Both the position numbers and the translations under genes were made by a program. 64,000 nucleotides of DNA from Pocillopora verrucosa (Eukaryota; Cnidaria; Anthozoa; Scleractinia; Pocilloporidae): assembly GCF_036669915.1 (NCBI RefSeq), contig NC_089314.1:30471592-30535591 (forward strand), read 5' to 3'. Positions 1 to 64,000 of this stretch are shown here, piece by piece. How positions within the stretch are numbered: position 1 is the stretch's first letter; each line of letters begins with the position of its first letter. Below the pieces are notes generated by a model. It ran no database searches. It was not told where the DNA came from and saw only the letters and a program-made list of their open reading frames with translations.

Positions 1-51
1 CGAAAGTTATTTTTTTGAGCCTCTCTTAGAGGCTGGGAGATATAACTTTCG
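1..51. repeat. Short inverted repeat at window edge
   Basis: The first ten bases (CGAAAGTTAT) are repeated in reverse complement at 42-51, with a second inner inverted pair (GCCTCT / AGAGGC). It looks like a small hairpin or the end of a foldback element cut by the window start. From 52 to about 190 I see only AT-rich DNA. Confidence 0.5.
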
Positions 52-312
52 TTTGTTAACATCCTGATCTCAATAAATAAATAAAATAATACAATAAAAG
101 GTGGTGAGTTTTGCTCGAAAGCGTCAAACGAGCGTATCAGAAAATTATACAAAAAGTAACATTTGGTCATAGTAAGATTTAACACATTTCTCATTCATCT
201 TCCGACAAATGTCCTGTTTGGGATATCTGCTTTCTCCCCTTAATTATTGGTTGAAAATCTTGTTGTATGACAGTGTGATTTTCCTTCAGCTGTACACTTG
301 GCAAAGGCTGCT

Positions 313-2445
313 TTACCATAATTCGTAATTTGAGGAGCTGGGCAGGACTTGTTTGACGGTCGGTTGTAGGCTTGGAGGATTTCGCCACGCCTTCGTTCGC
401 CACTTAGACTGCTGTCTTTTGGCGCTCGGTTGAGCACTTATAGGCCCTTTCTCTATCGTGGGTTGTGATAGATGAGGTCTTGCCTTCGTCACGTTTTCTT
501 TGTCTGACTGAATGCCGGGTAAAGCTGGTTTTACGGTCAAGATGCCGCCAGACTCTCCTTCTTTTTCCCAGTTTCGTTTTGCCACAAGTCGAAGACGGTG
601 TAGCTGTTCGAACTCTCCGCGTTTAATGTTACGAAAGGCATAACCTCCTGGTTTTGGTTGAAAGCTCAATGGCGTTTCTTTTTGACGGGGCTTCACGTTA
701 GGTATCAATCCTGTTTCTGTAGCTATCTGGCTTCGCCTAGCTTGCTTTTGTAAAGGTTTTGAAGGAATATTTTCTAGTGGAAGTTGGAGACGTGATAGCG
801 CTTCACCCTGCCCTACCGAAATTTCCGTTCCCTTGTACGCTGAAGTTCTTGAAAACTTGTTTTCTACCAATACATTTTGTGGGCTGAAAGACTTGAATGT
901 TGTCTTTCTTGGCGCTCCTGCTGTCTCTTGATCTTTTGTCTGAGGTTGCTCCCCCGAAATTCCAAGCAGACTTGATTTCATTTCCCTGGCTACCAAAGTT
1001 CCTATGTATCCCATTGTATGTTGCAGTCTACGCAGTCCCTCTGTTCGTAAAATTTGTTGGTTCCCAGTGAATCCTGAGCTATCTTTTTCTATACTTGGCT
1101 GGCGACTAGGGAACTCATCTAGTGTCTGCCTAAAGCTAGGCAATGGCTTTTTCAATTGCAGTTTAGGGATTCTGTGAGGCAGCTCTTTTGTTGGGTGAAA
1201 GAACGCCAGATGCGCTTTATCCCTTGGCCTAATTATTGCAGTCTTCCTGGCTACCAAAAATCCCGGATGGTGTTCCAGTGCTGTCTTAGGGTTTTCCAAA
1301 AATGTTTTGTCAGTCGGTTTAAGACTTGGAAACATTTGTTCCTCAAGACATTTCTGGTTCCCTTTTTTAATCTTCTTTGGTTTTTGTTTCGTTTCTATCC
1401 TCTTTGTTCTGTAATTTTCTGGCAAATAATCATTCTGGTTCGGAGGTCTTTCCTCTCCCGCTGACTCCAATGCAGCCTTTGGTGCCTCCACCTCCTCATT
1501 CGGATCGAACAGACTGTTATCTTTCTGTTTCATCTCACGACTTTGCAACATGTTCCCTTCCGCGGGACTGTGAACTTTTGACTTAGCAATCTCTACAGGA
1601 TGAACTCCTTTTGTCTGTTCGCCCTCCGCCGTATGAACACCTTCCGTGGTTGCCTCCATTTCTTCAAGGACTGGCGATAGCTGTCCCTTAATCGTTGGAA
1701 GCACAGAAACACTCGGCAAGAATCGTTGTCGTCGCGAACAACCTTTCAGCTGTGCCTTCACCACAGTCGGCTCAATACTTGGCATAGAGAGCTTCTCCGG
1801 CATGGGGATGTTCGGCAGTAATCGTTTCACCGTCGATTTCACCTTTGTTTGGGGTTTCTCGAATGACGAAGCATCTCGCTTTCCAATGGATGGAAGAGTC
1901 GGTAAAAGCTGGTGCACTGAGGTAGCTACGTTTACTTTGATACACGACAGGGGTACGTTTTCCGCCGTGGGATTACTTGGTAGCATTCTCTTTACTGAAG
2001 ACTTAGGTCTTGTTGGCGCGTTCTTCGCCTTTGGTGGTATGGTGGGCAGACTTAACTTCTCCGTGGGCCATAAGCTAGGTAAGGTCTGCTGACAACTTGG
2101 CAGCGTCTGAACCACTGTAGGTTGGATGTTCGGCAAGGTGATTTTCTTCTCAGCAGAGCCTTCTATCCTCAATTCTCGATATATCGCGGTGGTTTTTCCC
2201 TCTTCTATACTATTTGATTGGAGAGATTCTCCGCATTGACGAATTTTTTTATTTTCAGGACACCACTCGCGAAAATCAGCGCAAATATCTATGATTTTTG
2301 ACACAAAAACAAACTCACAAACAGTTTCTAAGAGCAGCATTAAAGAAATGAGTTTATTTCCTTTGTTGCGTGAGAACTTCGTAATAGTGACGAACGGCGC
2401 GCGCTCTCCAAATCTCATGGGGGAGAAGAACATAAACATTTTCAT
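313..2445 (-). CDS. Orphan LP-motif-rich protein, probable C-terminal frameshift
   Basis: An open frame of 710 codons starts at the ATG at 2445 and stops at 313. I do not recognise the protein. Residues about 104-256 hold many imperfect copies of a motif like LP(S/N/T)-x2-PT-x4-LP, and single copies return later (LQPTVKQVLPS close to the end). The rest is basic, polar and low in hydrophobic residues, so it is probably largely disordered. There is no signal peptide, membrane segment or known domain; the first ~95 residues differ in composition and could be an upstream exon or leader. The frame ends just after a motif copy, while another motif copy (VKQPLPSV) continues in a neighbouring frame down to a stop at 191, suggesting a one-base deletion or an unrecognised splice near 315-325. 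It is long enough to be real coding sequence, but its function is unknown. Confidence 0.6.
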   Translation of the reverse strand: MKMFMFFSPMRFGERAPFVTITKFSRNKGNKLISLMLLLETVCEFVFVSKIIDICADFREWCPENKKIRQCGESLQSNSIEEGKTTAIYRELRIEGSAEKKITLPNIQPTVVQTLPSCQQTLPSLWPTEKLSLPTIPPKAKNAPTRPKSSVKRMLPSNPTAENVPLSCIKVNVATSVHQLLPTLPSIGKRDASSFEKPQTKVKSTVKRLLPNIPMPEKLSMPSIEPTVVKAQLKGCSRRQRFLPSVSVLPTIKGQLSPVLEEMEATTEGVHTAEGEQTKGVHPVEIAKSKVHSPAEGNMLQSREMKQKDNSLFDPNEEVEAPKAALESAGEERPPNQNDYLPENYRTKRIETKQKPKKIKKGNQKCLEEQMFPSLKPTDKTFLENPKTALEHHPGFLVARKTAIIRPRDKAHLAFFHPTKELPHRIPKLQLKKPLPSFRQTLDEFPSRQPSIEKDSSGFTGNQQILRTEGLRRLQHTMGYIGTLVAREMKSSLLGISGEQPQTKDQETAGAPRKTTFKSFSPQNVLVENKFSRTSAYKGTEISVGQGEALSRLQLPLENIPSKPLQKQARRSQIATETGLIPNVKPRQKETPLSFQPKPGGYAFRNIKRGEFEQLHRLRLVAKRNWEKEGESGGILTVKPALPGIQSDKENVTKARPHLSQPTIEKGPISAQPSAKRQQSKWRTKAWRNPPSLQPTVKQVLPSSSNYELW

Positions 2446-3116
2446 GAAAAACGAGTGAAAATAGGCCCTTTTTTCTCCTCAGACTTCAAACTCGTCCTCT
2501 GTAGTCCTCTTTCATGTTGCTGACGCTTGCTTGGAGGTGTTTCAGTCACCTAGAGAGTGCATGCTTGACCTTTCAAGACCATTATCAACGCGCATCTTTT
2601 CTGCGCAGGCTGTTCACTAGACACTTGTATGTCTTGTGATACATCAAATTCTAACAGAGAGAAAAACTCAACAAAATTATATTGTGATGATTGCTGTAAT
2701 AAATTGATGTGGGATAACTCAGTTGGAAATAAGATGGCTTTGACTTTTTTGCTCCAAATAATTATGATCTTCCGAGATTCAGTTAACAGATTGCGTGAAG
2801 AAACAGAGAAAAAAACTCGACAAAATTATTTTGTGACGATTGCTGTAATAAATTGATGTGGGATAACTCAGTTGGAAATAAGATGGCCTTGACTTTTTTG
2901 CTCCAAATAATTATGATCTACCGAGATTCAGTTAACAGATTGCTGAAGAAATGAACAAGAAATTAATATCTGTGCCAATTCTTTTTCTTTTCAAGTTAAA
3001 TGAAGATCCTTTGCCGGACTGATTCAAGTTATCTTAGAAACCCACTAATGCAAAACAGAAGATCTAGAAGCATTTTTGCGAGTTATCTGCAACAAGTACT
3101 AACCTATAGGAATTGG

Positions 3117-3117
<1 letters not shown>
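2446..3117. repeat. Intergenic DNA with a 149-bp tandem duplication
   Basis: Two head-to-tail copies of a ~149-bp unit lie at about 2653-2801 and 2802-2953, with few differences. Both contain TGGGATAACTCAGTTGGAAA. Apart from the presumed promoter of the minus-strand gene ending at 2445, I see nothing else here. Confidence 0.8.

Positions 3118-3165
<48 letters not shown>
3118..3165. repeat. (CT)n microsatellite
   Basis: About 23 uninterrupted CT dinucleotides. Confidence 0.95.
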
Positions 3166-3169
<4 letters not shown>

Positions 3170-5335
3170 ATTTTTGGTGATAATTCTGATCTGATAAATT
3201 GAGTGACTTAAGATTGAAGATTTTTGAGTGAGCGTCGCGTGGGAATCCGCTGTCCAGATCGTACCGTCAAGCTCTTACTTTAGCAGGTACCTTTGCAGAA
3301 ATGGTGCCAATATTGACACAGACCCCTTCACTTCACCTTTATTCAGATACACAACTGTTGGATCATAATCGTGTTAAAGCATTTGCCTTTCCAAATGCAA
3401 AACAGGTATGATAAAGAAAGATGAAAATTTATATGTTTAAGTGAGAGTCTTTGAACACAATAATGAGAGCTATAGGCTCAGAGCTTCCGCTTTCTGGCTG
3501 CATGTTGGAGAGCGTTCATGGCGAGAAGGCTTCAAAAACTAGTTTCAAAACATTTTCTCACGAACAAATTTCATAAGCCGACTTAGGACAAAACATTTGC
3601 GAAGAAAATTGGTTAATTAAAAAAGTCGCGAGGCATCTTTACGATTTTGTATTCATCAATTTCTGTAGTGTTTCACTATTCATGGAATTCGTCGCACGCT
3701 TTTCCTAACATATCTTGTTTCGAAATAATTTTTTGTTTCTTCTGTTAAACTTATGTGATGGGAAATTTCAAAGGAAGAATCTCAGATTCAGTCTTATCGT
3801 ATTCCAAACCAACATAGAAGCTTCGTCGACGTGTACGTGTTGAAGGATAAATTTAACTGTTTGAACTCGAGACAGGTGCTATTGTGCATTTTTATTCAAG
3901 TTTGCACAACAAATTCTAATAAATGATCTCGTGACATGCGCCGCGTTCGATTAAGAAAAGCAGCCAAGCTTGAACGATTCATCATCAAGGAAACATAAAC
4001 AGCAGACGACTCACAATAGGCACATAACATAACATCTAAGCTAGAATCAGTTGCTGTGTTTCGTTACTGAGGAAGAAGTCGATCACTAAACAGAGATGTC
4101 TGCATCTGCAAGGTAACTAGAGAACGTTTCGTTATAACGGTTTGGAGACCTACCTAAATTTTTGCATTTCTTAAATCGAAAGCTTAGCAACAGGATAATA
4201 TGTAATAATAATGTTTACTGCGTATCTGTTCAATGAAACATGATTGTTCTGGACTGAGCTTTTTATTCAGCCAGTCTAGAGAACGCGTGAGTTCTTCAGT
4301 TTCAACGTCTAGTTTGCAAGCCAAAATCGTTGTGCAGTCTGACTGCATCGTATTAATCTCAAGATATGCATGCAAAAATTTCCTTAGGATATATGTTACA
4401 TCAGTGCAGTATTCTAAATTATTTGGAACCGTTGATTTTTTAGAAGCGTTGATTTGAACAATACCTCCACTAGTAAGTGTAGGATAAAGAATGGTCGAAG
4501 AAATGTAAGAGTCCGCCTCGAAGACACTTGTTCACTCCAAAACAGAAATGAAATTCCATGTGACATTGCTAACTGTGTGTATTTACTTTGCTTCGAAGGC
4601 TACGTTCAAAATTATTTCAAATATTGAAATTTATCTTCCTTAAAAGGACTTAATCTGATTATGCTGTAAAAGTAACTTAAATGGCACTTGTTATTAGATA
4701 ATATAAACACATTCACTGCTAGTACTAAAACCGTATCGATTCTATAAGTTTCAACAAACTGCTGAAATTTAACTTATTTCCACAACATTTGTGATGCAAT
4801 CACACAAATAAAGTAGAACATATCTACTTTGCTGCCAAATCAGCCGAGCATAGTGATAAAATTCCTGATTCTGCGCGAAAACCTATCAAATTAACTCTTA
4901 TTTCAACACGACAACTTGTGTTCCAATTCGTTCGACATGAAAAAGTGCGGTAGTTCTTATAGTTCTTCGTTTTCAATAGCCATGTTTGATGGACCTTTGT
5001 TTTCTGTCGGAAAATGATATCCAAATTAACGAGACAAATTACAAAAAGGTAATGACAAACAGGGGACCGTTTTAATAACAAAAGCAATAATCCGATCGCG
5101 ACTGGCTTTTGTGTACCATAGTGTGTGCACGAAATGAAAATAGAAGTCATTAAATAAGCCGAGAATTAAAACAACATGGAACTGACTCGGTTGAGATGGT
5201 GAAAATTATCGAGCAGTCAAACATAAACCTGAAGATTTGAAGCATTGTACGAAGTTATCATTCACACATTTGTCTACGAAGCAGATTTTTTGGAAGGAGA
5301 TAGAAATTTCGTGACTCGATGTAAACGTGTTCGCC
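3166..5335. other. Intergenic, no gene seen
   Basis: AT-rich sequence with only short chance open frames and no recognisable repeat, RNA gene or coding signal. Confidence 0.5.
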
Positions 5336-5544
5336 ATGGCAGTTTTGGAACTAACCAACAGGTACTTAACGGAAGAAGTGATATTTTCTTCTCTTCGAAA
5401 TTTATCTTATTATTTTTCTGTCCACAGGAAAGGCTTTAATATCAAGGACAACAGTTACTTCGCAGTTCATCAATAAAGAACTGGACTGGCATTCTTAAAC
5501 TCACGTCGAAACAACAACACAAACATGGCTTCCCCCGCACCACG
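5336..5544 (+). other. Possible 5' exons of the 9.3-kb gene
   Basis: Two start codons in good context sit in a spliceable layout. The ATG at 5336 runs into a GT donor after 5361; a pyrimidine-rich acceptor ends at 5427, and the joined 24-codon frame stops at 5476. A second ATG at 5525 (M-A-S-P-A-P) is followed by a strong donor (CACG|GTAGGT) after 5544. The next good acceptor downstream is at 9318, in front of the large open frame. Joined directly, the frame entered from 5525 is not that of the large ORF and stops at 9408, so either another exon is missing or these are untranslated leader exons. Inference from splice-site shape only. Confidence 0.25.
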
Positions 5545-8500
5545 GTAGGTCGACCATTACTTCAGAGTGAAAAGAACACTGTACATTGTTGAATGAAAAC
5601 TGACTCATCGAGGTTCTTACAATGCAGGAGATAAACATAAGAGATTAAAATAATGGCTGAGCACTTATTTTAAAATACGAGGTAAATGCATATACAACCG
5701 AAATCCAACCTTCAAGTAACAGACACAAACTTAAAACGAGTTGATTACGAGTGTGCTTAGCCATGTTTCGAATTGCCAAAGTGTGCCATGTATTTTCAGT
5801 TAATTGCATCGCTATTTGTACCCTTTGGTTTTGCCTCTGATCTCCTTTGTCGATCCTTGTGGTTTGAGTCTCCGAATCAAGCCGCTTAGATTCGTACCCA
5901 GGTCTTCTAGAACGAGCTCGACAGCGAGAATCGAAGCACCTCACCAAGCATCACTATAACCTTTACCACTGACATTGGGAGAAACTCTAAACCCACTGGG
6001 GTATTGGTAGTGTTCATTTTTACCTTTGCCATTTTCACTAAACTTTAACTTATAATAATGACGGTTGTTGCGTTTTTTCCGCCATAAAGCGCAGTATCTC
6101 GAACTCGAAATCGTTCACGAGTCAGAATCTTGAGTTCTAAATTACTGGGTACAACTTGTTATCGATAGGTTTTTCGGTAAAGAAGTGTGACTTAAAATGT
6201 TGAATGAGATAGGGATCCACGGCGTGCAAGGAGCGGGGGAGGAGTGGGGGTGAGATGGCGATTCTTAGTCGCATCAACCAGAGAACTGTGTTAATTTTCT
6301 TGTCCAGCAGGTTGCTTTTAATCCAGATGTAAAGAAAAAAATATTTTTCTCTTATTTTCCACTACTTTACATAAATACAGAAAGACCTAGCCGACTGAAA
6401 ATGGTCATAACATTTTTAAAGAGAAGTGACTTAACAGAAGATGAACAAACCACAATTCCCTAGCGAGTTTCAAAAGGGTTTTACTTCCTTATAAAAATGA
6501 ACCCTATGTAAAACCCACCGAATTGTGATTCATGATTATCAATCGTATCTCCATGACAACCAATACGCGGACGAAGGCAGTCTCCTTAGCTTAATGAAAA
6601 TTTTCAGTTTCTAAAAATAACTATGTTTTTCCTTTGGACTGGAAAGGTAAGTTCTCTTGGAGCGAAGGTAAAAGAAAACTCCCGTGGTGGACTTTGTTGT
6701 CCTGAGAAGGAAAAATGCTGAAATTGGTTTTCGTGTTTATAGCGATAAACAATGAATATTGATGTTGAATATTTCAGTGTCGATTTTTGCAAGCACAGTT
6801 TACGTTTCGTTTACGCACAGACGGCCATAGAAATAAAAATTCAAATGATTCGTTTTAAATCGACCGGCTGTATATAAAAGTAGACAAGGTTTCCATTAGA
6901 ATTGCAGGGTCAAAAAAAAAGTGATTAATGATTTAGAAGGCTTGGCAACGCCAATCGCAAGTGTTGTTTTCATCCCTAATGCATAGGGGGTAAGATGTTT
7001 TGAACGGAACTATTTAATATGTAATATAGACGTAAATTCACTAAGTGCAGGTGTACATGAGGCAGTAGCTTCGTTTGAATTTTAAGTTTTTGACTTCAAA
7101 ATTTTAATTGACTTCTGGCAAACAAAGTTGACGGGTTTATATTTCGCGCGCGACGTTCTGACTACAAGGTAGGTAATTTTCCTTTAACCAGCTACTTTTC
7201 TATCACAATCTGAAGGCGGAAAAATTTTGAAAGATTGCTTCTTTTATAAATAATACCGAATACAAGCCCCAAACTTGTATCCTTTTTGTATTGTTATACA
7301 CTTGCGTACATTATTTTCCGTCGATGTTTGATGAGCAGTTTCCCGTTTATTCCATTTATCTCAATTTTTCAGCTGATTTCATGATAAGCAAATGTTTGAA
7401 TTTGATAGCTTCTGTAATAGAACGATTATTATCGTTACGGCGCATACAATTACTGGGGTATCTTGGAAAAATATTACCGAATCTAAGCATTATGGGCGGA
7501 CAGTTTGTTTCTACAGCACTTTTTAACCAACAGGAAGAAAAACATCTATAATATTTTATTGTGATAGTGTTGCCTCGAGTCCCAAGCAGGTTGTGTATAA
7601 AGGAATCTATATAACTTGTCGAGTATTTAGGTTGGCAAGGCATAATTTTCCGTTTCTAAGAAACGAAAAAAGAAACAGAAAATTCATTCAGGGGAATATT
7701 AATGAAACAAGAAACAAATTTGAAAAGATTATGTCGGAACAGGGATTTTCGCTGGATCACAGTGACTGGCCGGCAAGTTCGATTGAAATTTTTACATTGA
7801 CAATCTCCAAGGTTACATCTCTGCAGGTGGCTGTGAAATGATATTGAAACTTTTCTTAAAGTTTCATCTTAAATCGCGAACTTTGCCAAATCGGTGCTTG
7901 AAAGGGAATTCAGAAACAAACGCTGTTTTACAATTTCTGGCAATCTGATAAATATGGAGCGAAATTCAATATTGTATGACCATATGAAACCAGGTTGAAG
8001 CCAACGTATACTCAAGCATTAGACTGCGAAATTTGAAGAAGTTCACTAGCAATAAACACTGTTTATTAAAGGTATACAAATGGTTATACTAAGAGCAATA
8101 TTCGTAACACAGATTGATAGTATCTTTGTTTTATGTTGCTAATTTTATCCACAATACAAAAAAAATTGAAATCCCGCGAAACTTTTTTTTTCCATTAACA
8201 TTTTGCGGTAACAAGAGACAAACCGATAATCAATCAACTAGAGATTTCCATTTTTCGTGTAATCTAGTTTTGCTGGTTGAATTCAAAGTCAAAACTTGCT
8301 GAGCGCGCAATTAGGGTTTTTAATCAAGAAATTCAAATAGAATTGCTGAAATAGAATCTGAAATAGAGGTGAAAATCATATCGGCTTTTTCCTTTTAATC
8401 ATGCTCGCACACAAAGCCTAAAAATCCACCTGTATAAAGAGCTTTAGGAACACCTCTCATTGATCAGACGAGCTAAACCACTTGACGGTAATTCATGAAC

Positions 8501-9318
8501 TGCATCCACGGATTGTTCGACAAATAATCTTGTACTTTCCTGTTCTTTATTACGTTCATTTACATAGGAAATCCTTTCTATAGGAAATTGAGTGCAAAGT
8601 AAATCCACTTAACTAACAATGTATGCATTTGTCCTTTAACAAACCTCTTTGCGACTAGTCGTCAGATTCGATCGTGTTAATTAAAAAACTGCGCAAATTT
8701 ATAACCGGATAAAGTTCTTTTTTTCGAATCAATAATTAAACATACATTACTGTCTGATAACCAACTAGCAAGGGCATTATGAACTTTTAAAGTGTTTTGC
8801 TACGTGCAAGCGGAAAGTCGCTCGTACAAGTGTGAATCGTACAACTGCAATATTTGAAGAGGTAAAATATTCACTGTACGCAGAGCTACACGGGACCACT
8901 TTCGACTAATTATGAATAATTCTGACTCACATCAAAATAATTTCACAAGACTCGCTCAATTGGTGAGATAACGAGATAATTTAAGCCCTGCAGAAGAAAG
9001 TGCGCTTGAAAAGGTTGCAGCACTTCACGGCGGCTCTTCCATATACATTCCGCGTTTTAAGAACCGCACTCCTTTAGGGAACCAGTGACAAAAACAACAA
9101 TTTAGACCTCCTCGGGCGATTCTCGCGGAAAATACACGGGTTGATAGACATGAATTGGCCATTTTGAGAACTACCGATGTCGCGAAAAATCTGTACAGAC
9201 TTGAAACTGGCGAATAACATAACGAATTCCTATTAATAGATAACATTTGGCTAATTCCAATTCATATAGACTCAGATGTGAGTTGGAACTTGCGATAACA
9301 ACTTTCTCATTTTTTCAG
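5545..9318. other. Intergenic or long 5' intron, no gene seen
   Basis: AT-rich, with only short unconvincing open frames. It may be the intron between the leader exon at 5525-5544 and the acceptor at 9318. Confidence 0.4.
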
Positions 9319-10574
9319 ACCTGTACATCTGCCACCTTTCCATGGCTACGATCTCACGGAAGGACCAAGCATGGCTCCAAACAGGCTGGGAACGAAACCA
9401 GGGGCGTTCTAGTCAGATGAGACATTATCGTAGTCCTGCACCATCCCAGAAAGGAGCCAGTAAAAATTCAATTTTGCAATGTAACAAAATGTCAGTTAAA
9501 GCCAAACAAGTGGATGATAAAGCAAGACAAATACGCCTTAAATACGGAAAAAGTAACTTGGAAAGGGAGTTAAATAAAAAGAAGGGCATTGACATGACTC
9601 CTTTTGTCACAAAAGTTCAAATAAGAAAGACTCTTGAGCGAAACAAGGTGACATCAGCGGGGAGGGCTGGGGCGAGAATAGGAGTTATGATTGAGACACC
9701 CCGCATGTCCGACGATGAAACGATTGGGGAAAATAACAGTACATCTAGTTTGGAAACTGTTGGCGGAAACGAGAAAGGAGAAGACGCCATGTTGTCTGAT
9801 GATATTATTGTAATGCAAGGAAAGGAAGATAAGCAACAGGATGATTACGTTCAAAACCTCATCAAATGTTTGACTCGTAGATTAAAGGATCCTTTCGAGG
9901 CATCCCGAACCCACATTCCGCCGACTCGACCAATAGCAGCTTATGCCCGACCCACGAAGGGAGAAATTGCTTTAAGCGTAAAGGGTCCTGTAATTTTGGC
10001 ACCCGTTTCAAAGGTTGTCAAGACAACGGGGGATAGAGACAGTTTAGACAGGCCAAGCCGGTTTAACACGAGGTCACTGCCCGAGTTTGCAGGCTCAAGA
10101 ACTGAGAGAGCCCACACTCGCCCAATTTCATCGGTCAGCGATAGCGTTGTTGTGACGGGAAGGAAACTAAATAATGTTAATCGAGCATGGCTTGGATGTG
10201 AACATGCGCAGAACAACTCGTTTAACCCGAAGAATCCTCTCTGTTCTTCATGCAGAGCTGCGGGCGGCTCAAACTCGGATACGAGGGCCACGTATGAACG
10301 CGCCAAGAGTGCACTGCCTCGCGAGGGCATTCGACAAATTAAAAACGATGGACGTCTTCCTCAGCTAGATATTCGGCAAACTCCCTCGCAATCACTCAGA
10401 AAAGTCGATAAGACTCATAGCGCGAGCCCTAAAAGAAACCAACGAGCTCGAAACGGAATGATATCTCCCTTTGAACTTCAAGTACACCTTAATGAATTGA
10501 CTTCTTATGATTACGGGTCACCAGTCCCTCCGCCTTCAATGTCTAACTCGGACGATGAGGAGGACACTTCATGA
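9319..10574 (+). CDS. Orphan basic, probably disordered protein (large terminal exon)
   Basis: A 410-codon frame runs from the ATG at 9342 to TGA at 10574. A good acceptor (TTTTTTCAG) ends at 9318 and the frame stays open back to it, so this is probably a last exon and the true start may be upstream. I do not recognise the protein. It is rich in Lys, Arg, Ser and Pro, has a Lys/Arg-rich helix-like stretch (residues about 50-105), an acidic patch (about 123-170), a possible metal site (C286, H288, C301, C304 as C-x-H-x12-C-x2-C), and an acidic Asp/Glu tail after a Pro-rich segment. No signal peptide or membrane segment. The length of the open frame is strong evidence for coding. A nuclear or cytoskeletal role would be a guess. 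Confidence 0.6.
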
Positions 10575-11212
10575 CGGCCAAAATACTTGAACGTGCTTCT
10601 TTTTTGTTAACCCTCTACATGGCGACTTTTGTAACTGACTTCACTTCACCAGCATTGTAACTCTCAGAGGCGGAAAGCGTAGATCTAATCCTTTCAGAAT
10701 CAGAAATTATACCCAAAGCAAGTGAATGTTGAGAAAACGCTGAGAAACTCATCAACTTCAGGGAGTTATCCCGATATGACACAAAAATCATTTTCAACAA
10801 AAAAGGAAAAATTCTAATCAGATCTTGAGAATACGAAATAGTTCTTACAGATCCACAGAAATAGTCATTATAGCTAAGAAAACTGAAATGAGAATTACTT
10901 TACAGCGTGACGATATGAACAGTTCAAAAGTTAATGTGAAAAAGGATGAGCCATGATACATCTTGGGTACCCACGTTATTAAGACCATTTTAGTCTTAGA
11001 GAGCACGCGATTATTTATTGGTATTCTCAAATCAACTAACAACTTACTCAGTTGAAGTGCGCCGCACTATACAAACAGTTTGTATAATGGAGTGATGTTT
11101 ATATAAAGTATTGGACATTGGCCATAAAATTGGAGAATACTAAAGACAGAAGGCAGAAGTTCAAACTCAGGTTGGAAATAAACTATTGTTTGTAATATTT
11201 CAATAAAGAATA
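10575..11212. other. 3' flank, no gene seen
   Basis: Probable 3' UTR and intergenic DNA. An AATAAA lies near 11202, just before a SINE-like element. Nothing else is recognisable. Confidence 0.4.
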
Positions 11213-11340
11213 TAGTTCGTAGCTCAATCGCTAATGGCGCCCAACTAGTTTCTGGAGGTGAAGGTTCGAATCCCATCGAAGCCTGAATTTTTTCAGGCTT
11301 CTTTTCTGCAATTCCTTCAATTACAGCTCACCTGCGGAGA
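11213..11340 (+). mobile_element. tRNA-derived SINE-like element
   Basis: A polymerase III A-box-like segment (TAGCTCAATCGCTAATGG, 11220-11237) is followed at tRNA-like spacing by a perfect B box (GGTTCGAATCC, 11263-11273). The sequence then runs into a hairpin (11278-11301, arms GAAGCCTGAA/TTCAGGCTTC). The first bases do not pair with the 3' acceptor side, so it is not a functional tRNA. The tRNA-like head with a fixed hairpin tail is typical of a SINE. Confidence 0.65.
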
Positions 11341-13976
11341 TAACTTCTCTTCCAGAGTCGGAGATAGTTAGACGCTCTTCTTCCCCGCCTCCCCCTACGT
11401 TCCCCTCCCTTTCCGTCCTTATCCCTCTGTGGCGCACATTTGTCAATACAATTGCTAACTTGAAAATCTATTCCATTATTCATGACTTACATGAAAAACG
11501 TATGCGTGTACACAACTGAAATCTCTAAAAGCCTCGAATTTCTTTACGAGCGATCCAGGAAAAAAGGAAAAAGACGCACCAGGCCCATTAAAATTACGGA
11601 AAAATGAATGGATAAAGCACATGTTCTTTAAAACCGAAGCCATAACGCATCGGTTTTGGATGTGAGGCCTGGGAAACTGGCTTTATAACACGAGTGATGC
11701 CTCTTGCGAAACATCTGTAGAAACCAAACTTATATCTGCGCGTACTCGGGTTCTCGTAAAGGTAAAGTTTAGGCGCGGTCTTCATACGGTTTTTGTAATT
11801 CTTTCACATGGATATTTCACTCATATGTACATGAAATTTGTCATGAGAGAGACATGTGAAAAACATCGAAGAAGCATGTTAAAGGTGTTTTGCTTCTCAC
11901 ACTGTGTTTTCGCATGTTTTTGACCAGTTCTTGAAGCCTCCGCGTGCGCTGAACTAGAGCCTTGGCGGTGATTTTATTTTTTTCGGATCGTCTTCTTTCT
12001 TACTATGCGACATCGATCGAACAAGAAAACACCAGAAGAATGAGAAGAGGAAACTTCGCCATTTTATTTTAAATTTTAAATTTGTTTTTCTCGAGAGGTT
12101 AACTAATTAGCACACCTGTACTCCATAAAGTCGACCCAGTTTTCCAATCAGGCATCGAAACATCTCGAATCATTGAGCTGTTTACTGCGCCATCGAAAAC
12201 AGCGCATTTTTGAGACGCTAATTCAGTCAGTTTTTACTCGCCACAGTAATCAATTAAGTGACTCGGCGAGAGTTCTAGAAACCGAAACACTCTCAAGCGA
12301 AAGTTTCTTCTCCTTCAACTGATTTTCTGATTTTTCTTTACGACAATTTCCTGACGAATGACGAAACGTAGCTTCATGAAGTTCGTTTTCAAGTTTAAGT
12401 AAAGTAAAGAGGTCTCTGTTTTTTTATGGCTGAAATATGTTCCGATCATTTCTGACTGCATAGCATGGGGAAAGATGTAGAGGAACGAAACAACAATGGG
12501 AAAAAACTGAAGTAAACAATAACAAAACCAGTGTCGATAGCCATGCAGGTGATGAATCTATGAAAGCTAATTATTTCTTTCACCTTTTCTGGCGACATGA
12601 TTAAAAGTCTTTGTTTCTCAAGCTCGCAGGAATTAACCCGTTTTTGCGCACAAACGTTTAGAGCTACCTTTAAGATAGCCCATTTTTTAAATTCTTCATC
12701 AAAAGGTTAGAATAAAAGGAGGAAACAAAAGTCATTAGCTCATATCTGTCGATAAACACCGAATGAATTTCACTCTGGATGGGAATTTCTGAGTAATTCC
12801 ATCTTCAAAATGCCCTTCAAAATATTTCATTCCTCTAAAAAAAATGAAGGCGTCGAACATTATTGTTTGCAGTTTATTTTGGCGTTTTTGATTGATGTGT
12901 TTTCATGATCATGTCAAGAATACATTTTTTATTTAGAGATACCGAAAAGAGAAAAAAGACATAGATACGTAAACAGTCTAATTGTTAAGTGTTGAAACTT
13001 GGCGTCTCACTGCGCTTACTGCGCTGTTTGCTGCTGGGGTTATTGACATATTTGAAAACAGCTTGAAGACAAAAGCACGGTTTAAAGAAACTTGGTGTTT
13101 GCTTAAAGCATCGAAAATAACAAGTTCGTCAAGACATTAAGGTAAGCGAGATGGAGATGCAGCAATTGATGTCTTAGAATGTTATCGTTCTGTACACTTC
13201 CGATTTATCTTATTTGTCTAATTGTATTACGAACAAAAAAAAAACAATCTTTCGACTTTTAAGAGCAGGACAGTAAATAGAGCTACCTTTTTGTGAGATT
13301 CTTTATTTACTATTTGTATCAATGTGAGGTCTTGTTTATGTCACCCTTACTTTTTACCTTAGCAGTATAGACAAATTATTCAATGTGAATGACACATAAA
13401 AATGTGTACATATGCTAATTGAACAAAAAACGAACTCAGAACTTACAAATACACTTGACCAAGAATACTTGAGATTTAATAAACAGATCAAAATATCACC
13501 TGCTCTAAAATGTTTATGAAACAAGTCAACTTCTCAGTGGTGGGCCTAATTTTGCGGATAAACTTAAGGTGAATCACAACAACACAACATTGTACACAAC
13601 AAGAGCAAGAGCTAGAGCTAGAGCTGAGAGTGCTTTAAACTCGACGCAAACCTCTCACACTTCGACGTATTTCTACTATCCACTGGTGGTAAATTTCTCC
13701 GTTTTTTTGGATATTAATGTAAGTTTTAGATGTTAGAAATGTAAATTATTGGCATACAAATGAGGAATCATGTTTCACCACAAGCTATCTACAAACCTTC
13801 TATACAAAACAAGTTACAGCAACCAGATACCCAATTTAATTCAGAGTTTGAGTCAACGATGTTACCCATCTCAGTTGCATTTTCTCACGGGAATTGAATT
13901 CCATGTTGAACCGGAGACATTTTTGTTTACTTCGCAGATCAAAAATAAAAGCAAAGAAGGAAGAGTGATAAAATAG
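11341..13976. other. Intergenic, no gene seen
   Basis: AT-rich DNA. An open frame at 13770-13976 is in the same frame as the next gene but ends in TAG at 13974-13976, so it is probably intron or upstream DNA. A short repeat of GAGCTA lies at 13606-13625. Confidence 0.4.
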
Positions 13977-15178
13977 CAATATTATCTGAGTTTCAAACAG
14001 ATAATAACAGCCAGACGATTTCGCAAAAGAAAGACATTCTTACGGAACACTTGGAAAGAAGCGAAAGTTGAAGAGGCAGTTCAACTCATTACAAAAAATC
14101 CTTGTTCACTTCGTGATTTGTTTATAAACACCTTGAGAATGCGTGAGAGAAGCATTTTGCCCTCGTTTGGGGATAAAATAAATGATTACAAAAAGTCATC
14201 ACAGGTCATCGACATACTTGATTCAATTCCTGAGAACAACAACAGGGTCTCTGATCGTCTTCCCCTTTTCTGTGGTAACAAGGGCGTCAACGAATGCAAA
14301 AGAGAGAGATCAGGGCAAAAGACCGAGAAGAGGTACAACAGTTCGTGCAACGGCGTGAATCTTCCCAAGTTACAGAAAAAATCCACCGCCGTCCCTCCAC
14401 TTGAAAGAACGATTAGTTCACCCGACCCAACCGGTTTTTTAAACGTGGCAAACATTGCTCTCTCTCCACGCGAAAACACTGGTGATAAATTCAAAAGGGA
14501 GCCAGTCATCAATTGTGCAGACTATCTCATCTATGAACCTGCATGTACAACTGCTAACTTAGCGACAGCGAACATCGACCTCTCTCGGTACGCCTTCCAC
14601 TCGTCTCTGGAAAGAATACCCGAGACTGATGGAGAAAGGCTCTTAAGCGTCCATTCGAAGAAGAAACCGCAAAGCGCCGAAGTAAAGAAGAAAGAGCCTA
14701 ACACACCAGAGAGAAAAACAAGAAAGAGAAGAGAAACCCAAGCAAGTGGTTTGAAAAACGTCGATCTCTTCGACCAGCAAAGACAACATTTGGCCCGTAA
14801 AGGTCCACCAGCAAGGGTTTTAGTTTCGTGCAAATTTCCGGAAAGTCGACCCGGAACACCTAACTATTTTAGAAAATCAAGTGCGGTGACTGAAGATCTC
14901 TTTTTTCCCAAAATTGTTTTGTACCAGTGGGAAGTCTGTGAGCAACCAAAGATTACTAAAGCTCTCCAATCACGCAAATATCCTATAAGGCTACCTCTGT
15001 TACACAAGATTCCTTCAGCTCCACAGGACAACCAGCCTATCGATGGTGATTACAAGGGGCATGAGAATGATGCGAAGAGACCTGAGAGTCCTCTGTCAAA
15101 AATACCATACCCACCTCCGCCGACTCCACAGTGCCAAACATGTCCGCCTAGCTCAAAAGGGAATATTGCTGATAAATA
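13977..15178 (+). CDS. Orphan protein with Pro-rich C-terminus (terminal exon)
   Basis: The first ATG in this frame is at 14139, giving about 346 residues to the TAA at 15176-15178, but the frame is open back to 13977 and the upstream part reads like protein (RRFRKRKTFLRN, then a helix-like segment). The true start is therefore likely in an earlier exon, with an acceptor such as TTTCAAACAG (13991-14000) or the AG at 14009-14010. I do not recognise it. The middle holds a Lys/Arg-rich block (KKEPNTPERKTRKRRE) that could be a nuclear localisation signal; the end has IPYPPPPTPQCQTCPP, with a CxxC. No signal peptide or membrane segment. The stop overlaps an AATAAA at 15176, a possible early polyadenylation signal. 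Function unknown. Confidence 0.6.
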
Positions 15179-16330
15179 AATAATGCAGTGTGGTATAATT
15201 ATTTCGATTTCAAATAACAAAGAGATACGGCCATTTTGTTTATTTTCCATTCACCCTACTATCTGACTGACTCAGTCATATTTTGCTGTTTTCAAAGAAG
15301 GAAATGAAAGAAGAAGTACGAGAGAGAGAGAGAGGGAGAGAGAGATAATGCGAGAGAAGGCAGATGGAAAACGAGAAAAAAAAGTAATTGAGTAGAGTGA
15401 AAGATTAACAATATGCTTGCCATAACAAATTAATTTTAAAAAAAATTGGTCTGAGCTTTTTATGAAAAATACTTATAGCTGTAGTTGTGTCATTCACACA
15501 TAACTTGACTGAGATTAAAACAAAATATATAAAATTTAATGCAAGTATGGAAGTGTAAATGCACCAACTTTGAAAAAGAAATTTTTACCGTACAGGATCA
15601 TAAAGGTACATCGCTGGAGTACTAGAAGAGTCTTATCTCAGTATAAAAAATCCAACACTGTTTCACTTGAGTCTAATAAATAAGCCAGCCGTCTAGGGCT
15701 AATTTTTTTTAACTGTGTTACTGATGTAAGGTAATTTCCTAAGCTCAAACATGGTGACATAGATTTGGATCTAAGCATGTATCAACCTGATTTTCTCAGA
15801 GATTTTTGTAAAACGTATTACCACCACATAAAACATCTTACTTGAATTAAACATACTGTAAGATTTCCTGCCATGTTCTCTCTACGGTTGCATACAATTC
15901 GATAAGAAAGTGATCTCCACATAATACACAGCCCGCACGCAGGTCTTCGTTATGAGTGTTCGGCAAGAGCGTTTTTCGCCATCATGAAAGTATGATGCTT
16001 TGAGCAAAGCGAGTTTGCAAGGGAACCACAGCTATTACTGATGTGCTAGATCCCGACAAATCTCTCCCCAGACTTCACCACAAATTCGAAATTCCCGCGG
16101 GCGGAGAAACGCGCGGTCTGTAGTACTCGTAATAAGGGCTCGTTCGCAGGCTAGATAAGAAGTACAAATTTCACAACTTTACCTCGCGAAGGTCAATCAG
16201 AGAGATCTCATTTGCTCCATAAATATAAATACGTTTGTCTGGCATAGCTAGTCCTGTGGATGAGCTAAACCCAAACAGGCGTTATTAGTGCAAGAACAGT
16301 CCCATCATTCAATGGGAAGCGGTATTCAAA
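15179..16330. other. Intergenic and CIAO2B upstream region
   Basis: Contains a GA-rich microsatellite (about 15321-15347) and AT-rich DNA. The last few hundred bases before 16331 are the presumed CIAO2B promoter; I see no clear TATA box there. Confidence 0.5.
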
Positions 16331-19300
16331 ATGGCGACAACTTTAGAAAACGCAAACCCGACTATTTTCCTGCAGAAAACAGAGCGGGAAATTCTCCCTG
16401 ACGAAGAAAATGAGGATGTTGTGGACAAGATCGATGAACGAGAAGTATTTGATATCCTTTAACAACGGGTTTCTCTCATAATTTGATCCGTTATTTAAAT
16501 GCTTTCGTTCTATCGCCTGAACTGTCACGCTTAAAAGTGACAGTGCCATTTGATTGTTATACATGTACGTCAAGGATTTTTGGTCAATCAAGAGTTTGTT
16601 TTTTAGTCCAAAAATTTTCACAAGCCAGCTAGTCTCTTTTTGGTTCGTGACCGAACAGCTGTGGAGACACTCTCTCTCAAAATTAATAGTTAATGTTCAG
16701 TTCTTGTTATAAAACAATTTATCGTAGACATGCAACAATGAATCAGTTACTGACAGTCGACATAAAATGATGCTAAGTGCTAGAAAACCACAGAAGTTAA
16801 ATGCCAACTACAAGCAAATTGTCGGAAAGAGAAAGTAAGATGACCCCCTGTGCTAACTAGAACTTGTATTTGTCTAAAACTGTGGACTTGAATGAATGAA
16901 GGAATGAATGAATACCTTTATTTAAGTGTCAAACTGAAATAGCAGTAAAGAATCACTAAATGGGGACACCATAAATAAATTGAAATTAAAATAAACAGTT
17001 ATTATACCTTTTTAATTAAAATTGATAACACTGTTTACAATTGATAAAACGAGTATGCAGTGGATGACATTATTTACATGTTCATAGACTTAATGAAATA
17101 CTAAAGTGTCTATTAAGTACGACATAAAATACAATCAGAACATTGAGCATCGGTCAGTAAGGATTTAAATCAAGCTTTCTAATACGCTGCCTAAATACAA
17201 ATAGTGCAGGAAGGTCTCTTATATTTTGAGGTATTAGACTCCACACCTTTGGGCCAATGTATCTGATGGAATACTTTCCATGTGTAGTTGTATTGAATCT
17301 AGGCATGGCAAACTCTTTGTTTCTCAGTGAAAATTTGGTGTTTGCCATTTGGAAAAGGTCTGCAATATATTTTAGGGAAATGTTGTTTTTTGTCTCGTAC
17401 ATAAGAACAGCTATATCCTGTAACCATCTGTTACACAGGGTGCATAGATTAGCTGTATTCAGTAATTTATCATAACTTGATGATCTGTTGCAGTAAATAG
17501 CTCTGAGTGCCCTTTTTTGTATATGCTCTAATTTTCTTCTGTCACTAGCATGACAGAAGTGCCAAACAAGGTGTGAATAGGTTGACTTGGATGTGACCTG
17601 GCAAAAAATTTAAGTGATCTGGCCACAATGATAAATTCCTATTTACCTTTACTGAAGGAACATCTGATTCGTTCTATCAATGATCCTGAACATCCTCTTA
17701 CTCTGGAGCAGCTGAATGTTGTGGAACAGTCTTTAGTAGAGGTGGATGATGCAAATAATTATGTGAAAGTTCAGTTCACTCCAACAATTCCTCACTGTAG
17801 TATGGCAACCCTGATTGGTTTGGCAATACGAGTCCAGCTTTTAAGATCACTGCCTGAAAGATTCAAGGTACAATATACTTTATTTATTAGATCTCACTCT
17901 GTGCTAATTTAATCCATATTGTAAACACAGATTTCTCCTGTTTGTGCTTAAATCCCTGTGATCTCAACCTGATTGTATTCTGTAATCAAAAGCTCCCTGT
18001 GAGGAACTTACTGGTGACATCAATAGAGAAATTATATATCTCTGAAAAGGAATGTTTGCTCTACAGCACTAAATTTGTACTCAACCCCTGGTAACCAAGC
18101 TTATTCTGCATTTACCTTGATATTGAAACTTGTTCTTGATGATTTTTTAGGAAATTAAGAGAAAAGACAAAACAAATTTTTTTAAGAAAGTATGTCAATT
18201 TCAGGAATAAATCCAATGACGCTGTACCCTGCTACCTATTTCTTTTATGGTATTCGTGATATTTGATTTAAACATTTCTCATGTAAAAGTTCTCTTACTC
18301 ACCAAGCACTGATGAGTACTTCTTTAGACAGGTAGCATTCAAGAGTCATGGTCATTTACTTTTAATTTAGTAGTAATATTTTTGAACTTATTATTTTCCA
18401 GGTTGATATCAGCATAACCCCTGGTGCCCATGCTTCAGAAGATGCAGGTAATGGTTTTTTTTTCTATGTTTATTCAGTGTAAACTCCTTTAAGCCATTTA
18501 ACACCTAGGAATGACTAGCATCCAATTTCTCTCTGTAAGATTCCCCTTGAATCTAACACTAAGGTCAGGAGAATAGAAGAAATGATCACCAACTAAAGAA
18601 GCTTTAATTGTTAAACAAATTCTCCTTGGCAGCACGTAAGAAAATGTATAGAGAACAGTATGGAGAATATGCATACTGATGTTAGGTTTTAATGGGTCAA
18701 CCATCTGACCTCTGATAGTGACTAGCATCTTATTTCTCCTTACAATATCACCCTTGAATCTCACATTATGGTCATGAAAATAAAGGAAATGGTCATCAAC
18801 TGAAAAAGCTGTTGACTGTTAAACAAATTCTCCTTGTAAGCACCAGTTAGAAAATGTAGAGAATGTACATACTGATGTTAGGGTGTAAACTTAAGAGGTA
18901 ACAGACAGATGTAATGACCACCTGTGCTTATCCCCAATTGAACCCCAGTAAAACTTTGCATAGCATGTAATTTAGTGTTAACAACTGGGTTGAAAATGTA
19001 AACTGGCCACCATAAAGGGTAAAAAAGCTGACATTTCAAGTGTTAGCCCTTCGTCAGAGCAATACTCTCCCACAAATGCAGCACCACATTTTTTTTGGAA
19101 ACTTACCCCCTTAAAACTTTGCATACCTTGTTACACTAGCAATGTCAAAGAAAAAGACAGAAATGAAACAGGAAAAAACTAATGACATACAAACTGATTA
19201 AGAAAGTCTTTTTCTCCCATGCCAGGATTAACCTTCTATTAATGATGTTTCCACTGATTCAAAAATAGGTAAAAAGGAAAGGAAAAAATCATAAATTGGT

Positions 19301-19642
19301 TAAAATTTACTTTAATGTGTTAACCATCTCTGGCAGGTGGAAATTGAAACAACAGATTTAGATCATGTGAAGGGGATTTATTTGCTTATTAATTCCTATT
19401 TAGCTTTTCTCTCTTCCTTTTTTTGCTGTTTTTCTATAACAACATTTTAGCAACATTCCCCTCAACCAAGTGGGAATCGTGGTTCTCTATTTTGATGTTT
19501 GTGTTGTTACCATGCATTCCCTCGTTCCTTTGTTTCTTCTTCAGTAAACAAGCAGCTGGCTGATAAAGAACGAGTTGCTGCAGCTTTGGAAAACACTCAT
19601 TTGTTGGAAGTTGTAAATCAGTGCCTCACAGTGCGTCACTGA
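16331..19642 (+). CDS. CIAO2B: CIAO2B (MIP18 family) Fe-S targeting protein, four exons
   Basis: Exons at 16331-16451, 17662-17867, 18402-18447 and 19545-19642 join to 156 codons plus TGA. The product belongs to the MIP18/DUF59 family. In animals CIAO2B forms the cytosolic Fe-S targeting complex with CIAO1 and MMS19, passing 4Fe-4S clusters to DNA repair and replication enzymes. Family landmarks are all present: LENANP near the N-terminus, [19 protein letters not shown] across exons 1/2, [16 protein letters not shown] with the conserved Cys at residue 86, ITPGAHASE, and [20 protein letters not shown] in exon 4. Length is close to the human protein (~163). Introns 2 and 3 are GT-AG; intron 1 is AT-AC. 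The LENAN region favours CIAO2B over CIAO2A. Intron 1 holds a LINE fragment, intron 3 two dispersed repeats and a MITE. Confidence 0.93.
16452..17661 (+). other. U12-type AT-AC intron (CIAO2B intron 1)
   Basis: The intron begins ATATCCTTT, the exact U12 5' splice consensus of AT-AC introns, and ends AC after a branch-like CCTTTAC with the likely branch A at 17651, 10 nt from the end, inside the short spacing required by the minor spliceosome. Removing it gives TTT-G|AT-CTG and restores the family sequence EVFDLIRS exactly. A GT (16445) and an AG (17656-17657) lie 7 and 4 nt away; using them also keeps frame but gives REEHLIRS, unlike the family. Confidence 0.85.
16889..17590 (-). mobile_element. 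5'-truncated LINE 3' end in CIAO2B intron 1
   Basis: On the minus strand, one uninterrupted frame from about 17590 to the stop near 17157 encodes the C-terminal end of a non-LTR reverse transcriptase. It includes [52 protein letters not shown] and FRQRIRKL, a pattern I associate with jockey/CR1-like LINEs. Below it is a 3' UTR ending in a CATT-type tandem tail (about 16889-16915), as expected for a LINE end. The catalytic RT domain is missing, so this is a 5'-truncated insertion. The frame is intact, suggesting it is fairly young. It lies antisense to the host gene. Confidence 0.8.
18488..18895. repeat. Two head-to-tail copies of a ~200-bp dispersed repeat
   Basis: The two units share GACTAGCATC, CCTTGAATCT, TTAAACAAATTCTCCTTG and CATACTGATGTTAGG in the same order. 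They lie in CIAO2B intron 3. The type of element is not clear. Confidence 0.7.
18965..19125. mobile_element. Foldback MITE copy, partial (CIAO2B intron 3)
   Basis: Contains the family words AAACTGGCCACCATAAAG and GTTAGCCCTTCGTCAGAGC, and continues into the reverse complement of another family segment (ACTCTCCCAC, GCAGCACCAC, AAACTTACCCCC). Diverged and incomplete compared with the copies at 21361 and 55175. Confidence 0.7.
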
Positions 19643-21360
19643 GGTGGCTTATAATATTTGTAATGGGAAAAAACTGTATATGGCTGCAAAAATTGCACTG
19701 AAGGATAATCTAGGCAGTTAGTCAGCATTTCACAGTTTGCTGCGAAGGGTGGCAGCTAAAAATACAATCTACATGTATTTGCCTGACAATCAGCTTAAAT
19801 GTGTGAACTCCATCTGATTTGAAAAGTATTATAGTACTGTGGGAACACTAGACTTTCATGATGTTGGCACACCCAAACAGAAGTTCCTCACTCTCCATTT
19901 ACTTCAAATTTTAAAACATTCAGTGAAAGCAGAGGTTCACTATGCTGCTAGTAATGCTGTGGCTTGATTTAATAAACAGTGGCACAAGACAGGTTATCCC
20001 AAACATCCTATATGTAGGATACAGCTGTTGTTTGGTCTAGTCTTTTCACCCAAAGAAAAGGAAAGATTTCACCCACCCCTAGACAGGGGCTTATCATGGT
20101 GGGCAGAATTGGAGGGGGGGATTAAATTAACAGCTAACTGAGGGTCAATGTGCATATTGTTATATTTTCCCTGTACTGTCCCCCAAATTTAATGAATAAA
20201 ATACAAAAACCTATTATGTTTAAAATGGAAACTACAGCTGGGTTTTAATTCTAAGTCAATTTTGTACAGCAAGCAATCTACCTAGTCTGATTAAAAGATA
20301 ATAAACCAACCACTTTACCTTTGTTGACTATAGGGAATAGGGAGGAGTATTTCTTGGAAAATTAAAGTTCTAGACCAGATGGAAGTACATTGAGGTGTGA
20401 TTGTTAGTCACAGGCTGTATATCTAACGTCTCTTTTTATTATAAGACATACTGTTATCGTTGTACATAACACTTTATGAAATTGTTGAAAAAGCTCATTA
20501 ATACTTGTACTACTAACTCAATGGTATGAGAGTTATAAATTAAGAACTTTTAAATCCTTACATACACTGTACATGTAACAATCTCAGTTTACAAAATGTA
20601 TGAACCACATTTACATGCTCATGTATGTACAAAGAATGTTTTATGTTTGAAAAGGCTATTTAGCCATAGTTAATCAGATTTAAATATATAATACAAGTAC
20701 AAGATATCAGAATAAATAAGTTGTATTAAAGACTATGATCAAAGTTCTGTAAATTGTTAAACCATTTAAAATATCTTCATAGTCAAATAAGTATGAGGAA
20801 CCGTTGTTCACACAAAAAATGCAGCACTTAAACAAAGCTTAAGAATGAAAATTCACTGAAAACCTCATTGTCTAAAATTTTTTTTCTTTCTCTGGAATCA
20901 TTACAAACACAACACACTCTCTAATGATACTGAATAAATGAAGATGAATAACAAAGAGGACATCAAATTGTTCTTAATTAATGCACGATAATGTTCAACA
21001 TGGAGAGATCCTGCAGAAATTGGCCTACTGGCATTGGTCCAAAGAAGTTAGTTATTAACAAAAGTACCACAACATCATAAAATTACAATATCAGCTAATC
21101 TGTTTGACTTAAAAGCTTGAGAAATCATCTATGGTCTCTAAATTAACTGTGCAAGTATGCACAACTCAGAGGGCTGTGGATTAATGTCAACTGTTTAGAA
21201 GCACTTGGGATATATAAGAAACTGGAAAAAGAATCAGAAGCTCAAATACAGCACTTCCCTTGGGTTTGCATTCATATCATATCCTGCAGCTTACATGACA
21301 CAATATGACTTTCAGAACAACAATGCACTTCCTGATTGTAGCTATGGTTAACAGGTTAAT
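19643..21360. other. CIAO2B 3' flank, no further gene seen
   Basis: An AATAAA at about 20194 could serve CIAO2B. The rest is AT-rich without recognisable coding sequence. Confidence 0.4.
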
Positions 21361-21535
21361 TTAGTATTATCAACTTAGTTGATAACGTAAGTTGGCTGCT
21401 GTAAAGAGTTTCAAAGCTGATGTTTGGAGTGTTAGCCCTTCCTCAGAGCAAATGGCAAAGAGATAACTCTTGAAACATCAGCTTTAAAATTCTTTATGGA
21501 GGCCAATTTACGCTATCAACTCATTTGATGCAGCA
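21361..21535. mobile_element. Foldback MITE copy, near complete
   Basis: The left arm begins with TTATCAACTTAGTTGATAAC and reads through GCTGATGTTTGGAGTGTTAGC. The right arm is its reverse complement (AACATCAGC, then TTACGCTATCAACTCA). The arms form a ~75-bp hairpin. Confidence 0.8.
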
Positions 21536-21756
21536 CCACGGTTTCACAAAATCCTTTGAAGTTTATGCTAATTTCTATGGAATCCCAGTACTATAGTGAA
21601 TATCTTAATGTCCTAAGATAATATAATTTTTTGAATTGATACAAGAGGTAGTTATAGAAGGCTTTCAGCATTGAATATATTCTTAACTTACAGAAAACTA
21701 TTTGACCACATTTCAAGCACAGTTTTTTTTCATCCTACTATCAATATAACCAGTTT

Positions 21757-34067: not shown

Positions 34068-34545
34068 AGCATTTTAAGGAAACAGTTTGAAAGTTCTGGT
34101 GTCTATGTATTATGTGTTTTTCAACAAGGAAACAGTTTAAAAATTGCGGTGTCAATGCATCATGTGTTTGTCAATAAAGAAGCAACTTAAAAGTTGCGGT
34201 GTCAACGCATCATGTGTTTGTCAACAAGGTAGCAGTTCAAAAAGTTGCGGTTTCTATGCATCGTGTGTTTGTCAACAAGGAAGCCGTTTAAAAGTTGCGG
34301 TGTCTGTGCATCATATGGTTGTCAACAAGGGAGCAGTTTTTAAAGTTGCGATGTCTGTGCATCATGTGGTTGTCAACAGGGAAGCAGATTAAAAGTTGCG
34401 CTGTCTGAGCATCATGTGGTTGTTAACAAGGAAGCAGTTTTAAAGTTGCGGTGTCTATTCATCGTGTTTTTATCTTAAGGGAAGCGGTGTAAGCGTTGCA
34501 GTGTCTATGCATGATCTGATCATCATAAAAAGAAGCAATTTTAAA
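34068..34545. repeat. Minisatellite, ~60-bp unit, about 8 copies
   Basis: Degenerate tandem copies of a unit containing AGTTGCGGTGTCTATGCATC, ATGTGTTTGTCAACAAGGAA and GCAGTTTAA. Short plus-strand frames here are products of the repeat. Confidence 0.9.
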
Positions 34546-34608
34546 GTTTCAGTGCCCTACTACGTATCATACGAGCGTCAAAAAGTAAAATGATAAGTAA
34601 TGAAATAA

Positions 34609-35030
34609 CGTATTTCCTCGAATAAGCGCCCTCGCTCCAACAAGCGCCCCCCCTTCGAATGAATGCTCATCCCCTAGGCCATAATGTCAATAAAGCGCCC
34701 CCTCGAATAAGTGCCTCTCCCTTTCCTCCCTCACGGTCTTAAATAGTAGGGATACGTGGAAAACCTGTTTTCATTGCTACTTTATTCGTAATTCGTTAAG
34801 CCTCGACTACAGCGGAACCAGTGCAGGAGAGTAGTTTCTTTTCCGTTAAGTCTCCTCCAATTATTTCTGTCTCCATTTTCGAGCAGAGTTCCATATATTT
34901 GCGTCATCTGTCCTTTTAATTTTTTATTATTGCTGCGCTAACTAATATGCGCCCTTCTGCGAATAAGTGCCCTCCTTTTAAGCTGAAATTTTAAATAAGC
35001 GCCTGGGCGCTTATTCGAGGAAAAAGGGTA
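34609..35030. mobile_element. Non-autonomous DNA transposon with AATAAGCGCC termini
   Basis: Inverted termini: TTCCTCGAATAAGCGCC at 34613-34629 and its reverse complement at 35005-35021. Between them are repeated AATAAGCGCCC-type words and no coding capacity. Confidence 0.8.
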
Positions 35031-35340
35031 TAGAAGTTTGACTTGAAAAATAAAGAAAGGAACAATTTGAAACAAAAAGGTAACAATGAAAATAAATTAA
35101 AAATAAATAATGAAAAAACAAACAAACAAACAAACAAACAAACCCGTAAACCACAAAAAACAAAAAAATAATTAAAACAAAAAAACAAAAAAACGCCATA
35201 CTGAACCTCGACATACACCTGAAATACTTCACATTTGTGCTTACCTTTATAAATAGACTCTTATTGACTTTACTGTGGGTTTCAAGACCTGATTTTCCCT
35301 TAATCATTAGTTGTCTATAAAGGCTTAGTGGAAACAATTG
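35031..35340. repeat. A-rich low-complexity DNA with (AAAC)n
   Basis: A-rich tract with a clean AAAC microsatellite at about 35117-35143. Minus-strand frames here are translations of the simple repeat. Confidence 0.8.
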
Positions 35341-35710
35341 TAACTTGTTTCGTTACCGGCCAGAAAATTAATGCTTCAACGATTCCTCCGACCTCTGATT
35401 TCTAACTTTGGTTCTCAGACATTCGATTTTTACTTCCGGCTATCGACTTTCAATTTCTTGGTTTCCGGCTTCGAATTTTTAATCTACGACTTCATACTTC
35501 GGATTTAATTTTGGACATTCGATTTCGGGTTCGGAGTAAAATTTTCTGACTTCCGGCTTCGGATTTTCAATTTACGACTTCAGACATTCGATTTCGGAGT
35601 TCGGAGTTTGGAGTGTACTTCGAACCATTGACATATAATTTTCTGACTACCGACTTCGGGATCTTAATTCATAACTTTCGACTTCTAAGCCTCCAACTTC
35701 CTCGTCTCTC
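35341..35710. repeat. Degenerate CTTCGG/GATTTC tandem repeat
   Basis: Recurring short words (ACTTCGG, CATTCGATTTC, TTCGGATTT, CGACTTC) with irregular spacing across ~350 bp. Confidence 0.75.
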
Positions 35711-36164
35711 ACTATGAACTTTCCGAAATGATTTTGAGGGAACTGTTATTTCTTTGGATTGCAATAAGTGCGAGCAAAGGTTCCATTTTGAATGCAAATT
35801 AAAATTAGCCGAGAGGACTTTTTAGGCAGGCCACCAAGAGACTTCAAGACTGATAGAGGTGTTAGAATTGACATTTGTCAGCAGACTCGTATTCTCAGAT
35901 CTCCATGAAGAGAGGGGAGCTTGAAATTGTGGATTTAATTATCTTAGCGCTATTATTGTCGCGGTTTTTGCTTTCGCTCCTCTTCCGCCCTCATCTCTTC
36001 TTCTCCCTGCCGACGCCATAATTTTTCAAAGCTCTATCCTCTGATTTCTGCAATCCCTCTCTTTCCCTTTGTTTTTGTTTTAAGTAATGGGAAATTCTAT
36101 TCTACCGACCCAGTCTTTCCTGCCCTCTTAAGCCCTTGTTGGTCTTTCAGACAAGACAATTTGG

Positions 36165-36250
36165 TTTTAGGAACTGAGTTGATAATGTAAATTGGCCACC
36201 GTAAAGAGTTTCTAAAGCTGGCGTTTTAAGCGTTAGCCCTTCGTCAGAGC
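36165..36250. mobile_element. Foldback MITE copy, one arm
   Basis: Begins near GAACTGAGTTGATAATG and runs through AATTGGCCACCGTAAAGAG to GTTAGCCCTTCGTCAGAGCG. Only one arm of the hairpin is present. Confidence 0.75.
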
Positions 36251-37618
36251 GAATGTTGAATAGGATAGTAGTAACAGTTGAATAATCGTTAGAGATTTTC
36301 GTTAAATCAAGTTCATTTAAAAATCCTCTCTCGGTTAAATAATTAATATTAAAGAAAAAAGATGTGTGAATCGCGAAATAACTGCAGTAAATGATCTCTC
36401 TGCAGAAAAGCTCAAACTCAGAATCGACTTCCAAAATGTAAATTGCTTCTCTGTAACCTTGACAAACGGCCTGCCCCTCTGGCGAATGTTTTGAAAAATC
36501 AAGGGAAGCACAACATGTGTTACTTTTTCATGCAGTGTATGAAATGTACTGAATTTTTAATCAAGCTTTGAAGAGACAGAAAAATCAATATGAAAAATCA
36601 AGAGTCTTCATGCGGCTCATCAAATGCATTATCATTTCCCGTTTGATAATTACATTATGTTATAATAAGTGTGCTGCGATACAGATTACATCCCCATAAT
36701 TTGTTTGGAAATCAAATTGTCAACGTTATTAAATTAAAACGGAAATTGAGTTAAATTTATCAAATCTACATAACAGGAAAAAAGTTCAAATACTTGTTAT
36801 TACAATTTAATCATTAGTTCAGTTTTTCTTCATTGAAGTAATTAAGAAATCGTATTTCTTTAAGTTAATTTGTGTTTTGATATGATATTTCCCTCCTTTT
36901 GCAGCCCTATTTAAATGTTCCACTGCTGGATATTTGCACATAAAATCTGGTCATCAAAAAAAAAAAAAAAAAAAGAATTTGAATTTCCAACTTAGACAAT
37001 ACGACAATGTAATTATTCTACTTTAAAGGGCTTCCAGAACCTCAATAGAAAATTTGAAATTAGATTTACTTATTGAAAATCAACAGAAAGCAAACAAAAC
37101 TATTAGAAAAATATACACCTCCATCATCGTCACATAACTTAATGCGGAGAGTCAATTTTTCATTCAAGACTGTCTTAAACGATCTCCATCGGAATTAAAA
37201 CTTGATAAAAAAAACTGATCATATCAGGGGTTCAGTTTATGCTATTGAGGTGAATTTTAACTTGTGTATATATGTTTACTGCCCATGTATTCATGACTAA
37301 ACTTGATCAAGTTTCGTGCGCGCACGGAGGCGTAAATTGGAGGTTTGAAGAACTCATACAATTATGCATTCATTTATATTGTTAACTTTTTCTGTAGTTA
37401 GCCAAACTGCTCTTTTTGCGGTTTCAGTTGAAGTAAAACAACTTGCAAAGGAACGAAAACACTAATAAGAATGAAAATATGGTTTTTGGTTGAAAATCAG
37501 ATCTAAAAGAAGAAAAATCCTTGAATAAACTGTTCAGTATAAGAATCGGTATTTTTAGGCTGGAATATCCTCATCTTTAGCTGGTCGTAAAAACGACAAT
37601 AGATACTTATTTCAATCA
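36251..37618. other. Intergenic, no gene seen
   Basis: AT-rich; contains a ~20-bp poly-A tract near 36956-36975. It includes the 3' flank of the GPCR gene. Confidence 0.4.
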
Positions 37619-38605
37619 CTAGAGAGATACTAGAGCACGGAATTTTGCCTTACCCGCTTGAAACATCTCAACAAAAGTTCTTTGAAACTCTCCGTTAAAG
37701 CCCGCGTAAACAAAAACGTTTATCATTGCGTTTGTGTATATCATACAAACGGCAATTTTAGTGACTACAGGCGGCACTTTAGATACTCCAAATGCTCCGA
37801 CAAGATCAATTATTGTGATAGGCAGAACAAGGATTATAAAAAACCCCACCAAAATTATGACCATCCTTGCAACTCGCTTTTGTTTAAGGGCGAATGTCCT
37901 GTTGTACTGCCCTGTACTTGCCGGTTGATTTCTGCCGCTGAATAACATTGCGCTGACATTACGATAGTAAGTGTTAACACTATTTTCCACCTGCACTTGT
38001 TGTACGTGAATGACCCGCAATTGCCTGTGGCTGGCTTTGAGAAGAAAGCAGTTGATTGATGTAGCCAATATCAACGGCAACAAACAGAAACCGATCAGAA
38101 ACGTTAGCAAATACGAAGTGGATAAATTTGTTGAGAAGAAGCATAAACCATGATTGTGGCGAAGGACTTCTTCGGGAGCTAAGCCGACGCCCACAATCGG
38201 TAAAATTGCAAAAAGTGTCACGATAGTCCATCCACTTGCCACAAAAACAGCAACAGCTCTGTTTGTCATGTACAAATTGTATTTGAAAGGAAATTTCACA
38301 GCTGTGAGTCTGTCAATGCAGATAAAAACGATGTTTATCCTTGATAATCCATCGAAGAGAATATTCACTGCTATGACAACACCACAAGGAATGAGGCCCG
38401 GCTGAAACACTTCTACAAGACGTAAAGGAACAGCCAGGGAGACTGTCAGCAAGTCACATACAGCCAAATCAAAGATAAAATAATTGGGAATAGTTCTTAG
38501 CCTTCGCTTGTAAAGAATGGCGACAATGACCGATAAATTTCCAGCGGTTCCTACAACAGATACGAACACCAGGAAGGAGGTGGTGAGAACTGAATCAATC
38601 GACAT
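37619..38605 (-). CDS. Divergent class A (rhodopsin-like) GPCR, single exon
   Basis: A 328-codon intronless frame if the ATG at 38605 (MSIDSV) is used; an ATG at 38830 in the same frame would add 75 polar residues not expected in this family, so I prefer 38605. Seven hydrophobic segments are visible. TM1 has GTAGNLSV (family Asn), TM2 has FDLAVCDLL (LAxxD), TM3 ends in CIDRLTAV in place of DRY, TM6 has FFIILVLPI without the usual CWxP Trp, and TM7 has NAMINVFVYAG in place of NPxxY. A Cys before TM3 (IPCGVV) and one in the second extracellular loop (HGLCFF) can form the conserved disulphide. The receptor sits in the plasma membrane and should couple to G proteins. Ligand unknown; it lies about 3 kb from the first peptide-precursor gene. 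Confidence 0.85.
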   Translation of the reverse strand: MSIDSVLTTSFLVFVSVVGTAGNLSVIVAILYKRRLRTIPNYFIFDLAVCDLLTVSLAVPLRLVEVFQPGLIPCGVVIAVNILFDGLSRINIVFICIDRLTAVKFPFKYNLYMTNRAVAVFVASGWTIVTLFAILPIVGVGLAPEEVLRHNHGLCFFSTNLSTSYLLTFLIGFCLLPLILATSINCFLLKASHRQLRVIHVQQVQVENSVNTYYRNVSAMLFSGRNQPASTGQYNRTFALKQKRVARMVIILVGFFIILVLPITIIDLVGAFGVSKVPPVVTKIAVCMIYTNAMINVFVYAGFNGEFQRTFVEMFQAGKAKFRALVSL

Positions 38606-41320
38606 CTTGCGGCAGTCAGATTGTCGTGTGACTATATTTGCAGTGTTTGTTTGAGTAAGGCTGTCGCTGATAAAATAATCAATAATAATATATTTTTTTT
38701 GCTGCGTAGCTGATAATTGTGTAGGTAGCGATCCGAGCTGATACGAGGTGAGAAGTGGATCGATGTTATATTCCTTTTTCGGCTTCCCAGCTGATGTTCG
38801 AGTTCCCTGTCTTACACATTTAAACGTCACTCATTCTTGAAGCATAAACCAAAAAACTAATTGTTATTTGATCAATTTTTTGTCTCTGTGCTGGACGAGG
38901 CTCCTCAATTACTGTATGCGGTTCCTTCAATCTTTTGTTCACAATCATCAAAAATGCTAATATGCGGGCCGCTTTCAGAAAAATAAAAAAGTTGCCTTAA
39001 GGACGAAGTGTTAAAACGCTGAGGCTGATGTTGATATTTTCTCTAAGTAACGTCATGTAATCTTTCTTTACGTCAGTAGAAAAACACTTTTGGATTTATT
39101 TCTGATTTGATAATATCACTCAATTTCCGCTTCTTTTTGAGAAGAGAGTAAGTTATAAAACATAATTTCAAGCCTTGATGAAAGGTGTTCCTTACGTGCG
39201 ACAAACAAAAGAATACATTATCAATATTTTTTATTGACATTTGAAATTTTTTTAATCTTAAGATAAATTCGTGTCAACAGCAGCTCAGAAAACTCAGTGA
39301 AATGTCCTTGGATATAATATTGAACATGAGGCCAAAACTAATTTGATGATGGCCATATTTCATGATTTTAATTATTTCTTTTAGATCAAACTAATGCTAA
39401 AATTAATTTCTTTCAGTTTGAAAAGACTGTAGTTTTTAGGTAAAACCGTAACGGCTCTATCTGATCTTTCGAATAAAGCAAATTAGTTTCATTTTATTTC
39501 ATTTACGTTAATAAACCTTGCCTGATTATGTTTCTACTTTCAAAACTGAGGCTCTCCACCGGAAAAAAAGACAAAACAACCTGAAGATTGGCATTTAATC
39601 TTCCTGAATGACTTTAAATCGATATCTTTATAAATATCTTTTGAGATAGAACTTCAATTCAAGTTACAATCATTACCATGGCACTAGCTCGATTTTATGA
39701 AGCTGTTTCGCGAGATTTCACCATACTCAGCAAGTAGGAGCTCGGAAATCAATTTAGTAAAACATAGAAATAATCGCATTTGTAACACTGACGGAGAAAT
39801 GTTATAAATACGAACGACTATCATGATAGCAAAAATTTAGAGTTATAATAACGTTGGTGTTTTTTAACAGTTTAGCCCTGTTGATCTTATATTTTATTTT
39901 TAAGGCCGATAAAGCAAATTTCTTTCTTTGAAGTTGTGATTTTGTCATTTAAAAGGTAATTTCTTGATCGGTGCAAATGTAACCCTGTACCGAATAATTC
40001 GAAAATAAACCAATAAATTGGGTCAAACATCCTCAAACGGTTCCTCTGTTCTAAAAAGTAATGAAATTGCCTCGGAAGTAGGCTTGCAGTGTTTTTGTGA
40101 GTTTGTTTGCACTGGAATCGTAAAATTGTTTTGCAAATTTCGCGAATGTCATTGTCTTACCTGTGGCGTCAAAATTTTGGATGCAAATAAATTTCCGTTT
40201 CACGAGGATATGTTCCTATGATATGAAGAACAAACGGAAGGGTGGGCAAACTTTTTTGTTTGCAACGTCAAATACGACGCCGAACAACACGGAACTGATT
40301 TATCATTCACAGAACCTCCCTATATTGCCTAGATTCATTCGTGGTTTTCGGACTTGAGCCAGAACTTTCTCCAGATTAGTGTGAAAAGACAGTCTTCGAT
40401 TCCAAATAGAAATTAGAAAAACCCGCTTTTTATCCACGATATTGTTTTGCACATGATGGCAAGGAAAGCTACTAGAACTCATTCGAACGTGCTAAGCGAT
40501 TCTTCACCTCAATAAGCTTTTTGTCTCACAAGGGTATCTTAATTAACAGTACATCAATCGATCTATTATTAAGTATACAGATATAGAGTAGTTTCCCTGA
40601 GTATTGAATTGCTGCGTAATTGAAACACGCGCAATTAAAATTTCCAACTGGTTTTCAATAGTATAACATCGACTCATCTTTTCTGATTTTCTATCCATTG
40701 AGCTTGTAGATCCAGTAGTCTAATTTTCAAGACCACTAAACCTACTGTACTCATTGATTTGGTTGGAAACTTGCCTGTGCAACTTGATTTATGTGCTGAT
40801 CACAGGAGTTCGAAGACTAGATAAACTTCGTAAGGATGGCTGTTACAAAAGAAACCTGCCTCTCTGAGGTCACATTTTGACAGCAATATCGCCATGGTAA
40901 CAAGGGGACATCAAGGCAGCATTTTCCAATTTTATCAAGGTTTATTTTCCTTTTTATACCAACATTATTGAAATTTGATTTGACCTTTTTCGAAAAAGGA
41001 AAAAAAGTATTGACAAAAATTTCGATATCGCCAGATTACGGTTTATTTCAAGTTGACCTGTAATTTCTTTACTGCACTCAGTGCTCTTAATTAGCGTTTA
41101 AAATAATTTTTTATTAAACATTTCATTAATACTTGATCATCATTTGTTTCATATCCACTCATGGATAGCAATTTTATCTCCTTCCTGGTGTTAACAATAT
41201 TTTTAGTTCTCTGAACTGTATCATTGCACGACCATGTAATAATATCATTTGATTGAAAATTTTTAACCGCAGTTTCTAGCTTCAAAATAAACGCCAACTT
41301 TCTTCAATGTCAGTGGTTTG
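38606..41320. other. Intergenic, no gene seen
   Basis: AT-rich, including the presumed GPCR promoter. Short open frames have no coding signals I can support. Confidence 0.4.
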
Positions 41321-42111
41321 TTATTGTTTCTCTGGGCATGTTAGTCCATTCGGAATCCTTTGCTTGTCTGCATTTGTTTCTACTTTTTCTTTTGCTTGCA
41401 TCTGCGTAGTCTGTTTGCTCATCATTCTGAGAACTGGTGCCAGCTTTAGTTTTCTCTTAAGCTGAAATCGATAAATTAGGACATATAGAGGCTAGCTAAT
41501 TTTTGGGGAAGGTGATGATGATGATGATGTTTATTTCTTATATTGCGCAGTCTAGCATGCGATAAAGCAAAATTACTGTTAAATTCAAATTTCAGTCAAC
41601 GACTGAGATAAGTAATCGTTGAATGTTGTCTTTCAATAGCATTTTAGATAATAAAACTGACAAAAGTTCAAATAAGGCCTTAAACTACTGTAAAAATCTT
41701 TTAAAAATCCAAACTTTCGCCGATCCACGGCATCCACAGGGACAAGAAAAAAAAAAAGGAAAAAAGAAAACTGAGATCAGCTTTAAAAGTCTGAAAAACA
41801 GAAGCTTCATGGCAAAATAGAATGTGATCAAAGAGTTTGAAACTTTACGACTAGTTTCTACAGAGTTCGACATTGTTTCATGTTTTGTTAATGATGAGCC
41901 ATTTAACTTCTCCGTTATATAAGACTTCAGCAGAACTCGCGCGTCGTCAAGCGTTCAAACTTCCTTGCATGTGAAATATGAAATAACAAATATTTACCTT
42001 GAACTTTCTTTTACCGACTCTATTATTGCTGGAAAATGCCTCATCGTCGGTGATCAAAGAAGAAAGGATGAAAAGGAAAAGTACGATGTAGATAAACCTT
42101 AAATTCGCCAT
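41321..42111 (-). CDS. Secreted neuropeptide-like precursor, copy 1 (second exon tentative)
   Basis: Exon 1 (42111-41998, 38 codons) encodes a signal peptide (MANLRFIYIVLFLFILSSLI, then TDDEA) directly followed by FSSNNRVGKR and KFK. A strong donor (AAG|GTAAAT) interrupts after the Lys codon in phase 0. Known processing rules predict cleavage after DEA and at the KR pair and use of Gly for C-terminal amidation, giving FSSNNRV-amide. The best acceptor downstream (TTTATCGATTTCAG) opens exon 2 at 41461-41321, 46 codons starting LKRKLK with a single Cys near the end; it lacks the C-x6-C of the paralogues, so this exon may be diverged or wrong. A TATA-like box lies about 100 bp upstream. Exon 1 clearly belongs to the same family as the genes at 45.7, 52.0 and 58.6 kb. 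Confidence 0.6.
41511..41531. repeat. (GAT)n microsatellite
   Basis: Six or so GAT repeats inside the intron of peptide gene copy 1. Confidence 0.9.
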
Positions 42112-42208
42112 AAGTTTTTTTTTTCTTTTTCATAAGATCGACCTTTGACTCAGCATGCGAGATTGTAACGACGGGACGGATACGAATGCATCACGTTCAG
42201 TTCATGTT

Positions 42209-42217
42209 GATATATAA
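42209..42217 (-). promoter_or_regulatory. TATA-like box of peptide gene copy 1
   Basis: Minus strand TTATATATC, about 100 bp upstream of the ATG at 42111, the same arrangement as at the paralogues. Confidence 0.55.
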
Positions 42218-43415
42218 GCCCTCTATTCAACGACTCTGCAAACTTTCCTTCACTGCTACCTTAAGCTTAGTTGTCACATTCGTCGCTCTCTGATTGGCCA
42301 AGACGACGTTTTATCGTGCCACCATATTGCCAGAACAAAGCTGTGAAAACACGTGTTCGTTTAACTTGTTTCTTCAGCTGCTCTCCCAAGTCACTTATGC
42401 CTTGGTAGGGTTTATAATTTCTCACGGAGGGTGTCAACGTTTTGCTTTCACAAGGGAATCGATGCATCGTGATCGTTAATATTTGTTTCTTTTATGACCA
42501 AACCTCTACTATCGCATGGTATTCTCAAAAGAGCGTTTACATTCCTGTAACGAACGGCAACAAATGTGTAAAAATGAATAAAAGAAAAAGGGAGCGTCTG
42601 CTGAAAAAAGGTTTAACTCCCACACAATGATTGATTCTATACACAACTGCTCTAATAGGTACGTTTATGTGATTGGCATGACTTCCTGTGGAAATGATTT
42701 ACTATTGGAGTTTGAACCTTATTTCACAATCGATGGCCAAAAGCGTTCTTAACTGAAAGACAAAGTAACATTCTCAATGTACAGCAGGTGATTTAAAGCT
42801 CGTGGTTTATCTTATCTTTTTGGAGGTAACATTTTGAACAAGAAGTAATAGAAATTACATCACTCAAGTCGTGTTAAAGCCCCTTTTATTAAAAAGCTCA
42901 CCTACGTGCTTTGTTAAAGTCACCTTTCATGTAAATTCTATCCTTGCTTCATGAATTAAAATAAAGCGAAATCATCGTGCTTTACAGATGATCGCCAACT
43001 ACAGATGATCGCCAACGACAAAGGAAGGGTTTTATATGAAAACTTTCTGTTTAAATCAGTTAGATAGGTAGTGAAAAAGTATCTTTTCTTGTTCACAGAC
43101 AATTGAAATAGTCTCAGTTGATTTTTTTCAAACGGCCCGAGACAGAAGAAAACGTTATCGCATGAAATTTAAAGTGTCTTCAGCTGACAGAAAGTCTGAG
43201 AAGTTTAAGTGGCATATCGTGTCAAAGTAGACAGGTACCGCCTTTTACGCCGGAGTAATTTTTCGAAAAACTTTACTACAGTAACTTGTTGTCCTTCGAG
43301 ATTTCGGAGGCTGCTTTTAATGAACAAATTTACGTTTCGACGCGAAAGCTTTGACGTGAGGCGGGCTATGCCATCTTATAATGGAAAAAGGTGCTACTTT
43401 TAGATTCAAGGAAAA
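42218..43415. other. Intergenic, no gene seen
   Basis: No coding sequence or repeat that I can support; a short duplicated ACAGATGATCGCCAAC lies at 42985-43017. Confidence 0.35.
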
Positions 43416-43646
43416 ATGAATGATCATAAGTATTTCCAAGTCATCTGCATAACATTAGCATCACTTTTATATGCAGAAAGTGTTAACGTGAATTCTGATC
43501 ATGATGCTGAACAAATCGTCAGAATCATAGCGTCTACATCTTTGCCATTACGGAAAAACTTCAGTCTTCCACATCGGACTCAATACAATTTACAGCTCTG
43601 TTTTAGTTTAACTTTTTCCAAACGAGTAACTTGCAAGTGGGCGTAA
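43416..43646 (+). CDS. Possible small secreted protein
   Basis: A 76-codon frame whose N-terminus looks like a signal peptide (YFQVICITLASLLYAES), followed by a polar region and two Cys spaced by ten residues near the C-terminus (LCFSLTFSKRVTCKWA). It lies between two peptide-precursor genes but on the other strand, with no intron, no GKR/GRR motif and no clear family resemblance. A chance open frame is quite possible. Confidence 0.3.
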   Translation: MNDHKYFQVICITLASLLYAESVNVNSDHDAEQIVRIIASTSLPLRKNFSLPHRTQYNLQLCFSLTFSKRVTCKWA

Positions 43647-44916
43647 GGCTTCCTTCCAAAGGAAAATATTTGTACAACTAAAAGATCGAGACATCTTCTC
43701 AAAACGATCCTTTCACTAATGTTTGAAATTTGATTCACAGCCATCCTACGCTGAGAAATAAAGGATATTCCCTTTCATTAAAAGAGGCACACACCATCGG
43801 TTTTGTAATCAACATTTAAAGATGTTCTACCCCGATTCTTGAGAGAACTTTTGAAATCACGAACTTTTTTGATGAGTCAGCTTGGATAATTTCAGATATA
43901 TCAGCAATTAATTTAAGATTCAGAGCCAGATCTAACTACAGGCGATAACGCGCTTTCAAGGAAGGAATGATTCGGCTTCACAATCTGACAACCACCTCAT
44001 GTCACCTAGCTTGGATGTCATTTAACATGGAGATTTTCTTAACAAAAGTACTTCTGTTATATTACTTGCAAACTTTAGGCACTCATTTGGTTTTGCAGCG
44101 CACAGGCAACTTTTACTTTGATTGGTGCTTTATCGTAAAATGAACGGGCCTTTTTACATAGCGTCCTTGGCCGAGCTATACTGATACTGATCTGAATTTC
44201 CTTTATTTTGTCTAAAATGACGTTCAATTTTTGAAATTAATATTGAAGAGACAAGAGAACATTTTCGCGTGTTACGAGGTTAATTTTGGATTGAAAGTAG
44301 CGAAGGGTTAGTAACTAAGCATGTGTTTTCAAGTGAGAACTTGGACCCCAGACGTGATGTACCCTAAACAGGAACATATTTTCGAAAGTTAAGCGTTTTC
44401 AGGTAAGTTCGTGATTTCAATCGTTTTACTTCGCTGTTTACTGCCTAAAAGAACTAAGCTCTATTTTCCGCGTGTTTCTTGTGATCTATAGATCATGGAT
44501 GACGTCCAAAATTGGTTTAAACACTCAGCAGAGCCCTTTTATCATACCATATGATCTGGAAGTCAGAATTTTCTAGATGCCTAGTTCAATTTATTTTGAG
44601 CGCGGAACCCAATTGTATCAGTCTGTAATATCTCACGTAACCAAAAAATTTCAACCTTTTTGCTGGGAATTTTTCTCGTATAATTTTTATTTATGAAGTA
44701 AGCTGTTGCTCTGTAAAACAACTCAGTAAGTAGTACAAATAGCTGTAAAATATTCTGCGAACAAAATCCTCTTGAATCATTTATTCTTCTGCGACTTGTG
44801 TCATAATCTTTCCGTTACGTCCGTGTGTCTTTTTTTCACGAAATTCAAGCTTTACGTAAAGAAAGTCAGCTTCGAAAACTTTGACATGAGATCAATCACG
44901 TGATTTTCTAAGATAG
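43647..44916. other. Intergenic, no gene seen
   Basis: AT-rich DNA between the small secreted ORF and exon 2 of peptide gene copy 2. Confidence 0.4.
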
Positions 44917-45694
44917 TCAAGGCGAAACTTCATTTCTTGTTAACTGTCTCTCCTCTGTATGGTCGTGGTGCATTTCCATATCACGTGACCTCAACTGCTG
45001 AGAGTCGATTCCGCCACAGTGTTCTCGTGCGAGTCGACAGACATCATGGAAAGTTCTTTGAAGCTTTGAATAACAGAAGAACATCAACAATTAATGATGA
45101 AAAATCTTTATGGAAAAAGATAGATGATTACTTTTGCAATAATTCATTAATGCCAAATTGAAACTGTTATTTCTAGAAATAAAAAAAAGATCAAGTTGCA
45201 TAAGTGGTTACCAGACCATATATCTTTTGGAACTTGGATTTTTTCCCGATTTTCAAAACAATCGTCATTACCTCAGAATCGAAATATTATAATCCTTATC
45301 GAGTAGGTAGCTATCAGTAGTGGGAAAATTTGAATTTTCCCACTACTTTGAAAAAGCCTCGTTAGAATTATAGTTTGCGACTGAAGATGCAAGAAATTAC
45401 CTAAAGTTTAACAACAAAAAATTTTGAGTATTACAAAAAAAAAAAAAAAAAAAAGTTTAGTTCAACGTCTTACTTTTGATGTACACTCATTTATGCCGGT
45501 AGAAAAAAACTTAAAAAATCAGATCCTTCGATGGAGTATTTTCCAAGAGCAAACTGATATACATATTCAATATTTACCTTTAAGTATGTAGCTCTTTTAC
45601 CAACTTTGTTGATGAAAAATGCCTCAGAGAAAACGAGAACGGAAGATATGAGAACACAACAAAGCAATGCAGATGTGAGTCTTCCAGACGGCAT
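44917..45694 (-). CDS. Secreted neuropeptide-like precursor, copy 2
   Basis: Two exons: 45694-45578 (39 codons) and 45063-44917 (48 codons plus TGA), joined in phase 0 through a donor AAG|GTAAAT and an acceptor ending CAAAG. The 87-residue product has a signal peptide (MPSGRLTSALLCCVLISSVL, VFSEA), then FFINKVGKR, predicted to yield FFINKV-amide after cleavage, then ATYLK at the intron. Exon 2 carries HDVCRLAREHCGG, two Cys with six residues between them, followed by a hydrophilic tail. It aligns well with the 58.6-kb copy (DICRLAYEQCG), including the distance from the exon start to the first Cys (nine codons in each). A TATA-like box is about 90 bp upstream. Known amidated-peptide processing supports a secreted signalling peptide; receptor and expression are unknown. 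Confidence 0.75.
45316..45347. repeat. Near-perfect 15-bp-arm palindrome
   Basis: AGTAGTGGGAAAATT and its exact reverse complement are separated by two bases, inside the intron of peptide gene copy 2. Confidence 0.85.
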
Positions 45695-45779
45695 GGTGCT
45701 GCTAGATATTCTCTACTTGTTACAAGCGAAGTTGCATGTGAAAGAGAAATTAGAGACACACGAACCATCTCCGTCGGCC

Positions 45780-45789
45780 TTATATATCC
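45780..45789 (-). promoter_or_regulatory. TATA-like box of peptide gene copy 2
   Basis: Minus strand GATATATAAGG, about 90 bp upstream of the ATG at 45694. Confidence 0.6.
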
Positions 45790-46227
45790 AAGAACTGTAA
45801 AGCAATCAAGACAATTTATTTATGTCCTATGCGAAATTGTTCCGGATCCATAAAGATTGAGCAGACATCTGGTCATGAAAGTGACAAAGAAACATAAAAG
45901 AACAAACACAACGAATTATTTTCTTTGACTACTTTTTGAACTGCTTAGCTGAATGGTAATCACTCATGATCGTTATAAGTAACTGGCCATACTCTGTATT
46001 GACTTTTAAAAGAATTTGACACTTTTAACGAGGCTGAGCGTAGGTTTATTTTGCGATGAGAAATCATTTATAATTCATACAAAGTTCGCTGATGAACGCG
46101 TTGAGCACCGGCATCGACGATATTCTGATATAAGAGGACAGGAATCACTTGTTGATGCAACGCCCTTAGAATTGTTCGATAGTCAAGCGGTTTTTGAGTT
46201 TTTTAAAAAATCTTTTCATCTTTTTTG

Positions 46228-46377
46228 TCAGTTTGCATGAGTAACTATTTCCTTGACAAGAGGAAAATTTCTTTTTTTATTTTCTTTGTGCTCTTGAATG
46301 AATGAAAACGACATCATGGGTAAATTGAATAAAAAAGGAAGAAGAACTAAAAACCATTTTATTCTACCAAGCGGCAT
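46228..46377 (-). pseudogene. Possible relic of a peptide-precursor first exon
   Basis: The frame from ATG 46377 starts MPLGRI (compare MPSGRL in copy 2), continues as a signal-like hydrophobic stretch, then SFSFIQEHKENKKR, with a dibasic site but no Gly donor. At 46251 the sequence reads GTCAAG|GAAATAG where intact copies have AAG|GTAAAT, as if the donor GT had become GA. A TATA-like TATTTAAA lies about 110 bp upstream. I did not find a second exon. Tentative. Confidence 0.3.
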
Positions 46378-47371
46378 TGCGATGGATAGCAGATGAGTTT
46401 GGCAAGAGTTACATAAGTAGAAAAACATGTCTTTGCGTGGGTTTTTTCTTAAATTGCTATTGTTTCTCAAGATCTTTGCGCGCTGGTTTAAATAGGCTTG
46501 AATAATTGAATATTGCGCGGGTCGGTGTGTGCAATCTACGTCGAATTAATTTCCGCTGCTCACCATGGGAGACTTCTGAAATAGAAATTAGTACAAGGTA
46601 GTAATTGAATTGGGTATTTAAAAGGCTTTCTTTGCCTTTGTGTTCACCTCGTTCTTTTTGGAACATCTGATAATTAAAACATCCGCCGATCAGAAAGAAA
46701 AAAAGAAGAAGAGAAACAACGAACCATCACAAAAGAACGAATTCTGATTTTTCTCTGGTATTTTCACTTTAATTTTTTGATTACCAGCGATAGATTCAAG
46801 ATCGTTACTTTCAACTGGCAACTACGAGCATAAAGAGTTTTTCTCTGACTGTCGCGCGAATGGCTAAAAAGAGCCATTTTGTATCTTACGCTACAAGTTT
46901 TGAAAATTAAAGTTTATTCATATCCATTTTTTCGAAGGCTGTCAATAGCGGGGATATTTTCTAATACAAATAAACATCCACTCACAAAAAAAGGAAAAAA
47001 GTAACTGAATTTTTTCTTTGCATAACAGTCTTCACAGATCTTCCACATGCCATGCTCTTTAATATTGATTGTGATTACAATCTTTTTCACCTTTTCAATT
47101 CTCTTTTGGATGATTAGAGTCTATTATAAAAGAAGAAAGCTGGATATTCTTTTAAGTATTCTGTAAGAAGCAGAGAGGGAATCGGCGAAAAAGTGCTAAT
47201 TCCTCCTTAGTCAAAAACGCGTGGTGATGAGTATCTGTTACTAGAGAACATACAAAACAAGAAGAACGAAATCCGTGGATAGCAATTGATTTTGTTCTTG
47301 AGTGTTTTGAATGACCTTACAATAATCCTTTGAGTAACCTTTTCTAGGCGTTCAGTCGGTGAATATATATA
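46378..47371. other. Intergenic, no gene seen
   Basis: Contains the TATTTAAA-type box near 46485-46496; otherwise AT-rich with no supported gene. Confidence 0.35.
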
Positions 47372-48735
47372 TGTTATTTGCCGGCTGGGAGGTCCGTATG
47401 GTGAAAAACTGTGACCGAGGTCTTGAAAATACTGCCCGAGGCCGTAGGCCGAGGGCAGCATTTTCAAGACCGAGGTCACAGTTTTTCACCATACGGACCG
47501 ACCCTTAGCCGGTAAATAACATATTTATTGTTTTTAAACTTGACGAAATTCTTTCCGAAAGAACCCGAATGATTTATGGCCGTAAATACGGCAAGATCTT
47601 CCATAAGCTGAAAAATTTTTGAGTGAGTAAATAGTAGTTAAAATAGAGGTGATGCAAATTTAAGAGAGATGCCTCAGCGAAACATTTTCATTTCCGTAAC
47701 GATAAAGGTGATTTAAAAGGCTTCCAAACAAACTTTGAAATATTATTTTTACAAGTATCTGTCACAATCTGACACCTGTCAATTAGAGAGCGCGCAAGAA
47801 AAAAAAAAGCGTAGGAACATTTGAAAACCAACAGAACTAGTTTGGCAAGGACTGTCACGACAATGTTTTCCTCAAAATCAGTTAATGATCTAACGGAAAG
47901 TATTATTCACTCTCATCGACCATTTGTTCATGTACGAAGATTTACCTCTGTTCATTATGTAAACGGCGAGGAAAGTAATTGTGAGTAAATTCAATTTTTT
48001 TATTTTGAAGTTGTGAGAGTTTGCTCGTTTGTTTGCTGTAATGGCGTGTTTAACTCTGATCTTTCCTTCACAAAAACTAAATTCGAACGGCACACTCCGA
48101 CGAGACCCAAGGGAATATATTGCGGCCTTTTATAAAAAAATTCCTTCAATTTCTGTTGTGCAATTTAAGGTACAAATGTCCAAATTGAACGGAATTGGAA
48201 AGACTCACCAGGAGCGTATATTTGTTGTAGAACTTAAATTAAAACTTCGCTCGCTCTTTCACTATGAACAAATTGCTCGAGAAAATTCAGATATTAAATG
48301 AATGAAAGTTCCATCTTTCAGTTTAACTGTAACCAAATACCTCACGTTTCAACTTTCTGGGTATTTTTTGTGAACGATTAAAATTAATTGCAGACGGTTT
48401 TTAGGCCGCTTGTCAACCAACGTAATGACACTATCGTTTATACAAATTCATTCTGAAAGCAATATTTTTCTGTCAACCAAAGTGATTTGATAGAGAGAAA
48501 AGAGAGGATTCATAAGTTATTTATCGGCTTGAGGTAGTGACCGACGTGTTTGCTTAAAAATACTGCCCAGCCGGAAAACGAAGTATATTTATGAAAAATG
48601 ACAACGAAAGTTGGGATGTACTCGGCGACTCACGAAAGCGTTACCGTGGCCCGTGGGCAGAGATAGGAAAATACTGACCGGGTAAAGAACCAATCAGATT
48701 GCAAGATTCGTTACCGTGCCCTCTAAAAAAACAAT
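47372..48735. repeat. Large repeat, copy A (inverted relative to 62.2-63.55 kb)
   Basis: Begins with a ~150-bp hairpin (47372-47522) whose arms contain GTCCGTATGGTGAAAAACTG and its complement, and continues to about 48735. The whole unit is found again in reverse complement at 62205-63553, recognisable by ATGCAAATTTAAGAGAGATG, CAGACGGTTTTTAGGCCGC, AACCAATCAGATTGCAAGA and others. A frame at 47890-48093 (minus) is matched by one in the other copy, but I see no known domain. Confidence 0.85.
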
Positions 48736-51700
48736 AAATTGAGATCTTAGCTCAACACAAGAAAACAAAAACAACAACAACAAAAATAAAGAAAAAAATA
48801 AAAAGGAGAAGAAGTAAAAAAAGAGAGGTCGAATCTGGGCCTTCTCCTGCATTCTTATTGAGTTGTCACTTCGCCTCTCTTACTTCTTAAACATACTGTT
48901 TTCTGAAAACCAATTTTGTACCGAACGTAAAGAGGTAGTACCTTAGTTAGAACTGATGTTTTCTGCGAGTTCCAACGTTCTTTATAATGTACGTGGCTGT
49001 GATAAATTACTCCGTAGTTAATGAGAAATTCTCATTACATATACTATATCAATGATTTAACGAGGCAAACGATGTATGATATCACCCCAAGGTGAAAAAG
49101 AAGTAGCTGTAAAAGAAGCTTTTCAAAAACGTGCATGATTAGAATTTGATCGGCTGGACTTATGAATAAAGATCGAGTCTGTTGACATATAAAAGTACAG
49201 GAAGTTTACGAAAAGTATGAAATCCGGGAGAACAAAAATTAATCAAGAGCTTGCATGGGGTCTTCGAAGGAAAAATCTGACCCATGGCCCACAGTCAAAT
49301 AATGACTTGCACCTTCTTTATAATGAGGCTTCTTCACACTCATTTTTTACTGTCGCTACACGGACTGCTCAAAAGCTACCTGTTTATGTATACAGAAGCC
49401 ACCTTTGTAAGTACATGTGTACAGAAAAGAGGCCTCACCTCAGCTGCGTTTACGAGTGCTCTTCGACCTAAGATGTTGTTCTTTTCGGTAGCCAGTTTAT
49501 GTTATCAACTCAGTTGATAATACTAAATTACTCTGTTATACACGGGTTACGTTCAGGTTATTACGAACAGCCACCAATCGCAAACTGACACAGACTTAAT
49601 TAAACATAAACAACATTTACGATAACTTTAAGTCGGTAAATTGAGTACCACTGTGACGGTAAAAATACAGTAAGTTACGAAGCTAAATTTCACATCCCGG
49701 CAGCTTTAAAGAAAAGTTTGTTTTCACCATAAAAAGCTTTCATGAGGACAGTGTTGTCTTTTAGGATTTTGATACCCCACCACTAAAGCGTATGCCCAAC
49801 ATCATGCACGCCAACCAGGCTCAGTATTTTTCAGTATTTACGAACATCTCTCAAGCATCATTTCATACTCCTGAATGAAGAGGGTCCTGGATCCTCCTGA
49901 ATGAAAAAAATGAAACTCCTGAATGAAACGATCTCATCCACCAACAATGATACATTTGAATATTTACCAGCAGGCGCATTCTTGCCAATTTCGAGCGCCA
50001 TTTACGTTTTTCAGGAACTTGTCAGTCATGATCAGTAAAATCAATCCATTGAAATGGTTAATGGGAAAAAGAATAGCCATCTTCAAAGTTTATCTTTATT
50101 ATAGCAAAAGCTGGAAGTTGAGACTGTTGGTGACAGAATGTTATATCCTTTGAAAATTTTCTTCTCGACTTTATGAGGTAAAATTCGTGGAATGTGACAA
50201 TTTACTAATTAGCATCTCCTGGGGTGAAAAGTGAGGTACTTTAAAAAGTTCCGTCCGTGCTTTATATTACTTATTGTGCCGCCAAAGAACTTCTCAGATA
50301 AAGCGACCAGCCTCTTGTTTGAAAAGAGGAGGGCTGAGAATAACTTCAAAACCCACAATTAACCTTCGAAAGATATTATGAGTTTGACAATTAAAAATTT
50401 GGCCACTTAAGTTTAATGTTGAGTGGCCGTCTCAAGGAAAAAGCACTCCGGATCGTTTACAGAATTAAGAAACTTAGAAGATAAAAATGGAATGATAGTT
50501 TTTTTTTTTAAGAAGTCAGTTTGAACCTGTCAAAATTTTTACAGAGAGAGCGAAATATAGAGCTGTTGAACTTGTGAGTTAATCGGCTGGATTATCAGAA
50601 AGGATAGAAATTTTTCTCTTTTGATCTTAGACCATCTTGTTTTCTTCTGTTTTAGTCAAGCTCAAAGAGAAAGAAAATAAACAAAGTCAGGCTGTTTTTC
50701 TTTGTTTCTTTTCAGCTGTCTATAATAACCCTTCGAACCACCATAATAAAAGTAACTACAAATAAACCGCTCTGAGGTAATTTTCAGAAAAAAAAGTAAA
50801 TTGAAAATTATTTTCATGATCTTTTAAACAGCTTTTCTTAAAAGTTCAAGAGCGGTCTTGTAAGTGCTTCTCCACAGAGTTTTTTGCTTTGCTTTTGCCG
50901 GCGAATTTTTAATTGCATGACGAAATAATTCAAAGGAACCGAGCATTTTAAAGAAATGGCGAGTTATTGTCCAGATTGAGAGCTGAGAGGATCATTTGAA
51001 CCTACTCTTACTTCCATCATCTCCAGAGTTACTTAATTACTTTCACATAATAGTTTCGTCGATTGTTAACAATAAACACCACATCTCTGGCCAAGATGCG
51101 GTTTCCTTTATTCGATTAGACGAGTTTCATCGTTCAATTTTGAGTTCTCAAATGTCACTTCTTTACCATGATATTGAAGAATTTGTTTATCTTCCGCTCG
51201 AGATCCGTTTAGGAAATTTTTTTCTTATGAAATTACTTCTGCCCTCCTAATCATTTGACACGTTTATTGTCATTTCAAATCATACACGCAGTAACGACAT
51301 CTAAGTTCTAAAACATCGGCTTCGTTGATATATGGTCAAAGTGGTGGACCTTATTGTTTGCGATCGCAATATCTCATGCTTAATTTTTCTATCGCAATGA
51401 ACAGATAGGACTGAATGGAAAAACTTACAGACCGACGAATCGCATTGAATACTAAAGGGTCTTAAAAAATCGTTCGATTATCTCATTTTTAATGTAGCGA
51501 CATCGTTCTAACTTGAAAGATCGCGTCAATACTGTTAACCTGAAAAGATGTTTAGCTCTGCGCAAGAACATTTATATTACCCACGGTTCGCCATTTTCAC
51601 CTGCGTAGGAAAATAAACTGTCTGAAGAACTTAGTGCGTACGAGGATTAACCCATACAAAGTACCCACACTTTCAACATCATATGGTAGGTGTCTTCATA

Positions 51701-51917
51701 ATCAAAGTGGGTGTAGGCGTCCCATTAATCAGCCGCTTTACACAATAACACCTCAAATTGAATCACCATTTGTTAAGACGGCCTCATCCAACACATCTGT
51801 GTAAACTCGGCGCAATTATAGATTCGTAATGTGGCTTCCAAAATTTAGTCTAAGTAATTATCAACAACGAAACCCACTCCATTACACATAACGACATAAA
51901 TTTTCAAAGGCAAAACT
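48736..51917. other. Intergenic, with a MITE remnant
   Basis: An end fragment of the foldback MITE lies at about 49490-49550 (TATCAACTCAGTTGATAATA, then TTACTCTGTTATAC). Near 49870-49926 CTCCTGAATGAA occurs three times. No gene is supported. Confidence 0.45.
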
Positions 51918-51926
51918 TATATAAAT
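51918..51926 (+). promoter_or_regulatory. TATA-like box of peptide gene copy 3
   Basis: TATATAAAT, about 105 bp upstream of the ATG at 52028. Confidence 0.6.
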
Positions 51927-52027
51927 ACTGAGAAAGGCTTAAGCAGTTGTACGGAAATAAAGATAAGCCTGGAAGAGGTGGCGAAGCAGTAGAAAAATTT
52001 AAAAACACGCGATAGAAACTGTAAAGA

Positions 52028-53390
52028 ATGAGTTATAAAATCATTGGTTTGGTCTATGTTTTGTTGTGTTCCTTGTGCCTCTCCGAGGCTTTTGTAGGAA
52101 ACCAGGTTGGAAGAAGACTGCTCAAGGTAACAAGTTTTACATTTGTGCACATGATGTATAACTAAGTCAATATAATTTTCTACTATCTTATTCATCATCT
52201 GTCATGTATCTTATTTTTCTTTGCTCAATCCATGTCCTCCATCTAAAAGTGATACTCCTATCTTGAAAAAGATCAAGATAGCCAGTCGGATTTCGTTGAG
52301 AAGCTAGTAAATTTCAGCATACGAATTTTTGATTAAAACAAAATTAGCACGTAAAAAAAAAACTGATTCTCAAGGAGAATCCACCTTTGCAAGGAGATCA
52401 CACTTCTTACTTGTCATTGTGATTGTTACGAAAGTAATATGTCAATGTGATTGACAGGCTTAAGAGTAAGATCAAAAGCCGAGATGGAAATTGTTCCGGC
52501 CAAAACAATGAATAAAAACAGCTAAGTGCTCGCTTTAGCATCGTGATCGGATGAACACATCTGTGGCGAGTTGGACACTTGAAAGTAAGCTGAGTCTAAA
52601 ATCACAATTAAAAAAAAAAGAACTGACCCTTCTTCTGGCCGTTAAAGATAAAACTCGATAAATTGTCAACTTGCACGGGAGAGTTACAACATGTATTTGC
52701 AAGTCCCACTAAGTTTATTCCACCCAGGTGTTGCCACCAACCAATTTGTAATTTTAAATTTGAGAAGCAAACAAAATTTGAGATAGCCGCGATGGTTATT
52801 CCGATACTATGATGTACTGCACTGACTTGAATTTTAAGTACCAAAGATGTGCCACGGCACTTATTTTTTCTGCGAATACATTTTTTATATTTCGATCATC
52901 AATAAGGAGAAGGATTTCAAATAAAAACTGAACTGGACTGGAAAGTTTACTAGATGAAAACTGTGTCCCTATTAAGGAAAGAAGACATGAAGGTTCGTGC
53001 TTTTGCACTTGGGTGACCGACTTGAAATTTTTTTAATGATGAGAAATTTTCCACATCTGCATATATCCTCTTAAACGGGAGCGGTAATTTCCGGAACAGA
53101 AATCGGGCAGAAAGTAGAGCACGGAATTCCGGTTGAGATTTATCATATAAACGGATGTCTACTAAACTCGTTCGGCCGACGGTTATTTTAAGGGTATTTT
53201 AAAATCAGTGATAGAATAAATTATTATCATTTAGTTGAGCTCATCGTCTTTGAATTCATTGCAGGAGGAACTTCAGTCCAAAAGGGATTTTCATAACCTG
53301 TGCCATTCTGTGATCGAGTTATGTCCAGAAAGAGGAGATCGACATTCAACCAAAAGAAGTCTTCCAAGGAAATTAGGAGAAAATTATTGA
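52028..53390 (+). CDS. Secreted neuropeptide-like precursor, copy 3
   Basis: Exon 1 (52028-52126, 33 codons) and exon 2 (53265-53390, 41 codons plus TGA) are joined in phase 0; donor AAG|GTAACA, acceptor TTCATTGCAG. The 74-residue product begins with a signal peptide (MSYKIIGLVYVLLCSLCLSE) and then AFVGNQVGRR, predicted to release FVGNQV-amide after signal cleavage and processing at the RR. After LLK at the intron, exon 2 gives EELQSKRDFHNLCHSVIELC, so two Cys with six residues between, then PERGD and a basic tail with KR and PRK sites. The layout is the same as copies 2 and 4, though exon 2 is more diverged. The Cys pair could form a disulphide in the C-terminal spacer. A secreted signalling peptide is the best reading. 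Confidence 0.75.
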
Positions 53391-54109
53391 AATGTACTTC
53401 GTATAAATCATATCTTGAATGTATTTAATGATGGTCATTAAACGAAATTTATTTTTCGCTATAGTTAATAATTCGGTCAAAAGATTAACAGATAAATCTC
53501 GTAACGATGTAGTATCAGGAGGTACTTCACTAAAGTTCCTTTCTAGTCAAAACGACCTAATGAGAGATGAGTTTTATTTGTCCTTTTAACTTAAAATAAT
53601 AAACATATTTTCAAAGACCCAGTTTTAACTCGATGTTGATTATTCCATTAACTCAGAGAAAACAAAACAAGCCTTGCTCTCGTGAAAACCATAACAAAAA
53701 CCGAGGCGCACAATGCATGCTGGCCAATACTGGGTCTTGAAGGTCAAATGTTTACCATGTATTCATCTGGTGAACCTCCATGTTGTGTGGTTGGATCGTT
53801 TGAAGAAGCGCCCGGCTGCCTGGATCGAGGGTTCTAGCCACAGTCCCCAAACTGGTTCAACACTCAGGGTCTTAAAATAAATTAAAAGAATGGTTGTATT
53901 TCAATGAAAACTGTAGGAAGTCAGTCACTCTGGCCTTCTCGTTTAACAAAGATGTACCGTAATCTCTACACCTTGGCTATTAATGGCAGAGTAAGTAACT
54001 CTTCCAAAAACGCAAAGTACAAAAACAAAAAGCAAAATAATGGGAGGTCTCGAAGACCATCTGCCAAACGCCAGAGAACTACCAGAACAGAAGCATGCGG
54101 AATATTCTC
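53391..54109. other. 3' flank of peptide gene copy 3
   Basis: An AATAAA lies near 53599. Otherwise nothing recognisable before the LINE remnant. Confidence 0.4.
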
Positions 54110-54363
54110 TGCATGTTTCAATTTTGGCCTGCCATTATCTCCGACGATGAGCTGCACCGAAGAATGGGTATACAACCCGTCACGAAGCAGGTTTAGAGAA
54201 GAAAAAAAGTTGGATCGTCCCAGAATAGCCATCCGATGGATTTGCGAAGGTGGATGAAAGAGGGGCCGCCTAAGGAAACCTGGAGGAGAACCATAGAAAG
54301 AGAAATGAGAGACAGAGGATGGACATGGGGCAACCTGACCACTTATATTCAGAAATGCACGTA
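54110..54363 (+). mobile_element. LINE 3'-end remnant, frameshifted
   Basis: Reading frames switch but are recognisable as the C-terminal end of an endonuclease-RT LINE: DDELHRRMGIQPVTKQV (about 54143-54193, ending in TAG), then PPKETWRRTIEREMRDRG and WTWGNLTTY (to 54363). This is the same protein end as in the LINE at 27-29.9 kb (there RGRPKTTWRRTVEKRLRG) but a different, older copy. Confidence 0.7.
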
Positions 54364-54416
54364 GTAACGAAATTATAGATTTGATGAAATTTCGTCAAAC
54401 CGAGTGAATGTTCATG

Positions 54417-54650
54417 GATTTTACGATTTTGGTGAATATTTGTCAAATTCGATTTGGCGGACTTAACGATTTAGTCAAATTCATGAAAGTCAAATAAGGT
54501 TGATGGATTTGACGATTTTGGCGACCTTCAGTCAAATTTGTCAAAGCGAAATCAGGTCGGCGGATTTGACGATTTCGACGAATTTTAGCCAAATTCGTCG
54601 AGGCGAAATCAACTTGGGGGAGTTGACGATTTTGCCGAAAGGCAACTGGT
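54417..54650. repeat. Minisatellite, ~57-bp unit, about 4 copies
   Basis: Degenerate units containing GGATTTGACGATTTTGGCGA, GTCAAATTTGTCAAAGCGAA and ATCAGGTCGGC. Confidence 0.85.
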
Positions 54651-55020
54651 AGAAATGGTAGGCGTTGTTTGGTCAAGGCCCTCCGTGCATAGAAGCACGA
54701 AGAGGACTGACTTAATCTTTTCTCCCATTGTTAAAACATTCTGGTCTAGATGTCAGTTCTCCTTTTCTTTTATTATTATCAATTCTTTGCATGAATTCGT
54801 GCCCATAATATTACTCGCTGGCTCTAACAGGGGCAGCCGTTATCTGAAAAAAACAACTTTCATCAGCATATCTCAACTAAACCTTCTGCTGCTAAGCAAA
54901 TGTCAACCAGGATCAAGCTATCATACATTCTCTTGATTACCAAGAGTGCCCTCGTGATAAAAAAAATGTCCTCAGTGTCGCTCAGTAATTCTGCCCAGTA
55001 CGTGATAAATTAATTAATTT
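54651..55020. other. Intergenic, no gene seen
   Basis: No supported feature. Confidence 0.35.
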
Positions 55021-55500
55021 TTGATCTCCATGGAGTTAACTGTTAGCAGTAAACGGCTAAAAAATTTAGCCGTTGGATATAAAAATTGGCAAATTTTAAC
55101 CGTGAGTCGTAAAAAAAGTTAACCGTAAAGGATATTTGTGTTGACAGTAATGGAACTATATCAACCGACAAAGGGGGTAAGTTTCTAAAGAAACTGTGCT
55201 GCTACATTGGTGGGAGAGTATAACACGGTAATTTGTTATTGTCAACCGAGTTGATAACGTAAATTGACCTTCGTCAGAGTTTCAAAGCTGACGTTTCGAG
55301 CGTTAGCCCTTCATCACAGCGAATGACGAAGGAGTGACGTTCAGAACGTCAGCTTTTAAACTCTTAACGGTGGCCAATTTACTTTATCAACTTAGTTGAT
55401 AATACTAAATTACCCTGTTATATTAATCGATAGCTGTAAATTGGCCAAAATGCTAACCTTTGACCGTAAAAGCCATCACCCCTTTGAGACTCTCTAATTA
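55021..55500. repeat. TTAGCCGTAA-type repeat split by a foldback MITE
   Basis: Words such as AACCGTGAGTCGTAAA and AACCGTAAAGG lie at 55021-55150, and the presumed rest (GACCGTAAAAGCCATCACCC, TTTGAGACTCTCT) at 55445-55495. A foldback MITE at about 55175-55430 (TCAACCGAGTTGATAACG to TATCAACTTAGTTGATAATA) sits between them, consistent with nested insertion. A fuller copy of the outer repeat is at 56455-56670. Confidence 0.6.
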
Positions 55501-55633
55501 ATGTAAGATTAATTAGCGATGTGAGAACAAAATGTTTTGCGCCTCTTCCACGCTAAACTTCGTAAAAACCCTCGAGAAGAAGAATTGCTTTGCTTCATTC
55601 CTTAACGCATATCTGTCAATATGTGTGCCAACT

Positions 55634-56126
55634 ATGAGTATGACGCTTAGGACCTACTGTATTATTATATTTCTCATTCAGCTTCAACCCGCATCATTCA
55701 CGTTCAGTATGTAAGAGGCATTATGTTCACAGTGACAACGATTTGGTTAGGTTTTCATCTTTTTTATGCTATAATTTGATAATTATAATTTGTGTAGTTT
55801 ACAAACTCCTTTTTCTTCAGCCAAGTTATTGTAGAGAACATTTATAGAAATAGATGATGTAAATAAAAATAAAAATAACTCAAATAGATTGTGAGTTTAT
55901 TGGCAGCTGTGAATAATGTAAGTTATTTTGCGGTGTTTACAATTTAGGATTATCACTCTTGCACCGAAGTCTCAAACTTTTCTATTTTTTCCTTCAGCAT
56001 AATAGAAATATTACAGACATCTGATATTTCGCCCACGAGCACTGTGGTATTTCAAGCCCTCAACAGCAGGCGCGTGACACAGAGGCTGAAGGTGCAAAAC
56101 CGTGTGTGAAAGAACAGAGACGTTGA
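55634..56126 (+). pseudogene. Dead copy of the peptide precursor (copy 5)
   Basis: The second exon is clear. After a good acceptor (TTTTTTCCTTCAG, ending 55997) the sequence reads HNRNITDI, then a TGA (56022-56024) at the exact position of the first Cys, then YFAHEHCG and SPQQQARD, to a TGA at 56126. This aligns along its length with copy 4 (HERNLQDIC-RLAYEQCG-PEQQSRD). The tail is frameshifted relative to copy 4 and ends at a stop made by that shift. The candidate first exon (55634-55706, MSMTLRTYCIIIFLIQLQ, then a GTATGTAAG donor) has a signal-like stretch but no F-x-x-N-x-V-G-R-R motif, and its donor phase does not match. I read it as a pseudogene. Confidence 0.65.
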
Positions 56127-56454
56127 ATTTCCTTGTCAAGGATACAATATTAAACATTCTGAATCACCACACACGGAGATTGTTTCTGTTTTGAAATGTA
56201 TTTACACTTTTGTCCAAAGGAGATTAATTGAATTGAATTAAAAAAGAACAAAAGCATGTCACGCATGAATTTGTAAGCGGAAGACAAGTTAGACAGGTTT
56301 GTATCACCATGAACCCTCCTTTGATCATTTAAAAGTCGTTTTTGTTGGTATTTTGCTGGAATGCGAACACAAAGGTTGAGCATTGACAAGACTGACTGTC
56401 TTGTTTCTTGACACTTACCTCAAACAGTGTTTATCCTCTCACAGAGCATGGCTC

Positions 56455-56670
56455 AAATGAGAGTCTCAGTGAGGTTAACCCTTTAGCCGTAATTGCGTCA
56501 AACGCCAAAAAGGAAAAACAATAATAACGGTTAGTCGTGAAAGACTTTAAACTTAAAACTCTTTCTTTTAAGCGTAACGGAAAGAAATGAACCGTTAGCC
56601 GTAACATTACTCAAAAATTTAACCGTCAGCCGTAAAAGCCATCATCCCATTGAGACCCTCTTAAAAGGGT
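56455..56670. repeat. TTAGCCGTAA-type repeat, second copy
   Basis: Contains CCTTTAGCCGTAATTGCGTC, AACCGTTAGCCGTAAC, AACCGTCAGCCGTAAAAGCC and the end ATTGAGACCCTCTT. It matches the split copy at 55.0-55.5 kb. Confidence 0.65.
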
Positions 56671-58468
56671 ACAAGATATTGTAACGGAAAATTTACAAAA
56701 CACTAAATAGTCAAAGGCAATGCGATTTGGCCAGCATCTTGCTCAGAAAAAGAAGAAGTGATATTCCTGTTCCTTCACTGATGCAACAGAAATCGGAGTA
56801 ACTTCAATGAAGTTTTCAAAATGACTGCGTTCCATACGTACGTTCGCACTGCTAGCACTCTTCTGCGCAAGTTCATGTTAAAACGGAAGAGATAAAGGTC
56901 ATCAGGTCATCCAATTCCCTGCGGGTATAAACTTGGAGGATGTCTGCAGATTAACCCTACTATCTAATGCTTGGTCTGAGTTATTTCTTGAAAATATTCA
57001 TAGGTTATAATTTTATTAGAATCGTACCTCGAAGGGCAGAAAATGGACCAGTCGTTTCTGTCCAATGCCTTGCTTTCTGTCCGGGATGAAGTAACAAGTA
57101 TGTCACTCAAATCATTATGAAGATTTAACCAAAGTGTGCCAAAAAAAATTCTCACCTGTAGTCTTTTTGTTTTTTAAAACTTGTAAGAGAAACATTAATT
57201 AATAAGTGATTGATTACTTAATAAATCGAGAACTAACACATTCGCACCCACATAAAATCTTTCGACATGTCGTTGGAAATAAGTTATTATTACTTAGTGA
57301 CAGCATATGTAAATCTGACAAGCCTACATCTGGGGGATTTTGGAATTAAGAAAGCTAGCCACTCTATTTACAGAACTTTATAGGTAAAGGTAGGGGGCGC
57401 GGAAACAAAATGTAAAAGGACATGAGGAGACATGAGGGAGCGCAATAGTTTTTAATGCCAAGTAATAAGGAAAATTAGCACTTTGTTATGTTCTAAGAAG
57501 CCTTACAAAAGATTAAGAAGTCTAAGAATTCACTAGTACTAACATCTATAAATTCGCAATAGTACACGAAAAACTAATTTCGTCCATCTGACTGTTGCCG
57601 TAATCATACTTACGAAGTCATTAACATAAATTCAAGAAGACAATGCCCATTGATCGTGTGTCCAATATTGGACCCGCCTTGCAAACAGATGTTAATTATT
57701 AACAAAACAACGCCATTACTTTAACTAAAACTCAATGAAGCTAAACAAGGGAATTTTTCTCTTTTTTACATCTCAACTCCACATGCATGAATTACTTTAC
57801 AATTCTGCTTGAGTTTTACCATCAGCAGTTTAGTGTCTCTTTTGTTTCGTGATATTTTTTGTAAGTTTACTACTCTCTATTCAATACATGATGCACTGCT
57901 CATTTCCAAGGTACTTTAGTCGAGAAGGAAGCCATTAGTCGTCACGGAAAGGGGATTTTCTAGTGATGAAATTAACATTTCGACATTTGATGGACATAGG
58001 GCAGTAATGTGATAATGGTCTGCAAAGGAAATAAACCTTTGCCGCCAAAGGGAAGCTAGAATATTATCAACCACACTGATCGCATTATCGTAATCGAATA
58101 TTAAAATCCTTAATCTTTTGTAACTAACATTGCACAGCAACAAGAAGTTTAGGTTTTTAAGGAAGACTTTTGAAAATATTTAAGTTTAGCAGTTTTGTTT
58201 GTTCGACATCATAACACTAAACACTCTGAAGAATCGTAAACTACACCAATGAAAACTGAACTGACAAGGAAATTGATTAACATGCAATAGAACGTTTTCA
58301 CATTAAACGGCAGATGTATTTACAATTCTTTGTTTCTTTTCAACACCTTCATTCAAATAATGCGTTTAAGGAAGGAAGTTTTAGGGAGTAATGTACCGCC
58401 TCTGCCATTAGGGCATTAACAGAGCAGGATATGAATAATTTTTTTTGTGATATCCCAAGGATGGAGGT
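56671..58468. other. Intergenic, no gene seen
   Basis: AT-rich. Short open frames without coding signals. Confidence 0.4.
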
Positions 58469-58477
58469 CATATAAAC
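58469..58477 (+). promoter_or_regulatory. TATA-like box of peptide gene copy 4
   Basis: CATATAAAC, about 87 bp upstream of the ATG at 58561. Confidence 0.5.
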
Positions 58478-58560
58478 GGAGCACACGGTTTCCAATTCAC
58501 TGAAATCATAGCTGAGAATTAAGAGTTGTTATAGCAGTGGACGTTCGAAGAAGCTTTAAC

Positions 58561-59822
58561 ATGAAAACTTCAACCATGACTTCGACTCTTTGTTTCTTTT
58601 TTATTTTGTCTTCATTTCTCCAGTTCTCGGACGCATTTGTCTCTAACCAAGTTGGTAGAAGATCTTCTAAGGTAGGTATTGAATACTTTTTATTTCATCT
58701 CTGAGAAATTGTTTTGTCAATGGCAACGTTTAGTACCGGTAAAATGGACTTTAGTGAGTTATGTCTTAAATTTGGGGGCATCACTTTTACTTCAGAGCAA
58801 TGAGATTTACTTTATAAACAATATTTTCCTCCTTATTACAAACTTTTCTTTGACTACTGGTTCACTGGTGCACAGGCCATCACTTCCGTCAGTGATCTAC
58901 GGTGAATATATCAGTACGGTTCAAATAACTTACCGTAGTTATTCGGTTATAAGGCGCACCGTTTTTTTCAAGAAATTCCTAATTTCTACTAAAAATTACC
59001 GCCAAAGTTTGGGTGCGTCTTATAGGCGAATATTTTCCGAAACAATTTTTTTTATCACAGTTACTGGTACGATTTCAAGCAAATAAAAGGACACACAGTG
59101 TTGAGCATTGACTTTTATAAATATGGCGGTTCTGAAAAGACAAGTGAATTCAAATTTGCATAGATATGTTACGTGCTCGAGAGCGCGTGCTTAGTAATTT
59201 GATACGTCACAAAACGAAACGAAAATAAACAAGCGAAGAGATAAATACCTTCTTCATCCATTCAGCCTTTTTTGTGCACTGCGACCTGCATTCTTGGCGG
59301 TACGTTAATTCTTGTTTAATCAAGGCTTTTGTTTGTGCGCGTGGTCGCGTGTGCGACAATTCTGCTTTTGTTAATTAACGGTAAACTAAAATCAATAGGC
59401 GACTTTTTCGCTTTTTTGTAAGTTTATGAAAGAATTTACAATAAACTTGACCGATCTTTACTCCCCGAACAACGGTGCGCCTTATAACCAAGTATTTCAG
59501 CGATTTTCTCAGTTTGAAAACATGCAATAATGAAGTTGCCGAATTGGGGGTGCGTCTTATAGCCGAGTGCGCCTTATAACCGAATAACTACGGTAATTCT
59601 ACGTATTCTAGTTCTAGGTATTCCAAGTAATACTTAGACTTCGTAAAGCACTCCCTAAATAAAACCCTATTTTCTTTATTCTTAAAGCATGAAAGAAATC
59701 TTCAAGATATTTGCCGGTTAGCCTACGAACAATGTGGTGCCCTGGGACCTGAGCAGCAATCACGTGACTCAATGGCTGAAGACGCTAGGCTCAAGAGAAG
59801 AGACATTGAGTTTTTTTATTGA
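58561..59822 (+). CDS. Secreted neuropeptide-like precursor, copy 4
   Basis: Exon 1 (58561-58671, 37 codons) and exon 2 (59688-59822, 44 codons plus TGA) join in phase 0; donor AAG|GTAGGT, acceptor TTTATTCTTAAAG. The 81-residue product has a signal peptide (STLCFFFILSSFLQFSD) then AFVSNQVGRR, predicted to give FVSNQV-amide, then SSK at the intron. Exon 2 is HERNLQDICRLAYEQCGALG and an acidic/basic tail with KRR; the two Cys are six residues apart as in copies 2 and 3. A second in-frame ATG (codon 6) would also leave a signal peptide. The intron carries a 665-bp TIR transposon. The peptide part is one residue different from copy 3 (FVGNQV), while the exon 2 part is closest to copies 2 and 5. 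Confidence 0.77.
58931..59595. mobile_element. TIR transposon (MITE) in intron of peptide gene copy 4
   Basis: Perfect 29-bp terminal inverted repeats at 58931-58959 and 59567-59595 (starting TACCGTAGTTATTCGG). The element is flanked by, or ends in, TA on both sides, as with Tc1/mariner-type TA target duplications. Words like GCGTCTTATA recur inside. No transposase coding. Perfect TIRs suggest recent mobility. Confidence 0.9.
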
Positions 59823-62070
59823 TGAGCGAAAATAGCACAATTCACGGCGCCATCGAAGAAAATTGTTGTTTCTGTAGCGTTTTAGCGTTGAAAGAGGAAG
59901 TTTGATCATTAAAGAGACTGAAAAAAAGAGCGAAGTACGTAGTGTTACATCATGCAAAGTTTCATTTCTTGTGGACTAAGCAAGTCTATCGAACTCTTGA
60001 ATTGAAAATAAATTTGTGGTTAGGAATTCGGGCCTTACGCAACCATGAAGCCACCAAGCAGGAAATAGATGCATGGGAAATTAATAGTTTTCATTAACAA
60101 AACAGTACATCCACTAGCCTGTATAACAAGCAATTTAGTGAGTACTATTCGAATGCTTTGCCAGATTTCTCGCGCTTTTTACCTGGTTTACTGAGAATCC
60201 GTGACTTGTAAAAGAAAAAGGTACGAATGTGTTGCTCACTGCGACAAAGCCAATTCCAATTTTCGCTATAAAAACATTGCCCTCATATGCATATGAAATT
60301 TACTTAAAAGAGGTGTGTAAATTTTATGAAAAGTGCGCCTAGATTTTACCGTCACGAGCGACTGGGGACACGCCTATGTGAGTCTAATTATAAGTGAGCT
60401 TCAATAATATATTTCACTCCTTTTATTTCTTTAGAAAGTTTAAACAATTATACCCTTAAACATTGAATACATTTTCTGTGTTAATTACAGAACCTAAAAA
60501 ACGCTAAAGAAAAACTCCCTGAGGACTTTGTCCAATCAATACGCAATTTAAATTTACTGTATAATTTAAGGATACTTCAAATCGAAAGTTGGAGTAATCA
60601 ATTATGTTTCTCTTGTCAGGGTTAAGAGGTCATCTATTAGTCACTAAGAATACTTAACATTGATAGAATTTTGTCTTGAGAGACGCTGGAAGGTCTGTTT
60701 GAGAGCCTACAGAGGATGGTTCACGCTGAGATCAGTGTACATCATAATTTTTAAGCGGTGCTGGTGAACAACAAATTAGAAAGACGATCTGATTATGAAC
60801 GATTGACAGATGCAAATATTTAAGAATCATTTGGTTAATCAAAGAATAACGATGATCTTCAAGTATACTCTTTTTGCTTCTTTTTCATCTCCTATTTTCT
60901 CAGAATTGAGTCATGGGAATTCTTGTTAAAAATTGGTGAACAATTTTATGAAAGATTTCACCCTATCTATGACTAAACGAGGTTACGTGGTCATAAGTTT
61001 GACTCAGAAAGATATTCCTGAATTGTGTTGAAAACTGACAAGGTGTCGGTCAAGGAATATTGGTTATAGGCAGTTATCATTTCAGACCGGTGGTAAATGA
61101 CAAGAGGAAATGAACTAATTTAAACCTGAATTGGCAGCGATATTAAGGCACTTTTAAAATATTAAAATATCACATTCTGGAAATCGAATCGTCACTATAC
61201 GAGGTGCGAGCGTTAAAGGTAAGTTTGCTCGCTTGTAAACTGTCTCATGATACAGAGATCATTTTAAAATTTTTAGCCATGGGATTGATCAAGACTCATT
61301 TCAATGCTGATATTTGGCTTTTTCAAAACCGCATTTAAAACTAGTTTCCTAACAAGTTTAAACCACGATCTTTATTTTGACATTTGGATCGACCATTTGG
61401 CATCTAGTCCTCCATGTCACTCTAAACACCCAACCTGCCTCAATGTTTACTTTTTTCCAATCTGATTCATACTCGTTATGCATCACTAAAATCAGTGAGA
61501 AAACTAGGATAAAATATCTCCAACATGTCCCTCGTTTTTATTTCTACCTCGTATGGAGTTCACCAAGGGTTTTATTCGCAGATAATATTCTTAATCTTTT
61601 TTAGATTCATTTGAATGTTTTATTACACTTAAGAAATCTCTCATAGCCCAAAGCGCGTTTATCGATTTCTGAGCGTAGTCATGAAAACCCATCAATTTCG
61701 TTTTTTTGGAAATTCCTGTCAAAACTTACGATCAAAATATCTGTGGAGAGTTTGCTGAATGTCTGTTTCCATCGCCCTTTCAAAAATCTTTAACCACCTT
61801 GACAAAAAAGGCGTACTGTTATAAATTTACATAATTAATCTGTTTGCAGCTTAAAAAAAAATTAAGATATCCAAGGTGTTAAAAGTATTCATGTTTTTCT
61901 TTTCTCTTTCGTATTCTTTTTCATTATTCATTTAGATTTGTTTGCTTGCTTTTCTTTCTAAATGTTTCACTTTTGAATCAAAGTAGGAAGATCATTGATT
62001 TAATGGGCTGCTTAAAACAGGCCTGTTTCTGATAAACAAGCGTGCGCTAAAATGTTTTTTTTTAATTAAA
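59823..62070. other. Intergenic, no gene seen
   Basis: AT-rich DNA with no recognised coding sequence. I looked for another peptide-family member downstream and did not find one. Confidence 0.4.
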
Positions 62071-63553
62071 ACTTCGCTCGCTCGAAATTGAAACTTCGCT
62101 CGCTCTTTCACTACGAACAAATTGTTTGAGAAAATTCAGACATTAAATGAATGAAAGTTCCATTGTTCAGTTTACCTGTAACGGCGTATGTAATATAAAT
62201 AAATGTTATTATTTTTTTCTTAGAGGGCACGGTAATGAATCCTGCAATCTGATTGGTTCTCAACCCAGTCAGTATTTTCCTATCTCTGCCCACGGGCACG
62301 GTAACGCTTTCGTGAGTCGCCAAGTACATCCCAAATTTCGTTGCCATTTTTCATAAATATATCTCGTTTTTCCGGCTGGGCAGTATTTTTAAGCAAACAC
62401 GTCGGTCACTACCTCAAGCCGATAAATAACTTGTGAATCCTCTCTTTTCTCTCTCTCAAATCACTGTGGTTGACAGAAAAATATTGGTTTCAGAAAGAAT
62501 TTGTTTAAGCAATAGTGTCATTACGTTTGTTGACTAGCGGCCTAAAAACCGTCTGCAATTAATTTTAATCGTTCACAAAAAGTATCTAGAAAGTTAAAAC
62601 GTGAGGTATTTGGTTACAGTTAAACTGAACGAAGGAACTTCATTCATTTAATATCTGAATTTTCTCAAACAATTTGTTGGTGGTGAAAGAGCGAACAAAG
62701 TTTTATATTCAGTTTTACAACAAATATACGCTCTCGGTGAGTCTTTCCGAGTCTGTTCAATTTAGACATTTGTACCGTAAATTGTACTACAGAAACTGAA
62801 GGAATTTACTGAGAAAAGGCCGCATTAAATCCCCTTGTGTCTCATTGGAGTGTGCCATTCGAATTTAGTTTTTGTGGAGGAAAGACTAGATTTACACACG
62901 CCATTGCAGCAAACAAACGAGCAAACTCTCACGACTTCAAAATAAAAAATTTGAATTTACTCACAATTACTTTCCTCGCCGTTTACTTAGTGAACAGAGG
63001 TAAATCTTCGTACATGAATGAATCGTCGATGAGAGTGAATAATACTTTCCGTTAGATCATTGAGTGTTTTTGAAGAAAACATTGGCATGTGTGACAGTTC
63101 TTGCCAAACTAGTTTCGTTGTTTTTCAAATGTTCTTGCGCTTTTTCTTTTCTTACGCGCTCTCTAATTGACAGGTGTCAGATTGTGACAGATACTTGTAA
63201 AAATAATGTTTCAAAGTTTGTTTGGAAGCCTTTTAAATGACCTTCATCGTTACGCAAATGAAAATGTTTCGGTGAGGCATCTCTCTTTAATTTGCATCAC
63301 CTCTATTTTAACTATCATTTACTCGCTCAAAAATTGTTCAGTTTATGGAAGATCTTGCCGTATTTACAGCCCTAAATCATTCGGGTTCTTTCGGAAAGAA
63401 TTTCGTCAAGTTTAAAAAAATAAATATGTTATTTACCGGCTAAGGATCAGTCCGTATGGTGAAAAACTGTGACCTCGGTCTTGGAAATGCTGTATTTTCA
63501 AGACCTCGTTCACAGTTTTTCACCATACGGACCTCCCAGCCGGCAAATAACAT
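62071..63553. repeat. Large repeat, copy B (inverted relative to 47.4-48.7 kb)
   Basis: From about 62205 to 63553 this is the reverse complement of copy A, including the end hairpin (63424-63553). In front of it, 62071-62180 repeats a part of copy A in direct orientation (ACTTCGCTCGCTCTTTCAC to GTTCAGTTTACCTGTAAC), which is also present inverted at about 62620-62710, so copy B has an extra partial duplication. The frame at 62837-63055 corresponds to the one in copy A. Confidence 0.85.
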
Positions 63554-63764
63554 GTATATATCATAACCGGCGACAGTTCTACTTCGAGCTCCACGACAAA
63601 TTTAAATTTATCGGTACTCTAAATCGGTTCTGTGATCACCTTAATTACCATCACATGGAAGTGATAATTACAAATGTGATATTTCTTTTGATCTTCGTTG
63701 TATTGGGCTATCGAACGTTTGACGTCTTCTCGTCCTCAATGAGACTCTTAATCAGTTTATGAAG

Positions 63765-64000
63765 GGGGTAAGTTCAACTTAGAGAGAAAGTTTCTCAAGA
63801 CACTGTGGTGCTGCGTCAGAGTATAACAGGGAAGTTTAGTATTATGAACCGAGTCGACAAAATAAATCGACCACTGTAAAGAGTTCCAAAGCCGACGTTC
63901 GAGCGTTTCGAGCCCTTCGTCATTCGCTCTGACAAAGGGCCAACGCTCGAAACGTCAGCTTTGAAACTCTTTAGGGTGGCCCAGTTACGTTGCCAACGCA
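63765..64000. mobile_element. Foldback MITE copy, cut by the window end
   Basis: Starts near GGGGGTAAGTT, continues with GTATAACAGGGAAGTTTAG and the two hairpin arms (about 63845-63915 and 63935-64000) sharing CTCGAAACGTCAGCTTTGAA. Confidence 0.8.

Follow-up and report, generated by a model that had tools for sequence, protein, structure and literature searches.

Four two-exon genes, here called A to D, lie in the window, which is the whole 64,000-nt stretch of DNA that was analysed. Their ATG codons are at 42111 (−), 45694 (−), 52028 (+) and 58561 (+), the positions that a previous sequence-only reading had assigned to them. The four genes follow one plan, also as described in that reading: a signal-like start leads directly into F-x-x-N-x(1-2)-V-G-[K/R]-R, and a phase-0 intron follows a Lys codon. 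All four introns have an AAG|GTA donor and an AG acceptor. Signal peptides were called from hydrophobicity and from the -3/-1 rule alone, so that all cleavage sites are predicted; in gene A, an Asp occupies position -3 of the predicted site.

On the minus strand, exon 1 of gene A (41998..42111) encodes a signal peptide and FSSNNRV-GKR, and an identical exon was found in the protein P0004. The best exon 2 for this gene (41321..41461, minus strand) is predicted, contains one Cys without C-x6-C, has no annotated spliced relative and is the least certain exon of the set. Gene B, also on the minus strand, encodes a signal peptide and FFINKV-GKR in exon 1 (45578..45694; protein P0005) and a tail with VCRLAREHC in exon 2 (44917..45063; protein P0006). 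The remaining two genes are on the plus strand. Exon 1 of gene C (52028..52126) encodes a signal peptide and FVGNQV-GRR and is represented by protein P0007, and its exon 2 (53265..53390) encodes a tail with LCHSVIELC. In gene D, a signal peptide and FVSNQV-GRR are encoded by exon 1 (58561..58671; proteins P0001 and P0003), and exon 2 (59688..59822) encodes a tail with ICRLAYEQC that ends in KRR-DIEFFY, with the same junction in annotated P0001 of Pocillopora meandrina. A dead exon 2 lies at 55989..56102 (+), its first Cys replaced by a stop, and the window yielded no exon 1 partner for it. The proposal of a C-x6-C exon 2 in three genes (B, C and D), with one dead copy beside them, was borne out.

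When the window was scanned in all six frames, F..N.{1,2}VG[KR]R occurred in genes A to D and nowhere else. The pattern was absent from 60 dinucleotide shuffles of the window, a post hoc comparison as the motif was derived from these genes. A TATA[A/T]A box was found upstream of the ATG in all four genes, at -105, -92, -110 and -90, and the background rate of TATA[A/T]A within -125..-70 was 4.6% of 20,000 random positions. The four boxes are not independent observations, since the paralogues have a common ancestry.

The joined precursors matched annotated proteins of two corals, P0001 of Pocillopora meandrina (E 6.8e-28) and P0002 of Oculina patagonica (E 3.9e-16). Both have the plan of the joined exons and retain F..N.VG.R, C..A.E.C, the end of the signal and the Lys where the exons join. 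A further protein, P0009, has FFANHV-GKR in its exon 1. Over the 201 sites covered by four comparisons with database proteins, amino-acid changes numbered 11, none of them within the 43 peptide-GKR or C-x6-C sites, which is a trend only (P 0.07). Pfam yielded no match at E 10 for any of the precursors A to D, nor for the gene D tail at E 1. The structure predicted for P0001, with P0002 as alignment, had a mean pLDDT of 61.9 and a pTM of 0.28. A neighbouring GPCR was considered as the peptide receptor and set aside: its best-ranked PDB matches were muscarinic, serotonin, dopamine and adenosine receptors, and no ligand was therefore inferred for it.

Genome searches with two family members as queries located three further intact-looking genes, E, F and G, directly right of the window, which brings the total to at least seven genes within one 43 kb cluster. 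All nine matches of the Oculina protein and 10 of the 11 matches of gene E fell inside the cluster; with these two queries, close relatives of A or C elsewhere may be missed. One match of gene E, C9 (E 0.22), was not counted as a gene because it has no in-frame Met and GFR replaces G-[K/R]-R; it was taken as chance, and a decayed relic is possible. The predicted peptides of the added genes are FFSNKV-amide (E), FFSTKV-amide (F) and YTSGNQV-amide (G). In all seven genes, a single amidated peptide is predicted right behind the signal and is followed by dibasic GKR or GRR. The peptides end in KV in B, E and F, in QV in C, D and G, and in RV in A. G-[K/R]-R is present in 7/7 genes and C-x6-C in 6/7. 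Since Tyr replaces the first Phe in gene G and Thr replaces Asn in gene F, the F-x-x-N part of the motif, common to A to D, is less fixed than the sequence-only reading held. Its broader claim of a lineage-expanded family of amidated-peptide precursors gained support from the seven clustered genes and the annotated relatives in two named corals.

Genes E and G are young duplicates in which the mature peptide is altered more than the signal, intron or tail, an observation on one gene pair picked after inspection. Their signal sequences are equal at 75/75 nt, and there are 3 changes in 222 nt of coding sequence outside signal and peptide and 7 in 318 nt of the intron. In the peptide codons, by contrast, 4 of 18 nt are changed, all nonsynonymously, and one codon is inserted (Fisher p about 7e-4 for the excess). 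The upstream flank differs at 61 of 1,275 aligned bases, and against this flank the p value of the peptide excess weakens to 0.01. Short gene conversion could be an alternative cause of this peptide-focused divergence.

Collectively, the gene anatomy, the relatives, the clustering and the focal divergence in one pair argue that the locus, in a stony coral that is most likely a Pocillopora, probably contains a locally duplicating tandem family of single-copy amidated signalling-peptide precursors, each copy with its own peptide. As predicted from the precursors, a prohormone convertase would cut after G-K/R-R, a carboxypeptidase would strip the basic residues, and the Gly would be converted to an amide. 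Each gene would then yield one short peptide: FSSNNRV-, FFINKV-, FVGNQV-, FVSNQV-, YTSGNQV-, FFSNKV- or FFSTKV-amide. Once released, the peptide would most likely serve neural or neurosecretory signalling through a G-protein-coupled receptor. The tail, with one putative disulphide, would be a conserved propeptide, perhaps serving folding or sorting. Local duplication would make the copies, and the peptide would change afterwards. The cluster may be a case of young duplicates with the ligand as the sole marked change, and it offers seven concrete predicted amidated peptides that are open to synthesis and to assays on coral muscle, settlement or feeding.

Peptide-focused nonsynonymous change in tandem duplicates is known from venom and recognition genes, and both the tandem cluster and the change between E and G would suit a family of secreted defence, venom or recognition peptides instead of neuropeptides. 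We regard this as very unlikely, given that the peptide is unchanged in the four database comparisons while signal and tail vary, that a short amidated peptide directly behind the signal is a neuropeptide layout, and that no Pfam family matches. Few neuropeptide precursors of cnidarians have a known counterpart in bilaterians. The layout had been likened to that of SIFamide precursors, and this likeness holds in part. As in crustacean and arthropod SIFamide precursors, one amidated peptide lies directly behind the signal, followed by GKR and a C-x6-C tail, and the tails have the pattern hydrophobic-C-x-x-A-x-[E/T]-x-C in common; the layout and Cys spacing are those of the two precursors, from Macrobrachium and a barnacle (74 and 76 aa, against 74-87 aa here), printed in the parts consulted of PMC10532818 and PMC4449106. 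Tails were scored with HMMER without filters, and PDB searches were run at the tool's settings. Against a five-sequence coral tail profile, the Macrobrachium tail scored 12.9 bits, a score reached by 1 of 10,000 Cys-kept shuffles but by 48 of 10,000 when the hydrophobic pattern was also kept; the barnacle tail scored 3.4 bits (535 and 2,757 of 10,000, respectively). None of 177,635 PDB sequences reached E 10 with this profile. With four tails, gene E being left out, Macrobrachium (11.5 bits) ranked below the best of the same PDB sequences (12.2 bits). In an ungapped score, no shuffle of 20,000 equalled Macrobrachium, and the barnacle p of 0.026 was nominal. Among 42 C-x6-C frames that arise by chance in the window, none scored as high as Macrobrachium and 4 as high as the barnacle. 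One of the two printed tails fits the coral profile clearly above chance and the other weakly or not, which is suggestive. Descent from a precursor whose signal, single peptide, GKR and C-x6-C predate the cnidarian-bilaterian split would be compatible with a tandem signalling-peptide family, and the excerpted text of PMC11087051 places the bilaterian SIFamide receptor, in an unstable grouping, with an orphan cnidarian branch. On two tested tails, such descent nevertheless appears unlikely: the SIFamide mature peptide has 12 residues and ends in PFNGSIF-amide (TFNGSIF in the barnacle), and the coral peptides are FxxNxV-amides of 6-7 residues, all seven without the FNGSIF-amide core and with no clear core common with PPFNGSIF-amide. 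It is likewise unlikely that corals keep a SIFamide-type precursor whose tail became, in Pocillopora, a scaffold for tandem paralogue-specific ligands with the peptide alone altered; the tail would therefore be older than the split. A coral precursor with a SIFamide-like non-peptide tail would give a comparison handle independent of the fast-changing mature peptide, and would point to a candidate ligand for cnidarian orphan receptors close to that of SIFamide.

The tandem family of signalling-peptide precursors may also have a narrower identity, as the stony-coral counterpart of the sea-anemone phenyllactyl peptides Antho-RNamide, -RIamide and -KAamide, with a Phe that the signal peptidase would expose and that would become phenyllactyl, a reading that we advance tentatively and hold to be possible rather than probable. 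These hexacorallian precursors likewise carry a single copy of a short amidated peptide with Phe at the signal cleavage. According to the available text of PMC7523074, actiniarian phenyllactyl-peptide precursors have one amidated, Phe-first peptide directly behind the signal, a similar layout that the sequence-only reading had overlooked, and some such peptides end in RV- or RI-amide (PMC7523074, PMC11087051, as excerpted). Phe is N-terminal at the predicted cleavage in 6 of the 7 coral genes, but gene G has Tyr, and the coral peptides have 6-7 residues against 4, with no core common with RN or KA; an RN-, RI/RV- or KA-amide tetrapeptide is absent from all seven. The likeness covers the peptide part; in a probe search for anemone precursor tails, the Oculina protein was the one candidate to come up. 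The authors, in the text at hand, did not find phenyllactyl peptides in Scleractinia (PMC7523074).

Luqin/RYamide precursors, to which the layout had also been likened, resemble the coral genes in that an amidated peptide lies close to the signal and the C-terminal domain has two Cys. Their peptides end in RF-, RY- or RW-amide, however, and membership was rejected because the Cys are usually ten residues apart (PMC7041311, in the portion available) and six in the coral. Antho-RWamide (LRWamide), which the same excerpts of PMC7523074 report from stony corals, Pocillopora damicornis among them, comes from precursors with a single copy directly behind the signal, as in the coral family; compared on the peptide part alone, it differs in its pQ start and RW-amide end. 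The proposed likeness to Hym-176 found some support: Hydra also has pQSPSNKVamide (PMC8638164, in part), and the authors there describe the Hym-176/PKVamide family as absent from other cnidarians. These Hydra peptides are longer or start with pQ; their KV-amide end recurs in coral peptides B, E and F, whereas C, D and G have QV and A has RV.

The four small two-exon genes (A to D) that the sequence-only reading had proposed as peptide precursors were confirmed in the sequence: gene A at 42111-41321 (minus strand), gene B at 45694-44917 (minus), gene C at 52028-53390 (plus) and gene D at 58561-59822 (plus), with open joined exons giving predicted precursors of 84, 87, 74 and 81 residues, respectively. 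Each starts with a hydrophobic stretch, 21-25 residues long and closed by E-A or D-A, followed directly, as had been described, by F-x-x-N-x(1-2)-V-G-[K/R]-R; an AAG codon then precedes a phase-0 intron. The splice donors read AAG|GTA throughout, and the TATA boxes of A, B, C and D are at -105, -92, -110 and -90, respectively. A six-frame motif scan of the window returned genes A to D only, and 60 dinucleotide shuffles of the window gave no match. Genes B, C and D do have the claimed C-x6-C in exon 2; the best exon 2 of gene A, which is predicted and the least certain of all the exons, has a single Cys. The dead exon 2 noted earlier was also found, at 55989-56102, with a stop codon where the first Cys should be.

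Two of the introns carry further features. A MITE-like element with perfect 30-bp inverted ends (58930-59596) lies inside the gene D intron, and a self-complementary stretch of 32 bases (94%) occupies 45316-45347 in that of gene B. About 2.5 kb from gene A, a single open frame (37619-38830, minus) encodes a Rhodopsin-type GPCR (PF00001, E 1.4e-34); muscarinic, serotonin, dopamine and adenosine receptors rank highest among its solved relatives. Elsewhere in the window are a 768-aa ORF with ankyrin and armadillo repeats (22676-24982, minus) and a broken LINE-like element (28562-29573, plus) whose reverse transcriptase fragments are spread over two frames (28562-29086 matches RVT_1 at E 4.5e-19); the ORF preceding this element (27404-28561) had no Pfam match, nor did three long ORFs at E 0.001 (313-2478, minus, 721 aa; 9282-10574, plus, 430 aa; 13977-15179, plus, 400 aa).

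The cluster extends beyond the window, which is C3:30471592-30535591 of a 353 Mb genome. In the 30 kb rightward from the window end, three more intact-looking minus-strand genes were found: G (exon 1 30537736-30537623, YTSGNQV-GKR), E (30549300-30549190, FFSNKV-GKR) and F (30556005-30555895, FFSTKV-GKR), each with the intron placed as in A to D, a TATA box at -90 and ICQFASEYC in the tail. The family thus numbers seven genes plus the dead exon within C3:30512912-30556005; G-[K/R]-R is present in 7/7 genes and C-x6-C in 6/7. The genome was queried with two family members, the best candidates alone being scored: all nine matches of an Oculina protein fell in the cluster, as did 10 of the 11 matches of gene E. 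The match of gene E on another sequence, C9, was rejected as a gene of this kind after reading. Further copies are possible, because just two queries were used and only the best candidates scored.

Relatives were also found in protein databases. A first search drew 217 candidates out of 5.8 billion proteins, eight of them under E 10. P0001, an annotated protein of Pocillopora meandrina (E 6.8e-28), differs from gene D at 4 of 81 residues, and P0002 of Oculina patagonica (E 3.9e-16) carries FFGNKV-GKR and CLFALENC; the remaining six are unspliced pieces matching genes A to D. Judging by P0001, the window most likely comes from a Pocillopora. A second search gave 7 hits among 57 candidates, the new one being P0009 with FFANHV-GKR, and a third, with probe rows, returned the Oculina protein alone. 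In both P0001 and P0002 the exon joint falls at the Lys predicted here, so two annotations agree with the predicted splice of these putative precursors. Conserved in both are, among other columns, the end of the signal, F..N.VG.R, the Lys at the junction, R.LQD.C..A.E.CG and Q.SRD. Between gene D and the Oculina protein, identity is 12/25 in the signal, 5/9 in peptide-GKR (the mature peptide with its G-[K/R]-R), 1/5 in the spacer, 9/15 in the Cys block and 7/28 in the tail. The tail of gene D (exon 2, 59688-59822, plus) ends in a basic pair and a short piece, KRR-DIEFFY, and that of P0002 likewise in EKR-NMEYLRQ; the short piece is possibly a second product.

Changes were counted in four database comparisons (D/P0001, C/P0007, B/P0005 and B/P0006), leaving out A/P0004 and D/P0003, which show no differences, and P0008, a piece of gene A's exon 2. 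Eleven changes fell in 201 sites; the peptide-GKR and C-x6-C blocks, which make up 43 of these sites, were unchanged (P 0.07). The pattern is reversed in E and G, which are young duplicates: the signal is equal at 75/75 nt, the intron has 7 changes in 318 and the rest of the coding sequence 3 in 222, whereas the peptide has 4 changes in 18 aligned nt, all nonsynonymous, and one inserted codon (Fisher p ~7e-4). The 1.5-kb upstream flank has 61 differences in 1,275 aligned bases (peptide versus flank, p 0.01); a single nonsynonymous change separates the peptides of E and F. The counts suggest that a fresh copy takes on a ligand of its own and conserves it afterwards, although the evidence is one pair, picked after inspection; a short gene conversion is also a possible source of the E/G peptide difference.

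The printed SIFamide precursors of a barnacle (PMC10532818) and of Macrobrachium (PMC4449106) have the same layout and C-x6-C as the coral genes. These two tails, the Macrobrachium one found by a search with SIFamide tail words, were compared with a five-tail coral profile (B, C, D, E and Oculina), which found none of 177,635 PDB sequences at E 10. The Macrobrachium tail scored 12.9 bits, equalled by 1/10,000 Cys-kept shuffles and by 48/10,000 when the hydrophobic pattern was also kept; the barnacle tail was not significant (535/10,000 and 2,757/10,000, respectively, as high). With a profile of four coral tails, Macrobrachium (11.5 bits) fell below the best PDB sequence (12.2). By ungapped score, 0/20,000 shuffles reached Macrobrachium, and the barnacle p was 0.026. 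With two SIFamide tails compared, the likeness to the coral tails is suggestive and falls short of proving common descent.

In the open-access text consulted, no description of these coral peptides was found, and a search for NKV-, NQV-, NRV- and NHV-amide returned one paper, on Hydra. As excerpted, the Hydra PKVamide genes include pQSPSNKVamide (PMC8638164), and luqin precursors have two Cys usually ten residues apart (PMC7041311). Receptors for FLRNamide and LRWamide peptides are reported by Thiel et al. 2024 (PMC11087051), who also mention an orphan cnidarian branch whose grouping with the SIFamide receptor was unstable; a relative may be among the 15 new Nematostella precursors that they describe. 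Certain anemone precursors carry one amidated peptide, Phe first, directly after the signal, the Phe becoming phenyllactyl, and their authors report none from Scleractinia (Koch and Grimmelikhuijzen 2020, PMC7523074). Compared by layout and core, these anemone precursors share their layout with the window genes but differ in the peptide core.
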